The notes beneath the pieces were generated by a model that saw only the letters and a list, made by a program, of their open reading frames with translations, was not told where the DNA came from and searched no databases. Shown here piece after piece: positions 1 to 56,488 of a stretch of DNA of 56,488 nt. Within the stretch, counting starts at the first letter, position 1. Every line of letters starts with the position of its first letter. The DNA comes from an uncultured Bacteroidales bacterium (GTDB taxonomy: Bacteria; Bacteroidota; Bacteroidia; Bacteroidales; WCHB1-69), in contig ONCM01000014.1 of NCBI GenBank assembly GCA_900316305.1, positions 1 to 56,488 on the forward strand, written 5' to 3'. The position numbers and the translations under genes were made by a program.

Positions 1-3000
1 GGTCAGATGCAGCGTAACCGTGCTGTCGCAACCGTAAATATTGTTGAAATGTTGTACGAAATCGCCGGACTGGTAGTAAATGGAGTCGTTCCACTGATAA
101 CTGGTACAAGCGGTGGCGGAGAATTCGTGCGTAGAGGTTGGGTTAATGGTTAAATGCAAAGTGACGGTGCTGTCGCAATCGTTAACGTTGTTGAAATGTT
201 GTACGAAATCGCCGGACTGGTAGTAAATGGAGTCGTTCCACTGATAGCTGGTACAAGCTGTAGCGGAAAACTCATGCGTAGAAGTCGGGCGGACGGTGAG
301 CGTGAGGGTGACGGTGCTGTCGCAACCGTGAGAGGTTTGCAGATGCAGGGTGTCGGTGACTATACCGGCAACCATAGGTGTCAGGTTAAAGCCGTTTTCC
401 GTATAGCTTTCGCCCAAGCAGATGGAACCCGTGACCGCTGTGGCGGCAGGTTGGTTCACCACGAGATACAGGACGGTGGTGCTGTCGCAGCCATGCACAT
501 GCACATCCGAACCCGTGATACTGTGGTAGCCAGAGGTGGTCGCATTCGTGATGTTAAAACCGTTCTGCGTGTAAGACTCTCCAAGACAGATAGCTCCGAA
601 GAGGGTGTCGCGCCGCTCCGGATAAATGCTCAGATGCAACGTGATGATGCTGTCACAGCCTTTCACTGTGGATAAAGTGTCCAAGTAGGTGCCAGCGGCG
701 GTGAGAATTGTGCCATGGAAGTTATAGCTGCCGTTGAAACAGATGGATTCGTTGAGCGTAGTGCGCAATACGGGGTTGACCGTGACCGTAAGGGTGACCG
801 TGCTGTCGCAACCGTGGATGGTTTGGCCGTTATAGACCAGCGTGTGGTTCCTGACTTGGGTGAGCACGGTGTCAAAGCCATAGTTGGTGTATGGCTCTCC
901 CGCGCAAACAGTATCCACCAGCTGGATATTTTCGATAGGATGAACGGTGAGGTGGAGCGTGACCGTACTGTCGCACCCGTGACTGGTCTGCAAATTGAGA
1001 TAATTGGTGAACTCGCCAGCGGTCAGCGTTTGTATGTTGAAGCCGTTCTTGTTATAGATTTCCCCTTGACAACGCACCCCATACACCTCTGTGGCGGCCG
1101 GCATGTTGACGGTCAGGAACAGCGTGGTAGTACTGTCGCAACCGTTCACATCGTCGTTGATTATAGAGTAGGTGCCTGAAGCAGTGGGCTGTGAGATGTC
1201 AAATCCGTTCAAATGATACGAATCCCCGAAACAGATTTCATCGTAGAGGGTGTCTCTCTTTTCAGGGAATACCGTGAGGTTTAATATAATGATGCTGTCG
1301 CAGCCGTTTGCGGTGGGCAAGGTGTCCACGTAGGTGCCACCGACGTTGAGAATTTGCCCGAGGAAGTCATAAGTCTCGTTGTAGCAGATGCTTTCATTCA
1401 ACGTGGTTTGGAATACAGGATTTACGGTGAGTTGCAGGGTGGTCGTGCTGTCACAGCCGTAGATGTTCTCATCCTCATGGACCAGTGTGTAGGTGCCGGC
1501 TTGGGCAAAGGTGGTGTCGAAACCGTAATCCTGATAAGGTGTGCCTGCGCAGACTTGGCCCGTCACAGCGACCTGGTTGGGCGTGTGGATGGTGAGATGC
1601 AGGGTGACGGTGCTGTCACAACCGTGGATGTTGGAGAAGGATTTTGTGTAGTCGCCTGAAGTCGTGTAAGTTGATGTGTTCCAAGTGTAGGAGACGCAAG
1701 CCGTGTCCCAAAATTCGTAAGTCACATTCGGATAGATGGTGAGATGTAAGGTGACGGCACTGTCACAATCGTGGATATTGCTGAAATGTTGAGTATAATT
1801 ACCAGTCTGCGTGTAATTTTCATTATTCCAGATGTATGTTACACAGGCAGTGTCCCAGAATTCGGTGGATACGGTCGGATAGATAGTGAGATGCAAGGTA
1901 ACGGTACTGTCGCAACCATGGATATTCGTGAAATGTTGTTGGTAATCACCGGATTGGGTGTATGTGGTGTTGTTCCATGTATAACTTGTGCAAGCCGAAG
2001 CGGTGAATTGGGATGTGACGGTAGGATGAATCGTCAGCTGTAAGGTGACAATACTATCGCAACCGTTGGCCGCCTGGAAGGTTTGTGTGTAGGTGCCGGA
2101 TTGGTTATAGGGGATGTCGTTCCAAACGTATTGTACACAAGCCTGTTCCGTAATCGTATTGGTGATTTGCGGTTTGACATGGATGTAAAGGGTCACCAGA
2201 CTGTCGCAACCGTTGGAGGATTGCTGACTCAGCACGAACGGGAAATCCCCGGCAATGGTGAAAGTCTGGTCGATGCCGTGTGATTGGTAGTGGCCGTTCT
2301 GGCAGATGGTATCGTAGATGGATTGGGGAGCGTAGGTGGGATAGATGGTGATGCTGATTGTGTTCTTCTCACTCTCACAGGTGGTCTGCGCGTTGTAGCC
2401 GCTGACTTTGAAAGTGGTAGAGGAGGAAACCGTTGTGCTGTAGTGGGCGTTTTGCGTCAGCAAGTTATCGTTGTTGTCATACCAACGATAGAGGGGGCTG
2501 GTGTTTCCGGTGATGTAGTTAGCGAGATCGGCGGTGAGTGGTCCGCAGTTGGTGGCATTGGTCACCTGCGGGATGTTGGGAATAGCGTTGGCCGTAGCGG
2601 TCACAGGGGTGCGATTGCTCTTGCAGTTGGTTGTTGTATTATAGCTTTCCACATAGTAGGTGGCTGTCGTGGGAGCTGTCAAGTAAGGGGAGTAGGAGGG
2701 GCCCGTATGAAGAGGCTCTGTGGTGGTCTGGGCGTTGTTTTGGAACCAGCGGCATGTAGTGGCGTTATCACCGAGGACGGCGGTTAGAGTCACTTCACCA
2801 TTACCGCATCTGGCGGCATTGCTTACCTGGGGCAAGGAGGGAACCGCGTTCATGGTGACGGACACGGCTACCCGAGAACCCTCGCAAAGGGTGCTGTTGT
2901 TGTAGCTTGATACGTAAAAGGTTGTGTCTCCAGAGATATTGGTGGGGAAGCTATTGTCAGTGATCAAAGGTGTGCTAGCCGTTGCTGTGGCATACCATCG

Positions 3001-6000
3001 GCAAACTGTTCCGTTGGTGCCAGGCGATGCGGTTAACGTTATGGGACCGGCGCCGCAGCGGGCAGCATTCGTTGGAATAGTGGGAGCACCGGGGATCGGG
3101 TTGACATTGACGGTCAAGGTGATGGTGCTGTCACAGCCGGTGGAGTTAGGGATTACGATCGTTCGGGTGCCGGCAGAGGTGATCTGAGTGCCGGCATATT
3201 CGAACGGCAGTTCGTTAGCGCACACCGTGACAGATTGTGATGAAGTGGTACTGTGCAAGATGGTCAGATGGCACGTGACGGTGCTGTCGCAGCCCGTCTT
3301 GCTAGTGTAGTGCTTGACGATATCCCCGGAAGTGGTGTAGGATTGGCCGTCCCAAACGAATTGGTCGCAGACTGTGGTGTCGAAACTGGTGTTGTAGGAA
3401 TTGTTGATGGTCAGATGGAGAGTGACGATACTGTCACACCCGGAAACACTAACATAAGTGTGGTTGTAGTTGCCGCTTTGGGTATATGTCACGTTGTTCC
3501 ATACGTATGAATCACAACTGGTGATGGTGAATTCTGTCTCGTAAGTGGGGTACATGACGGCAGTGACACTGCTGAAAGGGCTTTCGCAGTTGGTAGTCCC
3601 GTTGACCGCTTTGGCTTTGAAAACGGTGGTGCCTGTGATGTTGACGGGGAAGGGCGAACCTGAGCCCAGATAGTTGTCGTTGGCATCGTACCACTTCAGT
3701 GTCAAACCGTTTGCATTGCCGATGAGGGAAACGGTTCCGGCACCGCAACGAGGTTCGCAACTGAGTGTCGGAGCCTCTGGATTGTAGTTAATTACGATAT
3801 TCACCGCCACTTTCTCACTTTCGCAGGTGGAGCTGGTGGTAGAGGCGTAGTAGGTGGTAGAGGCAGTGATGTTGTTGGCCTGATAGTTGGGATTATGTCC
3901 AACAGTTGCCATTTCGTTGTTGTACCATGAGATGCCAGTGCCATTGCTGCCTGGAGTGGCAGAGAGTAAGACGCTGGTACTGCTATTGGCGTTGATGCAG
4001 ATCGGGTCGGGTTGGGAAACGGTAGGAGTCCCCGGTATCGGGTTGATGGTGACGGTGGAAGAAGCTGCGGCACTTTCGCACTGGTTGTCATCGATGGCCT
4101 TTGCATAGAAAGCGGTGGTCTGGCTGATGTGCTGGGTGGTACCGATGGAGTTCGTGCACGCAGCATCAGAGTACCACTGTACCGAGTATGGTGAGGAGGC
4201 GTTGAGGGTGTAGTCGCCTTCGCCGCAATAGCTCGGGTTGCTGACAGTCGGAGCGGCAGGCAGCGGGTTGATTGTCACGCTGACCATCGTACGACTAGAG
4301 AAACAATTATACTCGTTCTGGGAGCAGACATAGTAGTTGCGATTTGTGGAGAGTTCTGGCGTGGTGAAGGTGTTGCCTGTGGTCAAAGTGTCTTGGGTAT
4401 TAGCCGAAGCATACCACACGCAGTTGCATTCAGGAGCGGGGGTGGCGGTGAGGGTGACAGAGCCGCTGCCGCAACGGGAAACGGAAGATGCTGTCGGCGC
4501 GGTGGGATTAGCGATGCCAGTCACCGTGTGCGAGGCCTCACTGGAACAGCCGTCGAGGGTGGCGGTGACGGAATAGGTGCCGGGCTGGTCGGAAGTGAGC
4601 GTATTTCCTGAAGTGTTGTTCGACCAACTGTAGCTGACGCTTGGCTGATTGCTGGAGGCTTCCAGAGTGAAAGTGTTTCCGGGCGTGAGACAGAATGTGC
4701 TGGGACCGGAAATACTGACGGAAGGTGTGGTTTTTTTTGTGGCACTGCGTGAGGCAGTGGCCGTGCAACCATAGTCGCTGCTTCCAGTGACGGAATAGGT
4801 GCCCGTTTCCGTTACGGTCAAGGCATCAGCCGTGCTTCCGGTGCTCCAAAGATAGGTGCTTGCTCCAGTGGCTGTAAAGGTGGTGCTGCTTCCACTGCAG
4901 AAAACGTTGTTTCCTGAGATGGTCACCACGGGCCGTGGATGGACGGTGACTTCGGTTTGGGCGGTGCTCGTGCATCCTGCCGAAGAGGTGCCCGTGACGG
5001 TGTACGCATAGGTGCCGCTCTCGTTCGTCGGAACGGTGATGGAATTGGTGGTTGCACCGGAAGACCATACGTAGCTTTCTGCGCCACCGGCAATCAGGTT
5101 GCTGCTGGTGCCGGTACAGGCGGACGTGTTACCGGTGATGGTCACGGTGGGCAGTGGGTTAACGGTGACGTAGGCTACTGTGGTAGTGGAGCAGCCTTGA
5201 TTGTCCGTTCCAGTAACTGTCAGGGTGTAATTACCTGGTGTGGAAGGTTGTATGCTTGCGCCGATTTCTCCAGTGCTCCAGACATAATTCGTTGCGCCAG
5301 AAGCCGTCAAGATAGCAGGATTATCTTCGCAGGATATGAATGTGTTGTTTTGTGAATTCAACGTCACGGTTGGCTTTATTCGTAAACTATCGAATTGAAT
5401 GACATAGGTGAACGTAGAACTGTCGTTGTGCATAACAACTATTCGGGCGCGTTTCTCTTGAATACTGGCATTGCCGGTAGCTTGTGTGACGGTACAGCTG
5501 AGAATTAATCCGGATTTTGGGGTGACAGTGACTTGTGGCATGTCGTTTCCACCTGGGGTGAAGCAATAAGGAACCTTTAAGGTAAGGAGTTTTGATCCAG
5601 TACTGTTAACTTTGTTGTGGGTGTTGGCTTCGGCAGCGTTGAAGACTTCTCTGATGGAATCTTGTTCAACACCGTCAATTTTGACAGATGCAAGTCCTTT
5701 GTCATAAATGCAGACGATATTGTCAAAAGCGACGCTGTCCCCTTCTCCAACGCCTAGAACTTTGTTGGTGGAAAGGTTTGCGAGAATATAATGCGGTTGA
5801 ACGGTGTTGGATAAGGTCGGTGTTTCCAACAAATTGTTGTTGGCATCGTAATAGTTGAACTTGAATGCATACCGGTTCCATCCGGATTTATACACTCCGT
5901 TTATCGGGTAGGTGGCAGGATTGGTGATTTCGCAGAAGGCGTTAGCAATCTTGCCTGTTTGGGGAGAACCGCTAGTGTTGTTGGGTACGTCTCGATAGTC

Positions 6001-6519
6001 ACAATCACCGTGAATGTGTATTCTGGCCATAGCCTGTGGGTAATCATTCTGCAGAAAACTGAATCGCACTTGCATGGCAATGGAATCTGGACGTCCAAGG
6101 AAAATCCAATGACAAGTGCCGTTACGCTCAGTGTAAACGTAATTTTCTGAACTTGTGAAGTCCGGATCGTGGACGATAGATTTGCCCGTGGTTAGGGCAC
6201 CGTTGAGATTATACCCTAATCTATTGACGGTGTACAACTGACAGGCACTTTCTGTTCCAGTGTATCCGACCACTCTCCGGTGGTGATCCTTCTTAAGACC
6301 TGCGGCTAGGGCCGTTGCGCACAAGGTTCCACTCATTTCACAGTCTAGATTGGAGTAGGAATACCAATATACGGGTAACGAAGTGGAGTCATTGCTGATC
6401 CACTCGTCAAAATAGCATTTGGGCAACTGATAATTGATAAAAGCAGGATAGTTTTGCCCGAAAATGGAATTTGCCATGAGTATCGTCATGACTGATAAAA
6501 GAAAGTATATTTTTTTCAT
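1..6519 (-). CDS. Giant secreted repeat protein, T9SS-type cargo (C-terminus beyond window)
   Basis: The frame is open from the ATG at 6519 to the window edge (2,173 codons) and continues beyond it. It starts with a signal peptide (MKKIYFLLSVMTILMANSIFG). An N-terminal region of about 370 residues follows that resembles the jelly-roll N-terminus of the neighbour at 6733-15333. Then come PKD/Ig-like units (about 5380-4500), Ig-like units with WY and TTTYYV motifs like the CHU_C-associated Ig family (about 4500-3560 and 3100-2370), and long arrays of repeats of about 60-75 residues ending in GCDSTVTLHLTV. Each of these repeats carries two cysteines, one early and one in GCDS. The order of parts is the same as in the downstream paralog, so the pair arose by tandem duplication. 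A T9SS sorting domain is expected beyond position 1 but is not visible. Adhesin or surface-layer function is inference; the ligand is unknown. Confidence 0.85.
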   Translation of the reverse strand, partial: MKKIYFLLSVMTILMANSIFGQNYPAFINYQLPKCYFDEWISNDSTSLPVYWYSYSNLDCEMSGTLCATALAAGLKKDHHRRVVGYTGTESACQLYTVNRLGYNLNGALTTGKSIVHDPDFTSSENYVYTERNGTCHWIFLGRPDSIAMQVRFSFLQNDYPQAMARIHIHGDCDYRDVPNNTSGSPQTGKIANAFCEITNPATYPINGVYKSGWNRYAFKFNYYDANNNLLETPTLSNTVQPHYILANLSTNKVLGVGEGDSVAFDNIVCIYDKGLASVKIDGVEQDSIREVFNAAEANTHNKVNSTGSKLLTLKVPYCFTPGGNDMPQVTVTPKSGLILSCTVTQATGNASIQEKRARIVVMHNDSSTFTYVIQFDSLRIKPTVTLNSQNNTFISCEDNPAILTASGATNYVWSTGEIGASIQPSTPGNYTLTVTGTDNQGCSTTTVAYVTVNPLPTVTITGNTSACTGTSSNLIAGGAESYVWSSGATTNSITVPTNESGTYAYTVTGTSSAGCTSTAQTEVTVHPRPVVTISGNNVFCSGSSTTFTATGASTYLWSTGSTADALTVTETGTYSVTGSSDYGCTATASRSATKKTTPSVSISGPSTFCLTPGNTFTLEASSNQPSVSYSWSNNTSGNTLTSDQPGTYSVTATLDGCSSEASHTVTGIANPTAPTASSVSRCGSGSVTLTATPAPECNCVWYASANTQDTLTTGNTFTTPELSTNRNYYVCSQNEYNCFSSRTMVSVTINPLPAAPTVSNPSYCGEGDYTLNASSPYSVQWYSDAACTNSIGTTQHISQTTAFYAKAIDDNQCESAAASSTVTINPIPGTPTVSQPDPICINANSSTSVLLSATPGSNGTGISWYNNEMATVGHNPNYQANNITASTTYYASTTSSTCESEKVAVNIVINYNPEAPTLSCEPRCGAGTVSLIGNANGLTLKWYDANDNYLGSGSPFPVNITGTTVFKAKAVNGTTNCESPFSSVTAVMYPTYETEFTITSCDSYVWNNVTYTQSGNYNHTYVSVSGCDSIVTLHLTINNSYNTSFDTTVCDQFVWDGQSYTTSGDIVKHYTSKTGCDSTVTCHLTILHSTTSSQSVTVCANELPFEYAGTQITSAGTRTIVIPNSTGCDSTITLTVNVNPIPGAPTIPTNAARCGAGPITLTASPGTNGTVCRWYATATASTPLITDNSFPTNISGDTTFYVSSYNNSTLCEGSRVAVSVTMNAVPSLPQVSNAARCGNGEVTLTAVLGDNATTCRWFQNNAQTTTEPLHTGPSYSPYLTAPTTATYYVESYNTTTNCKSNRTPVTATANAIPNIPQVTNATNCGPLTADLANYITGNTSPLYRWYDNNDNLLTQNAHYSTTVSSSTTFKVSGYNAQTTCESEKNTISITIYPTYAPQSIYDTICQNGHYQSHGIDQTFTIAGDFPFVLSQQSSNGCDSLVTLYIHVKPQITNTITEQACVQYVWNDIPYNQSGTYTQTFQAANGCDSIVTLQLTIHPTVTSQFTASACTSYTWNNTTYTQSGDYQQHFTNIHGCDSTVTLHLTIYPTVSTEFWDTACVTYIWNNENYTQTGNYTQHFSNIHDCDSAVTLHLTIYPNVTYEFWDTACVSYTWNTSTYTTSGDYTKSFSNIHGCDSTVTLHLTIHTPNQVAVTGQVCAGTPYQDYGFDTTFAQAGTYTLVHEDENIYGCDSTTTLQLTVNPVFQTTLNESICYNETYDFLGQILNVGGTYVDTLPTANGCDSIIILNLTVFPEKRDTLYDEICFGDSYHLNGFDISQPTASGTYSIINDDVNGCDSTTTLFLTVNMPAATEVYGVRCQGEIYNKNGFNIQTLTAGEFTNYLNLQTSHGCDSTVTLHLTVHPIENIQLVDTVCAGEPYTNYGFDTVLTQVRNHTLVYNGQTIHGCDSTVTLTVTVNPVLRTTLNESICFNGSYNFHGTILTAAGTYLDTLSTVKGCDSIITLHLSIYPERRDTLFGAICLGESYTQNGFNITNATTSGYHSITGSDVHVHGCDSTTVLYLVVNQPAATAVTGSICLGESYTENGFNLTPMVAGIVTDTLHLQTSHGCDSTVTLTLTVRPTSTHEFSATACTSYQWNDSIYYQSGDFVQHFNNVNDCDSTVTLHLTINPTSTHEFSATACTSYQWNDSIYYQSGDFVQHFNNIYGCDSTVTLHLT

Positions 6520-6634
6520 AGGATGATATTATTCTTTATTAACTGAAAATGATATTAATGTCTTTGTAATATATTGATAATCAATTGTATGATAATAAAT
6601 TACGATGATGGTAATTCATCAATTACATAAGCCG

Positions 6635-6663
6635 CAAAGATACAAAAAAACGGATTACCTCAA
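6635..6663 (-). promoter_or_regulatory. Bacteroidota promoter for the giant gene at 1-6519
   Basis: On the minus strand TTG (6663-6661) is followed by 18 bases and TATCTTTG (6642-6635), matching the Bacteroidota sigma-A consensus TTG-N19-TAnnTTTG. It leaves a leader of about 110 nt before the ATG at 6519. The -33 element lies inside the terminator hairpin of the upstream gene. Confidence 0.7.
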
Positions 6664-6682
6664 TTGAGATAATCCGTTTTTT
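6645..6682. terminator. Hairpin terminator behind the 2,866-residue giant gene
   Basis: This is a near-perfect inverted repeat (arms AAAAAACGGATTA and TAATCCGTTTTTT around CTCAATTGAG, one mismatch). It has T-runs on both strands, so it can terminate in either direction. It overlaps the promoter of the next minus-strand gene. Confidence 0.75.
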
Positions 6683-6687
6683 CAATC

Positions 6688-6717
6688 TGTAGAGACGCGG
6701 TACACCACGTCTCTACA
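6688..6717. repeat. Dispersed GTAGAGACG palindrome, copy 1
   Basis: The arms are TGTAGAGACG and CGTCTCTACA around a short GC-rich centre, just behind the stop codon of the giant gene at 6733. It is the first of six related copies in this window and forms a double hairpin with the terminator beside it. Confidence 0.75.
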
Positions 6718-6732
6718 ACGGAGGTTATGGCA

Positions 6733-9700
6733 TTACCTTCTGTCCACGATAATTTTGCCAGTCACGGTCTTGCCGTCGTCCAGGAGAACCTTGACCACAT
6801 AATGGCCGGTGGCGAAACCGGTGACGTTGAGGCGAGCTTGCTCAGGAGTGTCGGGATCGGCGATGAGGACAAGCCGTCCGCTGAGGTCGTACACGTGGAT
6901 GCGGCTCATGCGCTCGCCGGCGATGTTGAGAACCGCCTGCGTGGGATTCGGGAAGAAGGAGAACTCCGGTGTCATCTCAAACTCTTCGATGCCGTCGTTG
7001 AAGGCGACAATCAAGGTAAGGTGCACGACAGAGTCGCAGTTGGCAACGGTGTAATACTGGATGTCGTAGTGGAAGGTGCCGCTGTCAGAAGGCGTGACAA
7101 CGAAGTTGTCGTACTGGTACTCGTGCCCGTTGATGGCGGAGTCGGAGACGAAGACTTCGTAGGTCGGGTTGACGGTGAGGTGCAAGACATAGACCGAGTC
7201 ACAACCGTTGGCGGTGGTGAGGCTGTCATAGTAGGTGCCCGCAGCGACGAACTCGCCTCCGTGCCAAGCGAAGGGCACGTTCTCGCAGGTCTCGGCGGTG
7301 GTCTCGAAGAAGTAGGTCGGCAGGACATTGAGGACGAGGTTGACGATGCTGTCACAGCCGTTGGCATTGGTCAGCGTGAGCTGAGCGTAAACCGTACCGG
7401 ACGCAGAGGCAAGGGTGTCAAAGCCGTTTTGCGTGTAATATCCACCTTGGCAGATTGTGTCGTAAATGGTGATTGTATTGCTTTGATTAACTGTGAGCTG
7501 CAGCTCATAGACGTCGTTACAGCCAAAGGCATTGGACACCGTGTCGAAGTAGGTGCCGGCAGCAGGAATCAGATAACCACGCCAACTGTAAGGCAACATG
7601 GTGTTACATACGGTGTCACTGGTTGTCACGTGGCTTGACGGATTGACGGTGAGCGTGAGAGCGAAAGTGCTGTCACAGCCGTTGACAGTGGTCATCGTGT
7701 CATAGTAGCTGCCACTCTCAGTAAGTGACTGCCCGTGCCACAGGTACGGCAGGTCATAGTCGCAGACAGTCGCGGTATTCGTGACATGGTACGACGGGTT
7801 GACGATCAACGTAAGCCGATAGATACTGTCGCAGAGATTTGCGGTCTGGTTGTAGTCCTCACGGAAACCTGCTTCGTTGAGGGTCATGCCGTGCCATTGG
7901 TAAGGCAGCTCGTCACTGCAAATGGTGACGGTGTCGTGGAAGAGGTAGGTCGGATTGACCGTGACGGTGACCTCATGGATTTCGCGGCAGCCGGTGATGG
8001 CACTGGTGATAGTGTCACGGTATATGCCGCTCTCGCTGAGGGTCATGCCACGCCAATCTTGGGTCTCGCCCTGACATAGCACAATCGGATTATTGACAAT
8101 GAGTTGCGTCTCGTTGACGGTGAGTTGCAGACGATAGACGCTGTCGCAGCCGTAGAAAGAGACAAGGGAATCCGTGTAAACGCCGGTCTCGGTCAATGAC
8201 ATGCCGCGCCAGAGATACGGGAGCTCGTGGTCGCAAACATTGTCGGTCTCCGTTATCAGATACTCTTGAGCCTGATGGATGGTGAGGGTGACAATGCTGT
8301 CGCAAAGACCGTCGCGGTGGAAAGTGATGGGATAGACGCCCTCAGCGCTGAAGGATGAACCGCCGTAAACCACCGGAAAGTCGGATGCGCAGACGAACAG
8401 CTCGTCAACGCCCTGTGCCGTGGGAATCACAGTGAAGTGGACGGAGATGAGGCTGTCACAGGTGTTGGCGGCGGGGAAGTGGATGTCGTAGTCGCCGCTC
8501 TCGGTCATCGTGGTGGTGCCATATGTGTAGGGCAACGTCTCCTGACAGACAGTGACAGTGTCATAGCCATGATAGGTTGGGTTGACGATAAGAGTGAAGT
8601 GCGTGATGGAGAGACAGTTGTCATCGTCAGTCTCCGTGATGTCGTATTCGCCAGCGGACTCAAACTGCTGTCCCATGTAGGTGAAGGGGAGTTCGCTGTC
8701 GCAAATGGTCTGGGAGAAGGTGTGCTCGGCGTTCGGAGTAACTGTGAGATGGAGGTTCCAGATACTGTCGCAGCCGCTGGCTGTCAGCAGGTTGACGGTG
8801 TAGATGCCCGTCTGATTGAAAACGTGGCTCTCATCAAAGTGATAGGGAAGTGCGCCTTGACAGACAGAGACGGTGGTGTCTTGCACGTACGTGGGATTGA
8901 CGTTGAGGTGCAAATGGATGATGCTGTCGCAGCCGTTGACGGTTTGGAACGGGATGTCGTAGTCGCCGCTCTCAATGTATGAGTATAGATCGTTGTCATT
9001 CCAGATAAACGGCACCAGATTTTCACAGATGTTGACGGTGGTGTCGATGCTGTAGGTCGGGTTAACTGTCAAATACAACGTGACAGTGCTGTCACAACCG
9101 CTTGTGGAGGTGAAGTGGTATTGAACCACGGACAATGCCGGAGTGCCAACTTCAAAGACGGTGTCGCCGTAGGTGTAAGGCAGTTCGTTGTCGCAAATCG
9201 TGATGTGCTCGTCTGTGGCCAAAGACTGGTTGATGGTCAGATGCAGGATCACCGTGCTGTCACAACCGAAGACGTTCTCGAAATGCTGCGTATAGTCGCC
9301 AGTTTCATCATACGTTTGGTCGTTCCAAGTGTAAGAGACACAGGCGATATGTGAAATATGAACCGTGTCGGTGGGGTTGATGGTCAGGTGCAGTGTCACC
9401 GCACTGTCACAACCGAGGATGTTTTCGAAATGTTGCGTATAAACGCCAGATTGATAGTAGGTTGTGTCGTTCCAAGTGAATTCAGCGCAAACGGTGGTGT
9501 CGAATTCGCTTGCACTGGTCGGCAGAATCACCAAATCCAGGATGACAACGCTATCACAATGGTGGACGTTTTGCAGCGTTTGGGTATAAACGCCAGATTG
9601 CTCGTATGTTTCATTGTTCCAAGTGAAGGAACCGCAGGCGGTGTCGGCCAGCATGGTGGTGTCCGGTTGCAGAATGGTCAGGAGCATGGTCACGATACTG

Positions 9701-12700
9701 TCGCAGCCATGGACGGAAGAGAGATTCTGCGTGTATTCGCCGGATTCATTGTACGTCTGGTCGTTCCAGGTGTAACTCTCGCAGGCTGTCTGGTTTATGG
9801 TCAAGTGATAGGTGGGCAGCACGGTCAGATGCAACGTTGTCGTGCTGTCGCAGAGATATTGGTTCTGGCCATTGTTTACCAACGTGTGGTTGCCTGCCGT
9901 TTCATAATATTCGTTGAAACCGTACCGCTCGTAGCTCGTTTCCGCACAAACCGTGTCATACAGCGTGATAACACTCTTCGGGTTTACCGTAATATGAACC
10001 ATGATGGTGCTGTCGCAACCGTATGGAGTGGTGGTATGGCGTACCAGAGTCGTGTCTCCAGCCTCATGCAAGGTCACGTTGAAACCGTGTTGACGGTAAC
10101 TTTCATCTTGACAGAGCGTTGTATACAGATGCGAGGTGTCGGGATAATGCACGATGAGGTGCAACACCGACAAGCTGTCGCAACCGTTGGAGGCAATCAG
10201 GGACAGCGAATCGTAAAGCGTTGCTGTCGGTTGGTCAATGTCGAAATTATGTTGATGGTAGGATTCTCCAGCGCAGATGTGGGCGGTGATGGTGTCGCGG
10301 AACTGTGAACCGACGGACAGATTCAGCGTCACAATACTGTCACAGCCATGGACGGTTTGCAGATTGGCCGTATAGACACCGGGCTCCGTCAGCGTTTGTC
10401 CGTTGAAGACGAAGCTACTGTTCTCACAAATCATCTTCTGGATGCTCTGATTATAGGTCGGATGCACGGTCAGCGTTAAGTTTGTGGTGCTGTCACAGCC
10501 GTAAAGGGTCTGTCCGAAGTGGGTCAGATGATAGACGTTAGGTTGCGTGAAAGTGGTGTCAAAGCCGTATTCAGAATAGGTGGTGCCGGCGCAGACCTCG
10601 CCTTCGAAGTTCAAGACAACAGGCTCATGGATTGTCAGATGCATCGTCACCGTACTGTCGCAGCCATGTACGGTTTCGAAGGTTTGGGTAAAGTCACCGG
10701 AATTCTGGTAAGACATATTGTTCCAGACGTATTCCACACAAGCGGAAACTTCAAATTCATGTTGATAGGAAGGATAGATGGTCAGATGCAGGGTGACGGT
10801 GGAGTCGCAGTTGTCGGCACTGGTGAAAGTTTGGGTGTAGTTGCCTGATTGCGTGTATGTTTGGTCGTTCCACGTATAGCTGTCGCATTGTGCGGCACTG
10901 AATTCCGTGGCAATGCTGTTGTGGATGGTCAAATTCAGGGTGACGATACTGTCACAACCGTTGGCCGCAGTAAACGTCTTCTGGTAAGATCCTGATTGCG
11001 TGTAGGTTGTGCCAGCCCAAACGTAGGAGTCGCAGTCGGTTGCGGAAATGGTGTTCGTGATGACCGGTTTTACCAATACATGTAATGTCACAGAACTGTC
11101 ACAACCGGTGGAAGAGAGTGTGTTGAGCGTAAAATTGAATTCACCGGTGGCATCGAAAGTTTGCTGGATGCCATATTGGTTATATACGGTATGCTGGCAG
11201 ACAGTGTCGTAGATGTTCTGTGGGGCGTATGTGGGGTAGATGGTGACGGTCATCGACTGTTTCGGGCTTTCGCAAGTGGTCTCGCTGTTGTAGTTGCTGA
11301 CGCGGTAGGTGGTCGTCTCGCTAACCGTTGGGGTGTAATGGGCGTTTTCACTGAGAAGATTCTCGTTGCTGTCATACCAGCGGAGCATGTCAGTCGAAGA
11401 GGTGACGAAAGTTGCCAGGTCGGCGGTGAGCGTTCCGCAGTGTTCGGTGGAGGTCACCTGCGGTGCCGTCGGGATGAGGTTGACGGTGGCCACAACGGAG
11501 GTACGTGCACTCTTGCATTCGGTGGTGGCGTTATAGCTCTCGACGAACAGCGTGGTGTTGCCGCTGATGTTACGGGTGTACTCGAAGCCGCTGTATTGCA
11601 GCGGTGCTCCGGGGTTATTGTTAAGATACCAACGGCAGGTGGTGGCGTTCTCATCGGAGGTGGCGTTCAATGTGACTTCACCGGCACCGCATCTGGAAAC
11701 AGGACTCACCTGCGGTTCAGCGGGAACAGGGTTGATGGTCGCGGTGACGGTCGTGCGCGGACCCTCGCAACCGATGTTGTTGTAGCTGGCGACGTAGTAG
11801 GTGGTGGTCTCTTCCAACTCAGGTTGGTAGCTGTTGCCGGTCAGGAAGGACTCGCCGCCAGTTTCAACGGTGTACCAGTGGCATCCTTCGCTATTGGTGC
11901 CCTTGGCAACGTTCAGACTGATGGGGCCGGCTCCGCAGCGTGTCAAAGTCGTGGAGGTGATGGTGGGTGCGCCGACAGGTTGCAAAACAGTGACATTCAG
12001 AGTGATAGTACTGTCACAGTTCTCGGCATTAGTTGTATGGACGGTGTAGGTGCCCGATGTGCTGATGCTGGTGCCCAAGAAGTCGTAGGGAACCTCGCTG
12101 CTGCAAAGGGTCAGCGATTGGGTCGAAGCGCTGTTGTGATGGACGGTAACGTTATAGGTGACGGTGCTGTCGCAGCCTTCTTGGCTAAATAGCTGCTTGA
12201 TGACTGTCTGCGAGGTGGTGATGACGTCTCCCTGCCATACGAACTGGTCGCACACTGTGGTGTCGAATTCGAAGGTGTAGCCGTTGTTGATGGTCAGGCT
12301 CAGGGTCACAACGCTGTCACAGCCGAGACTGCTGTTCAGCGTCTTCGTGTAGTTGCCGGAAACCGTATATGTGCTGTCCTCCCAGGTGTAGGAACCGCAG
12401 GCCGTCTGGTTGTCGATGATGTTAGAATAGTTGGGATTCACGGTGACCGTTTTCGCCGCACGAGAGCTATGGCAGTTGTTAGCATCGGTGGCTTCGACAT
12501 AGAAAGTGGTGGTTTCTTCAATTTGTTGCTGGGTGGGGATGGACGTGGTGCTGGTCTCGCTGGCGTACCACGTTACATTGTTGGTAGAAGAGGCGGTCAG
12601 GGTGATGTTGCCACCTCCGCAGATGCTTTCGTCTTCCACGACTGGAGCGTTGGGCAGCGGATTGATGACTACGTTGAATGCCGTGAAATCACTCTCGCAC

Positions 12701-15333
12701 TGGGTGTTTTGGTTGTAGGAAGTGGCATAGTAGGTGGTGGACTCGCTGAGGGATACCGTCTGGGATCCTTGGAAGAGGAATCCGTGGTTTTCATCATACC
12801 AGCGGAGGACGTGGCCGCTGGGAACGGTTGCGCTCAAGGTAACGTTAACGATGTCATTGGAGCAGAAAGGTGCGGGAGAGGTCACGGTTGGCTCTGTCGG
12901 AATGGATTTGATAGTGACCGTCAACGGTTGCAGATTGCTGCGGCATCCGTTGGCGGCGGTGTTGGCGGCATAGAAGGTCGTGGTTTCCGTCACATGTTGG
13001 TTCAATGTTGTGATTTCGTTCTCGCCAGCTTCATCGGAATACCATTTCAACGTGTTGTTGCCAACATTGGTGGCGGTCAGCGTGATGTCGGTTTCACCGC
13101 AGTGGCTGCTGTTGGTGACGACAGGTGCGTCCGGTACATCGAGGATGGTGGCGGCCACGGATGCGCGCGGGGAGGCGCATCCGCCGTCATATTGCGCACT
13201 TACATAATAAGTGGTTGTCGATGCCGTAAGGTTGGGCGTGTTGAAGCTGCCGCCGGTGCCGACGGGATTGGTGGCGTTTTCGCTGGCATACCAATTCAAG
13301 GTGGTGCCGGATTCCCCCTGGGCCGTCAAGGTCACGCTGCCGGAACCGCATCTGGAACCAGGAGTGACGGTCGGTTGTGCGGGAGTGGCCGCCTCGGTCA
13401 CCGTGACAGAGGCCGTGCTTTCGCAACCGCTGAGGTTTGCCGTCACGGAGTATTCGCCGCCGTGGTCAATCATCAGGCTGGAGCCTGTCGTGCCGCCGGT
13501 CCAGGTGAGGGTGGCGGTGCTGGGTGTGCAGGAGGCCGTCAAAGTCTGGCTCACGCCGTTGCATATGGCCGTGATGTTGGAGGTGATGCTCACCGTCGGG
13601 GTTTGGTTTACGTTCAGCTGATAGGTGGCTGTGCCCGTGCAGTTGTGGCTGTCGGTACCCGTGACCGTGTAGGTCTTGTTGCCTGCCGTGGCTGTCGGCG
13701 GGTTCACGCTCGCGGTGTTCCCAAGGCCGTCGCTCCAGACGTAGGTGTTGGCACCGTCGGCGGTCAGCGTGACTGGCGTGCCTGCGCAGACCGTGTTGGA
13801 TGTCGGGCCGCTGATGGTGACCACCGGCGCGGCGTGCTCGGTGACGGTCACTGAAGCGGTGGCGGAACAGCCGTTCGCCGTGCCGGTCACCGTGTAGGTG
13901 CCGCCGGTGCTGACGTTGATGCTCGTGGCGGTCGAATTGTTGCTCCATAGATAGGTGCTGGCGCCGCCCGCCGTCAAGGTGACGGAGTTGCCCGAACAGA
14001 TGGAGGCGGTGCCGTTGGCGGAACCGTTGATGGTCACGCTCGGGGCGGGGTTGACGGTCACGTAGGCGACCGCGGTGCCGCTGCATCCGCTGGCGTTGGT
14101 GCCGGTCACCGTGTAAGTGCCGGAAACGGTCGGGTGCACGGTGGCGCCGCTGCCCAAACCGCCGCTCCATTGGTAGGTGCTGGCTCCCGATGCCGTCACC
14201 GTGATGGGATCGCCCGCGCAGGCTGTGTAGGTGTTGTCAGGACTGTTCAAGGTGATGGCGATGCTCTCGTAGGTGTAATGGATGGTGTAGTCCTTATATA
14301 CGGTGCTCTCCTGGTTGAGGTGCTTCACACGGATTGTCGTGTAGGGCTCCGCAAGGGTGGGGGTGTGCATGATCTGCGTGGAGGCGTGCGCCGACTGGCA
14401 GGTGCCGGTCACTGTGGGCGCACTGCCGGAACAGGGAATCGTGGTGGGGTAGTTGTAGTCGGTGACATCCGGGTTGAAGCCCGCCAGATCGCTGCCGTTA
14501 ACCTTCAGCGTGGCCAAACGGGTGTTGTAGATGAAGACGACATCGTCAAAGATCAGTTTGTCGCCGGAAGAACCCCCACCGGCATCTTTGTTGGTGGAAA
14601 AGGTGGCGAGGACGTAGATGGGGGCAGAGGAATTGCTGGTATAGGTGAAAGCCACTTTCTGTTGGACCCAGTTTCCACTGGTATTAAACATGGCTTTCGC
14701 TTTTGCTACGGCTTTGGCTTCGTTGACGGCACTGGTGGTGTTCACCACACTGTTTTCTTGTTCTGTGTGGTTGTTCAAGAAACCTGTTGTTGCAGTAGGT
14801 GTCGGGTCTTGATAGATAGCCCCATTACTTGCTCCAGAAGCTGCCGTTCCATTATGTAGCACGATATTGAATTGTGCTTTGCTGTTACCTGAATTAAGAT
14901 CTGTTTTTGTCCATACATACACGGAGTCGGGGTAAGCACTGAAATTCATGTGGAAACCGGAAGCGCTGGTGTACGTGCAGTTCTTTGAATTTCCGGCTGA
15001 CATGTCACCTGCGTTAAAACATCCGGATGTGATACCTCCGTTTGCCACGACACCCACTTTGCTTGTGGACTGGAGTTGTACGCAATAATTTCCTGATCCT
15101 CCCGGACTTCCCGAGACCCTGGTGACAAAATTTGACCAACTTGCCATTGAGGCGAGACCACCTGTTGCCGCATTCATTGTGTGCCAGTTGTTGGGCGCCA
15201 AGATGGATGTGCCGGATTCATTGCTCCAGCTCTCAAGATTGTTGTTTTGCATCTGCTGGCCCACGCCGAGCTGCGCCCATCCGTAGGTGCAAAGCGTGAC
15301 CATAATGGTCAATAACAGTAAAATTTTTTTCAT
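6733..15333 (-). CDS. Giant repeat surface protein with T9SS type A sorting domain
   Basis: The protein has 2,866 residues. The chosen start is the ATG at 15333, which opens a typical signal peptide (MKKILLLLTIMVTLCTYGWAQ); an in-frame ATG 30 bases upstream would put ten polar residues ahead of it. From N to C: a jelly-roll region resembling PCMD-type domains (about 15270-14280); four or five PKD/Ig-like units with SVTLTA and YLWS motifs (to about 13400); Ig-like units of the CHU_C-associated type with LKWY and TTTYYV (to 12430); three GCDS repeats; more Ig-like units (to 11230); about 27 GCDS repeats (11200-7020). The last 75 residues are a T9SS type A sorting domain (FFPNPTQAVLNI, YDLSGR, GHYVVKV). 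It is expected to cross the outer membrane through T9SS and stay on the surface. Each GCDS repeat carries a cysteine pair that could form a disulfide. Adhesive function is inference. Confidence 0.93.
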   Translation of the reverse strand: MKKILLLLTIMVTLCTYGWAQLGVGQQMQNNNLESWSNESGTSILAPNNWHTMNAATGGLASMASWSNFVTRVSGSPGGSGNYCVQLQSTSKVGVVANGGITSGCFNAGDMSAGNSKNCTYTSASGFHMNFSAYPDSVYVWTKTDLNSGNSKAQFNIVLHNGTAASGASNGAIYQDPTPTATTGFLNNHTEQENSVVNTTSAVNEAKAVAKAKAMFNTSGNWVQQKVAFTYTSNSSAPIYVLATFSTNKDAGGGSSGDKLIFDDVVFIYNTRLATLKVNGSDLAGFNPDVTDYNYPTTIPCSGSAPTVTGTCQSAHASTQIMHTPTLAEPYTTIRVKHLNQESTVYKDYTIHYTYESIAITLNSPDNTYTACAGDPITVTASGASTYQWSGGLGSGATVHPTVSGTYTVTGTNASGCSGTAVAYVTVNPAPSVTINGSANGTASICSGNSVTLTAGGASTYLWSNNSTATSINVSTGGTYTVTGTANGCSATASVTVTEHAAPVVTISGPTSNTVCAGTPVTLTADGANTYVWSDGLGNTASVNPPTATAGNKTYTVTGTDSHNCTGTATYQLNVNQTPTVSITSNITAICNGVSQTLTASCTPSTATLTWTGGTTGSSLMIDHGGEYSVTANLSGCESTASVTVTEAATPAQPTVTPGSRCGSGSVTLTAQGESGTTLNWYASENATNPVGTGGSFNTPNLTASTTTYYVSAQYDGGCASPRASVAATILDVPDAPVVTNSSHCGETDITLTATNVGNNTLKWYSDEAGENEITTLNQHVTETTTFYAANTAANGCRSNLQPLTVTIKSIPTEPTVTSPAPFCSNDIVNVTLSATVPSGHVLRWYDENHGFLFQGSQTVSLSESTTYYATSYNQNTQCESDFTAFNVVINPLPNAPVVEDESICGGGNITLTASSTNNVTWYASETSTTSIPTQQQIEETTTFYVEATDANNCHSSRAAKTVTVNPNYSNIIDNQTACGSYTWEDSTYTVSGNYTKTLNSSLGCDSVVTLSLTINNGYTFEFDTTVCDQFVWQGDVITTSQTVIKQLFSQEGCDSTVTYNVTVHHNSASTQSLTLCSSEVPYDFLGTSISTSGTYTVHTTNAENCDSTITLNVTVLQPVGAPTITSTTLTRCGAGPISLNVAKGTNSEGCHWYTVETGGESFLTGNSYQPELEETTTYYVASYNNIGCEGPRTTVTATINPVPAEPQVSPVSRCGAGEVTLNATSDENATTCRWYLNNNPGAPLQYSGFEYTRNISGNTTLFVESYNATTECKSARTSVVATVNLIPTAPQVTSTEHCGTLTADLATFVTSSTDMLRWYDSNENLLSENAHYTPTVSETTTYRVSNYNSETTCESPKQSMTVTIYPTYAPQNIYDTVCQHTVYNQYGIQQTFDATGEFNFTLNTLSSTGCDSSVTLHVLVKPVITNTISATDCDSYVWAGTTYTQSGSYQKTFTAANGCDSIVTLNLTIHNSIATEFSAAQCDSYTWNDQTYTQSGNYTQTFTSADNCDSTVTLHLTIYPSYQHEFEVSACVEYVWNNMSYQNSGDFTQTFETVHGCDSTVTMHLTIHEPVVLNFEGEVCAGTTYSEYGFDTTFTQPNVYHLTHFGQTLYGCDSTTNLTLTVHPTYNQSIQKMICENSSFVFNGQTLTEPGVYTANLQTVHGCDSIVTLNLSVGSQFRDTITAHICAGESYHQHNFDIDQPTATLYDSLSLIASNGCDSLSVLHLIVHYPDTSHLYTTLCQDESYRQHGFNVTLHEAGDTTLVRHTTTPYGCDSTIMVHITVNPKSVITLYDTVCAETSYERYGFNEYYETAGNHTLVNNGQNQYLCDSTTTLHLTVLPTYHLTINQTACESYTWNDQTYNESGEYTQNLSSVHGCDSIVTMLLTILQPDTTMLADTACGSFTWNNETYEQSGVYTQTLQNVHHCDSVVILDLVILPTSASEFDTTVCAEFTWNDTTYYQSGVYTQHFENILGCDSAVTLHLTINPTDTVHISHIACVSYTWNDQTYDETGDYTQHFENVFGCDSTVILHLTINQSLATDEHITICDNELPYTYGDTVFEVGTPALSVVQYHFTSTSGCDSTVTLYLTVNPTYSIDTTVNICENLVPFIWNDNDLYSYIESGDYDIPFQTVNGCDSIIHLHLNVNPTYVQDTTVSVCQGALPYHFDESHVFNQTGIYTVNLLTASGCDSIWNLHLTVTPNAEHTFSQTICDSELPFTYMGQQFESAGEYDITETDDDNCLSITHFTLIVNPTYHGYDTVTVCQETLPYTYGTTTMTESGDYDIHFPAANTCDSLISVHFTVIPTAQGVDELFVCASDFPVVYGGSSFSAEGVYPITFHRDGLCDSIVTLTIHQAQEYLITETDNVCDHELPYLWRGMSLTETGVYTDSLVSFYGCDSVYRLQLTVNETQLIVNNPIVLCQGETQDWRGMTLSESGIYRDTITSAITGCREIHEVTVTVNPTYLFHDTVTICSDELPYQWHGMTLNEAGFREDYNQTANLCDSIYRLTLIVNPSYHVTNTATVCDYDLPYLWHGQSLTESGSYYDTMTTVNGCDSTFALTLTVNPSSHVTTSDTVCNTMLPYSWRGYLIPAAGTYFDTVSNAFGCNDVYELQLTVNQSNTITIYDTICQGGYYTQNGFDTLASASGTVYAQLTLTNANGCDSIVNLVLNVLPTYFFETTAETCENVPFAWHGGEFVAAGTYYDSLTTANGCDSVYVLHLTVNPTYEVFVSDSAINGHEYQYDNFVVTPSDSGTFHYDIQYYTVANCDSVVHLTLIVAFNDGIEEFEMTPEFSFFPNPTQAVLNIAGERMSRIHVYDLSGRLVLIADPDTPEQARLNVTGFATGHYVVKVLLDDGKTVTGKIIVDRR

Positions 15334-15444
15334 ACTATGATACTTTATATAATTTCTATCCATTCGTTTTTTTTCCTTCTTCAGTCACATACGAAATATC
15401 CACACAGCTTCGTTAATAACCATGCTCGAAAAAAAAAACGGCGG

Positions 15445-15452
15445 CAAAAATA
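15445..15452 (-). promoter_or_regulatory. Probable -7 element for the giant gene at 6733-15333
   Basis: TATTTTTG on the minus strand lies about 110 bases before the ATG at 15333 and is followed by GCC, as at other promoters here. No good TTG is seen at the expected distance. The rest of 15334-15611 is AT-rich and holds no recognisable gene. Confidence 0.5.
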
Positions 15453-15611
15453 CAAAATCTTACGTTACCTCGGCCGTATATTTCCGATTGACGATTTAAA
15501 ATATTGATTGATAGATAAATAACTTTGTTAACGAATCTAAATTTAGAACTTTTGAGAATATTACAACAAATTGGATTACAATGTATTGACAATGTTAAAA
15601 TGTGTTAATTG

Positions 15612-15641
15612 TTGATTGTTGTGCCCTGGGCAATATTTTTG
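15612..15641 (+). promoter_or_regulatory. Bacteroidota promoter for the macroglobulin gene
   Basis: TTG at 15612-15614, 19 bases, then TATTTTTG at 15634-15641. It is divergent from the promoter of the giant protein gene and gives a leader of about 85 nt that contains the hairpin element at 15662-15715. Confidence 0.7.
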
Positions 15642-15661
15642 TAATATGACCGTTTCCAATA

Positions 15662-15715
15662 GGGCTGAAAGCCCGACCTATGACAACCTAGGGTGAGGCG
15701 AAGCCGAGCCCTAGG
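15662..15715 (+). repeat. REP-like double hairpin in the macroglobulin leader
   Basis: There are two stem-loops in a row: GGGCT-gaa-AGCCC at 15662-15674, and CCTAGGG...CCCTAGG with an inner GGC-gaa-GCC stem at 15687-15715. They lie between the promoter and the start codon, ending 17 bases before the ATG. The form resembles repetitive extragenic palindromes. No second copy is seen in the window, so the repetitive nature is inference. Confidence 0.5.
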
Positions 15716-15732
15716 ATATAACCCCAAAAGAT

Positions 15733-18700
15733 ATGAAACGAACCCTTATCACCTTCACCATGGTCATCACCACCCTCATCACCGCCTCCGGACAGTCCCA
15801 GTCCCCGGCGGCAATCGCCAAGAAATGGGACGCAATTCGCCAACTCTGCGAGAAGTACGACGACGGCGCGGACTCCGCCTACCGCGTCCTCAACGAGCAA
15901 ATCGCGGCTACGGAGAAGGACCCCGTCGCCAACGCCATCTGGCACAGCTGCCTGGGGCAGTTCCTCGAAAGGTATTATGGATCAAACCAATACAAGATAT
16001 CCCAGCGCACTACCTTGGCCGATCAAGTGCCGGAGGATTTCAAGGAGTGGGACAACGTCACGTTCCAGCGGGTTATCCGCGAGGAGTACCTGCGGTCGAT
16101 TACCGTCACTCCCACTACATGGGAGTTGCTGACGGAGAAGCCAGCGACTGCCTACAAGTCGCTGCTGGACGATCCTAACCACATCCGTCCAGAACTTACC
16201 CTCTACGATATCTTGGCGCACCGGTATCTTCACTATGTCTGTCCGCAACTGTCACGGATTCCCGAATCTGAATCGGATTTGCGCGGAAATACAGCCCTTT
16301 GCGATAATACGCAGTTTTTGGAAATGCCGTTCTCCTTGTCCGAAACAAACAGCGATACTTGGAATATTCTCGCTGTGTATCAGTTGCTTACGAAGTTGCA
16401 TGGGCATCTTGGACATCATTCAGAAACGGTGCGGCTGACCATCCGGCGCCTCGATTTTATGCGGGAGCATGGACTCGCTCCCGACAATTCCGGAACCTGG
16501 TACATCAATTGGCTTACGGATTATGGGAAAGCCTACGAAGGTACTGACACATACGGTTTTATTGCCTACAGACTGGCGTGGTTGTATGTGGAACGCAGCA
16601 AATTATTCAATGAAACCGAGCATACGGAATACCGAAACGACTTGGCGACCGCCCTTGCGCTGTTCAAACAGTCACTCAAAACACCTTCCGCCAATGTGCT
16701 CAACCAAAATGCCGATTATATTAGTGATGCTAAAGATTGCATAAAATCAATTGAGAATAAGTATGTTAAGGCAGAATTAGAGGAAGAACCCGTGCCAGTT
16801 GGTGAACCGCAACTCTGCCGGATTCAATACAAAAACGTCAAACGCGCCTATCTCAGACTGGTTCCGGTCACCTACGCACAAAGCGTGAAATTTCGCAAAT
16901 CCTCTATGACGGAGGAGCTCTTTTCCGCGCTGCTCGCTATCAAACCCGTCTATCAAAAAAGCGTAGATCTGCCTGATTTGCAGGATTATCGGAAACACGA
17001 GGGCTATTACGGCATCCCAGGACAACCGGCGGGTAACTACCTGTTGATGATTTCCGACAAACCGTTTCCCTGTACGGCGAATGATTGCCGCGAGGTGATC
17101 TATTACCAGGTGACGGACATCGCCCTTTTCCAACGGGAAACGATTGACGGATGGGAGTTTTTGGCCGTGAACCGAAAGACAGGCGAACCGTTGGAAAGCG
17201 CCCGCATCACCACCACCGACAAACGTGACAAAAAACTGGAATGTGTTACAGGACCCAACGGGTTGGCGCAATTGCAACTGAATAGGAGCAACTATGCAAA
17301 CGGTTTTTCCGTGGAGTACCAGAACCAGCATTTGCATACTCTTGCTACACGTCACTGGTGGGACAGTGAAAAGGAGCAGGAAACGGTGAGGAAATGCCAG
17401 ATTCTGACGGATAGGACATTATATCGCCCAGGTCAGACACTCTATTTCAAGGGAATCTGCAGTGAAGAGACTCGCAGTTATGGCAACACGCAGGAGCATA
17501 AGTTGTCAAAGGGACTGGTCGTGACGGTCAAGTTGGAGGATGCCAACTGGCAAAAAGTGGGTGAGATGCTCTTGACAACCAATGAGTTCGGCTCGATAGA
17601 TAGCTCTTTCGTCCTGCCCGAAACGGGATTGACAGGACGTTACCATCTGAGCGTGGTGTACGACAAAATGGTTTTAGGGAACAAAGAAGTGTCCGTGGAA
17701 GAGTATAAACGTCCGACTTTTGAGGTGACGTTAAACAATCCGAAGAATGCTGTAAAATTAGGACAAACGGTTGAAATTGAAGGTGTTGCGGAAGCTTTGG
17801 CTGGTTATCCCATTGCGGATGCTGAGGTTAAGTACAAGGTTCAGCGACAAACCTCTTTTTGGGGAATCAGATGGAATTGGTGGAACCAGTCTCCTGCGTA
17901 TGATGTGGTGGCTGGCAGCGCAACAACCGATGCCGATGGCCGTTTTCACATCTCCTTTTCTACGGAGGACGGAGGCTCTTCTCAGAAAGAACCGTCAATC
18001 TATCGTTATCTTGTCTCGGCCACCGTCACCGACATCACGGGCGAGACGCACACCTCCACTACACAGGTCTTCGTGAGTCGTCGTAGCTTGGTGCTCTCTG
18101 TGGATATTCCCGAGGAAGTTGCCGTAAACCAAAGCGATAATCAGTTCCCCATTTCGCTGACCAACATCTCGGACGTGCCGCAGGAGGGCGTTATGGAGTA
18201 CGAGATCTTCAAGTTGACTCTGCCCGACCATTTTCTCTATTCGATGGGTGATGTGGACGTAGCTATCGCCGATGATGCTGAATTGCAGAAGATGTTTCCC
18301 ACACGGGCTTTCCATAAGGGGGATACTCCCGAGAACTGGTCGTCGGCAATGGTCTCCAAAGGAAGCGTGAATGTCCGTAAAGACGGCAACCGTTATTTTG
18401 CGATTCCTCGGATTGCGAAACTCTCCAGCGGCTATTATCGCATTTGTTTCAAGGTGCAAGATCCTGACGGTGAATGGGTGGAGGAGACTAAAATAGTGCA
18501 TCTTTATCGTACGGATGAGTCGGAATGTAACGCCTACAAGGCTTTGTGGTGCGATATTCCCGACACAGTAGCGGCTGGAGGCACGCTGGACATCCGTTTA
18601 GGCAGCTATCTTGAACATGCATTGGTTTTCTGCGAAATTATCTTTGACGATGGACTTTCCACGCGGCAATGGGTTGAATTACACCATAATGTCACGGAAA

Positions 18701-21700
18701 GTCATTTACCGATTCGCGAAGACATGGAGGGCTCAATCAGGGTGCGGCTGTTCTTGATGTCTGACAACAGGAAGTTTGATTTCAGTCGGAATGTTAAGAT
18801 TGTCAATCACCGGAAAGACATCCGTTTCGAGTTCCTGCGCTTCCGCGACAAGACCCTGCCCGGTAGTCCCGAGGAGTATCAGATTCGTCTGAAAGACAAG
18901 GACGGCAAGCCGCTTTCTGCTGAGATGCTCTGCACCATGTACGATTTTTCGCTCGACGTCCTCGGAGGAAGTAATCCTCTAAGCATCGGATTTCCATTTA
19001 CGCACAATAATTATCCCAGATCTTTTCAACGCGATAACACCACATCGACAGTGATTTGTCATTATTATCGCGATTATATCGGTTACTATCACCAAGGTTT
19101 TAGTCTGCCATTCAATGATTTCAAGTATAATTTCTCGTGCTATCAAATGCCTAGAATGAAGTATGGGGCGAGATATAATCAAGAGGTGGTGTTGAATGTA
19201 GTGGAAGACAATATAAGTGTGAACACAGACCTCGCATACGAGTGGGAAGAGGCGGCGGAAGAACCCGCCATGGCATTCGTCGATGAGGCGGCGGCGGGCA
19301 TGTCGAAGGCACCGGCAGTGACGGACAACAGCGCCGAACAGCTCCGCACCAACTTCGCCGAGACCGCCTTCTTCTATCCGCAGCTGCGCACCGACGAGCA
19401 CGGAGACGTCTTCATCAGCTTCACCATGCCTGACGCGCTCACCAAGTGGAAGATGCAGGGCGTGGCCCACAACCCCGACCTCCAGTGCGGCCGCTTCGAG
19501 AAGTTCGTGCAAACCGCCAAGGACGTGATGATCGTGCCCAACGCCCCGCGCTTCCTCCGCGAGGGCGACACGATGGATTTCTCCGCCAAAATCGTCAACA
19601 CCAGTGGCAAAACCCTGTGTGGTTACGTGACGTTGCAGATGTTCAATGCGACCAATAACCAACCCCTCTCTATGATATGTGATGCGTCCCGTGGCGACAC
19701 AAGATTTTGTGTCGCGGCCGATGGTTCCCAACAATACGAGATTTCCGCTGGTTCCTCCTCTGAAATCCATTTTCGCATCGTTATTCCCGCCGACGTTCCC
19801 GCCATCACCTACCGCATCATCGCCCACAACACCGATCCGCAGGACATTGCCGGCGACGGTGAGGAGAAGACTCTCCCCGTGCTCACCAACCGCATGATGG
19901 TGACGGAAACGATGCCGTTCTATATTTCGGGAAAAGGGTCGAAGGAATTTACATTTAACAAATTACGGGAATCTTTCGGTGCGTCCGACGGTAAAGACGC
20001 GGTGCACCACGTCTCTACAACCCTCAAACATTACCGTTTGACCGTGGAATGCACCCCCAATCCCGTATGGTACGCCATCCAGGCGATGCCCTACATGATG
20101 GAATACCCGCACGAATGTAACGAGCAGCGCTTCAGCCGCTACTACGCCAACGCGCTCGCCACGCACATCCTGAAGGCCAACCCCGTCATCGAGGAGGTCT
20201 TCAACCGTTGGCAGGTCGAGAGTCCCGATGCCTTCTGCTCCGCCTTGGAGAAGAATCAGGAACTGAAATCGGTGGTGTTGGAGGAGACCCCGTGGGTGCT
20301 CGACGCACAACGCGAAGGTGCGAACAAACAGGCACTGGCCGCGATGTTCGACTTCAAACGGATGGCCAAGGAAGAGGCTGCCACGCTTAAGAAGCTGCAG
20401 CAGGCACAGAATGGCGACGGTGGCTGGCCGTGGTTCTCCGGTGGCAAGAGCAGCGACTTCATCACGCGGCACATCGTGGCGGGATTCGGACACCTCAAAG
20501 CGCTGGGTGTCAGCACGGATGTGGCCAACAGCACCCTCCGAAACGCCGTCTCCTACATGGATGCGCAGATGTACCAGCGCTACCTTGACCGCAAGAAATA
20601 CCACTACGATTATGTCGATGAGACGCACTACCTCTACGCCCGCAGCTTCTACAAGCAGACTTTGGATTTGAAGTACAAGGCCGCTTACGACACTTGCTAC
20701 AAGGCTTTATTGAAAGGCTGGAAGTCGGAAACCTTCTACACGCAGGCCATGATTGCCCTCACCGCTTGGCGCAACGGCGACCAGCAGGTGGCGAAGAAGA
20801 TTGTGGCGTACCTCAAGAGTATGGCCCAGCATGACGAAGAGATGGGCATGTTTTGGAAGAAGCAGGGTGGGGGATGGTTCTGGTACGAGCAACCCGTGGA
20901 GCGGCAGGCGATGCTGATCGAGGCGTTCCACACCATCACGCCGGAAGATAAGGAATCGCTGGCACAGATGCAGTTGTGGCTGCTCAAGCAGAAGCAGACC
21001 CAGCACTGGGGCACCACCAAATCGACCACCGAGGCTGTCTATTCGCTGCTGCTGAACCAGACGCTCGTGGCCGAAGACAAAACCTTCTCGCTGACCGTCG
21101 GCGACGTGCGCCTACCGGACGAAAGCACCCAAACAGAGGCTGGTACGGGCTACTTCAAGAAGGCCTGGGTAGGCGAGGAAATCACCCCCGACAAGGCGAA
21201 CGTGCGCTTGGAGAAAGGCACGGACGGACCTGCCTGGGGCGGCCTCTACTGGCAGTATTTCGAAAATCTGGACAAGATCACCCGCAGCGACGACAAGAAC
21301 CTCGTCATCGAAAAGCAGCTCTACAAGGTGGAGAACACCGACAAAGGCGAGGTGCTGAAGGCCATCACGGATAATCAGCCGCTGCAGAAGGGCGACAAGG
21401 TGCGTGTGCGGGTGGTCATCACCTGCGACCGCGACATGGAGTTCGTGCACCTCAAGGATATGCGTGCCGCCACTTTCGAGCCGGTCAACGTCTTCTCGCA
21501 GTACAAATACCAGGACGGCCTCTGGTACTACGAATCCACCAAAGATGCCGCCACCCACTTCTTCATCGACTGGATGCCGAAGGGCAAATACGTCTTTGAA
21601 TACACCATCTTCGCCACCCAATCCGGCGACTTCAGCAACGGCATCACGCACATCGAATGCATGTACGCGCCGGGATTCCAGTCGCATTCACAAGGAATTA

Positions 21701-21717
21701 GGGTGCGGGTTCGGTAA
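15733..21717 (+). CDS. Alpha-2-macroglobulin family protein
   Basis: The protein has 1,994 residues, the size expected for a bacterial alpha-2-macroglobulin (YfhM/MagD-like) with extra N-terminal sequence. A signal peptide (MKRTLITFTMVITTLITASG) lacks a lipobox cysteine, so it is probably periplasmic or secreted rather than a lipoprotein. The MG2-like region has the typical DRTLYRPGQTLYFKG motif at about residue 560. The motif CNEQ at C1462 matches the CxEQ thioester site that traps attacking proteases. It is followed by the alpha-helical thioester domain with GDGGWPWFSGG. Family knowledge suggests inhibition of foreign proteases by covalent trapping. It stands alone with its own promoter and no penicillin-binding-protein partner. 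A dispersed palindrome lies in frame at 19991-20018. Confidence 0.9.
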   Translation: MKRTLITFTMVITTLITASGQSQSPAAIAKKWDAIRQLCEKYDDGADSAYRVLNEQIAATEKDPVANAIWHSCLGQFLERYYGSNQYKISQRTTLADQVPEDFKEWDNVTFQRVIREEYLRSITVTPTTWELLTEKPATAYKSLLDDPNHIRPELTLYDILAHRYLHYVCPQLSRIPESESDLRGNTALCDNTQFLEMPFSLSETNSDTWNILAVYQLLTKLHGHLGHHSETVRLTIRRLDFMREHGLAPDNSGTWYINWLTDYGKAYEGTDTYGFIAYRLAWLYVERSKLFNETEHTEYRNDLATALALFKQSLKTPSANVLNQNADYISDAKDCIKSIENKYVKAELEEEPVPVGEPQLCRIQYKNVKRAYLRLVPVTYAQSVKFRKSSMTEELFSALLAIKPVYQKSVDLPDLQDYRKHEGYYGIPGQPAGNYLLMISDKPFPCTANDCREVIYYQVTDIALFQRETIDGWEFLAVNRKTGEPLESARITTTDKRDKKLECVTGPNGLAQLQLNRSNYANGFSVEYQNQHLHTLATRHWWDSEKEQETVRKCQILTDRTLYRPGQTLYFKGICSEETRSYGNTQEHKLSKGLVVTVKLEDANWQKVGEMLLTTNEFGSIDSSFVLPETGLTGRYHLSVVYDKMVLGNKEVSVEEYKRPTFEVTLNNPKNAVKLGQTVEIEGVAEALAGYPIADAEVKYKVQRQTSFWGIRWNWWNQSPAYDVVAGSATTDADGRFHISFSTEDGGSSQKEPSIYRYLVSATVTDITGETHTSTTQVFVSRRSLVLSVDIPEEVAVNQSDNQFPISLTNISDVPQEGVMEYEIFKLTLPDHFLYSMGDVDVAIADDAELQKMFPTRAFHKGDTPENWSSAMVSKGSVNVRKDGNRYFAIPRIAKLSSGYYRICFKVQDPDGEWVEETKIVHLYRTDESECNAYKALWCDIPDTVAAGGTLDIRLGSYLEHALVFCEIIFDDGLSTRQWVELHHNVTESHLPIREDMEGSIRVRLFLMSDNRKFDFSRNVKIVNHRKDIRFEFLRFRDKTLPGSPEEYQIRLKDKDGKPLSAEMLCTMYDFSLDVLGGSNPLSIGFPFTHNNYPRSFQRDNTTSTVICHYYRDYIGYYHQGFSLPFNDFKYNFSCYQMPRMKYGARYNQEVVLNVVEDNISVNTDLAYEWEEAAEEPAMAFVDEAAAGMSKAPAVTDNSAEQLRTNFAETAFFYPQLRTDEHGDVFISFTMPDALTKWKMQGVAHNPDLQCGRFEKFVQTAKDVMIVPNAPRFLREGDTMDFSAKIVNTSGKTLCGYVTLQMFNATNNQPLSMICDASRGDTRFCVAADGSQQYEISAGSSSEIHFRIVIPADVPAITYRIIAHNTDPQDIAGDGEEKTLPVLTNRMMVTETMPFYISGKGSKEFTFNKLRESFGASDGKDAVHHVSTTLKHYRLTVECTPNPVWYAIQAMPYMMEYPHECNEQRFSRYYANALATHILKANPVIEEVFNRWQVESPDAFCSALEKNQELKSVVLEETPWVLDAQREGANKQALAAMFDFKRMAKEEAATLKKLQQAQNGDGGWPWFSGGKSSDFITRHIVAGFGHLKALGVSTDVANSTLRNAVSYMDAQMYQRYLDRKKYHYDYVDETHYLYARSFYKQTLDLKYKAAYDTCYKALLKGWKSETFYTQAMIALTAWRNGDQQVAKKIVAYLKSMAQHDEEMGMFWKKQGGGWFWYEQPVERQAMLIEAFHTITPEDKESLAQMQLWLLKQKQTQHWGTTKSTTEAVYSLLLNQTLVAEDKTFSLTVGDVRLPDESTQTEAGTGYFKKAWVGEEITPDKANVRLEKGTDGPAWGGLYWQYFENLDKITRSDDKNLVIEKQLYKVENTDKGEVLKAITDNQPLQKGDKVRVRVVITCDRDMEFVHLKDMRAATFEPVNVFSQYKYQDGLWYYESTKDAATHFFIDWMPKGKYVFEYTIFATQSGDFSNGITHIECMYAPGFQSHSQGIRVRVR
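19991..20018. repeat. Dispersed GTAGAGACG palindrome inside a coding region, copy 2
   Basis: GTAAAGACGCGGTG and CACCACGTCTCTAC form the palindrome. It encodes about nine residues (GKDAVHHVS) of the macroglobulin without breaking the frame. The left arm has GTAAAG in place of GTAGAG, which removes the TAG triplet of the consensus. Confidence 0.7.
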
Positions 21718-21725
21718 ATGGACGT

Positions 21726-21758
<33 letters not shown>

Positions 21759-21780
21759 GTGATGGGATTCGGTTTTCCCC

Positions 21781-21810
21781 TGTAGAGACGTTTCATGAAA
21801 CGTCTCTACA
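21781..21810. repeat. Dispersed GTAGAGACG palindrome, copy 3
   Basis: This is a perfect palindrome (TGTAGAGACGTTTCA / TGAAACGTCTCTACA) between convergent genes, seven bases past the stop of the peroxiredoxin gene. Its position suits a bidirectional terminator. Confidence 0.7.
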
Positions 21811-21817
21811 AACGGCC

Positions 21818-22264
21818 CTACCGCAATATTTGCGTGGTATGATCTTTCGTATTCACCTTCCCGATGGCATCCACGATAACGCCTTGTTCGTCAATGACGT
21901 AGGTCGTTCTCAGCGTGCCTTCCGTCACCTTGCCGTACATCTTCTTCTCGCCCCATGCTTCGTAGGCCTTGAGGATGGTGAGGTCGGTGTCGGCGATGAG
22001 GTGGAAGGGCAGCTCATATTTGGCGATGAACCGCTGGTGCGATGCGGCGGAGTCGCGGCTCACGCCCAAGATCTCGTAGCCCATGGCGAGGAAGCGTTGG
22101 TAGTTGTCGCGCAGATCGCAAGCTTCGGCGGTGCAGCCTGGCGTGCTGTCTTTGGGGTAGAAGTATAGCACGAGCTTCTTCCCCGCGAAGTCTCTCAATT
22201 TCACGGTGTTCCCGTTCTCGTCAACGCCCTCGAAGTACGGGGCTTTTGTTCCGATTTGCAGCAT
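21818..22264 (-). CDS. bcp: Thioredoxin-dependent peroxiredoxin, Bcp/PrxQ type
   Basis: This 148-residue cytoplasmic enzyme reduces hydrogen peroxide and organic peroxides with electrons from thioredoxin. The peroxidatic cysteine C44 sits in DSTPGCTAEAC and the resolving cysteine C49 lies five residues on, the spacing of E. coli Bcp (C45/C50). The thioredoxin-like fold is complete, and the length equals the family norm. It appears to be a single gene with a -7 element (TACCTTTG) at 22298-22291 and palindromes behind it. Confidence 0.93.
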   Translation of the reverse strand: MLQIGTKAPYFEGVDENGNTVKLRDFAGKKLVLYFYPKDSTPGCTAEACDLRDNYQRFLAMGYEILGVSRDSAASHQRFIAKYELPFHLIADTDLTILKAYEAWGEKKMYGKVTEGTLRTTYVIDEQGVIVDAIGKVNTKDHTTQILR

Positions 22265-22278
22265 AGTTTTGGTGTTTT

Positions 22279-22620
22279 TTATTGAAAGGGCAAAGGTACA
22301 AATTTATTTCGGATGTTGTTTTGTCGGATAATAATTGTAAAAAAATGTATCCGGCCTGCAACCCTTTGATGGTGACTCGTGCGTCGAAACCAATCGGTCT
22401 TGACTCTTTGTACAGATGATGCAATAGACAAAGTCGGTGGTAACGAAACGAACAGGTGAACATGATCCGGCATTCCACCTATACGAAGAGTCTTACATCG
22501 TAGATTTCTTGCGATACCGAACATGAAGGTATAAAGTTCTCGTTCATGTTCAACCGGAATTGTCTGTTCGCTGCGGTAGGTGCGGAAGACGACATGGTAG
22601 TAAGATGAGGTGTAACTCAT
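22279..22620 (-). pseudogene. IS200-family Y1 transposase remnant
   Basis: From the ATG at 22620 the reading frame gives the N-terminal two thirds of an IS200 TnpA: YYHVVFRTYR, RNLRCKTLRIGG, and the HUH-type motif PDHVHLFV. After KTDWF the similarity stops and the frame ends in unrelated residues. A neighbouring frame continues with something resembling the F-x-G-W-x-x-GY-x-AF region that should hold the catalytic tyrosine, in a degenerate form (GLQAGYIFLQ). This points to a frameshift plus further decay, so the protein should be inactive. The promoter of the peroxiredoxin gene lies in the decayed end. Confidence 0.75.
22291..22298 (-). promoter_or_regulatory. -7 element before the peroxiredoxin gene
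   Basis: TACCTTTG on the minus strand, 27 bases before the start codon; no clear TTG lies 19-20 bases upstream. Confidence 0.5.
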
Positions 22621-22697
22621 GGTTTTTGGTGAATATTTAGGTTTTTGGTTTTTGTTGCGTACCTTTGGCACGCCGGTTTGCACGGGGTGGCCGCTTT

Positions 22698-22753
22698 CCC
22701 CACACGGCACTTCGTTTCGTGTGGGGTTATTGAGGTTTCGTGCCTTCGGCACG
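22698..22753. repeat. Stem-loops upstream of the IS200 remnant
   Basis: There are two hairpins: CCCCACACG...CGTGTGGGG (22698-22726) and CGTGCC-ttc-GGCACG (22739-22753). IS200 elements carry subterminal hairpins that TnpA recognises, and this position, upstream of tnpA, fits the left end. The assignment is inference. Confidence 0.45.
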
Positions 22754-22764
22754 GCCAGTGTCCA

Positions 22765-22840
22765 CGCTATGTCAATAACATTGTATGCTATACATTCAGA
22801 TTCGCTATGTCAATAACATTGTATGCCATACATTCAGAAT
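22765..22840. repeat. 38-base tandem duplication
   Basis: The unit starting CGCTATGTCAATAACATTG is present twice in direct order, at 22765-22802 and 22803-22840, differing by one transition plus the last base. It lies between the promoter at 22851-22881 and the IS200 hairpins. Confidence 0.8.
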
Positions 22841-22850
22841 AATAACGCGG

Positions 22851-22881
22851 CAAAGATACAACAATCCCGTGACATGTGCAA
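22851..22881 (-). promoter_or_regulatory. Promoter reading toward the IS200 remnant
   Basis: TTG (22881-22879), 20 bases, then TATCTTTG (22858-22851) followed by CCGCG on the minus strand. The first gene it can serve is the transposase remnant. Confidence 0.6.
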
Positions 22882-23027
22882 TGTTGAAATTCTGTGTTTT
22901 TTCAAAAAAGTGACTATCTGTTCGTTTTTCAACACTTTTCTGCCATTATCGCATGATTTTTGACATGATTGTCGATATTTGATGCATGTATCCCGCAATT
23001 GTCTTTATACCCTAAAAAATCGTCGGA

Positions 23028-23056
23028 GTGGTTGTTTCCGCTTTGGAAACAACCAC
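23028..23056 (-). terminator. Terminator behind the secreted protein gene
   Basis: A perfect 12-bp stem (GTGGTTGTTTCC / GGAAACAACCAC) with a five-base loop lies 18 bases past the stop at 23075. On the minus strand a T-run follows a few bases later. The stretch 22882-23027 between it and the IS promoter shows no gene. Confidence 0.65.
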
Positions 23057-23074
23057 ATTCTTCTCCGCACAGGT

Positions 23075-23620
23075 TTATTTTTTACTTTTTGCCACCCATT
23101 CGATATACTCATCGCGGAAAACTTGCCACGATTTGTACCATTTGGACGAGGCCATTAATTCCCTGAACTTCTGCGGGTGCTGCCGTTCGATTTCCACCGC
23201 TCGTGTCCATACGTCGTCTGCTATCCAGCCGTCGCACCATTCGAACCACATTAGGTAGTATTTCATCATGTCGAGCATATCGGCTGTGGCGTAGTCGGCG
23301 GCCACCGACCAGATGCCCTTGTCATCCTCCAATTGCAAGTCTCCAGATTCGGTTGTAGTTACGGCGTAATACTCCATGCTAACGAAGATACGGAAATCGT
23401 TATAATTTCGGGGCATCAAATCCTGGAGGTGCGATACGGAAATTGTTTGTCCTGCCAGCAGACTGTCCTGCACGGCAATCAGTTCTTTGGCGTAGTCGGG
23501 ACGACTGTTGAGCCGCTCCCAGTCCTGATCGGTCACCCCTTCGGCCCTGTGCATATCGGTTTGCGCCATACCGAGCGTGGCGATGAACATTATAGCCAAT
23601 AGTAGAATCTGTTTTTTCAT
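23075..23620 (-). CDS. Secreted hypothetical protein (181 residues)
   Basis: I do not recognise the family. A clear signal peptide (MKKQILLLAIMFIATLGMAQ) ends in AMAQ-like cleavage residues typical of Bacteroidota exported proteins, with no lipobox. The mature part is acidic and rich in aromatic residues, mostly helical in appearance, with clustered Trp and Tyr near the C-terminus (YYLMWFEWCDGW, SKWYKSWQVF). There is no sorting domain, so the product is probably periplasmic. It is a single gene with its own terminator, divergent from the membrane protein gene at 23780. Confidence 0.75.
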   Translation of the reverse strand: MKKQILLLAIMFIATLGMAQTDMHRAEGVTDQDWERLNSRPDYAKELIAVQDSLLAGQTISVSHLQDLMPRNYNDFRIFVSMEYYAVTTTESGDLQLEDDKGIWSVAADYATADMLDMMKYYLMWFEWCDGWIADDVWTRAVEIERQHPQKFRELMASSKWYKSWQVFRDEYIEWVAKSKK

Positions 23621-23684
23621 AAAAGTCTGACTATTATCTTTACCTATATGATGCAGAAATAACGAAAGGTTGCAGTTAATATTG

Positions 23685-23692
23685 TATTTTTG
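23685..23692 (+). promoter_or_regulatory. -7 element for the membrane protein gene
   Basis: TATTTTTG followed by CGGCG, 87 bases before the ATG at 23780. The -33 element is weak. Confidence 0.5.
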
Positions 23693-23779
23693 CGGCGCCG
23701 TTTTCTTCGGAGAATGTTTTACAAAACTGGCATCGTTCGCAGAGACGGTATCAAGAAGTAATCAGAAAAAGATCAAAAT

Positions 23780-24649
23780 ATGAATACTACAATCGAAAAA
23801 ACGTTGGACTATCGCTGTTTTCTGCTCGGAATCATCCTTTATTGGATGTTTGATGCCGTTTGGGCGTCGCTTTTCCCAACCCTCTTCTTCTATTTGGAAG
23901 CCGTGCTGCATCCTGTAGTCGTGGTGGTTGGGAAATCCGTAGTGTACCTGCTGGTCTTTTACCTCCTGTTCCACAAACCGAGGATGCTCGATGTCAAATG
24001 GGGCCATTTCGCAATATTTGTGGGAGTGGTTGTTCTGATGAATTTCATGACCTCTTTTATCTTTCACCGTCTCATTGACCTTAACTCTGTCGCGGACAAT
24101 CAGATGAAGTGGGATATTCCCGACTACTTGATGCGAAATGTGCGGATGTGGGCGAATTTAGTGACGTCTCTTCTTCTCATCGGCTTCGTGTGGTGGCGTT
24201 ATGATTCGGAGACGACTGCAGAGGAAACCGAAATCTCGTCTCTCGAATCAAGGAGTTATTACGGTGGTATGCTGTTCTCCATCACTTTGGGATACATCCT
24301 TTCTCTGGTCGGTGTGATTGGTGGTGGGTATTGGACATTTGCCCATCATCCCATATTGGTCGAGATAATCACCTGTGTGCTCGTCATTCTTGTCACCTTA
24401 GGGGCCATCTGTATGCTTGTTAGAAGACAAACCGTGGTGCTCTCCATCACCGCAATTGTTATAATCATCGCCATACACTTTTTTTCATCGCATTATTTAC
24501 CGAACATCATGTCCAAGTGTTTCACTCCCAACGATGCCTTGTACGGAGTTGTGAATTATTTTGGCTCTGTTTCAGTCGTTTGCGATATTGCATTCAACTT
24601 AGCCGCCTTTATCCTTTACCGCAAGGAATTAAATCGTCAAACCATGTAG
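23780..24649 (+). CDS. Polytopic membrane protein of unknown function
   Basis: This protein of 289 residues has about seven hydrophobic segments (residues ~15-40, 45-63, 73-95, 125-145, 165-190, 195-215, 220-240), with a last one near 260-282. The loop after the fourth segment is acidic (SETTAEETEISS). No catalytic motif or known family is apparent. It is an inner-membrane protein by composition. It is transcribed alone and converges on the CDF transporter. Its stop codon TAG is the TAG of the palindrome at 24646-24673. Confidence 0.75.
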   Translation: MNTTIEKTLDYRCFLLGIILYWMFDAVWASLFPTLFFYLEAVLHPVVVVVGKSVVYLLVFYLLFHKPRMLDVKWGHFAIFVGVVVLMNFMTSFIFHRLIDLNSVADNQMKWDIPDYLMRNVRMWANLVTSLLLIGFVWWRYDSETTAEETEISSLESRSYYGGMLFSITLGYILSLVGVIGGGYWTFAHHPILVEIITCVLVILVTLGAICMLVRRQTVVLSITAIVIIIAIHFFSSHYLPNIMSKCFTPNDALYGVVNYFGSVSVVCDIAFNLAAFILYRKELNRQTM

Positions 24650-24673
24650 AGACGCGGCGCGCCGCGTCTCTAC
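24646..24673. repeat. Dispersed GTAGAGACG palindrome, copy 4, holding two stop codons
   Basis: This is a perfect 28-base palindrome with arms GTAGAGACGCGGCG and CGCCGCGTCTCTAC. The TAG in the left arm ends the plus-strand membrane protein (24647-24649). The TAG in the right arm, read on the minus strand, ends the CDF transporter (24672-24670). It can fold as a shared terminator. Confidence 0.85.
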
Positions 24674-25560
24674 CCCTCTTTCACCGGCTCCGTATGCAGC
24701 GTTACGTGCGTATCCGCGCCGAAACGCTCCTTTAGCTTCCGCTCGATGTCGGAAGTGCGGGTGTGTGCTTCGTTCAGCGACAGACTACCGTCCATGCGGA
24801 TGTGCGCCTCGATGGCGATGCGGTTGCCAATACGGCGCGTGCGCAGGTTGTGCGGGTCTGTCACGTCCGGAAAGGAGGTGATAATCTCTTCGATCTCACG
24901 CTCTGTCTCTTCGGGTAATGAACACTCCGTAAGTTCGTTAACGCTCGCCTTGAGCAGATCGACGGACACCTTCACCAGCATGGCACCAACCACGATGGAG
25001 GCTATCGGATCGAGCACCGTCCAACGGTCACCAAGCAAGATGGCCCCGCCGATACCGATTGCAGCTCCCACCGATGAAAGCGCGTCGCTGCGATGGTGCC
25101 AGGCATTTGCCATAACAGCTTGGGAATCAAGAGATTTTCCCTTGCGCATTGTGTATTGGTACAGTCCCTCCTTGACGAGAATGGAGAGTAATGCCGCCCA
25201 TAAGGCGAGTTTGCCGGGCGCTTCCAACTGCGCGCCCCTTAGCCAGTCCGCCAGCTTTACAGCCCCCGACACGATGATGCCCGTGGCGGCAGCCACCAGT
25301 GCCAGTCCTACGAAGAACGTGGCCAGTGTCTCAAACTTGCCGTGTCCGTATTCGTGCGACTTGTCCTGCGGTTTCGAGCTGATGTTGACAAAAGCGATCA
25401 CCATGAGGTCGGTGAGGAAGTCGGACAGCGAATGTACTGCATCGGCGATCATCGCCGCACTGTTGCCGAGCACCCCAGCAATGAACTTGAAGGTCAGCAG
25501 GGCGATGTTGCCCGCCGAACCCACTAACGTGACCTTGTATATTTCTTTCTCCCGTGACAT
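24670..25560 (-). CDS. Cation diffusion facilitator (Zn/Fe efflux type)
   Basis: This inner-membrane antiporter of 296 residues probably exports zinc, iron or a related divalent metal in exchange for protons. It has six transmembrane segments followed by the cytoplasmic metal-binding domain (residues ~205-290). The metal-site pairs of the family are present: HSLSD (H43, D47) in segment 2 and HHRSD in segment 5, both HxxxD, which is the zinc-type pattern. The YGHGKFE motif follows segment 2, as is usual. The length fits the FieF/YiiP group. The gene is monocistronic, and its stop codon is within the palindrome. Confidence 0.92.
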   Translation of the reverse strand: MSREKEIYKVTLVGSAGNIALLTFKFIAGVLGNSAAMIADAVHSLSDFLTDLMVIAFVNISSKPQDKSHEYGHGKFETLATFFVGLALVAAATGIIVSGAVKLADWLRGAQLEAPGKLALWAALLSILVKEGLYQYTMRKGKSLDSQAVMANAWHHRSDALSSVGAAIGIGGAILLGDRWTVLDPIASIVVGAMLVKVSVDLLKASVNELTECSLPEETEREIEEIITSFPDVTDPHNLRTRRIGNRIAIEAHIRMDGSLSLNEAHTRTSDIERKLKERFGADTHVTLHTEPVKEG

Positions 25561-25592
25561 TTTTCGGATTATGTGAAGGTTTTAACAGACCG

Positions 25593-25600
25593 CAAAAGTA
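25593..25600 (-). promoter_or_regulatory. -7 element for the CDF transporter
   Basis: TACTTTTG followed by CGG on the minus strand, about 33 bases before the start codon. Confidence 0.5.
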
Positions 25601-25700
25601 CAAAAAAAGGCATTAAAAAGTAATTCCTGAAAAAACGCTACTGTCGTATATTTATAATGCTGCATCAATTCAAACGGCATAGGTGCCCGCAACAGCATCG

Positions 25701-26411
25701 TTACAATTGTCCCTCCTCTACAAAACTGTAGTACTTTCGTCGGTGAACGATGATGTGGTCCACCACATTGATGTCCATCACCCTCGCGGCTTTCTGGATT
25801 CGTTCGGTGAGCTGGATGTCTGTGCGGCTGGGCCTGACGTTGCCCGATGGGTGGTTGTGGCACAGCACTATCTGGGTGGCCTTGCACAAAACGGCCTGTT
25901 GCATGATGATGCGCGTGTCCACCTCGGCGGAGGAAATGCCCCCTTTGCTAATCTGGCAGGTGTTCAGGATTCGATTGGCCTGGTTAAGGTATATAGTCCA
26001 AAATTCCTCGTGCTCCAGATAGGCGATTTTGTTCTGCATGTAATCCACTACGTCGTTGCTGCTGAGAATCTGCAGCCGCTCCTCCACCTTTTCGGCCTGT
26101 ATGCGCTTACCAATTTCAAAGGCGGTCATCAAGGAGACCGCTTTGGCCTGGCCGATGCCTTTGATTTGCGAAAGATGGTTCAGAGACATTTGTGAGAGGG
26201 TGTTCAGACTATTCCCAGAAGATGCCAGCACCTTTTTAGCCAGTTCCACGGCGGAGTCAGAGGCGTTGCCGGTACGCAATAGAATGGCGATCAGCTCTGC
26301 GTCTGACAGGGCTACGGCACCGTTTTTAGCATATTTTTCTCGGGGTCGGTCTTGGACACTCCACTGTTTGATGGTTAATTTTCTGTTTTCGTAGTTTGTT
26401 GCTTTTTCCAT
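25701..26411 (-). CDS. radC: RadC family JAMM-domain protein
   Basis: The protein has 236 residues. The N-terminal part has a helix-hairpin-helix (LSQIKGIGQAKAVSL). The C-terminal MPN/JAMM domain has a complete zinc motif HxHx7SxxD: H185 and H187 in HNHPSG, S195 and D198. The family is named for DNA repair, but this role is disputed in E. coli; metal-dependent hydrolase activity is suggested by the motif. It starts six bases after the DUF58 gene ends, so the two are co-transcribed from the promoter near 27372. Confidence 0.93.
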   Translation of the reverse strand: MEKATNYENRKLTIKQWSVQDRPREKYAKNGAVALSDAELIAILLRTGNASDSAVELAKKVLASSGNSLNTLSQMSLNHLSQIKGIGQAKAVSLMTAFEIGKRIQAEKVEERLQILSSNDVVDYMQNKIAYLEHEEFWTIYLNQANRILNTCQISKGGISSAEVDTRIIMQQAVLCKATQIVLCHNHPSGNVRPSRTDIQLTERIQKAARVMDINVVDHIIVHRRKYYSFVEEGQL

Positions 26412-26417
26412 TTTTAG

Positions 26418-27353
26418 TTAGTACATTTGAGATCGTTTCAATAGGTACGGTAGTAGTATTTGTTCAAAGCCTTGCGTGATGTCTGCAGGGATGACGTCAA
26501 TCTGGTACTGTCCGCATTTTACCTTGATTTCTTGGAAATAGTCACGAACGGTCTGTTGGTAGTATTCCCGAATATTGTTGGCGTGCACTTTCACCTCTTT
26601 TCCTGTTTCCATGTCAACAAATTTGTAGAGGCGGTTTTCGAAAGCGAAGTCATACTCCAACTGCTTGTCGAAGGTGTGGAAGAGAACCACTTCATGCTTG
26701 TTATGGCGCAAATGTCCTAATGCTAACAACAGTTCGTCCAAATTGCTAGAACTTTCTAACATGTCGCTGAAGATGATGACCAAAGAACGACGGTGAATCT
26801 GTTCCGCAATCTGGTGAAGCGTGTCGGTGACCATGGATTGGCGTTGCACATTTTCTCCTATGGGTTGCAGCACTTTCTCCAACTCACGATAGATCATCTT
26901 GTGGTGGGCGTCGCCGCCACGAGCACGTGTTTGCAGTTCCAACTTGTCGGAGAAGAGGCTCAGTCCCACCGCATCGCGCTGGCTCTTGAAGACCTGCATG
27001 AGAACGGCGGCGGCATATACAGCGAAGAAGATCTTGTTCGGATTAGCAAGTGTGTACTTGTCCCGCTTAGGGAAATACATTGACGAGGACGTATCTATCA
27101 CCAGGTGGCAGCGAAGATTGGTCTCCTCTTCGTACTGTTTGACGAACAGCTTGTCAGTCCGTGCATAGAGTTTCCAGTCTATGTGACGGATGGGCTCGCC
27201 AGTGTTGTAGGGACGATGTTCGGCAAACTCCACGGAAAAGCCATGCATAGGGCTTTTGTGAATGCCGGTGATAAACCCTTCCACCACTTGCTTGGCCACG
27301 AACTCCACGTGGTCGAACTGTGTGATTTTCGTCAAATCAATCGTATATGCCAT
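26418..27353 (-). CDS. DUF58 / vWA-like protein
   Basis: The protein has 311 residues. The DUF58 signature is present around residues 40-80: GxxVEFAEHRPYNTGEPIR, then IDWKLYARTDKLFVKQYEEE. A vWA-like metal-site motif follows (VIDTSSSM, DxSxS form) at about residue 88. The protein is soluble. DUF58 proteins usually accompany MoxR AAA ATPases and BatA/B-type vWA proteins; here the partner is absent and RadC follows instead. Role in envelope stress or protein assembly is a family guess only. Confidence 0.85.
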   Translation of the reverse strand: MAYTIDLTKITQFDHVEFVAKQVVEGFITGIHKSPMHGFSVEFAEHRPYNTGEPIRHIDWKLYARTDKLFVKQYEEETNLRCHLVIDTSSSMYFPKRDKYTLANPNKIFFAVYAAAVLMQVFKSQRDAVGLSLFSDKLELQTRARGGDAHHKMIYRELEKVLQPIGENVQRQSMVTDTLHQIAEQIHRRSLVIIFSDMLESSSNLDELLLALGHLRHNKHEVVLFHTFDKQLEYDFAFENRLYKFVDMETGKEVKVHANNIREYYQQTVRDYFQEIKVKCGQYQIDVIPADITQGFEQILLPYLLKRSQMY

Positions 27354-27371
27354 AGTTCAAAAATTTGGGCG

Positions 27372-27379
27372 CAAAGGTA
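27372..27379 (-). promoter_or_regulatory. -7 element for the DUF58-radC operon
   Basis: TACCTTTG followed by CGCC on the minus strand, 19 bases before the ATG at 27353, with TTTGG about 17-20 bases upstream. Confidence 0.55.
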
Positions 27380-27405
27380 CAATTTTTTCGGTCTGCCAAA
27401 AGATG

Positions 27406-29049
27406 CTATTTGGAAAGGAAAGATTGCCAAGCGTCAAGGAAGCTCTCACTGAATGCCGTGGATGTATAGTCGTCGGTGAAGAGCTCTGAGCTTCGGAAAA
27501 TAGATGCTTGTTCCCCTTTTTTGACGAGTACGAGACATGGGAAGTCCGTTTCATGAAAAGGTAGGGTGGGGGACAGGAAATCGTAAGATTTGGAAAAGGT
27601 GTAGTATAAGGCGAACGGTTGATGTAGCTGCCCTTTTATTTGGTTGTTGAGTTCGAAAGCTGCCATTCCGCCTATCGGTTGGGAATAGATATTTCCGATA
27701 TGGATATCTTTCATAACTGTCTCATCTAGCAGACGATAGATGGCTTTTACGCATCCCGAGCACTCTAACCCTTGGTGGATAATGAGCACGGATTTCTCAG
27801 AAGGTAGTTCGCCGAGCGTGATAGGCGGAGCCCCAACCGGATTCAGGCAAGGCGTGTCGATAGGAGTCTTTGGATGATAACGCATAATCTTGTAGGCCAA
27901 TCTTGGTGTGTTTTCCGACATATAACGATCCACCTCTTGGTTGTATTGTCGTAGCGTCTTCCCCTGCCAGGGCACTTCCGTGCGGTAAGTCAGTTGCACA
28001 ATCCGGCCATCGTCTGTCGCATTCCCTTTGTCGAATCCGCCTTGAAACAGGTTGAAAGGGAATTGTGCTGCTTGGAAGACGCTGTCTTCATGATTGTTCC
28101 AAAGATACCGGGTGGTGAGCCCGTCATTTGTTCGGATGGCGTATTGCAGCACAGAATTCCCCGACGTAGTATCATAATGCATGTGGAGTAGCAGGAGATC
28201 CCCGCATAGCGGCATGACCACCTTAGGATAGGAATAGGAAGATAGGTCGTCTTTCACGGCATAGATCCGTTGTATCCCGTAGGGTACGGATAAGGCTTTT
28301 TCGATGTATTCATCGTCAAAGGCCTTCCAAGACGACAACCCAAAATAGATCGTGTCTTGGACTGTTCCGTCCAAATGGTATGTCTCCATGCGGGGAAATC
28401 TCGTGCTTAGGAAGAATACAGATTGTTGATTGTGGGAAAGGTAGCGATTCGGCTGGATCTGCACGATGTGTGGCGCTTCGTACGGAAGCTCCCGCACCAG
28501 TGTCGCCGAGTCGCTTTCTGGCTCTTTCTGAAACCACTTAAACCCTTTATCATGGTCCTCCTCAAAAAAGTGGATGCTCTTCTGGTGGAGATAACCCATG
28601 AATAAGTTTTGATGACGATAGGTGGATTCCACTTGATAGTTTTGATTATTGATTCGTTTATAAAGGATTAATACTTCTTGTGTGGTCACCAACAGATAGT
28701 CATCCTCAAAACAGACATCAAAGATCCACAGGCTGTTTGCGTACCGTTCTTTGTTTGGTCCGCATTCGGGCAAGGGAAGCATGATTTCCGTCTGATCATA
28801 ATTATCGACCGATAGCGTATGGATGACGGCTTGGTAGCCGTTGTCTTTATGCCGATAGCCCTGCTGTTCGAAGAAAAAGAAGGTGTCGCCTTGCATTTTA
28901 CACTTGATAAGATTGTTGTTTTCAGGCAGATGTGCACCATGCAAGTCCACAATCGTGTCCAAAGTGAACCGATTCCCGATCCATTCTTGTCCGCCGCACC
29001 GCATTGTAGCCAGCAATACGCTACAGATGATAATTATACGTGTTTTCAT
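27406..29049 (-). CDS. Exported protein with C-terminal thioredoxin-like domain
   Basis: The protein has 547 residues. The hydrophobic start (MKTRIIIICSVLLATMRCGG) is an export signal. The cysteine at 18 might be lipidated, but the residues before it (TMR) do not fit a good lipobox. Residues ~25-370 are beta-rich and look like propeller blades (IFDVCFEDDYLLVTT, VVMPLCGDLLLLHMH). Residues ~395-545 look like a thioredoxin fold: an ECSGC motif with C430 and C433 and a cis-proline-type stretch DFPCLVLVKKG. A redox or sensor role in the periplasm is possible. It follows the small secreted protein gene by 25 bases, as the second gene of that operon. Confidence 0.7.
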   Translation of the reverse strand: MKTRIIIICSVLLATMRCGGQEWIGNRFTLDTIVDLHGAHLPENNNLIKCKMQGDTFFFFEQQGYRHKDNGYQAVIHTLSVDNYDQTEIMLPLPECGPNKERYANSLWIFDVCFEDDYLLVTTQEVLILYKRINNQNYQVESTYRHQNLFMGYLHQKSIHFFEEDHDKGFKWFQKEPESDSATLVRELPYEAPHIVQIQPNRYLSHNQQSVFFLSTRFPRMETYHLDGTVQDTIYFGLSSWKAFDDEYIEKALSVPYGIQRIYAVKDDLSSYSYPKVVMPLCGDLLLLHMHYDTTSGNSVLQYAIRTNDGLTTRYLWNNHEDSVFQAAQFPFNLFQGGFDKGNATDDGRIVQLTYRTEVPWQGKTLRQYNQEVDRYMSENTPRLAYKIMRYHPKTPIDTPCLNPVGAPPITLGELPSEKSVLIIHQGLECSGCVKAIYRLLDETVMKDIHIGNIYSQPIGGMAAFELNNQIKGQLHQPFALYYTFSKSYDFLSPTLPFHETDFPCLVLVKKGEQASIFRSSELFTDDYTSTAFSESFLDAWQSFLSK

Positions 29050-29074
29050 AAAGCCAGGTCAGTTTGAGGTGGGA

Positions 29075-29641
29075 TTAGTGTGCGTTGACAGAGGGGAGAA
29101 GATTGACTTTTTCGATGTAAATCTTCATGGTGGAAGCACTGTTGTTGCTTGAGGTCACCACCCCTCTTACGACATACGTTTCCATTGCTACTTTCTTGTG
29201 ATTTTGAGTTGTGGAGCCAGGGAATGCGATGGTTTTGGAGTAGCTACTTGGGATACTTGCCCCTTTCGCACTGTTACCATTTGCCATGTCCTGTGCCTGT
29301 TGCGCCTGTGCCGCCTCATACTGCACGAGTACGTCGTTGATGCATTGCGTGAACGACTGCACCCTGGACAAGTTAGTCTCTGTATAGACAGTGGTGCCGT
29401 CATTCACGGGGAAGGAGACGCAGTTAGGGACCCTGCAGGCCGTGTATCCGCTGCCTACACAGTCCAGCTGGCCGACTCCTGTTGAAGAGAGCGATGCTGG
29501 TGTGTAAGTCACGTAGTTGTAGAGGTTCAAGAGGGCAGTAAAGCCGCCTTGAGACTTGTTCACGACAACAGCGGGCACTTTGTCTGCGAAAGCGCCAAAT
29601 GAAAACATTGATAATCCGATGAATAATAAAATTTTTTTCAT
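29075..29641 (-). CDS. Small secreted hypothetical protein
   Basis: The protein has 188 residues with a clean signal peptide (MKKILLFIGLSMFSFGAFA). The mature protein has four cysteines, three of them in a cluster (QLDCVGSGYTACRVPNC) and one further on, and an Ala/Gln-rich stretch (YEAAQAQQAQDMANG). I do not recognise the family. It is the first gene of an operon with the thioredoxin-like exported protein, which suggests that the partner may act on its disulfides; this is inference. Confidence 0.75.
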   Translation of the reverse strand: MKKILLFIGLSMFSFGAFADKVPAVVVNKSQGGFTALLNLYNYVTYTPASLSSTGVGQLDCVGSGYTACRVPNCVSFPVNDGTTVYTETNLSRVQSFTQCINDVLVQYEAAQAQQAQDMANGNSAKGASIPSSYSKTIAFPGSTTQNHKKVAMETYVVRGVVTSSNNSASTMKIYIEKVNLLPSVNAH

Positions 29642-29860
29642 AGTTTCTTAAATTTAATGGTTTGTTTGTTTTTGTTAGTTTTTGTTGGTTTGTCCCTTTT
29701 TCGCAGGGACGACAGTTGCCTGCTTACGTTAATCTTCTTCTGATCTTACATAGTTGATTAAGGTTTTGTTTTTGTTTCGGCGGTCTTCGTTTTTAGGTTA
29801 ATAAAATGGTATGTTTCCAAGGTTTGTCCGGTCCGGGTCGCCAGCCCTTTTTGAACAGTA

Positions 29861-29891
29861 CAAAAATAAAACACTGACAAGCGTTTGTCAA
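29861..29891 (-). promoter_or_regulatory. Promoter of the secreted-protein operon, with long leader
   Basis: TTG (29891-29889; the context TTGACA also fits a classical -35), 20 bases, then TATTTTTG (29868-29861). The leader to the ATG at 29641 is about 210 nt and holds a GTCCC...GGGAC hairpin near 29692-29711. The same stretch contains the inverted repeat ACACTGACAA / TTGTCAAGTGT, which could be an operator or a terminator. Between 29892 and 30028 I see only AT-rich sequence. Confidence 0.6.
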
Positions 29892-30028
29892 GTGTTTTTA
29901 AAAATTTTTTTTCGACTGATTATTAGTGAGTTGGCGATTTCGTCTTTACTAATCGAATTCGAATAGTAAATTTTTGTCCTCGGATTTCGCAGATTTTTGG
30001 GTTTCGACTGCAAAAACCGAATCGGTGG

Positions 30029-30610
30029 CTACTCCAAAACGACGTGATGTTTGGACATGATTTTGCGCAGATTGATCAGGGCATAGCGCATGCGTCCCAG
30101 GGCGGTGTTGATGCTGACGTTGGTCATCTCGGCAATTTCCTTGAAGCTGTAGTCGTTGTAGATGCGCATCTTTAACACCTCTTTCTGCTCTTCGGGAAGG
30201 TATTCCACGTAGTGGTTGAGGTCGGAGTAGGTCTGCTCGCGGATGAGTTTCTCCTCCGCGGACTCGTCTCTCGACCCAATGATGGTGAATATGTCGAACT
30301 CCTCACCGCCGTCAACTGTGGGCATGCGCTGCAGACGACGGTAATAGTCGATCTTTAAATTGTTGGCTATCCGCATGATCCATTGGAAGAACTTACCCTC
30401 ATCCTGGTAGTTCCCGGAACGTATGGTGTTGATAACCTTGATGAAAGTGTCTTGGAAGATGTCTTCCGCCAACTCTTTGTTCTTGACGGATACCATCAAA
30501 TAGGAAAACAACCGTCTTTCGTAACGGAGGATAATGGTCTTTAAAGCAATCTCATCACCAGCTTGATAACGTGCTATCAATTCGTTATCGGACAAGGCAT
30601 TCCAATTCAT
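30029..30610 (-). CDS. ECF-type RNA polymerase sigma factor
   Basis: The protein has 193 residues, the normal ECF length. Region 2 (residues ~25-95) has DIFQDTFIKVINTI and FFQWIMRIANNLKIDYYR. Region 4 (residues ~130-185) has LPEEQKEVLKMRIYNDYSF and the helix-turn-helix EIAEMTNVSINTALGRMRY. No anti-sigma gene is adjacent on either side, so regulation may be by expression level. It is divergent from the DUF5103 gene. Confidence 0.92.
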   Translation of the reverse strand: MNWNALSDNELIARYQAGDEIALKTIILRYERRLFSYLMVSVKNKELAEDIFQDTFIKVINTIRSGNYQDEGKFFQWIMRIANNLKIDYYRRLQRMPTVDGGEEFDIFTIIGSRDESAEEKLIREQTYSDLNHYVEYLPEEQKEVLKMRIYNDYSFKEIAEMTNVSINTALGRMRYALINLRKIMSKHHVVLE

Positions 30611-30725
30611 AATGCGCTCCTTTCTTTAATGGGTTAATAATATCAGAAAGTAGATGTTTTTTCGATAGCAGGTCTCCTTATTGGTTTAAATTGTTAATGC
30701 CTTTGTTTGATTATAATTTGAACTG

Positions 30726-30733
30726 CAAAAATA
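30726..30733 (-). promoter_or_regulatory. -7 element for the ECF sigma gene
   Basis: TATTTTTG followed by CAG on the minus strand, 116 bases before the ATG at 30610. The upstream -33 match is poor. Confidence 0.45.
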
Positions 30734-30801
30734 TAATTTTTTTAAATACAAACACCTGTCTCGCAAAATTTTTTTTCGAAACGATCGTTGATGAAAATGC
30801 G

Positions 30802-30809
30802 TATCTTTG
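30802..30809 (+). promoter_or_regulatory. -7 element that fixes the start of the DUF5103 gene
   Basis: TATCTTTG followed by CCGATG. Transcription would begin near 30815, so an upstream in-frame ATG at 30788 cannot be used and the ATG at 30839 is preferred. Confidence 0.6.
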
Positions 30810-30838
30810 CCGATGTGTTTCATCTAGATATTGTCATA

Positions 30839-32113
30839 ATGAGAAAAAGAGTTTACTTAGTTGTCGTTGCCTTCCTCACAATTTTTGCCGTGAATGCGCA
30901 ACAATTTGATATTCAGTTTGATGATAGAGTTTATGCGGACGGTATTGCCAGCGTTAAGCTCCTTGCCAAGGCTGATCAGCTTTCGGCGCCGGTGGCTACC
31001 CTTGGTGATACGTTCAACATTTCATTCGATGATTTGAATCTCGAAATCAGACATTTGAAGTTTACCTTCATCCATTGTACTCATGATTGGAAACCTTCGG
31101 ATATGAATCCAATAGAGTATATCGAGGGTTTTATGGAGGAGGATATCAATACATACGAGCATTCATTCAATACGATAGAGCCATATCTCCATTATTATGC
31201 CAAGTTCCCTACGGAGAATATATCGTACACGAAATCAGGGAATTATATTCTTTTTGTGTATGATGATACGCCGGACAATCCAGTGCTGACTCGTCGATTC
31301 ATGGTGGTGGAGCCTCTGCCGGCCAAAATCGACTGCGATGTGCATTCATCTAAAGATGTGACGAATCGTTTTACCCATCAGGATGTCGATTTTGCAGTTT
31401 TTCCCGGTGGCTATCCTGTCCGGAACCCTCAGCAGACGATTCGGGCCACCATCCAGCAGAATGGACGTTGGGACAATGCCAAGATTGGGCTGATTTACCG
31501 TTCTGGAAGTCCCACCGAACTGAACTTCAACTATATAGATGGTACCAACACCTTCCCTGGAAATGCTGAGTTTCACACGTTTGACATTTCAACCCTTCGT
31601 TCTAATGCCGACCATATCGTGGGCATCTCTTTTGTCAACCATCACACCCATGCTTACGTGTTACAGGATGAGGCGCGACCGTACGACGCCTACGAAAGTC
31701 GTGGCAACATGAACGGTCGTTGCTATTATCGCAACCGTGACCTAAGAAATGACTTCTCAGAGGATTACGTGTTTACCCACTTTACGTTGAAGAGTTCCTT
31801 CCCCATTACAGACGGGGATGTGTATGTGTTTGGGGAGTTGACGGATTGGAAGTTGCAAGATGATGCTAAATTGCACTATAATAAGGAGTTCGGCTTCTGG
31901 GAAACGGAATTGCTGCTGAAGCAGGGCGTGTATAATTACCAATATGTGTATGTTCCGCATGGGAGTGATGTGATTGATGCCACCTTCATTGAGGGATCAC
32001 ATTACGAAACTAGTAATATATACAATATATATGTATATTTCCATGAGGAGGGCACCTCATACGACCGCCTCATCGGTTTCCAGTCCTGCTCCATTGTTGA
32101 TCACGAACATTAA
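30839..32113 (+). CDS. DUF5103 protein, T9SS plug-type
   Basis: The protein has 424 residues from the chosen start, which gives a good signal peptide (MRKRVYLVVVAFLTIFAVNAQ). The sequence follows the DUF5103 pattern: an N-terminal beta domain with LKFTFIHCTHDWKPS, a central FPGGYPVRNP region, and a C-terminal carbohydrate-binding-like beta domain (DVYVFGELTDW, GVYNYQYVYVP), ending with YDRLIGFQ. Family members include the Plug protein that closes the T9SS outer-membrane translocon SprA. It is likely part of the machinery that exports the giant sorting-domain protein in this window. It is convergent with the FISUMP gene, with a 4-base overlap of stop codons. Confidence 0.85.
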   Translation: MRKRVYLVVVAFLTIFAVNAQQFDIQFDDRVYADGIASVKLLAKADQLSAPVATLGDTFNISFDDLNLEIRHLKFTFIHCTHDWKPSDMNPIEYIEGFMEEDINTYEHSFNTIEPYLHYYAKFPTENISYTKSGNYILFVYDDTPDNPVLTRRFMVVEPLPAKIDCDVHSSKDVTNRFTHQDVDFAVFPGGYPVRNPQQTIRATIQQNGRWDNAKIGLIYRSGSPTELNFNYIDGTNTFPGNAEFHTFDISTLRSNADHIVGISFVNHHTHAYVLQDEARPYDAYESRGNMNGRCYYRNRDLRNDFSEDYVFTHFTLKSSFPITDGDVYVFGELTDWKLQDDAKLHYNKEFGFWETELLLKQGVYNYQYVYVPHGSDVIDATFIEGSHYETSNIYNIYVYFHEEGTSYDRLIGFQSCSIVDHEH

Positions 32114-32847
32114 GGCTTGTTCTTGAGGCACCGCACCGAGTAGAAAGCTTCTTTCGGGGTGCAGTTGATCTCTACCGTGGCATTGGTGTAGAAGAAACGG
32201 TGGATGGGGGAGGTGTCGGGACTTCCGTCCGAACAGGTCCAGAAGCCTGCGTTGTTGCCGAAACCCTCCGCTTGACCGTTCCATACACTGCCAGCCGGAA
32301 GAACGGAAAATCCTGTGCTGTTGTTGGTTGCAGTATTCTCAATGATGCAGCAATCAGCCCCGCGCGTCAGAAAGTCGAACTGCCAGCCGTCGGCGGATGC
32401 CAACGCTTTGGCTACGTTGTTCACATCGGTGCCGCATCGGTAGTAGTCCTTGTATCCCACAAAATCCTCCAATCCCATCCATTCGAAATTGGCGGGCACG
32501 TGCCAGCCGTCCGGACAGGGACCCTGCACGCGACCGTCAGTCTCTTCAGTCGGTTCTGCGCCATTAAGCGTTGAGAACCAAGTGTATAGCCTTCCATAAC
32601 GGGCGACGTTCTGTGGATCGTTGTTCGGTGATTTGGGAGCCGGGGTGATGTCGCGTCCGTCCGCATAATGTGTGGTGCGCAGGTTTTCCCGCATCCAACA
32701 CTCGTCGCCTATTATAACTGTCTGATACACATTGCCGTCAATGTCAGTGACAGTGCCGCAGTCCTTGATGGGCGGTTGCCCCATAACAAAAATGGCGGCG
32801 CTACACAGGATAGCAGTCGCCAATATTCTGATATTGATAATGTTCAT
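32110..32847 (-). CDS. FISUMP-domain exported protein
   Basis: The protein has 245 residues. The signal peptide (MNIINIRILATAILCSAAIFVMG) is followed by a single FISUMP domain (Fibrobacter succinogenes major paralogous domain). Typical motifs are DIDGNVYQTVIIGDECWM, RENLRTTHYADG, GPCPDGWHVP and a closing YSVRCLKN. Members are extracellular or surface proteins of unknown role. There is no sorting domain. Confidence 0.88.
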   Translation of the reverse strand: MNIINIRILATAILCSAAIFVMGQPPIKDCGTVTDIDGNVYQTVIIGDECWMRENLRTTHYADGRDITPAPKSPNNDPQNVARYGRLYTWFSTLNGAEPTEETDGRVQGPCPDGWHVPANFEWMGLEDFVGYKDYYRCGTDVNNVAKALASADGWQFDFLTRGADCCIIENTATNNSTGFSVLPAGSVWNGQAEGFGNNAGFWTCSDGSPDTSPIHRFFYTNATVEINCTPKEAFYSVRCLKNKP

Positions 32848-32879
32848 AATTGTTGTTTATAAAATTGATCAACCGGGTC

Positions 32880-32909
32880 TGTAGAGACGTGCTGCAGCGC
32901 GTCTCTGCA
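32880..32909. repeat. Dispersed GTAGAGACG palindrome, copy 5
   Basis: TGTAGAGACGTGCTGCAG pairs with CGCGTCTCTGCA, imperfect in the right arm. It lies ten bases past the stop of the GT2 gene, in terminator position. Confidence 0.65.
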
Positions 32910-32919
32910 GCGGAAGACA

Positions 32920-33873
32920 TTATTCGATTCGATCAGAAATCAGGTATTTGTTGCGGTCGGGGGCGTTACGCACGACCAATTCGGCAAGGTATCCGGCGAG
33001 GAACAGCACCAGACCGAAGACCATGGCAAGGAGAGCAAGGTAGAACAAGGGTTGTTCGGTGACCTGCCGAAATGCGATTTGGTTGGACAAACGGTACAGT
33101 TTTTGGGCAATCAGGACGATGGTGATAATGATACCGACCAAGAACGACAAGGAACCCAGACTTCCAAAGAAGTGCATCGGCTTCTTCCCGAATTTCGACA
33201 TGAAACTGACCGTCAGCAGGTCCAGATAGCCGTTGATGAAGCGGTTCCAGCCGAATTTGGAGACCCCGTGTTTGCGTTTCTGGTGGATGACCACCTTCTC
33301 ACCGATGTTGGAGAAACCCGCCCACTTGGCGATGACCGGAATGTATCGGTGCATCTCGCTATAGACTTCGATGGACTTTACTACGTCTTTCTTGTAGGCT
33401 TTTAAACCGCAGTTGAAGTCGTGGAGCTGGATGCCAGACATCCGGCGCGTGGTCCAGTTGAAGAACTTTGACGGGATGTTCTTGGCAATCTTCGAGTCGT
33501 AACGGACTTTTTTCCAGCCGGATACGAGGTCGTAGCCGTCCTCCGTAATCATACGGTAAAGCTCCGGAATCTCATCGGGACTGTCTTGCAAGTCCGCATC
33601 CATGGTGATGACCACGTCGCCCTGGCAAGCTTCGAAGGCGGTGTTTAAAGCCGCCGACTTGCCGTAGTTGCGGCGGAACTTGATGCCCTTGAAGGCGGGG
33701 TTCTTGGCGTGAAGCTCCTGAATCACCGACCAGGATTCGTCGGTGGAGCCGTCATCCACCATGATGACTTCGTATGAGAAATTGTGCTCGGCCATCACGC
33801 GTTCAATCCACGCGGCCAACTCGGGAAGCGATTCGGCTTCGTTCAACAGGGGTACTATTACAGATATATCCAT
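32920..33873 (-). CDS. GT2 glycosyltransferase, polyprenyl-phosphate sugar type
   Basis: The protein has 317 residues. The N-terminal GT-A domain has DDGSTDES (D40, D41), DADLQD (D92, D94) for nucleotide-sugar and metal binding, and KRKHGVSKFGW near the acceptor site. Two transmembrane segments follow (residues ~236-258 and ~275-297), as in the DPM1/GtrB group that loads a sugar on polyprenyl phosphate at the inner membrane. It lies downstream of the DUF4199 gene on the same strand, a pairing common in Bacteroidales, and ends at the palindrome. Confidence 0.9.
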   Translation of the reverse strand: MDISVIVPLLNEAESLPELAAWIERVMAEHNFSYEVIMVDDGSTDESWSVIQELHAKNPAFKGIKFRRNYGKSAALNTAFEACQGDVVITMDADLQDSPDEIPELYRMITEDGYDLVSGWKKVRYDSKIAKNIPSKFFNWTTRRMSGIQLHDFNCGLKAYKKDVVKSIEVYSEMHRYIPVIAKWAGFSNIGEKVVIHQKRKHGVSKFGWNRFINGYLDLLTVSFMSKFGKKPMHFFGSLGSLSFLVGIIITIVLIAQKLYRLSNQIAFRQVTEQPLFYLALLAMVFGLVLFLAGYLAELVVRNAPDRNKYLISDRIE

Positions 33874-33906
33874 TTTTTAATGGTTATGGGTTATGGATTA
33901 TTGGTT

Positions 33907-34020
33907 AAAGTTTAGAGTTTAGAGTTTAAAGTTTAGAAGTTTAGAAGCTTAGAAGTTTAGAAATTTAGAAAGTCAATGGTCAATGGTCAATGGTCAGTGG
34001 TCAGTGGTCAGTGGTCTCTG
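33907..34020. repeat. Short tandem repeats between GT2 and DUF4199 genes
   Basis: Units of (A)GTTTAGA run from 33907 to about 33969. Heptamers then follow: three GTCAATG, three GTCAGTG and a degenerate GTCTCTG at 33972-34020. The heptamer tract overlaps the stop codon of the DUF4199 gene (34003-34001). Confidence 0.85.
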
Positions 34021-34960
34021 CGTCATCATCAATGTCCTCCTCCTCCGTTACAGGCTCTATTGCATTTTTGCTGCGGTAGTGGAACATGGCGACGAAGAGG
34101 CCGAAGAACATACCGTAGAGAAGATAGATCACTGCGCTGATGGCGGCGTATTGCCCGTTACGGTCGTAGCGGGGCACACGGGATTTCGTCTCGTCGAAGC
34201 GCTTTTCCAATGGATCGAGGGTGACGAGCGAGTCGTTGGTTTTCTGGACGATACCTTGCACGTATGGGGTGGAGGTTTTGCCGTCGTTCTGCTCGATGTA
34301 GCTGGTCAACGTCTCCATCATCACGCGCTTGGCGTAGGGCGTGAAGTTGCCGAGTTTGTACTTCTCCTTGTCCGCTTCGGGTTTGGAGAGCAGCTTGTCG
34401 GTGTAGTACTTTTCAAAGAGCAGGATGCCGCTGTTGATCTCGTTTTTCAGCTGCTGTTGGAGACTGTCATCGCTTAGGCAACCCTCCGTTTTGAGGCAAT
34501 TGTCATTAGTCGTCAAGGCATCTTTGCGCTCATTCATCATGGCGGTGGCCGCATCGGTGTAAGCCGTCAGCTCAGCCGCAGTGAGAGTGTCCTTGGCAAG
34601 GTTCTTCTTGTAATTCTCCAGAGCGACATCGTATTTTTTCTGCAGACCGTCCTTCTCAATGAACGAATAGTGCAACACGTCGTAGCCGAAGAGGATGACC
34701 GCGCCGATGACGGAGATGACGATGCAGCTCAGGAATGCCTTGGCGAACGAAAGCCGTTCGGGATAACTCTCCTTGAACTCCTTCACGCCTTGGTACAACA
34801 CCATGATGAAGCCGATAATCATGGCCAGATCCAGTATCTGGCTGGCTGCGTAATCGACTTTCCGGGCGAACATCTTGAGGAGCTCAATGCCGATCAGCAT
34901 GATCCCCGCGATGATACCCCATTTCAGGTGGATCTTCCAGAAGTTGTTGTCGTTCTGCAT
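34001..34960 (-). CDS. DUF4199 membrane protein
   Basis: The protein has 319 residues. Transmembrane segments lie at ~12-30, ~38-56 and ~75-95, and a last one at ~272-295. A long soluble, helical, charged part between them (~100-265) contains two cysteines. This matches the DUF4199 family, whose role is unknown. The last codons and the stop are made by heptamer repeats, giving an acidic tail (EEEDIDDDAETTDH). It is the first gene before the GT2 gene and likely shares its transcript. Confidence 0.85.
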   Translation of the reverse strand: MQNDNNFWKIHLKWGIIAGIMLIGIELLKMFARKVDYAASQILDLAMIIGFIMVLYQGVKEFKESYPERLSFAKAFLSCIVISVIGAVILFGYDVLHYSFIEKDGLQKKYDVALENYKKNLAKDTLTAAELTAYTDAATAMMNERKDALTTNDNCLKTEGCLSDDSLQQQLKNEINSGILLFEKYYTDKLLSKPEADKEKYKLGNFTPYAKRVMMETLTSYIEQNDGKTSTPYVQGIVQKTNDSLVTLDPLEKRFDETKSRVPRYDRNGQYAAISAVIYLLYGMFFGLFVAMFHYRSKNAIEPVTEEEDIDDDAETTDH

Positions 34961-34969
34961 AACAGGTTA

Positions 34970-35062
34970 AAAGCTTAGTAGCTTAGTAGCTTAGTAGTTT
35001 AGAAGCTTAGATGCTTAGTAGTTTAGATGGTTAATCTTCTAATCTACTAAACTTCTAAACTA
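34970..35062. repeat. AGCTTAGT tandem repeats with inverted partner
   Basis: Octamer-like units AGCTTAGT/AGTTTAGA fill 34970-35030. They are followed by their inverse, CTACTAAACTTCTAAACTA, at 35043-35062, so the two halves can pair. The location, between the epimerase and DUF4199 genes, allows a terminator. A related AT-rich stretch with ATTATGAATT repeats lies at 35472-35545. Confidence 0.75.
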
Positions 35063-35063
35063 A

Positions 35064-35468
35064 TTATTTGGGGCAGCAGAATTCGGTGAGGACGCTGCAC
35101 GTGGACTTCGGGTGGGCGAAGCCGATCATGAGGCCTTCGGCACCGGGACGGGCGCACTTGTCGATGAGGCGCACCTCTTTGGATGCCAGTTCGTTAAGCG
35201 CTTCGTTCGTGTCGGGCACGGCGAATGCGATGTGGTGGATGCCTTCGCCGCGGTTTTCGATGAACTTGGCGATGGTGCTCTCAGGAGACGTCGGCTCCAG
35301 AAGCTCGATCTTGGTCTGACCCACCTTGAAGAAGGCGGTTTTCACCTTCTGGTCGGCGACCTCTTCGATGTTGTAGCATTTCATCCCCAGGATGTTCTCG
35401 TAATAGGGGATTGCGGTTTCCAGACTTTTCACGGCAATGCCGAGATGTTCGATGTGGGTAATGTTCAT
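35064..35468 (-). CDS. mce: Methylmalonyl-CoA epimerase
   Basis: The protein has 134 residues, the normal length. It is a VOC-fold enzyme that interconverts (2R)- and (2S)-methylmalonyl-CoA in the propionate/succinate route. Expected metal ligands are visible: His in HIEHLGIAV at the start, His in GEGIHHIAFAV in the middle and Glu in SVLTEF at the end. The gene is on its own between repeat tracts. In Bacteroidales it serves propionate formation together with methylmalonyl-CoA mutase, which is not in this window. Confidence 0.93.
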   Translation of the reverse strand: MNITHIEHLGIAVKSLETAIPYYENILGMKCYNIEEVADQKVKTAFFKVGQTKIELLEPTSPESTIAKFIENRGEGIHHIAFAVPDTNEALNELASKEVRLIDKCARPGAEGLMIGFAHPKSTCSVLTEFCCPK

Positions 35469-35549
35469 ATTGGTTTAAAGTTTAAGGTTTAATGTTCAAA
35501 AGTTAGGAGGTTATTCCTCTTTAATTATGCATTATGAATTATGAATTCG

Positions 35550-36350
35550 TCAGTCGCGGTCGGGGGTGGCGTCTAGCCAGGTCGTCTTGTGTTTGATGAG
35601 TTTGATGAGGAGGGCGATAATGGTGTATCCAGCGGCGATGTAGAAGGAGGGACGAAGTGGTGCGTCGAAGATAGTGAAGTCGGGATACGTTGGACCCCAA
35701 ATTCGCCAAAAGAGATTGTAGTCAACGACTAAGTAAGCGAGTATGGTAGAGAGCCAAGTGGCGTATTCGCGGCGAATGAATGTTTTCCATGAGAATTCCA
35801 GCATACCACCTTCGTAAAGGGACCATTTCGGGAAGAATGCGGGTACACGGGAGGCCCATTCTTCAAATTCGTTGCCAAACTTTCCGCGCAGAAAGGCTTC
35901 TTCAGCCATCATAATGCGCTCGTAGTAAATCCAATAGATGAGGGATACGATAATGAAAGCATAGGCGTTCATCGAGAAGATGAGAATGCCGGCCCATATC
36001 AAGTAGTTGGCGAAGTAGAGCGGGTGGCGTACCACAGAGTAGATGCCTTTGGTGTTAAGAGTGTTGGCCACTTGAGAGGCGGTGTTACGACCGGAGGTGC
36101 CTTTCGGGGTCGTGCATACCGTGTAAGCACGCAGGGCTAGGCCGCATAATGAGAGTAGGATACCGCAAACAGTGCAAATGGTTTGAACGGCGTGTGCGCC
36201 TACGTTCAGATCCCATCTCAATTGGCTATACAAGGTCTCGTTAGTCAGCCATATCAGTGGGAGCGCTAACACGAAAATCAGCACAGGAATCTGTCCCCGG
36301 TACTTGAAAAGCTTCGCGCCCGTCGCCTCCATCGTTTGAATTAATGCCAT
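35550..36350 (-). CDS. Isoprenylcysteine-methyltransferase-like membrane protein
   Basis: The protein has 266 residues and about six hydrophobic segments. The motif NTKGIYSVVRHPLYFANYL is the SAM-binding signature shared by ICMT/PEMT-type membrane methyltransferases, followed by YYERIMMAEEAFLRGKFGNEFEEW, the usual E-E-x-x-L-x-x-x-F-G-x-x-Y-x-x-W pattern. The substrate is unknown; bacterial relatives methylate lipids, including lipid A phosphate in some species. The long C-terminal pair of membrane segments is beyond the core. Confidence 0.85.
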   Translation of the reverse strand: MALIQTMEATGAKLFKYRGQIPVLIFVLALPLIWLTNETLYSQLRWDLNVGAHAVQTICTVCGILLSLCGLALRAYTVCTTPKGTSGRNTASQVANTLNTKGIYSVVRHPLYFANYLIWAGILIFSMNAYAFIIVSLIYWIYYERIMMAEEAFLRGKFGNEFEEWASRVPAFFPKWSLYEGGMLEFSWKTFIRREYATWLSTILAYLVVDYNLFWRIWGPTYPDFTIFDAPLRPSFYIAAGYTIIALLIKLIKHKTTWLDATPDRD

Positions 36351-36374
36351 CTTTCAAATCTATTTTTCAGGGTG

Positions 36375-36382
36375 CAAAAATA
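36375..36382 (-). promoter_or_regulatory. -7 element for the membrane methyltransferase
   Basis: TATTTTTG followed by CACCC on the minus strand, 25 bases before the ATG at 36350, with TTG about 16 bases upstream. Confidence 0.5.
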
Positions 36383-36408
36383 CACAAAATCCGAATATCA
36401 AAAACGAC

Positions 36409-36439
36409 AAAAAAAGGATGGCCGAAACCACCCTTTTTT
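36409..36439 (-). terminator. Terminator of rplS
   Basis: The stem AAAAAAGG-TGG / CCA-CCTTTTTT (one mismatch) with loop CCGAAA lies 30 bases behind the rplS stop, with T-runs on both strands. Confidence 0.8.
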
Positions 36440-36468
36440 CATTAACCATTAAAATCTTTACATTATGA

Positions 36469-36822
36469 TTACCCTCTGCGCTCTTTAATACGGGCCTTCT
36501 TACCCGTCAAGTTACGGAGATAGTAAATTCTTGCTCTACGGACGACACCGCGTTTCACAACTTTCAGGTCGGCAATCATCGGGGTGGTGAAGGGGAAAAC
36601 TCTTTCCACGCCAATACCGCCGGAAATCTTTCTGACGGTGAAGGTCTTGTTCACACCGCTGCCTTTGATTTGCAGGACCACGCCTTGGAATTGCTGGATA
36701 CGCTCTTTGGAACCTTCCACGATTCTGTAGGAAACGTTCACTGTATCACCAGCTTTGAACTTCGGAAACTCTTGGGTCGTTATGAAGTTATCTTCTACGT
36801 ATTGGATCAACTCGTTTTTCAT
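36469..36822 (-). CDS. rplS: 50S ribosomal protein L19
   Basis: The protein has 117 residues from the ATG at 36822, which gives the usual L19 length. An in-frame ATG at 36870 would overlap the promoter -7 element and add 16 non-family residues. Typical motifs are [41 protein letters not shown] and a basic C-terminus ([19 protein letters not shown]). It is monocistronic here, with a strong promoter and terminator. Confidence 0.97.
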
Positions 36823-36867
36823 TGCCTTATCTTTTTCTTCGTTATTTTCTCCTAAATTTTGAGGTTG

Positions 36868-36897
36868 CAAAAATACACTTTTTTTTGATTACCGCAA
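36868..36897 (-). promoter_or_regulatory. Promoter of rplS
   Basis: TTG (36897-36895), 19 bases, then TATTTTTG (36875-36868). This is an ideal match and excludes the upstream ATG at 36870 as start. From 36898 to 37102 I see no gene. Confidence 0.8.
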
Positions 36898-37102
36898 CCA
36901 TACGCCAAATATTTTTTCAAAGAAACTCAATTTATTGAAAATCACGTTTTTATATATTGTTATGAACAGCCTCTTGGGTAAATGACAGGTCTTGGAGCAC
37001 GGGTCAACTCTTCTACAAATTCATTATTTTGAAAATTTGCCGCAAAAATCTGTCTTTCATTTATTTCTTCGATTGTTCTTTTATTCTGTCCTTGCTGAAT
37101 GA

Positions 37103-37135
37103 AAAAACGGCAGAAGAGAAAGCCCTTCTGCCGTT
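37103..37135 (-). terminator. Terminator behind the small lipoprotein gene
   Basis: The stem CGGCAGAAG / CTTCTGCCG with a short loop is followed on the minus strand by six T. It lies 39 bases past the stop at 37174. Confidence 0.85.
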
Positions 37136-37173
37136 GTTCATGTGCTGTGTTCTGAAAAAGGGACTTCCCGCGA

Positions 37174-37386
37174 TTATTTGCAGCGGTACATGTCCATTCC
37201 AGCTTCGTCGTTCAGCTCTTGCTGCTTGGCCTGACAATCGGATTTGCTCATGCTCTCATCTTGGAAGACGGGGGCCATGTGCGTGACATCGGTCTTGATG
37301 TAGCATTCGCAACCGGCCTTGTTGCAGGAAGTGGCGATGGCAGCCAACATGAAAACGGCTGAGACTAATACTAATACTTTTTTCAT
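37174..37386 (-). CDS. Small cysteine-containing lipoprotein
   Basis: The protein has 70 residues. The signal peptide MKKVLVLVSAVFMLAAIATSC ends in a lipobox (IATSC), so C21 should be lipidated. The mature part is about 50 residues, with four more cysteines (GCEC, DCQ, YRCK) that could form two disulfides. I do not recognise the family. It is a single gene with a strong terminator; the promoter is not clear. Confidence 0.75.
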   Translation of the reverse strand: MKKVLVLVSAVFMLAAIATSCNKAGCECYIKTDVTHMAPVFQDESMSKSDCQAKQQELNDEAGMDMYRCK

Positions 37387-37494
37387 AATGTTTTAGAAAG
37401 ACTTCTGTTTGTTATTGATTTAGAAATACTTGTGATCATCTTAGCGGAAGTCTGTAACACAAAGACATCGGCAAGCATTCTGTTTGAATTGGGT

Positions 37495-38196
37495 TCAGAA
37501 ATTGAGGGTTATGCCCGCTCCTCCGGGCGTGGGACCGACGCGCAGCTGCAATGTTGTAGATGGAGCGTTGAAGTTGTCAATAACGCTGTTGATGCGTACT
37601 TTGCTCTTGATGGTGAGCACGATAGCCGGTACCATGAATGCAGTGGTCGCCATGAGTCCGCCTCCGAAGATAAAGACTCCAGCCATCGCGCTGCGCCAAA
37701 TGTCAATGCCCAGATTGTCGCTTACGAGTAATTGGTTGTGGGCCTTCGCGGTTAGGACGAAGCTGGCGCAGAATTGGTATAATCCGACGCATGCGAAGGC
37801 GGCGGAACAACCTCCGGCCACGAAGAACGGAATGCTGACGTAGCCGTTCACCTTGCCTTTTCGGTACTCCGAGTAACTGTCGGATGGCAACAGACTTTTG
37901 AGGTCGTCATTGTTGAGCTTGAACAGTTCCCCGTCTGTGCCGGTGAAGTACATGTTGCCGTGGTTGTAGTAGAGCCTTCCGACACCGCGGTCTCGACGGA
38001 ACGCCTCCAAAAGCTCCTCCTTGCTCATCAGTTCGGGTTCGACCTGCCCCTCATAAAGGTAGAGCGTGTCGTAGGTGACCTCCTCTTCGATGATGATAAG
38101 GGTATCTTGGGAAGGCGTTGTTTCATCCACTTGGCCAAAAGCAGCGGTGCAGACGGTTATGAGTGCCAGAGCCAGGATTAATCGGAATGGATTCAT
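37495..38196 (-). CDS. Exported membrane protein of unknown function
   Basis: The protein has 233 residues from the ATG at 38196, which opens a signal peptide (MNPFRLILALALITVCTAAFG); an ATG three codons earlier is also possible. The mature part starts with an acidic segment (EEEVTYDTLYLYEGQ). It has two hydrophobic segments (~117-145 and ~165-195) and ends in a beta-strand pair (TLQLRVGPTPGGAGITLNF). No family was recognised. It follows the membrane-anchored sigma factor gene by 24 bases and is probably in its operon. Confidence 0.7.
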   Translation of the reverse strand: MNPFRLILALALITVCTAAFGQVDETTPSQDTLIIIEEEVTYDTLYLYEGQVEPELMSKEELLEAFRRDRGVGRLYYNHGNMYFTGTDGELFKLNNDDLKSLLPSDSYSEYRKGKVNGYVSIPFFVAGGCSAAFACVGLYQFCASFVLTAKAHNQLLVSDNLGIDIWRSAMAGVFIFGGGLMATTAFMVPAIVLTIKSKVRINSVIDNFNAPSTTLQLRVGPTPGGAGITLNF

Positions 38197-38220
38197 TGTG
38201 TGCATTGTTCGGTTTGATTT

Positions 38221-39303
38221 TTATTGATTGTCTTTGACGATGACAGTGCTTTTGCGTTTTCGGTGTACTTTTTTGATGACAACAGGTGTTTCAGGTTCCG
38301 CAGCGGTGGCGACGGTGTCGGGTTGCGGCGCAGTCGTCTCCACTGCGGCGGGCTTAGGGCGGTTCGTCTTTGTTGTAGCATTAGTCGTAGCGTTGGCGGG
38401 GGTGAGATCCTCAACCTGCTCTGTTTCAGTATAAGATATGGTCTGGGGTTCCTCATTGGCAGCGGAGAGGGTATCCACGACGGTCGGGGTCGCGGGAGGA
38501 GTGGAGGGGGGTGTCTGTTGTTGGGTATGTCGCGGAAGCGTGGTCCATAGTAGTCCTCCGATGGCGGCTGTGGTGACGCCGGTGGCGACGATGGGAAGAG
38601 CGTGCGCCCGCAGTCGCACCCGTAGTGACGGTTGTGAAGGAATCTTCGTTGCGGCTATGTTAAGCGGACGCTCGGGTACGATAGCGAAGCCGCTCATCTG
38701 ACGGCGACAGAAGTCGTCGAAAGCCTTGTCTGTGTTGTTGATAAGTGGAAACATGAACATAAGCAGATGTCTTTTTTGTTTTGATTTTTCAAATAGGATC
38801 TCCTGCAAGTGTCTGCGAGCCCGAAGCAGATGCGATTTGGAGGTGCTGACTGGGATCCCCAAGAGTTCCGAGATCTGCGGGTGGGTGTAGCGTTCAAAGA
38901 CGTAGAGGTTCAGGACAGTGCGGTGGTGCTCAGGCAGTTGTGCGATAGCCTCCATGATCTCCTGCTGAGTGAAGTCCGCTTTCCGGATGGCCTCCAGCAT
39001 GTCGTCGCCAGATACCTCTTCGCTTTCCCCGATCAAGTCGGCCACATCTTCCGCCAGCTCTACGATTTTGTGTTGCTCGTTGAGGTAGGCGAGGGCCTTG
39101 TTGACGGTGATGCGCATCAGCCAGCCTTCAAACGAACCGGTGCCCTTGAAGGTGTCTGCCTTCTCGATGGCGGTGAGGAACGCATCGTGCGCAATGTCCT
39201 CAGCCGTCTCGCGCACCGGTACGTAACGGTAGCACGTACCGATCATCTTTGCGATGTTCTGGTTGTACTTCTTGGTCCAAAACGACTTCATTCGATCCAT
39301 CAT
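38221..39303 (-). CDS. ECF-type sigma factor with membrane anchor and Thr/Pro-rich tail
   Basis: The protein has 360 residues. Region 2 (residues ~15-80) has ETAEDIAHDAFLTAI and GSFEGWLMRITVNKALAYL. Region 4 (~112-172) has LPEHHRTVLNLYVFERYTH and the HTH-like QISELLGIPVSTSKSHLLRAR. After a basic linker a hydrophobic segment lies at ~236-256 (LPIVATGVTTAAIGGLLW), followed by about 100 residues rich in Thr, Pro and Ala with a basic end (KKVHRKRKSTVIV). The tail looks like an anti-sigma-like anchor fused to its sigma, which would hold it at the membrane; this is inference. The start is uncertain by one codon (MM). Confidence 0.85.
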   Translation of the reverse strand: MMDRMKSFWTKKYNQNIAKMIGTCYRYVPVRETAEDIAHDAFLTAIEKADTFKGTGSFEGWLMRITVNKALAYLNEQHKIVELAEDVADLIGESEEVSGDDMLEAIRKADFTQQEIMEAIAQLPEHHRTVLNLYVFERYTHPQISELLGIPVSTSKSHLLRARRHLQEILFEKSKQKRHLLMFMFPLINNTDKAFDDFCRRQMSGFAIVPERPLNIAATKIPSQPSLRVRLRAHALPIVATGVTTAAIGGLLWTTLPRHTQQQTPPSTPPATPTVVDTLSAANEEPQTISYTETEQVEDLTPANATTNATTKTNRPKPAAVETTAPQPDTVATAAEPETPVVIKKVHRKRKSTVIVKDNQ

Positions 39304-39330
39304 CCTAACAGTTCAAGTGTTTTTCCGCGG

Positions 39331-39338
39331 CAAAACTA
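39331..39338 (-). promoter_or_regulatory. -7 element for the anchored sigma factor
   Basis: TAGTTTTG followed by CCGCGG on the minus strand, 27 bases before the ATG at 39303. Between 39339 and 39526 I see no gene. Confidence 0.5.
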
Positions 39339-39526
39339 CATTAAATGCCAGAATATATTTTCTTATACTATCTCTTTTTTCCTCTGTTAATTGTTATTAA
39401 ATTCTTGACAATTGACCTTTGACCTGTTTCCTGTTGCCTGATGACCACAGGTCGCTAATCAGAGATCGTTGATCACTAATATGATAAGAAAAACCCAAAG
39501 GGTTGCACTTTGTGGAAAAATTTTTT

Positions 39527-40870
39527 TTAGCGGGGGTGATATGAAAAGCTGTAAGTGTGTGATTGTCTGTCGTCTAGACTGACTTTGCCGTAGCGCATAA
39601 AATAGGCATGCCACGTCCATTGTGTGTAATCTTCCTGTGAAATGCTGATGATTTCGTGTTCGGGAATTTCGACTAAGGCCTTTTTCATCTCCATCAAGAA
39701 AGCCTCGTCGCGACCGTATTTGCCAATTTGGGAAAAATTTATGAACAGTCCGACAATCAAAACCATCGAGGCGAAAAATGTCATCCAGTTGCGTCCGACC
39801 GCTTTGATTTTCAGCACGCAAGTATTCGTTATGGTGCAAGTGAGATGTCCGAATGCCAAGGCCAAAAACGGCAAGGCGGCCAACATGTAGAAGTCTCGTT
39901 GCTTGACGCTGACCATCATCGGCAGCACGCCCGTCAGCCCAAGGACCAAAAAAGTGACGAACCATGTCTTGTTCGATGGGTTTCCGAAGATGCCGATGTG
40001 GTTTTGTTTGAGTATTTTTCTCAATATGAATAGGATAGCAATAATTGCGAAGGGAATGGCGCTTTGGATTAAGAGTTGGAAGACGATGAAAAACCGTGTG
40101 CTGGTCGTCACCTCATGCAGCCCGTTGCCAAGTACTTGGATGCTGAAGTAGTCTTTCAGATAGGGTAAAGAGGATGGAAAAACCCAGAACATCAGTGCGG
40201 TCAGCCCGACCATCGAGACCAGCAACCATGCGCTGTCGATGATTCCCTGAAGTACTTTGCGCTCTTGTTCAACCGTACAATAGATGATGGGGAATACAAG
40301 CGGGAACAGGCCGGTAAACCCCTTGGTGAGGAAGGCCAGAAGCAGCGAGGCTCCGGCCAAGGGCAGCCATAACCGGTTGTTCTGCTGATACCTTATTATT
40401 ATAATATAGACGGATAGCAGAACGAATACGGACATGGTGTTCTCGAGAAGGTTGTTCGTCGTGCACCACGATACCAGAGGAATGGAAATCCAGAAGAGCA
40501 GCGGCAGCCATGCGGTACGGCCGTCGTTGGAAGTCCGTCTCCAGATCAGGGCGATCAACAAACCTGAGAGCAGGATGGTCTGTAGGGAGTAGAGTTTTTC
40601 GACCCACCAATGGTCGCCGAGCATCCTGAAGGCCAGGGCTTCCAGTCCTAGAGCCAAAGGCGGGTGTTGTCGGAATTCGGGATAGAGTGTCTGGGTGTAG
40701 AAAGGGTTCCAGAACGTGCCGGTGCCTTCCGCCATGTTGCGTGAGATGCCGGCATACGTCACACCGTCCAGGAACATGCCTTCGGTCAGCAGGTGTTTGC
40801 TCGTCAGAATAAGGAATATTCCGATGAGAAGCAGCCAGAAAGGCGTGTTTTTGGGACGGGGTTGAGACAT
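39527..40870 (-). CDS. GT39/ArnT-like membrane glycosyltransferase
   Basis: The protein has 447 residues and about ten transmembrane segments. After the first segment come DGVTYAGISRNM and QHPPLALGLEALAF, matching the acidic loop-1 signature and the HPP motif of GT-C enzymes of the PMT/ArnT group. These take a sugar from polyprenyl phosphate on the periplasmic side. The acceptor (lipid A, protein or glycan) cannot be told. A polyprenyl-sugar synthase-like GT2 lies at 32920-33873 and might supply its donor, though they are not in one operon. Confidence 0.82.
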   Translation of the reverse strand: MSQPRPKNTPFWLLLIGIFLILTSKHLLTEGMFLDGVTYAGISRNMAEGTGTFWNPFYTQTLYPEFRQHPPLALGLEALAFRMLGDHWWVEKLYSLQTILLSGLLIALIWRRTSNDGRTAWLPLLFWISIPLVSWCTTNNLLENTMSVFVLLSVYIIIIRYQQNNRLWLPLAGASLLLAFLTKGFTGLFPLVFPIIYCTVEQERKVLQGIIDSAWLLVSMVGLTALMFWVFPSSLPYLKDYFSIQVLGNGLHEVTTSTRFFIVFQLLIQSAIPFAIIAILFILRKILKQNHIGIFGNPSNKTWFVTFLVLGLTGVLPMMVSVKQRDFYMLAALPFLALAFGHLTCTITNTCVLKIKAVGRNWMTFFASMVLIVGLFINFSQIGKYGRDEAFLMEMKKALVEIPEHEIISISQEDYTQWTWHAYFMRYGKVSLDDRQSHTYSFSYHPR

Positions 40871-40930
40871 AAATTGAATAAAAAGGTGCGATACACTAAA
40901 AAAATGAGGCGCGATACATTAAAAAAAAAC

Positions 40931-40955
40931 GAGACGCGATACATCGCGTCTCTAC
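40931..40955. terminator. GTAGAGACG palindrome, copy 6, as terminator of tRNA-His
   Basis: Arms GAGACGCGAT and ATCGCGTCTC stand six bases after the tRNA end. On the minus strand the stem is followed by nine T, a classical intrinsic terminator. To its left the fragments GCGATACACT and GCGATACATT with A-runs look like decayed extra copies. Confidence 0.8.
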
Positions 40956-40961
40956 ATTTCG

Positions 40962-41036
40962 GGCGGCAGGTCGGATTCGAACCGACGACCCACGGAACCA
41001 CAATCCGGTACTCTAACCAACTGAGCTACAACCGCC
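40962..41036 (-). tRNA. tRNA-His (GTG)
   Basis: The cloverleaf is complete with the extra G at -1 typical of tRNA-His opposite C73. It has D-loop AGCTCAGTTGGTTAGA, anticodon loop ATTGTGGTT with anticodon GTG, and T-loop GTTCGAATC. CCA is not encoded. One acceptor pair (6-67) is T-T, an unusual mismatch. Confidence 0.93.
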
Positions 41037-41063
41037 ATGTTTGGTGTCTCAAAAAAGACGCGG

Positions 41064-41093
41064 CAAAAATACACTTTTTTTGGATATGCGCAA
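41064..41093 (-). promoter_or_regulatory. Promoter of tRNA-His
   Basis: TTG (41093-41091), 19 bases, then TATTTTTG (41071-41064) on the minus strand, about 28 bases ahead of the tRNA. Confidence 0.8.
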
Positions 41094-41149
41094 CAGGTTT
41101 TGAAACTTTTTTTCAAGGAGCAGAATTAATTATCTATCAATGAAATGGT

Positions 41150-41179
41150 TTGCGGTTTTCAAAAAAAATAGTATCTTTG
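41150..41179 (+). promoter_or_regulatory. Distal promoter upstream of DUF6266
   Basis: TTG at 41150-41152, 19 bases, then TATCTTTG at 41172-41179, followed by CGGCG. It is divergent from the tRNA promoter and would make a leader of about 270 nt before DUF6266. Confidence 0.7.
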
Positions 41180-41275
41180 CGGCGAAATGTGGCAAAAAAG
41201 GGGATAATATATATAGATAGTAGGAAACTTTCCGTTTTCAAGCATTTGACGCAAACCATTCCCCACCAAACAACC

Positions 41276-41361
41276 CCATACCAACTCTAATTCAAGACCA
41301 TACCAAGTCTATACCAACTCTATTGTACCAAGGTGGTACCCCTGAGGTAGCGCTGAGGTAA
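41276..41361 (+). repeat. ATACCAACTCTA repeats and palindrome in the DUF6266 leader
   Basis: CATACCAACTCTA, CATACCAAGTCTA and TATACCAACTCTA follow one another at about 12-25 base steps. Then come the inverted repeat GTACC-aaggt-GGTAC (41325-41339) and the doubled CTGAGGTA (41342-41349 and 41352-41359). No coding frame with a start is seen. Confidence 0.6.
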
Positions 41362-41392
41362 CAAGGGGGTAGGATGGTGTTTGGAATTTGTG

Positions 41393-41400
41393 TACCTTTG
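41393..41400 (+). promoter_or_regulatory. Proximal -7 element for DUF6266
   Basis: TACCTTTG followed by CGGCGG, 53 bases before the ATG at 41454. The -33 element is not ideal. Confidence 0.55.
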
Positions 41401-41453
41401 CGGCGGAAAATGCATGGAGCGAGTGAAAGAATAAAACAACAAACAACAAAAAC

Positions 41454-42056
41454 ATGGCAAGAATAGAAGGAACGATAACGAGCGGCAAGCTCGGAGATGT
41501 GATTTACAGTTCATGGAACGGGCGGCCTTACAAGCGGAGGCGTCCCGAGAAGGTGGCCAACCCGCGCACGGAGGCGCAGCAGGCCCACCGCAACGCCTTT
41601 GCGGAGGTGTCGAAGCTTGCGTCCGACCTGAAGGCGGCCCACCTCATAGGGCTCAATAGGCAGGCCAACCGCTGGAAGCTCAACACCCATTGCGCATTCA
41701 AGAAGCTCAACAAAGACTGTTATGGACCCGACGGCATCCGCTACGCCCGCGTGGTGGTGAGCAACGGCCCGGTCGCACCAGCGTACCTCACCTCCGCGCA
41801 GGTGGACGGCCGCAACATGCTGCGTGTGACCTTCAGCAACCAATCTGGGTCTCCCGACGACAGTTTCTTCGTTTTCGTCTATTGCCCCGCCCTGCGTGAA
41901 GGCGGTCTCCTCCCACCGGTGCCCCGTTCCGCCGGGGAGAACTCCATCGAGCTCCCCGCCGAGTGGCCGTCCCACCCGCTCCACCTCTACGCCTTCCTCC
42001 GCGACAGCAAAGGCCGCACCTCCAACACCACGTATTTAGGGATTGACGGGTGGTAG
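41454..42056 (+). CDS. DUF6266 family protein
   Basis: The protein has 200 residues. The N-terminus shows the family pattern: GTITSGKLGDVIYSSWNGRPY, then RRRPEKVANPRTEAQQAHR. The second half is beta-rich (MLRVTFSNQSGSPDDSFFVFVY; HLYAFLRDSKGRTSNTTYLG) and Ig-like in appearance. There is no signal peptide. The function is unknown; the basic N-terminus suggests nucleic-acid or particle binding, as inference. Base composition is clearly GC-richer than the flanking leader and the downstream intergenic region. It has two possible promoters. Confidence 0.82.
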   Translation: MARIEGTITSGKLGDVIYSSWNGRPYKRRRPEKVANPRTEAQQAHRNAFAEVSKLASDLKAAHLIGLNRQANRWKLNTHCAFKKLNKDCYGPDGIRYARVVVSNGPVAPAYLTSAQVDGRNMLRVTFSNQSGSPDDSFFVFVYCPALREGGLLPPVPRSAGENSIELPAEWPSHPLHLYAFLRDSKGRTSNTTYLGIDGW

Positions 42057-42059
42057 GAG

Positions 42060-42079
42060 CATCCGCTTCCAAGCGGATG
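42060..42079 (+). terminator. Hairpin behind DUF6266
   Basis: CATCCGCTT-cc-AAGCGGATG lies three bases after the stop codon, followed by GGCGTTTT. It is probably a weak terminator. Confidence 0.5.
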
Positions 42080-42100
42080 GGCGTTTTGCATAAAAAAATC

Positions 42101-42131
42101 TTGCGTGCCGTATTATTTTTTTGTATCTTTG
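42101..42131 (+). promoter_or_regulatory. Promoter of the structured intergenic transcript
   Basis: TTG at 42101-42103, 20 bases, then TATCTTTG at 42124-42131. No coding start follows for more than 300 bases, and a hairpin begins three bases after the -7 element. Confidence 0.7.
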
Positions 42132-42133
42132 CC

Positions 42134-42375
42134 CCGTTGTTCTGCCAAAAGGCAGGGCAGCGGTTTTTTATTGAAAAGAAAGCGAGTTTTCGCTTATCCG
42201 TCTCGGTGAATCTGGACAATTCGCGAATGTTAGTGCGGATATCGGAAATCAAGCTTGCCTATGAGTGTTTTTGCCAAATACGAATAGGTGGGGCTTGTTC
42301 TTCAGTATCTTACTAACAGGGAGTCCAGACCCTACCGAGTGGAGGCTGTTGAATGAAAGCCCCACTTTCTTTTTT
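42134..42375 (+). ncRNA. Candidate structured RNA or leader
   Basis: Directly after the promoter comes a 13-bp stem with wobbles (CCGTTGTTCTGCC / GGCAGGGCAGCGG, loop AAAA) and then TTTTTT, like an intrinsic terminator. Next is AAGCGA-gtt-TTCGCTT (about 42178-42194). Last is a long arm pair GTGGGGCTT (42288-42296) with AAAGCCCCAC (42356-42365), followed by TTTCTTTTTT. Inside it AACAG / CTGTT and AGGG / CCCT can pair. The whole looks like a small RNA of up to 240 nt with two termination points, or a leader for the HTH genes. I do not recognise the RNA family. Confidence 0.45.
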
Positions 42376-42447
42376 GAGGGTGATGTGTGAAGGAACTTGT
42401 TTGATGTGCGCACGCCCAAATCCCGGTGTTAAAATGGCAATACGATG

Positions 42448-42684
42448 ATGAACAAGAACGATCTCATACCCGCAGCAGAACTGCATCTTGGCAGGCTGAT
42501 CAAGGCCGAGCTGGAACAGCAAGGCCGCACGGCGGTCTGGTTGGCCAACCAAGTGAACTGCACGCCAGAGAATATCTATAAAGTTTTCACTGCCCAATGG
42601 ATCACTCTGCCGTTGCTATTTAAAATCAGCAAGGCCTTGGAACGCGATTTCTTCAGGGAACTATCGGAACGATTGGCTATTTGA
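42448..42684 (+). CDS. Small HTH-like protein, copy 1
   Basis: The protein has 78 residues. The ATG at 42448 is chosen because the next copy starts the same way (MNKNDLIPAAELHLG against MKKNEPIPATELHLG); an ATG one codon earlier is possible. The sequence LGRLIKAELEQQGRTAVWLANQ-VNCTPENIYKVF resembles an XRE-type helix-turn-helix: recognition region after WLANQ, then TPENIYK. It is probably a DNA-binding regulator. It lies downstream of the structured RNA and upstream of the type VI genes. Confidence 0.75.
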   Translation: MNKNDLIPAAELHLGRLIKAELEQQGRTAVWLANQVNCTPENIYKVFTAQWITLPLLFKISKALERDFFRELSERLAI

Positions 42685-42948
42685 GGTTCGATTTGGCGAA
42701 ATTCCGCCTTTGTCGTGAAAATAATGTACAATTGCCGTCACGGTTGACCTCTTCGTTTGGCATCTTCCAAATTATCAGTAAATATTACGTATTGTCGCCA
42801 TTCAGGAATGTTTATTCTGTGAAATAACTAACTAAATTTACCAAATACTAAATAAAAACATTCAGTATTTTTGATAAAACATTTTAGTTCTCGGGTGTTT
42901 GACATAAAGTGGATTGTTGTTTTTTTGCAAAATAATACTGGAGTTGAT

Positions 42949-43194
42949 ATGAAGAAAAACGAACCCATACCGGCCACGGAGCTGCACCTTGGCAAGCTGA
43001 TCAAAGCTGAATTGGAGCGACAGGGCCGCACAGCGGTCTGGTTGGCCAAGCAGGCGAACTGCACGCCAGAGAACATATACAAGGCCTGCCGTGCCCAATG
43101 GATTACCATGCCGTTGCTTTTCAAAATCAGCAGGGCGTTGGAGTATGATTTCTTCAAGGAATGTTCCAAGCGGCTCAATGTCGGGGAACCTTGA
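42949..43194 (+). CDS. Small HTH-like protein, copy 2
   Basis: The protein has 81 residues and is about four fifths identical by eye to the gene at 42448-42684, so it is a tandem duplicate. The ATG at 42949 has GGAG eight bases upstream and matches copy 1; a longer frame from 42871 adds residues with no counterpart. The differences are concentrated after NIYK (KVFTAQW against KACRAQW) and at the C-terminus, which may change the DNA target or partner. It is the gene nearest upstream of ClpV; the 269 bases between (43195-43463) are AT-rich and hold no gene or clear promoter. Confidence 0.75.
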   Translation: MKKNEPIPATELHLGKLIKAELERQGRTAVWLAKQANCTPENIYKACRAQWITMPLLFKISRALEYDFFKECSKRLNVGEP

Positions 43195-43463
43195 AAACAG
43201 TTTTCTCTCTTTGGAAACAGGTCTCTTTCTTGTAAATATTGTCAAAGTTGCCTCTTTGCCATATTGGCCAAAACAAGTTCGGCTTTGTTTGCTGTCAAAC
43301 TTTTTTTACCGTTTATCAGATAAAAGATTTCCGCTTTTCTGAGAAAACAAGTTTGTGTATAAATGCTTTACGGACAATGGATTTTTGTTTTTTTGTAGAG
43401 CGAAAAAATTACAGGATGTGGATTCGTTGAATTTGTGAACGGAAAACAGTAAAATATACGAGT

Positions 43464-45905
43464 ATGACAGACAAACTACAATATATCGCCGGTCAGATTG
43501 CTAGAGAGAATATGAACGCGGAAATTGTACCGGCACACCTATTCAAAGCATTGCTGAACAAAGATTTCGGTCTTGTTCCTGTTATAGAGAAAGACCTGAA
43601 TTGTGATTACTATTATATCTTGGATTGGGTGGATATGCAGATTCGCGGCTGCGAGAAATCCATGTCCGCTATCTCCGAACCTCCGCTGTCCGATGCGGCA
43701 GAGGAGGTGTTCCGTGAGGCAGATAATTATCGTTTGAAACTGGACGAGGAGGAACTCACCCCGCTCTGCTTTTTCGCTTCGCTGATCACCCCGGGGGTCG
43801 GTTTTTCGTTTGAACAGCTGAAGACGTTTCCTATCAATGTCAACCAGTTGTTGGCGTTGAAAGGTGCGCCAACATATAGTAATATTGTAGAGACGGCCGG
43901 TCCGGTTAACCCTTCATCCACCTCAAGCCTTGGCAAATATTGTATATGTAAAAACGAGGAACGGCAGAAAGGACAGTCACAGGTGGTGATTGGTTTTGAA
44001 CACGAAATTTCAGTCTTCTTTGAGATACTGGGTCGGAAAACAAAGTCAAATCTGATGATTACGGGTGAATCTGGCGTGGGAAAATCCGCGCTGGTGAATG
44101 GCTTCGTTGACCGTATTCTCAGCGGGGACGTACCCTCTTTCCTGAAAAACGCTCAAGTTTTTGAGCTGGATCTGGCTCTTCTTTCCGCCGATGCCAACTA
44201 CAAGGGCGAGATGGAGGACCGCTTCAAGGGTGTGTTAAACGACATCAGACAGCAGGAGTGCGCTATCCTTTTTATTGAATCCGTCGATAAGCTGATGGAC
44301 AAGAATGGTATGTTCTACGGACTATCCAATCTGCTGAAACAGGAACTCAACCGGCAAAATTTGATGCTGATATGCACTTCTTCCATAGACGGTTACACGA
44401 AGAATATCGAAACAGACAAGGAGTTCGTGCGGAAGTTCGAGGTCATCCGACTCGAAGAACCCAATGTCGAACAATGCTTCCGCATTATCCGTGGTAGCGT
44501 TGATACGTACGAAAAATATCACGAAATTACCGTTGCCGACCAAGTTATCCATGATGCCATCCGTCTGGCGAAACGGTACTTGAACGACAAATCACTTCCC
44601 GATTCCGTGTTCGATCTCATCGACCGAACCATGGCTCTAATCAAGACGATGAACGATGTTTCAACTCAGGACATTGCCACTTTGCAGCAGAAACTGGATA
44701 CGTTAACGGCACAGGAGTCCTCAGAGACAATCGCCACAGAACTGAACTGGCTGCATTACGAGATTTTCAATAAGGTCAGCTGTCTGCTTATGGCGCAGCT
44801 GGACGATGAGACCGATTTTGCGAAAATAGGGAGTGTTCAAGATAAAATCACGTACCTTAAAGATATATTGTCAACTCTTGCACGTTTGAGCGAAACGAAA
44901 CGTACTTCGCTGGAAAGCAGTGATTTGTACGCCGTAATAGCGCGGCAGACGGGCATCCCGATGGGCAAGGTGCAGTCGAAGGAGCGAGACAAGCTCACCA
45001 ATGCCGAGGCTACATTGCGCAAGCGTGTGGTGGGTCAGGATCACGCCATTAAGGTCATTCTCGATGCGGTGTATGAATCCCGTTCTGGTCTGAACAAGAA
45101 AGGGCAGCCTATGGGCTCGTTCTTCTTCCTCGGTCCTACGGGTACGGGTAAAACCGAACTGACGAAGGCCTTGGCGGAATTTCTCTTCCAAGAAGAGGCC
45201 GCCATGATTCGTTTCGACATGTCCGAGTTCAAGGAGGAGCACTCCGTCGCGTTGTTGTACGGCGCGCCTCCGGGCTACGTAGGTTACGAGGAGGGCGGTC
45301 TGTTGGTCAATAAAATCCGTCAGAAACCCTATTCTGTCGTGCTTTTCGATGAAATCGAGAAGGCACACCGCTCCGTTTTCGACCTGTTCTTGCAGATTCT
45401 GGATGAGGGCAAGCTGCACGACCGTCTCGGCAGGGTAGGTGACTTTTCCAACGCCCTCATCATCTTCACCTCCAATATCGGAAGCCAGTTCATTGTGGAT
45501 TCCTTCGGAAAGGGAGAAATTCCGAAAAGTACTGACCTGATGGAGATTATGCAGGGCAACTTCCGTCCTGAGTTCTTGGGCCGTCTGACTGAAATTGTGC
45601 CGTTCTCGCCCATCACCGAGAAGATTGTCACCATGATTTTCGACATCCACCTCAAAGGTTTGGTGAAACTGCTGGACGAGCAGAATATCGGACTGCAGAT
45701 CGATGACGAGACGAAGCGGAAGATTGCGATGAAGGGCTACAACGCCCAGTTCGGTGCGCGTCCCATTATCGGCATCATCCGCAAGGAGTTGCGCCGCCCA
45801 CTGTCGAAGATGATCATTTCCGGACAGTTGGAGAGCGGCGACACGGCGGTGGTGACGACAAAAGATGACGAAATCATCATCACCGCACAGAAAAGTCAGC
45901 AATAG
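43464..45905 (+). CDS. clpV: Type VI secretion ATPase ClpV (TssH)
   Basis: This 813-residue Hsp100 AAA+ protein disassembles the contracted TssB/TssC sheath for reuse. The N-terminal double Clp-N-like domain is at ~1-145. The first AAA module has Walker A GESGVGKS (K207) and a Walker B-like region ECAILFIESVDKL. The second has GPTGTGKTEL (K563), the Walker B region SVVLFDEIEKAHRSVFDLFLQILDEG and a D2 small domain to ~800. Walker B of module 1 reads FIES rather than the usual DE, which suggests a degenerate first ATPase site. It is followed by TssB and TssC, so it belongs to type VI and not to general proteolysis. Confidence 0.92.
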   Translation: MTDKLQYIAGQIARENMNAEIVPAHLFKALLNKDFGLVPVIEKDLNCDYYYILDWVDMQIRGCEKSMSAISEPPLSDAAEEVFREADNYRLKLDEEELTPLCFFASLITPGVGFSFEQLKTFPINVNQLLALKGAPTYSNIVETAGPVNPSSTSSLGKYCICKNEERQKGQSQVVIGFEHEISVFFEILGRKTKSNLMITGESGVGKSALVNGFVDRILSGDVPSFLKNAQVFELDLALLSADANYKGEMEDRFKGVLNDIRQQECAILFIESVDKLMDKNGMFYGLSNLLKQELNRQNLMLICTSSIDGYTKNIETDKEFVRKFEVIRLEEPNVEQCFRIIRGSVDTYEKYHEITVADQVIHDAIRLAKRYLNDKSLPDSVFDLIDRTMALIKTMNDVSTQDIATLQQKLDTLTAQESSETIATELNWLHYEIFNKVSCLLMAQLDDETDFAKIGSVQDKITYLKDILSTLARLSETKRTSLESSDLYAVIARQTGIPMGKVQSKERDKLTNAEATLRKRVVGQDHAIKVILDAVYESRSGLNKKGQPMGSFFFLGPTGTGKTELTKALAEFLFQEEAAMIRFDMSEFKEEHSVALLYGAPPGYVGYEEGGLLVNKIRQKPYSVVLFDEIEKAHRSVFDLFLQILDEGKLHDRLGRVGDFSNALIIFTSNIGSQFIVDSFGKGEIPKSTDLMEIMQGNFRPEFLGRLTEIVPFSPITEKIVTMIFDIHLKGLVKLLDEQNIGLQIDDETKRKIAMKGYNAQFGARPIIGIIRKELRRPLSKMIISGQLESGDTAVVTTKDDEIIITAQKSQQ

Positions 45906-45976
45906 CCATGTGTCTTCAAAAATTGTTTCAACTATTTCAAAATAAATCAAATAAGAAAGTTCAAAAACCCCGTAAT

Positions 45977-46438
45977 ATGTTAAAAGAAAATTTTATTTCA
46001 CAAGCACCAGATGAAGAATCCAATGCGAAAGTGACTCCGTTGGACAACAACAAAACCATCATCATTGACCAATACACTTCCGACATCGAAGTGGGCAACT
46101 CCGAACTTTTTGAGGGTGCCAAGACGATGCAGGACGTTTTCAACCATTTCAAACCTACTGTAGATGTAGAGTTTGAGGATGAACAGGGTGGCATTGTCTC
46201 CGAAAAGCTCCATTTCAATGAGATGCGTGATTTCGAAGCAAACGGTGGCAAGGGCAATCTGGTCGCCAACAGCCAGTTCCTCTCCGGCGCGAAGTCGAAA
46301 GTCGATGTGTCTGCCAAAATCCGCAAGCAGATCGAACAGAATCGTCGCCTCCGTGACATCCTGAAGGATGCCGAAGGCAAAGAGGAACTCAAAGAGCTGT
46401 TAGAGGCGTTGTTACAAGAAATTAAAGAACAAAAATAA
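45977..46438 (+). CDS. tssB: Type VI contractile sheath small subunit TssB
   Basis: The protein has 153 residues from the ATG at 45977 (MLKENFISQAPDEES); an earlier in-frame ATG at 45908, three bases after clpV, would add 23 basic residues. TssB (VipA) forms the sheath with TssC around the Hcp tube. The central pattern VFNHFKPTVDVEFEDEQGG and FNEMRDFE is that of TssB, and the C-terminus is a charged helix (LRDILKDAEGKEELKELLEAL). It is followed after nine bases by TssC. Confidence 0.9.
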   Translation: MLKENFISQAPDEESNAKVTPLDNNKTIIIDQYTSDIEVGNSELFEGAKTMQDVFNHFKPTVDVEFEDEQGGIVSEKLHFNEMRDFEANGGKGNLVANSQFLSGAKSKVDVSAKIRKQIEQNRRLRDILKDAEGKEELKELLEALLQEIKEQK

Positions 46439-46447
46439 TCCAAGACT

Positions 46448-47815
46448 ATGAGCGATCCGAAATTACAAGAACAGAAAGTGCAGTCCACCCAGCAGACTGC
46501 CGAATATAAAAGCGAATCGAAAGAAAAGAAAGACATTTCGTCATTATTGTCGAAGTTTGGCGGCTTTTTGGCTGTGAAGAGCTTTATTCCTGCGGCGGAA
46601 GACCTTAATCCCGCTAAAAAGGCAGCCCGCAATATCTTTCTGACCGAGGCACGTTTCAAAGAGAAACGTGAGAGCCTCGCCAAAGAGCTGGAAGGCTGGA
46701 TTGAGCTGTTAGACAGTGGCAAGACCACGGCTTCTGAATACGTAGATGCTTGCAAGGAAAAAGAAGCCAAGTACCAGCAACTGCTTAATAAAGGCATCAC
46801 CGTGGCGTTGGACGAGACCCATAAATTGGAGACCTCTTACCGCGCTTTGGATGCCTTCTTCAAGAATGCGGAGACCGACCGCGTGGATAACCTCAAGTTG
46901 ATCAATGTCAACAAGGAGGACATCGCGGATCCTAACTCAGAATTCGCTGGTGAGGTTGATCAGTTGCTGAAGAACGCCTTTGACCGTTTGAGTCTTAAGG
47001 ATAGCTACAGCTTGTTGGTGGTGCCTGGCTATGTCTTCCAAGACAAACCGACATTGCTGAAATGGGCGAAAATCGCCTTCAAATACAAAGTGCTCCTCAT
47101 CACCGACCATGCCGATGAGATGAGTTTCGAGGACCTTCGCGACAACACGGCGGACTACCGCGACAGCGACCAAGCGCTGCAGAACGTGGTGATGACCGCC
47201 AACTGGATTGTGGGCCGCGAATCGGAGAAACTTTCTGATTTGGAGAAAGATGATCCGGCGTTCTATATTCCTCCGGCAGCTGCTTTGGCGGGCAAACTCT
47301 ACGACGAGAGCGCGAATATGGCGCAAGGTGCCGGCGGCAAGAAGTACGGTACCCTCAACGAAGTGAAAGGTGTGCGTAACGACCTGCTCAAGTCGGAAAT
47401 CGCCGCTCTCATGGACAATCAGGTGGTGCCGATGGTCTTCTCCGAAGGTCGCGTCATGGCATTCAATAACACCACCCTCTACAACGGTGACAACGATGCG
47501 ATGAAAGAGTATCCCATCGTGCGCGTGTTCGACTGGGTGAAGAAAGTGCTGATGAACTACGTCCACGAGGTCGCGTTGGAAAACTGGGATCCCTATAACT
47601 CTCCTGATAACCTCAAAAACAAGATTCAGGACTTCTTGAACCAATATCAGGGCTATGGCAACTTGTTCCAACGTTATGAGATCAAGGAACCCAAACAGGA
47701 TCCTGTCACCAAGCGCATCACGGTCGATATTTCACTGACACCCTACTACGCCGCCAAGAACTTCATTATCAAGCTCGCTGCGGACAAGAAGACCAAAGAG
47801 TGCGAAACTGAGTAA
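46448..47815 (+). CDS. tssC: Type VI contractile sheath large subunit TssC
   Basis: The protein has 455 residues, the length of the Bacteroidota form (DUF5458 type). It follows the family pattern through an N-terminal helical part (~60-130), LETSYRALDAFFKNAE, the LLVVPGYVFQ region and the C-terminal sheath core (YEIKEPKQDPVTKRITVDISL, then TPYYAAKNFIIKLAAD). It assembles with TssB into the contractile sheath in the cytoplasm. It is in the same operon as TssB, with Hcp following after 43 bases. Confidence 0.93.
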   Translation: MSDPKLQEQKVQSTQQTAEYKSESKEKKDISSLLSKFGGFLAVKSFIPAAEDLNPAKKAARNIFLTEARFKEKRESLAKELEGWIELLDSGKTTASEYVDACKEKEAKYQQLLNKGITVALDETHKLETSYRALDAFFKNAETDRVDNLKLINVNKEDIADPNSEFAGEVDQLLKNAFDRLSLKDSYSLLVVPGYVFQDKPTLLKWAKIAFKYKVLLITDHADEMSFEDLRDNTADYRDSDQALQNVVMTANWIVGRESEKLSDLEKDDPAFYIPPAAALAGKLYDESANMAQGAGGKKYGTLNEVKGVRNDLLKSEIAALMDNQVVPMVFSEGRVMAFNNTTLYNGDNDAMKEYPIVRVFDWVKKVLMNYVHEVALENWDPYNSPDNLKNKIQDFLNQYQGYGNLFQRYEIKEPKQDPVTKRITVDISLTPYYAAKNFIIKLAADKKTKECETE

Positions 47816-47858
47816 ATACCAATTAATCACCTTTTTATAAACCTAAATTTTAATCATT

Positions 47859-48251
47859 ATGGCAACTACACCTGTACAATTAAAAGTTGACGGCTTCACC
47901 GATCGTGAAGTGATGATGGTAACCTATTCTTTCAATCAGGCAACTGACACCGAAGGACAAATGGCCGGCATCCCGAGAGGCGGCCGCATTACCGTCCGTG
48001 TCAAAGCTCTCAATGACGGCAATCCCGATCTGTTGAAGTGGATGACCTCCCCGAACCTTGGCAAGAATGGTTCCATCGTCTTCAATGAAACTAAGACAGG
48101 CAACCAGATGAAGACCATTGAGTTCACCGATGGCTATTGCGTCGATTTTGTCGAATATTGGGAGGACAAGATGGGACACTATGAGGAAATCACCATCTCC
48201 TGCCGCGAAATCAAGAACGGTCCGGTTTCCTATCACAACCAGTGGGCATAA
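47859..48251 (+). CDS. hcp: Hcp / TssD tube protein 1
   Basis: The protein has 130 residues. TssD-type Hcp forms hexameric rings that stack as the inner tube and can carry effectors. The family pattern of Bacteroidota TssD is clear: MMVTYSFNQATDTEGQ, PRGGRITVRVKALNDGN, LLKWM and a closing HYEEITISCREI. It is separated from the second Hcp gene by a strong hairpin, so its transcript is probably more abundant than the downstream part. Confidence 0.92.
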   Translation: MATTPVQLKVDGFTDREVMMVTYSFNQATDTEGQMAGIPRGGRITVRVKALNDGNPDLLKWMTSPNLGKNGSIVFNETKTGNQMKTIEFTDGYCVDFVEYWEDKMGHYEEITISCREIKNGPVSYHNQWA

Positions 48252-48266
48252 ACCCATTGTGGGTCA

Positions 48267-48301
48267 AACTACAAGTGGCTTGCTGAAAGCCACTTGTAGT
48301 T
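48267..48301 (+). terminator. Hairpin between the two Hcp genes
   Basis: A perfect 15-bp stem (AACTACAAGTGGCTT / AAGCCACTTGTAGTT) with loop GCTGA, 16 bases after the stop of Hcp1. The following ATTGTTTC is a weak T-run, so partial termination or mRNA end protection is likely. Confidence 0.75.
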
Positions 48302-48328
48302 ATTGTTTCATTTAAAAGCATACAGTAT

Positions 48329-48727
48329 ATGGCATTAACAGCTACTCTGGTCATTGAAAACAAGGAATACATCATTCTGGAGTGTGAATACGAGTTTACA
48401 CAGGCGGTGGACCACACGGGACGACCGACCGATCGCACCCGAGGCGGATTGATTAACGTCGTCATTGCCGCTCCGGGGAACGACAATCTTGTCCTGCACG
48501 AATGGATGCGCGATAAAGATGCTGTAAAAGATGGCACCATCAACTTGACAATCAACAGTGACAATGTTGACAAGCCCAAGACCATCCAATTCAAGGATGC
48601 CTATTGCGTCAGGCTGTATGAGTATTTCAACAGCAACAATTCCGTGCAGATGTACCTGAAGCTGTCGATTATGGCGGGTACGGTCATCTTCGGGGATGAC
48701 TGTGAATTTACATTGATAGACAAATAG
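48329..48727 (+). CDS. Hcp / TssD tube protein 2
   Basis: The protein has 132 residues. It shares the TssD layout with Hcp1 (ILECEYEFTQAVDHTGRPTDR, GGLINVVIAA, LHEWM, YLKLSIMAG) but is clearly divergent. It starts the VgrG part of the cluster, eight bases upstream of VgrG. Likely it is a specialised Hcp at the tube tip or a cargo carrier for the effectors that follow; this is inference. Confidence 0.88.
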   Translation: MALTATLVIENKEYIILECEYEFTQAVDHTGRPTDRTRGGLINVVIAAPGNDNLVLHEWMRDKDAVKDGTINLTINSDNVDKPKTIQFKDAYCVRLYEYFNSNNSVQMYLKLSIMAGTVIFGDDCEFTLIDK

Positions 48728-48735
48728 TTACTGCC

Positions 48736-50739
48736 ATGCCTGTACCCACCGAACAACTGTTTTCCATCACCATTGGCGGCAAAAGCTATGATGACTACGT
48801 CTTCACGGATTTTGTGTTGACCAAAGAGCTATTGAAACCCAATGAGCTGAAATTTGCCATGCGGAAAAAGTCCGTGATGAAGACCGATCAAGACGTGGCG
48901 TTTTCCATTTCCAACGAGTTGTTGGGTGCGACTGTCAAGTTGCAGGTCAAAACTAATCGTCGCGACCAGTCGGAGAATATCTGTTCGGAAGAGCTTAGCT
49001 TCGAAGGCGTTATCTGCAATCTCACTTCCCAACGGCAAACCATGTCGCAAGGAATGTTGATTCAGGTCACGGCCTACAGTCCCGACTATTTCCTCATCGA
49101 CAACCCGCACTGTTACTCTTTTGAGAACAAAACCTTGAACACCATCATCAAGGAGGCAGTGAACAATCCTGAACCCGCACATTCGATTAACCTGCATTTG
49201 GATCCGAAAATGGATCAGGAGATTCCGTATGTAGTTCAGTATAATGAGAATACCTACCAATTTATCGCTCGGTTGGCGCAGCGCTACGGCGAATATTTCT
49301 ATTACGAGGACAGCAGGCTGGTCTTTGGGAAGGTGAAACCCCATCCGGCAATCACGCTGCATCCTGACACGGATGTGCTCGCCTACCACTACGATTTGGC
49401 GATGGACCATCCGCGATTTGCACATGGGCATCACAACTATTTGGAATATGAGAATTACTATGATGAAGCAGCTGGCTATACCGAGCAGTCGCAACACAAG
49501 CTCACCGACTACGTGTATGCGCACTCGAAGGATGCGTTTGTCAAGCCGACGCTTCAGAACCTGCACGCCAGTGTGCAGGAAGACAACGACATAGACCAAC
49601 TGCAGGAGTCGGTGAAGGCACAAGGGTTCGGGGCGAGGTCGATGATGATGACTTGTACTTTGACCACCAACCGCGCCGACGTTAAGTTGGGCTCCAAGAT
49701 TACGATTACGGAGGCTGCAGACCAGAACGACGGTTCGGTGAAAATCACGAATCATGAGGAATTGTTGGTGGTGCGGGTGGTTTGTCGCGGCACCCTCAAC
49801 GGCCATTTTGAGAACGAACTGACGGCCATTCCCGCCAAGGCCGAATATCCGCCCTACGCCAATTGCGACGTCTATCCCGTCACCGAGATGCAGCGGGCGA
49901 TGGTGAAGGACAACAAAGACCCCGAGGCGTTGGGGCGCATCCGGGTGCAGTTTTCGTGGCAGGAGTTGCAGGATGAGAACATGTGGACCCCGTGGCTGCG
50001 GATTGCGCAGGCGCACGGTGGCGATGACAAAGGCAGCTACATCATCCCCGAGATCGACGAGGAGGTGATGGTGGGCTTCGAGAACGGCAATGCCGAGAAG
50101 CCGTATGTGATCGGCACCTTGTATCACGGCAAGCAGCGTCCGGGCGACGGCTGGTACAGCGACAGCAACGACATCAAGGCTTTCCGCACGCGCAACGGTC
50201 ACACCGTGGAGGTGCACGACGTGGACCAGGGCGGCTTCATCCGCATTTACGACAACGGCAAAGAGAACTACATCCTCACGTACTCCACCGACGAAAAGCT
50301 CATCAAGCTCGAATCCAAAGGCAACATCGAACTCTACGCCGACAACGACATCATTATGGAGGCCGGGAACGACATGAAGATCAAGGTGGGAAATAACCGG
50401 ACATTGGAGGTGGGCAGCAACGACACCGTGGATGTAGGCAAGGACCAGAGCATCCGGGTGGCCGAGAATATGACCGAGGATGTAGGCGATGACAAGACCC
50501 AGACCACGGGTCGGAACTACTCGCAGAGCGTGGGCGAAAATTCGGACATTGAGATTGGTAACAACGCCAAGACCGTGGTGGCCGAGAAGAACACGTTGAA
50601 GGCCAACAATATATTGCAAGTGTCGGAGCACAAGACGCAAATGTATTCCGACACCACCGAGCAGAAAGCCGACAGCTCATTAAAGATTGACGGTGGCAAC
50701 AGTGCGGATATTCATGCGGAAATGGTAAGAATCAGTTAG
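48736..50739 (+). CDS. vgrG: Type VI tip protein VgrG
   Basis: The protein has 667 residues. The gp27-like base is at 1-370 (IQVTAYSPDYFLIDNPH; FIARLAQRYGEYFYYED). The gp5 OB-fold is at ~379-470 (DPEALGRIRVQFSW, WLRIAQAHGGDDKGSYIIPE, PYVIGTLYHGKQRP). From ~485 the needle consists of short beta repeats of the form D-V-G-x-D / T-V-x-V-G. It has no C-terminal effector domain, so the effectors are encoded separately. It is followed directly (two bases) by the PAAR-like gene. Confidence 0.95.
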   Translation: MPVPTEQLFSITIGGKSYDDYVFTDFVLTKELLKPNELKFAMRKKSVMKTDQDVAFSISNELLGATVKLQVKTNRRDQSENICSEELSFEGVICNLTSQRQTMSQGMLIQVTAYSPDYFLIDNPHCYSFENKTLNTIIKEAVNNPEPAHSINLHLDPKMDQEIPYVVQYNENTYQFIARLAQRYGEYFYYEDSRLVFGKVKPHPAITLHPDTDVLAYHYDLAMDHPRFAHGHHNYLEYENYYDEAAGYTEQSQHKLTDYVYAHSKDAFVKPTLQNLHASVQEDNDIDQLQESVKAQGFGARSMMMTCTLTTNRADVKLGSKITITEAADQNDGSVKITNHEELLVVRVVCRGTLNGHFENELTAIPAKAEYPPYANCDVYPVTEMQRAMVKDNKDPEALGRIRVQFSWQELQDENMWTPWLRIAQAHGGDDKGSYIIPEIDEEVMVGFENGNAEKPYVIGTLYHGKQRPGDGWYSDSNDIKAFRTRNGHTVEVHDVDQGGFIRIYDNGKENYILTYSTDEKLIKLESKGNIELYADNDIIMEAGNDMKIKVGNNRTLEVGSNDTVDVGKDQSIRVAENMTEDVGDDKTQTTGRNYSQSVGENSDIEIGNNAKTVVAEKNTLKANNILQVSEHKTQMYSDTTEQKADSSLKIDGGNSADIHAEMVRIS

Positions 50740-50741
50740 TT

Positions 50742-51407
50742 ATGGGAAGGATTTATGTTTGTAACGGAGCGCAGATGGTCTGCAGTATGGGAACAGGAAA
50801 TGCCATTTTGGTGGTATTGCCCGAACGTCGTATTCTGCTCGACGGGCAGCCGCAAGCCAACATCATGGATCACAAATCCATGACCAACATCCCTTCGTTC
50901 GGATTGTGTACCTCCTTGGCCAATCCAGTGGTGGCGGCGGCCACGGCTGCCCATCACGGTTGTCTGACCCCGATGCCGTGCGTGCCCAACACCACCTCTC
51001 CGTGGCAGAAAGGCCACGAGAAGCTGTTGTTGAAGAACTTCCCCGCCTTGTGCATGGACGACAAGCTGAGCTGCGCATGGGCGGGCACCATCACCATCGC
51101 CGACTGCGGCCAGGGCAAAGGCCAGGGTGCGTTCCCGCTCTCCAAAGATGGCGCGGATGGCGAGTTGTTGGACAAGCTGTTCTACAAGTGGGATGTGAAG
51201 ATTGCTGATGTGAAAGAATCAGTATGCTTACAAGTAAAATCGTTGAACAAAGAAAGGAATAGTGCAACATTTAAGCTGATAGATGTTGACACCGACGAAA
51301 TACTAAAGGAAATTACAGTCCAATTGGAGGACGGTGAAGGCTATTCCGATGAAATTATTGTACCCGAAGATTGGGAGTCAAGAACAATTAAAGCAGTGGA
51401 AATATGA
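50742..51407 (+). CDS. PAAR-like (DUF4280) spike tip with C-terminal extension
   Basis: The protein has 221 residues. The DUF4280 part (1-~130) has the pattern YVCNGAQMVCSMGTG, LCTSLANPVVAAATAA, PMPCVPNTTSPW and a late CGQGKGQG. This part should cap the VgrG needle. Residues ~150-221 form a beta domain (DVKESVCLQVKSLNKERNS) of lower GC content that does not belong to DUF4280. As the frame overlaps the next gene (ATGA, 51404-51407), it may be an adaptor that binds the peptidase that follows. This is inference. Confidence 0.85.
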   Translation: MGRIYVCNGAQMVCSMGTGNAILVVLPERRILLDGQPQANIMDHKSMTNIPSFGLCTSLANPVVAAATAAHHGCLTPMPCVPNTTSPWQKGHEKLLLKNFPALCMDDKLSCAWAGTITIADCGQGKGQGAFPLSKDGADGELLDKLFYKWDVKIADVKESVCLQVKSLNKERNSATFKLIDVDTDEILKEITVQLEDGEGYSDEIIVPEDWESRTIKAVEI

Positions 51408-52270
51408 ACGGAGATACCTTACCTATCAAAACTTTATATGGTGATCCTGTGGATAATCCGAAGATTAGACAGGATGGCATTTTAGATGCCATTAATTCCA
51501 TAAATATCGTTGATTTGACCGAATCTATTGTCTTTGACTATAATCTGATTGTAGGTTATTATGGAAACACCAGAAGATACTCCAATGGGAACCTGAAAAA
51601 ACATTCTGGTTTTGATTATCTTGCGCCCAAAGGAACCCCTGTTAAATCTGTTCATAAAGGAAATGTCGGCTGGGTTAGAATTGGTGTTACAAAAGAGATG
51701 GAGACTTGTAAGGTAAGACAGAGAATACTGAATTCAGGTGCCAATAAGGAAAATAGTTTTTCTGAAATGGATTGCAAACAATGCAAAAGTAGCAGTAATT
51801 GTTATGGAGTTCAAGTATGGTTAAGCTGGATCGAAACCCATGCTGGGAAAAAAATAACACATTATGCCTTTTATGCCCATTTGTCAAAATTAGATGATAA
51901 AATATGGAATGGCATTAAAGACAAAATTGCAAAGGATACTATTGATTACAATCCTGGAATAAAAATTGGTGCAATAGGCGAGTTGATTGGTTATTCGGGT
52001 TGTACAGGGAATGCCTATGACATGAAGGATTATCAGCAGCATCTTCATTTTGAATGTTTGGATGCTAGTTTAAAAAAACAAGACCCCAATACTATTGTAA
52101 AAACAAAATTTGTATTAGCAAAGCAACTTGGAGATGTTGACCGAGATAGAGGAGAAATGCAGAATAAGGTCTTTCAGCCTTTCTTAAATAATAGTATTTC
52201 TTTGGAAGAGTTTAGAACAATACTAAGGACTTTTGACGAGAAAAAAGAAACATATATTATACAGAAATAA
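51404..52270 (+). CDS. M23-family peptidase, probable type VI effector
   Basis: The protein has 288 residues without signal peptide. The LytM/M23 fold is at ~65-230 with zinc ligands and signature: KHSGFDYLAPKGTPV (H-x3-D), YAFYAHLS, GYSGCTGNAYD and QQHLHFE (HxH). Such enzymes cut peptide crosslinks of peptidoglycan. The C-terminal 60 residues are not M23. Absence of an export signal and translational coupling to the PAAR-like gene suggest delivery by the VgrG tip. A central insert (~100-125) has a cysteine cluster (DCKQCKSSSNC). Base composition is much more AT-rich than VgrG, a sign of transfer. Confidence 0.85.
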   Translation: MNGDTLPIKTLYGDPVDNPKIRQDGILDAINSINIVDLTESIVFDYNLIVGYYGNTRRYSNGNLKKHSGFDYLAPKGTPVKSVHKGNVGWVRIGVTKEMETCKVRQRILNSGANKENSFSEMDCKQCKSSSNCYGVQVWLSWIETHAGKKITHYAFYAHLSKLDDKIWNGIKDKIAKDTIDYNPGIKIGAIGELIGYSGCTGNAYDMKDYQQHLHFECLDASLKKQDPNTIVKTKFVLAKQLGDVDRDRGEMQNKVFQPFLNNSISLEEFRTILRTFDEKKETYIIQK

Positions 52271-52285
52271 AATAATATTAATGAT

Positions 52286-53782
52286 ATGGGAGTCCAACAA
52301 CTATCGGGAAGCGATGCTGGAAAAGTTGAAGCTGGGGGTAATATTGATGCAAGATGTATTGTAGAATTCCGGCCAATAGTTCATAATAGCGGAAGTGGTT
52401 ATGAGTGGAGGGGACAGTATGGTTTTGATTGGTTTCGAATAAGTGATTGTGAGGAATCTGGTCATATTACTCATTATGTTGACGAACATCTTGTTGGTAT
52501 TTATACAGACCAACATGATAATCGTTTTGTGAACGGAAGTACTACAGATCCCGACAATAAAGATTACGACAATAGGAGGTATTTTAAATATAATGCTAAT
52601 ATTAATGGCACAACCAAAAACGATTATTTTGCTGATAAACTAGTCAGATATTACACATATAAAGAAATTTCTGGATTAAGATTAAGGAGAAGAAATTATA
52701 TTATCCCATGGATTAATTTGGCCGAAGGTTCACTCATTAAAATAAAAATGATTATAAAAGATGATTCTACTAAAGTTGAGAATGTTAAAAGAATCAGAGT
52801 CGTTTCAGCTGGAGACCATATTAAATTTGGTATAGACAATAAGAAGGTAGAATCACATGGCAAAGTTGTCTTAAATTACATCGATTTTGATGGATCTTTT
52901 ATAAAAGGTCAAGAAATCGAGTTGTTTATTTGGTATTATAAACAGATACCGAATAATTGTGATAATTGGGAAATAAAAGTTTACGCCTATTATGATGATA
53001 ATTACCTCAATAATAATGGATTTGATAAAGAGTATCACACTCTTGCAGGATTGTTGAATTTTGTAAATAATGGTCCATTGACAGTGGATATTTGGTTTAT
53101 TCCTGTTTTTACCCAAACAGATGATGTTTGCTCAAATCCTTCAATAGGTGATGGTCGACAAAATGACGGACAAGGAGCAAATCTTGATGCGCAAAAAGAG
53201 AATTTACGAAAGTTTTTGGCTCAAACACTTGTTGTACCGAATTTTAAAGATGAAGAAATCAATGGGAATAGTAAAAATGTCTTTGTATGTTTGAATTCAA
53301 CACCATATATTGTTAATAATAGAGGAGAAAACGGATTACATAGAAAAGGTAATGATCTATTGGAAGAGTTGCTAAGACTTTTTGAAAATGAATATGGCAA
53401 TGATGACGCATTTAAAGTTTTTTTTATAAACCAAGTAGGGTTTAGTGGGAATTATGTTGGAGTTCAATCGAGTGATTATTATAAAATCAGTGGACACGCT
53501 TTAGATATTCCTTCTAAATCAGCTGTGATATTCCAAGATTCAATTAATTCGACTGTGTCACACGAGTTACTGCATTGTTTTGGACTATACCATAGTTTTT
53601 CAAATAATAACTACAAAAAAAATAATGTAGGAAATCATGATGGTTTTACATTTGAGAAATGTAAAACAAGCAACATAATGGATTATCCGTCTTCAATAGA
53701 TAGAATTAGTTTGTGGAGATGGCAGTGGGAAAAAATAAGGAAGGAAATTGAGAGAAGGCAGAATCAGCATGGCAGATTTTAA
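52286..53782 (+). CDS. Metzincin-like zinc protease, probable type VI effector
   Basis: The protein has 498 residues without signal peptide. HELLHCFGLYH (H426, E427, H430, H436) is the extended metzincin zinc motif HExxHxxGxxH, and NIMDY with M465 is a fitting Met-turn. The first 350 residues are a beta-rich part that I do not recognise (GHITHYVDEH, KFGIDNKKVESHGKVVLN). It follows the M23 gene by 15 bases and is equally AT-rich. A protease toxin delivered to rival cells or a self-processing factor are both possible. Its start codon is supported by the close gene order only. Confidence 0.82.
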   Translation: MGVQQLSGSDAGKVEAGGNIDARCIVEFRPIVHNSGSGYEWRGQYGFDWFRISDCEESGHITHYVDEHLVGIYTDQHDNRFVNGSTTDPDNKDYDNRRYFKYNANINGTTKNDYFADKLVRYYTYKEISGLRLRRRNYIIPWINLAEGSLIKIKMIIKDDSTKVENVKRIRVVSAGDHIKFGIDNKKVESHGKVVLNYIDFDGSFIKGQEIELFIWYYKQIPNNCDNWEIKVYAYYDDNYLNNNGFDKEYHTLAGLLNFVNNGPLTVDIWFIPVFTQTDDVCSNPSIGDGRQNDGQGANLDAQKENLRKFLAQTLVVPNFKDEEINGNSKNVFVCLNSTPYIVNNRGENGLHRKGNDLLEELLRLFENEYGNDDAFKVFFINQVGFSGNYVGVQSSDYYKISGHALDIPSKSAVIFQDSINSTVSHELLHCFGLYHSFSNNNYKKNNVGNHDGFTFEKCKTSNIMDYPSSIDRISLWRWQWEKIRKEIERRQNQHGRF

Positions 53783-54315
53783 TGAAAAAGTTGATTATGA
53801 AAGATAGGGAAAAATTTGATTTGGTCTATTACATGACTCATAGAGAGTATGGTACTGCCAGTTTCCGTCAAGATTCAAGCACAATTTATTTGTTTGAATT
53901 TAACGAGGAATACGTCAAACAGATTGTGCCTGATTACCCTGAAATGGTTTGTATACAATCGAATTATTATTCAGACACATTGACGATAAAAACAAAAGGG
54001 CAGTTCTTAAAACACGGCGGTGTCGGCATAGGAGAATGGGAATATTACAAAGAGGATGGTGCACTAAACCATAAAAAGGATAAAGACGAGCATTTTCCCA
54101 TCAAATGGGAGCAGCTGGAGCAGATTCTCAAAAATAGGGACATCTCCCTGCTCACGGTGGACTCCATCTTCCGCTACTATGATGAGGAAAAAGACCTTGC
54201 CACATGGTCCATTATCATCAAGCTTACGTGGGACTCCGGATGCCTCTACGTCTTCGATGCCCGCACCGGCGAGTTGCTGTCGAAGGAGATTATTGATATG
54301 AGAAAGGAAATGTAA
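53782..54315 (+). CDS. Hypothetical cytoplasmic protein, candidate immunity
   Basis: The protein has 177 residues with no signal peptide. It begins within the stop codon of the protease gene (TAATG, one-base overlap), which is typical of an effector-immunity pair. The middle has a MORN-like GIGEWEYYKEDGAL and the C-terminus a short beta-hairpin (DSGCLYVFDARTGELLSKE) that is PepSY-like. The first 300 bases are AT-rich, and the last 220 are GC-richer, as if two sources were joined. No family is recognised. An immunity function is inferred from position alone; a periplasmic toxin target would require export, which is not seen. Confidence 0.6.
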   Translation: MKKLIMKDREKFDLVYYMTHREYGTASFRQDSSTIYLFEFNEEYVKQIVPDYPEMVCIQSNYYSDTLTIKTKGQFLKHGGVGIGEWEYYKEDGALNHKKDKDEHFPIKWEQLEQILKNRDISLLTVDSIFRYYDEEKDLATWSIIIKLTWDSGCLYVFDARTGELLSKEIIDMRKEM

Positions 54316-54338
54316 AATCAAAATAAATTAATAGAGTT

Positions 54339-54662
54339 ATGCTTAATATTTTTAAAAGAAAATTGATTGTTGTCAAAAACATCAACAAACAGAAAACGGG
54401 TGAAGAACATGTAATTGATGTTGCTACAATGGATTTAGCCACAGGAGGTATTGAAGTCCATTTTGCAATACCTGTTATTTACAAAAAAGTATTTGAGGGG
54501 GTCGCTTTTTATGTTGAGTGTCGTCCCGGGTCTTTGCCTGCAAATATTCTTTCATCTGGAAACTCTTCGCCGATTGCACATCTTGATAATGTTTTTATCG
54601 CAAGAGGTTATTCTTCTTGTAACAAGTTAAGTGAGAGAGATATAGAGCTGTTTGTTAAATAG
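54339..54662 (+). CDS. Hypothetical protein (107 residues)
   Basis: It has no signal peptide or membrane segment. The sequence alternates beta-type stretches (LIVVKNINKQKTGEEHVIDVATM, FEGVAFYVECRPGSL) and has no known motif. It lies 23 bases after the previous gene and is AT-rich. It may be a further cargo-linked gene. Confidence 0.55.
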   Translation: MLNIFKRKLIVVKNINKQKTGEEHVIDVATMDLATGGIEVHFAIPVIYKKVFEGVAFYVECRPGSLPANILSSGNSSPIAHLDNVFIARGYSSCNKLSERDIELFVK

Positions 54663-54723
54663 TGATGTTACGGAACGATTTTATTTTATAAAACCTGCAA
54701 TCCCTATAGCTTAACAACAGAGT

Positions 54724-55698
54724 ATGCAACCCTTAGCACCCATAACCAAAACCGAGTTTCTTGAATTCTTCAAGAATGCGGACAGATATGTGAAGTTCAA
54801 CTATATTGAGCAGGAGACGTTCTTCTGCAATATGGTGTATGTGATGGGGGTGACAAAGAAGGTTATGCCTATGGAATCCAAGTCCACGCTGGAGAAATTC
54901 GATGAGGCCCTGTTCCGAAGGGGCGTGATGACCTTTTTGAGGTCAATGGAACCTGAAAACTGGCGGAAGTTCGACAATTTGTCGGAAAAGATGCAGGCGG
55001 ATGCCAATAGCCACCTTTTTGCAGCGGGAACAGATTTGGCAGGTATTGTCATAGGAGAGGCTGTAGGCGGGGCGGCAAAAAAAATGACCAAATCCATTTC
55101 TCGCCCTTATAGAAAAACAGCTGCATTTATCGGGAAACCCGAAGGAAATAATATGAAGGTGATGTATAACAGACTGGATGGGACAAAAGATATTGTTAAT
55201 AGAGTGGAGGTGAAAGCCAATCTTAAGACAAGTAATAGTGTTTGGGGAACAGACGTGCTTGATTGGAAAAAATTTGGCAGAACGGATATTGAAATAGAGT
55301 TCGCATTAGATCCAAACGAAGTATTATTTAATCATGAGATTGGAAAAGGAGTAGAATATGTGCACCAAAATGTCGCACCAGGCGGGCGCTTCTCTTTCGG
55401 AGACACTGTAATGGGCGAAAAAATGGACGTGGTCACGGATTATGTCCCATATCTGGGCAAGGCTAAAGCCTTTGTTTCATCGGTGGCCAATCTTGCCATC
55501 GGCTGTGTTTATTCCAAATCTGCCGACCGACTTGCACAAATCGAAGGGGCGGGAAAGGCAGCCACGCGGGAATACATCCAAACCCACTTGTGTGTGGATG
55601 TAGAGAAAGATTTGAAAGCCTTGGACAAGAAAACATTGTTCAGAATGTTGCAGTTCGTCCCGGAAATAGACAATAGACCTGTAGAATTAAGAAAATAA
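54724..55698 (+). CDS. Hypothetical protein, possible further effector
   Basis: The protein has 324 residues and no signal peptide. It has a mainly helical N-terminal half and a hydrophobic, Gly/Ala-rich stretch GTDLAGIVIGEAVGGAAKK at ~100-118, like membrane-inserting segments of some toxins. A second hydrophobic patch lies at ~235-255 (AFVSSVANLAIGCVYS). The central part is beta-rich. I do not recognise the family. Being the last gene of the type VI run, it could be an effector or a modifier; this is a guess. Confidence 0.55.
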   Translation: MQPLAPITKTEFLEFFKNADRYVKFNYIEQETFFCNMVYVMGVTKKVMPMESKSTLEKFDEALFRRGVMTFLRSMEPENWRKFDNLSEKMQADANSHLFAAGTDLAGIVIGEAVGGAAKKMTKSISRPYRKTAAFIGKPEGNNMKVMYNRLDGTKDIVNRVEVKANLKTSNSVWGTDVLDWKKFGRTDIEIEFALDPNEVLFNHEIGKGVEYVHQNVAPGGRFSFGDTVMGEKMDVVTDYVPYLGKAKAFVSSVANLAIGCVYSKSADRLAQIEGAGKAATREYIQTHLCVDVEKDLKALDKKTLFRMLQFVPEIDNRPVELRK

Positions 55699-55711
55699 AG
55701 ACAAACCTAAT

Positions 55712-56488
55712 ATGAAGCAGTTATACAAGATAATGGCCTTGTTTTTGTTGCTGGCGGTGGCCGGCGGACAGTGCGGCTATGCAATGAATGACACCATCAT
55801 TGTCAGGAACTACACGGACACCACCGTTTGCGAGAGTTATGTTTGGTATGATACAACATTCATCGAATCGGGGAACTATGCACATCCCCTTGATACTGTC
55901 GGTGATACTATTCATGTGGATTCGTTGTACCTGACTATCAATTACAGTGTTGAAACTACAAAATACGACACTGCCTGTGATAGTTTCATTTGGGATGGCG
56001 ATACTTTAACGGAATCTGCTGTAATTATTCGAACTTACACTGCTGCAAACCAATGTGATTCCGTGGTGACGCTATATTTGACCATCACACCGACCTCCAC
56101 TTATGAGTTCTCTGCCACTGGTTGTACCAGCTACCAGTGGAACGACTCTATCTACTACCAATCTGGCGATTATGTCCAGCACTTCAACAACGTTTACGGT
56201 TGCGACAGCATTGTCACCCTGCATCTTACCATAAATCAACCTTCCACCACTGACATCTCCGTGACTGAATGCGGAAGTTTTACATGGCATGGTAAAAACT
56301 ATACGCAATCTGGTGACTACACCGATACGCTGACCAATGCGGCACAATGCGACTCCATCATTACGTTGCACTTAACCATCCATCACGGCACACATAATGT
56401 TGAAATTGAGACTGCTTGTGAAGGTTTCTCATGGCATGGAATAACCTATGATGTTTCAGGTGTTTATATTCATCCATATACTAATGAT
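55712..56488 (+). CDS. Giant repeat protein, N-terminal part (continues beyond window)
   Basis: The first 259 codons only. The signal peptide MKQLYKIMALFLLLAVAGGQCG is followed immediately by GCDS-type repeats: ACDSFIWDGD...NQCDSVVTLYLTI, then GCTSYQWNDSIYYQSGDY...YGCDSIVTLHLTI, and a third ending in QCDSIITLHLTI. It lacks the jelly-roll and Ig-like N-terminal part of the two giant proteins at the left. One repeat is also about 80% identical at base level to repeats at 1-270 on the opposite strand. It starts 13 bases after the stop of the preceding gene. Confidence 0.85.
   Translation, partial: MKQLYKIMALFLLLAVAGGQCGYAMNDTIIVRNYTDTTVCESYVWYDTTFIESGNYAHPLDTVGDTIHVDSLYLTINYSVETTKYDTACDSFIWDGDTLTESAVIIRTYTAANQCDSVVTLYLTITPTSTYEFSATGCTSYQWNDSIYYQSGDYVQHFNNVYGCDSIVTLHLTINQPSTTDISVTECGSFTWHGKNYTQSGDYTDTLTNAAQCDSIITLHLTIHHGTHNVEIETACEGFSWHGITYDVSGVYIHPYTND

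What the first reader, a model, noticed from the sequence alone, without database searches (positions are those of the whole stretch)
51404..53782. Paired peptidoglycan peptidase and metzincin-like protease as tip cargo
Two zinc peptidases of different classes follow the PAAR-like gene in tight order. One (M23) should cut cell wall crosslinks. The other has the full HExxHxxGxxH and Met-turn. Neither has a signal peptide. Both are markedly AT-rich compared with VgrG, indicating acquisition as a cassette. The metzincin may process the other or attack envelope proteins, which would be an unusual two-step effector pair.
Basis: partly seen in the sequence, partly recalled or inferred. Interest (0 to 1): 0.7.

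Follow-up and report, generated by a model that had tools for sequence, protein, structure and literature searches.

The report
T6SS metzincin effector with immunity gene
Two different zinc peptidases sit behind the tip genes of a bacterial injection machine; the second belongs to a family of probable injected proteases that travels with its own protective partner gene, and the two peptidases look like separate cargoes rather than a matched pair.

The parts
48736..50739 (+). VgrG spike (667 aa)
   Evidence: Phage_base_V 2e-22, Phage_GPD 7.6e-14, Gp5_trimer_C 2.4e-11
50742..51407 (+). DUF4280 PAAR-like spike tip (221 aa)
   Evidence: PF14107 1.9e-30; NCBIfam IglG 9.4e-8 but under its cut-off
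51404..52270 (+). M23 peptidase without signal peptide, probable second cargo (288 aa)
   Evidence: PF01551 1.9e-7; subfamily in 4 of 393 genomes of the order at E <= 1e-25, all beside or fused to DUF4280 and all seeds of the profile; DUF4280 and M23 in one ORF in L030
52286..53782 (+). metzincin effector (498 aa): N-terminal region about 20-260 with FRP...GFDW motif, metzincin domain 260-497
53782..54315 (+). o177, predicted cognate immunity protein (177 aa), no signal peptide here; MORN_2-like stretch plus a weakly PepSY-like C-terminus in relatives
   Evidence: family directly follows a metzincin gene in 31 of 34 loci; distances co-vary, Mantel r 0.607; Pfam MORN_2 in 9, RHS_repeat in 4 and PepSY in 3 of 34 members at E <= 0.1, none in o177 itself
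54339..54662 (+). o107, unknown, AT-rich, no signal peptide
   Evidence: no family hit; GC 0.349
54724..55698 (+). o324, unknown, no signal peptide
   Evidence: no family hit
43464..48727 (+). T6SS core: ClpV, TssB-like, TssC, two Hcp/TssD
   Evidence: TssD 2.2e-28 and 2.4e-31; window ClpV, TssB and TssC match genes of other T6SS loci; naming of these three by order and recall

Best explanation
The metzincin is a T6SS tip-delivered effector and the next gene, o177, encodes its immunity protein. The N-terminal region (FRP..G.YGFDW.R, with G46, D48 and W49 in 35 of 36 aligned relatives) is kept whether the protein is free or fused behind VgrG or Hcp; I infer that it positions the effector on the spike. 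The C-terminal metzincin domain is inferred to cut a protein in the recipient. In most of the family the partner has an export signal, often with a lipobox-like Cys, so the target is most likely in the periplasm or at the outer membrane. In the window's Bacteroidales clade the partner is cytosolic, so there the protease is either held inactive in the producer before firing or reaches a cytoplasmic target. The M23 protein is a separate cargo of the same VgrG/DUF4280 tip, most likely a peptidoglycan endopeptidase. Shown here: motifs, predicted fold, fusions, conserved gene order, co-variation. Inferred: secretion, proteolysis, toxicity, neutralisation, target.
Against: 9 of 34 loci show no VgrG, Hcp or DUF4280 by profile (L070, L071, L072, L073, L075, L088, L089, L090, L094). 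Of these L070, L072, L090 and L094 have the gene or its neighbour at a contig edge, and L072 begins in a VgrG-like tail; L071, L075, L088 and L089 have about 8.8 kb or more upstream without one, L073 3.9 kb. Three loci (L085, L088, L089) lack the immunity neighbour, and so do second copies in L077 and L080/L081. Two rumen relatives have an altered active site (L090 E to A, L095 H430 to K), so protease activity may not be essential in that clade. In the window and four rumen relatives the partner has no signal peptide. The immunity family also occurs away from metzincins (L135, L136, L137, L139, L140). Relatives of the M23 in L026/L027 carry signal peptides and sit before baseplate-like genes, and no exported immunity candidate for M23 was seen among the five ORFs examined. 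Neither protease activity nor secretion was tested.
Confidence: 0.77

Rival explanations
1. The two enzymes form a functional two-step effector: the metzincin activates the M23 or clears envelope proteins for it.
For: Adjacent genes 15 bp apart with similarly low GC.
Against: 0 of 34 metzincin loci show the M23 relative in the flanks held. Of three other M23 loci, L026 and L027 showed no metzincin; the genome of L030 has one about 18 kb away in a separate gene. In L093, L095 and L090 a cysteine-rich protein fills the M23 slot.
Confidence: 0.07
2. The M23 protein is not cargo but a T6SS-assembly peptidoglycan hydrolase, working like TagX of Acinetobacter.
For: Relatives in L026/L027 (44 and 40% identical) have signal peptides and lie before baseplate-like genes; no exported immunity gene beside it.
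Against: The window copy starts close to the catalytic region with no signal peptide and stops upstream; L030 has it in one ORF with the DUF4280 tip; only 4 of 393 genomes of the order have the subfamily at E <= 1e-25.
Confidence: 0.25
3. o177 is a loading chaperone or adaptor, not immunity, in the window clade.
For: No signal peptide in the window, L093, L095, L090, L094; L090 and L095 keep o177 relatives beside metzincins with an altered active site.
Against: 41 of 50 family members inspected have an export signal, which does not suit a cytoplasmic loader; extra copies beside toxin fragments in L065 and L076, and several copies in L070, fit immunity genes.
Confidence: 0.18
4. The metzincin is an ordinary exported or housekeeping protease that lies here by chance.
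For: Metzincin-like hits are common in the order: 98 of 393 genomes.
Against: Apart from the four seed proteins, the hits listed begin at profile position 312 or later, with one from 221, so they cover mainly the catalytic part; the family is fused to VgrG/Hcp or behind VgrG in 24 of 34 loci; no signal peptide.
Confidence: 0.04

Closest known systems
VgrG2b C-terminal domain / Tpe1-Tpi1 metallopeptidase effector-immunity pairs of Pseudomonas and Acinetobacter (PMC6899460, passages read)
   Same: Zinc metallopeptidase fused to VgrG; adjacent immunity gene, envelope-targeted, lipoprotein in some species; an antibacterial periplasmic toxin.
   Different: In the passages VgrG2b is described by HEXXH and a core metallopeptidase fold; ours has HExxHxxGxxH with a Met-turn. 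Ours is mainly Bacteroidota, and in the window clade the immunity protein has no export signal. The immunity proteins were not compared. The profile of A3 against PDB sequences listed metzincins and a few chance hits; absence there is not proof.
M23 T6SS peptidoglycan-hydrolase effectors of Acinetobacter (Tse4/Tpe4 and others, PMC6833914, passages read)
   Same: M23 domain in T6SS effectors.
   Different: The five with M23 in the passages are 674-848 aa with LysM and/or NlpD annotation; the window protein is 288 aa, little more than a catalytic domain, behind a DUF4280 protein.
Fragilysin/adamalysin/pappalysin metzincins
   Different: Those are exported with signal peptides and mostly prodomains (recalled); here there is no signal peptide and a shared T6SS-linked N-terminal region.
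Listeria prophage metzincin and TIMP-like lipoprotein pair (PMC8235301, abstract start in search listing only)
   Same: A metzincin gene paired with a lipoprotein resembling a metzincin inhibitor.
   Different: Gram-positive host; no sequence comparison made.
TagX, T6SS-assembly peptidoglycan hydrolase (PMC5061870, passages read)
   Same: Peptidoglycan peptidase encoded in a T6SS cluster.
   Different: TagX is a membrane-anchored L,D-endopeptidase of the LAS family; the window M23 has no anchor or export signal.

Membership tests
Metzincin clan | HExxHxxGxxH zinc motif | tested here: met
   HELLHCFGLYH 426-436
Metzincin clan | Met-turn after the zinc motif | tested here: met
   SNIMDY, M465; M in 31, L in 4, E in 1 of 36
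Metzincin clan | Metzincin fold | tested here: met
Metzincin clan | Zinc-dependent proteolysis | not testable with these tools
   needs an enzyme assay
T6SS cargo effector | Fusion to or adjacency with VgrG, Hcp or PAAR across relatives | tested here: met
   24 of 34 loci with VgrG or Hcp, one more with DUF4280; includes three near-identical pairs of loci
T6SS cargo effector | Conserved adjacent partner gene | tested here: met
   31 of 34 loci; that the partner gives immunity is inferred
T6SS cargo effector | T6SS-dependent secretion | not testable with these tools
   -
VgrG2b/Tpe metallopeptidase effectors | Sequence or fold kinship with VgrG2b C-terminal domain | tested here: inconclusive
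   not among the rows listed; whether that entry was compared is not known
VgrG2b/Tpe metallopeptidase effectors | Envelope-located immunity protein | tested here: not met
   o177 of the window has no signal peptide; most relatives' do. So not filed as Tpe.
M23 peptidases | HxxxD and HxH zinc motifs | tested here: met
   H67, D71, H213, H215; PF01551 31.6 bits, cut-off 28.7
M23 T6SS peptidoglycan effectors | Exported immunity protein nearby | tested here: not met
   none among the five ORFs examined from 51404 to 55698
TagX-like assembly hydrolase | Export signal or membrane anchor | tested here: not met
   signal peptides by eye in relatives L026/L027

The most novel reading that the evidence does not exclude
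A T6SS effector family uses the metzincin fold together with a dedicated inhibitor-like immunity family built from a MORN-like repeat and a PepSY-like (M4-propeptide-like) domain, and in a rumen Bacteroidales lineage the pair has changed compartment: immunity lost its export signal and moved to the cytosol, the effector grew, and in some members lost an active-site residue, becoming a pseudo-protease.
Probability: 0.3. Interest if true: 0.68.

Novelty: new variant of a known kind. Interest (0 to 1): 0.55.

Why it matters
Protease effectors of the T6SS are few (recalled). A metzincin family with its own probable immunity family, mainly in Bacteroidota and present as free, VgrG-fused and Hcp-fused forms, gives testable effector-immunity pairs from rumen, gut and environmental bacteria, and a natural experiment on where such a toxin acts (exported against cytosolic immunity).

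Tried and rejected
M23-metzincin as a conserved pair: rejected. A toxin-immunity swap in the window: metzincin identities favoured Kaistella and Apibacter while immunity favoured the rumen loci, but both trees place the window with the rumen loci, metzincin support 90/77 and immunity 74/81, neither starred; I set the swap aside as not needed, without excluding it. PepSY relation of the immunity protein: only weak (3 of 34 members at E <= 0.1; Mcp02 propeptide E 0.26); PepSY had no hit at E <= 1e-6 in 60 genomes, so I made no comparison alignment. MORN_2 is common (25 of 41 genomes at E <= 1e-4) and so says little. Viral contigs: no relatives of either protein. 100 genomes nearest the window: only its own matched, for both proteins. 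TssK by Pfam (PF05936) gave nothing in the own genome; a relative of L026's presumed TssF was found on contig C55, E 1.8e-10. PADLOC: nothing for five proteins. I at first read a chitinase-like part in the L030 fusion; Pfam did not show it at E <= 0.01 and I do not claim it. VgrG2b is not among the rows; that shows nothing. The fold of the N-terminal region was not tested on its own, and the fold of o177 could not be run. Foldseek proper was answered as busy.

Literature: in the rows listed (open-access library only, lists capped) I saw no paper that joins a T6SS effector with a metzincin. In passages of the three-architecture survey of gut Bacteroidales T6SS (PMC4714493) and the structural effector survey (PMC11148199) the search terms gave 0 'protease' and 0 'peptidase' in the first, and 0 'bacteroid' and 0 'metalloprotease' in the second.

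Full report
What is there. The right end of the window is part of a Bacteroidales T6SS locus: ClpV 43464-45905, TssB-like 45908-46438, TssC 46448-47815, two TssD/Hcp genes, VgrG 48736-50739 and a DUF4280 PAAR-like protein 50742-51407 (ClpV, TssB and TssC by order, recall and matches to other T6SS loci). The window ends inside a repeat surface protein at 56488. Four genes similar to genes that follow the PAAR-M23 block in L026/L027, which I take for baseplate genes from recall, lie on contig C55 (best E 6e-18), and an ORF at the end of that contig begins with the residues on which the window ends, so the locus very probably continues there. PF05936 (TssK) was not found in the genome.

The two peptidases. 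The M23 ORF overlaps the PAAR-like stop by four bases; the metzincin ORF follows 15 bp later, and the 177-aa ORF o177 begins on the last base of the metzincin ORF. Neither peptidase nor o177, o107 or o324 has a strongly hydrophobic N-terminus, and in-frame stops lie close upstream of both peptidases and o177. Pfam recognises M23 above its cut-off (31.6 bits against 28.7) in two pieces. For the window metzincin it gives only sub-threshold metzincin hits, and for o177 nothing. NCBIfam gives no hit over a cut-off for the M23, the metzincin or o177. Among 36 family members the best Pfam hits are metzincin models over the catalytic part (Astacin 1.8e-5, Reprolysin_5 4.7e-5; up to 17 members at E <= 0.1; whether any passes its cut-off is not shown).

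A family tied to the T6SS tip. Relatives are rare near home: of 100 genomes only the window's own matches either protein, and DUF4280 occurs in 10 of 393 genomes of the order, its own included. From loci around those DUF4280 genes I found three more metzincins with the GFDW motif near the N-terminus. Their alignment (A1) against the species genomes gave 34 loci: 31 in Bacteroidota (Pedobacter, Chitinophaga, Chryseobacterium, Flavobacterium, Dysgonomonas, Prevotella jejuni, gut and rumen MAGs and others) and three in Campylobacteraceae and Thiotrichales MAGs. Gene order in these loci: single ORFs join VgrG and metzincin in L065, L066 (two), L068 (two), L069 and L074; one joins Hcp and metzincin in L077, confirmed by Pfam (TssD 4.2e-22 and Reprolysin_5 8.5e-5). 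VgrG is directly upstream in L063, L064, L067, L078-L082, L084-L087, L091 and L092, and within three genes in L076, L083, L093 and L095. That is 24 of 34 with VgrG or Hcp, plus L096 with DUF4280. The other nine are L070, L071, L072, L073, L075, L088, L089, L090 and L094; L070, L072, L090 and L094 are at contig edges and L072 begins in a VgrG-like tail (Gp5_trimer_C E 0.0014). The 34 include three near-identical pairs, and two of the A1 seed loci.

The partner gene. In 31 of 34 loci a metzincin gene is directly followed by an o177 relative, with gaps of -98 to +44 bp over 31 pairs. Second metzincin copies in L077 and L080/L081 lack it. Pairwise distances of toxin and partner co-vary (32 pairs, Mantel r 0.607, 0 of 9999 permutations as high; shared ancestry contributes). 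Of 50 family members inspected, 41 have an export signal by a simple hydrophobicity rule, many with a lipobox-like Cys by eye; the nine without are the window, L024 and L093 (one locus), L090, L094, L095 and three fragments. Partner copies alternate with C-terminal metzincin pieces in L065 and L076, with one further piece in L077, and L070 has several copies: the picture expected of displaced toxins and kept immunity genes. The partner family is wider than the metzincins: among 393 genomes of the order, strong matches also occur without a metzincin in the stretch fetched (L135, L136, L137, L139, L140; L136 lies between DUF4280 genes and L139 has T6SS genes some kilobases away), as orphan immunity genes or relatives with other roles.

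The window's own clade. Window, L093, L090, L094 and L095 fall together in both trees with unstarred support. In this clade the partner has no signal peptide. The four relatives are longer (770-821 aa), two of them have lost a catalytic residue, and in L093, L095 and L090 a cysteine-rich protein lies where the window has M23; Pfam gave nothing for L093's and a sub-threshold CHCH hit for L095's, L090's was not scanned. I read this as a lineage in which the pair is being reshaped. That these are rumen genomes rests on the record titles and on recall for the RUG names.

The M23 protein. A search of 393 genomes of the order at E <= 1e-25 found the subfamily in four, all beside or fused to DUF4280; these four also seeded the profile, so only the lack of others is independent. 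In Dysgonomonas (G363, identified through identical loci) it is the C-terminus of a 1562-aa DUF4280 protein, which supports cargo. In L026/L027 it has a signal peptide and precedes baseplate-like genes, which fits an assembly enzyme. I put cargo at about 0.65 and assembly at about 0.25.

Composition. The metzincin gene has lower GC than VgrG in 15 of 15 loci with separate genes (-0.007 to -0.103). The window difference of -0.20 is outside this range, so recent acquisition is plausible but AT-richness alone does not show it.

Verdict. The M23-metzincin neighbourhood looks like a local meeting of two cargoes.

Changes made on re-checking: the number of near-full-length matches is 22, not 25 as I first wrote; statements on family libraries, and on the N-terminal motif were narrowed.

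Noticed in passing
L090 714-3026, L095 7913-10321: Relatives of the metzincin with an altered active site (E to A; zinc-ligand H to K) that still have their partner gene.
   Followed up: partly
L093 6764-7885, L095 6710-7909, L090 1-717: A cysteine-rich protein (373 and 399 aa, truncated in L090) sits between DUF4280 and the metzincin, in the slot held by M23 in the window; no Pfam hit over a cut-off in the two scanned.
   Followed up: partly
L076 12381-15851, L065 12073-14529, L070 1592-5652: Arrays of immunity copies, with C-terminal metzincin fragments in L076 and L065.
   Followed up: partly
L072; L073 and L075: Family members with signal-bearing partners in Thiotrichales and Campylobacteraceae MAGs, outside Bacteroidota.
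   Followed up: partly
window 55712-56488 and L104: Repeat surface protein with signal peptide at the contig end; its last residues recur at the end of contig C55, where further T6SS-like genes lie.
   Followed up: partly
window 54339-54662 and 54724-55698: Two unknown ORFs between the cassette and the surface protein, without family hits.
   Followed up: no
window 13001-14500: GC of 0.62-0.64 inside a 2876-aa minus-strand ORF, well above the window mean of 0.49.
   Followed up: no
L080 16612-18522 (same locus as L029): A second, more divergent metzincin of 636 aa in the same Dysgonomonas T6SS region, without the o177-type neighbour.
   Followed up: no
L138 (G357 C86) about 7165-8612: A C-terminal metzincin-like stretch with a stop inside (E 3.7e-14) just before an immunity-like match in a 557-aa ORF.
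   Followed up: no
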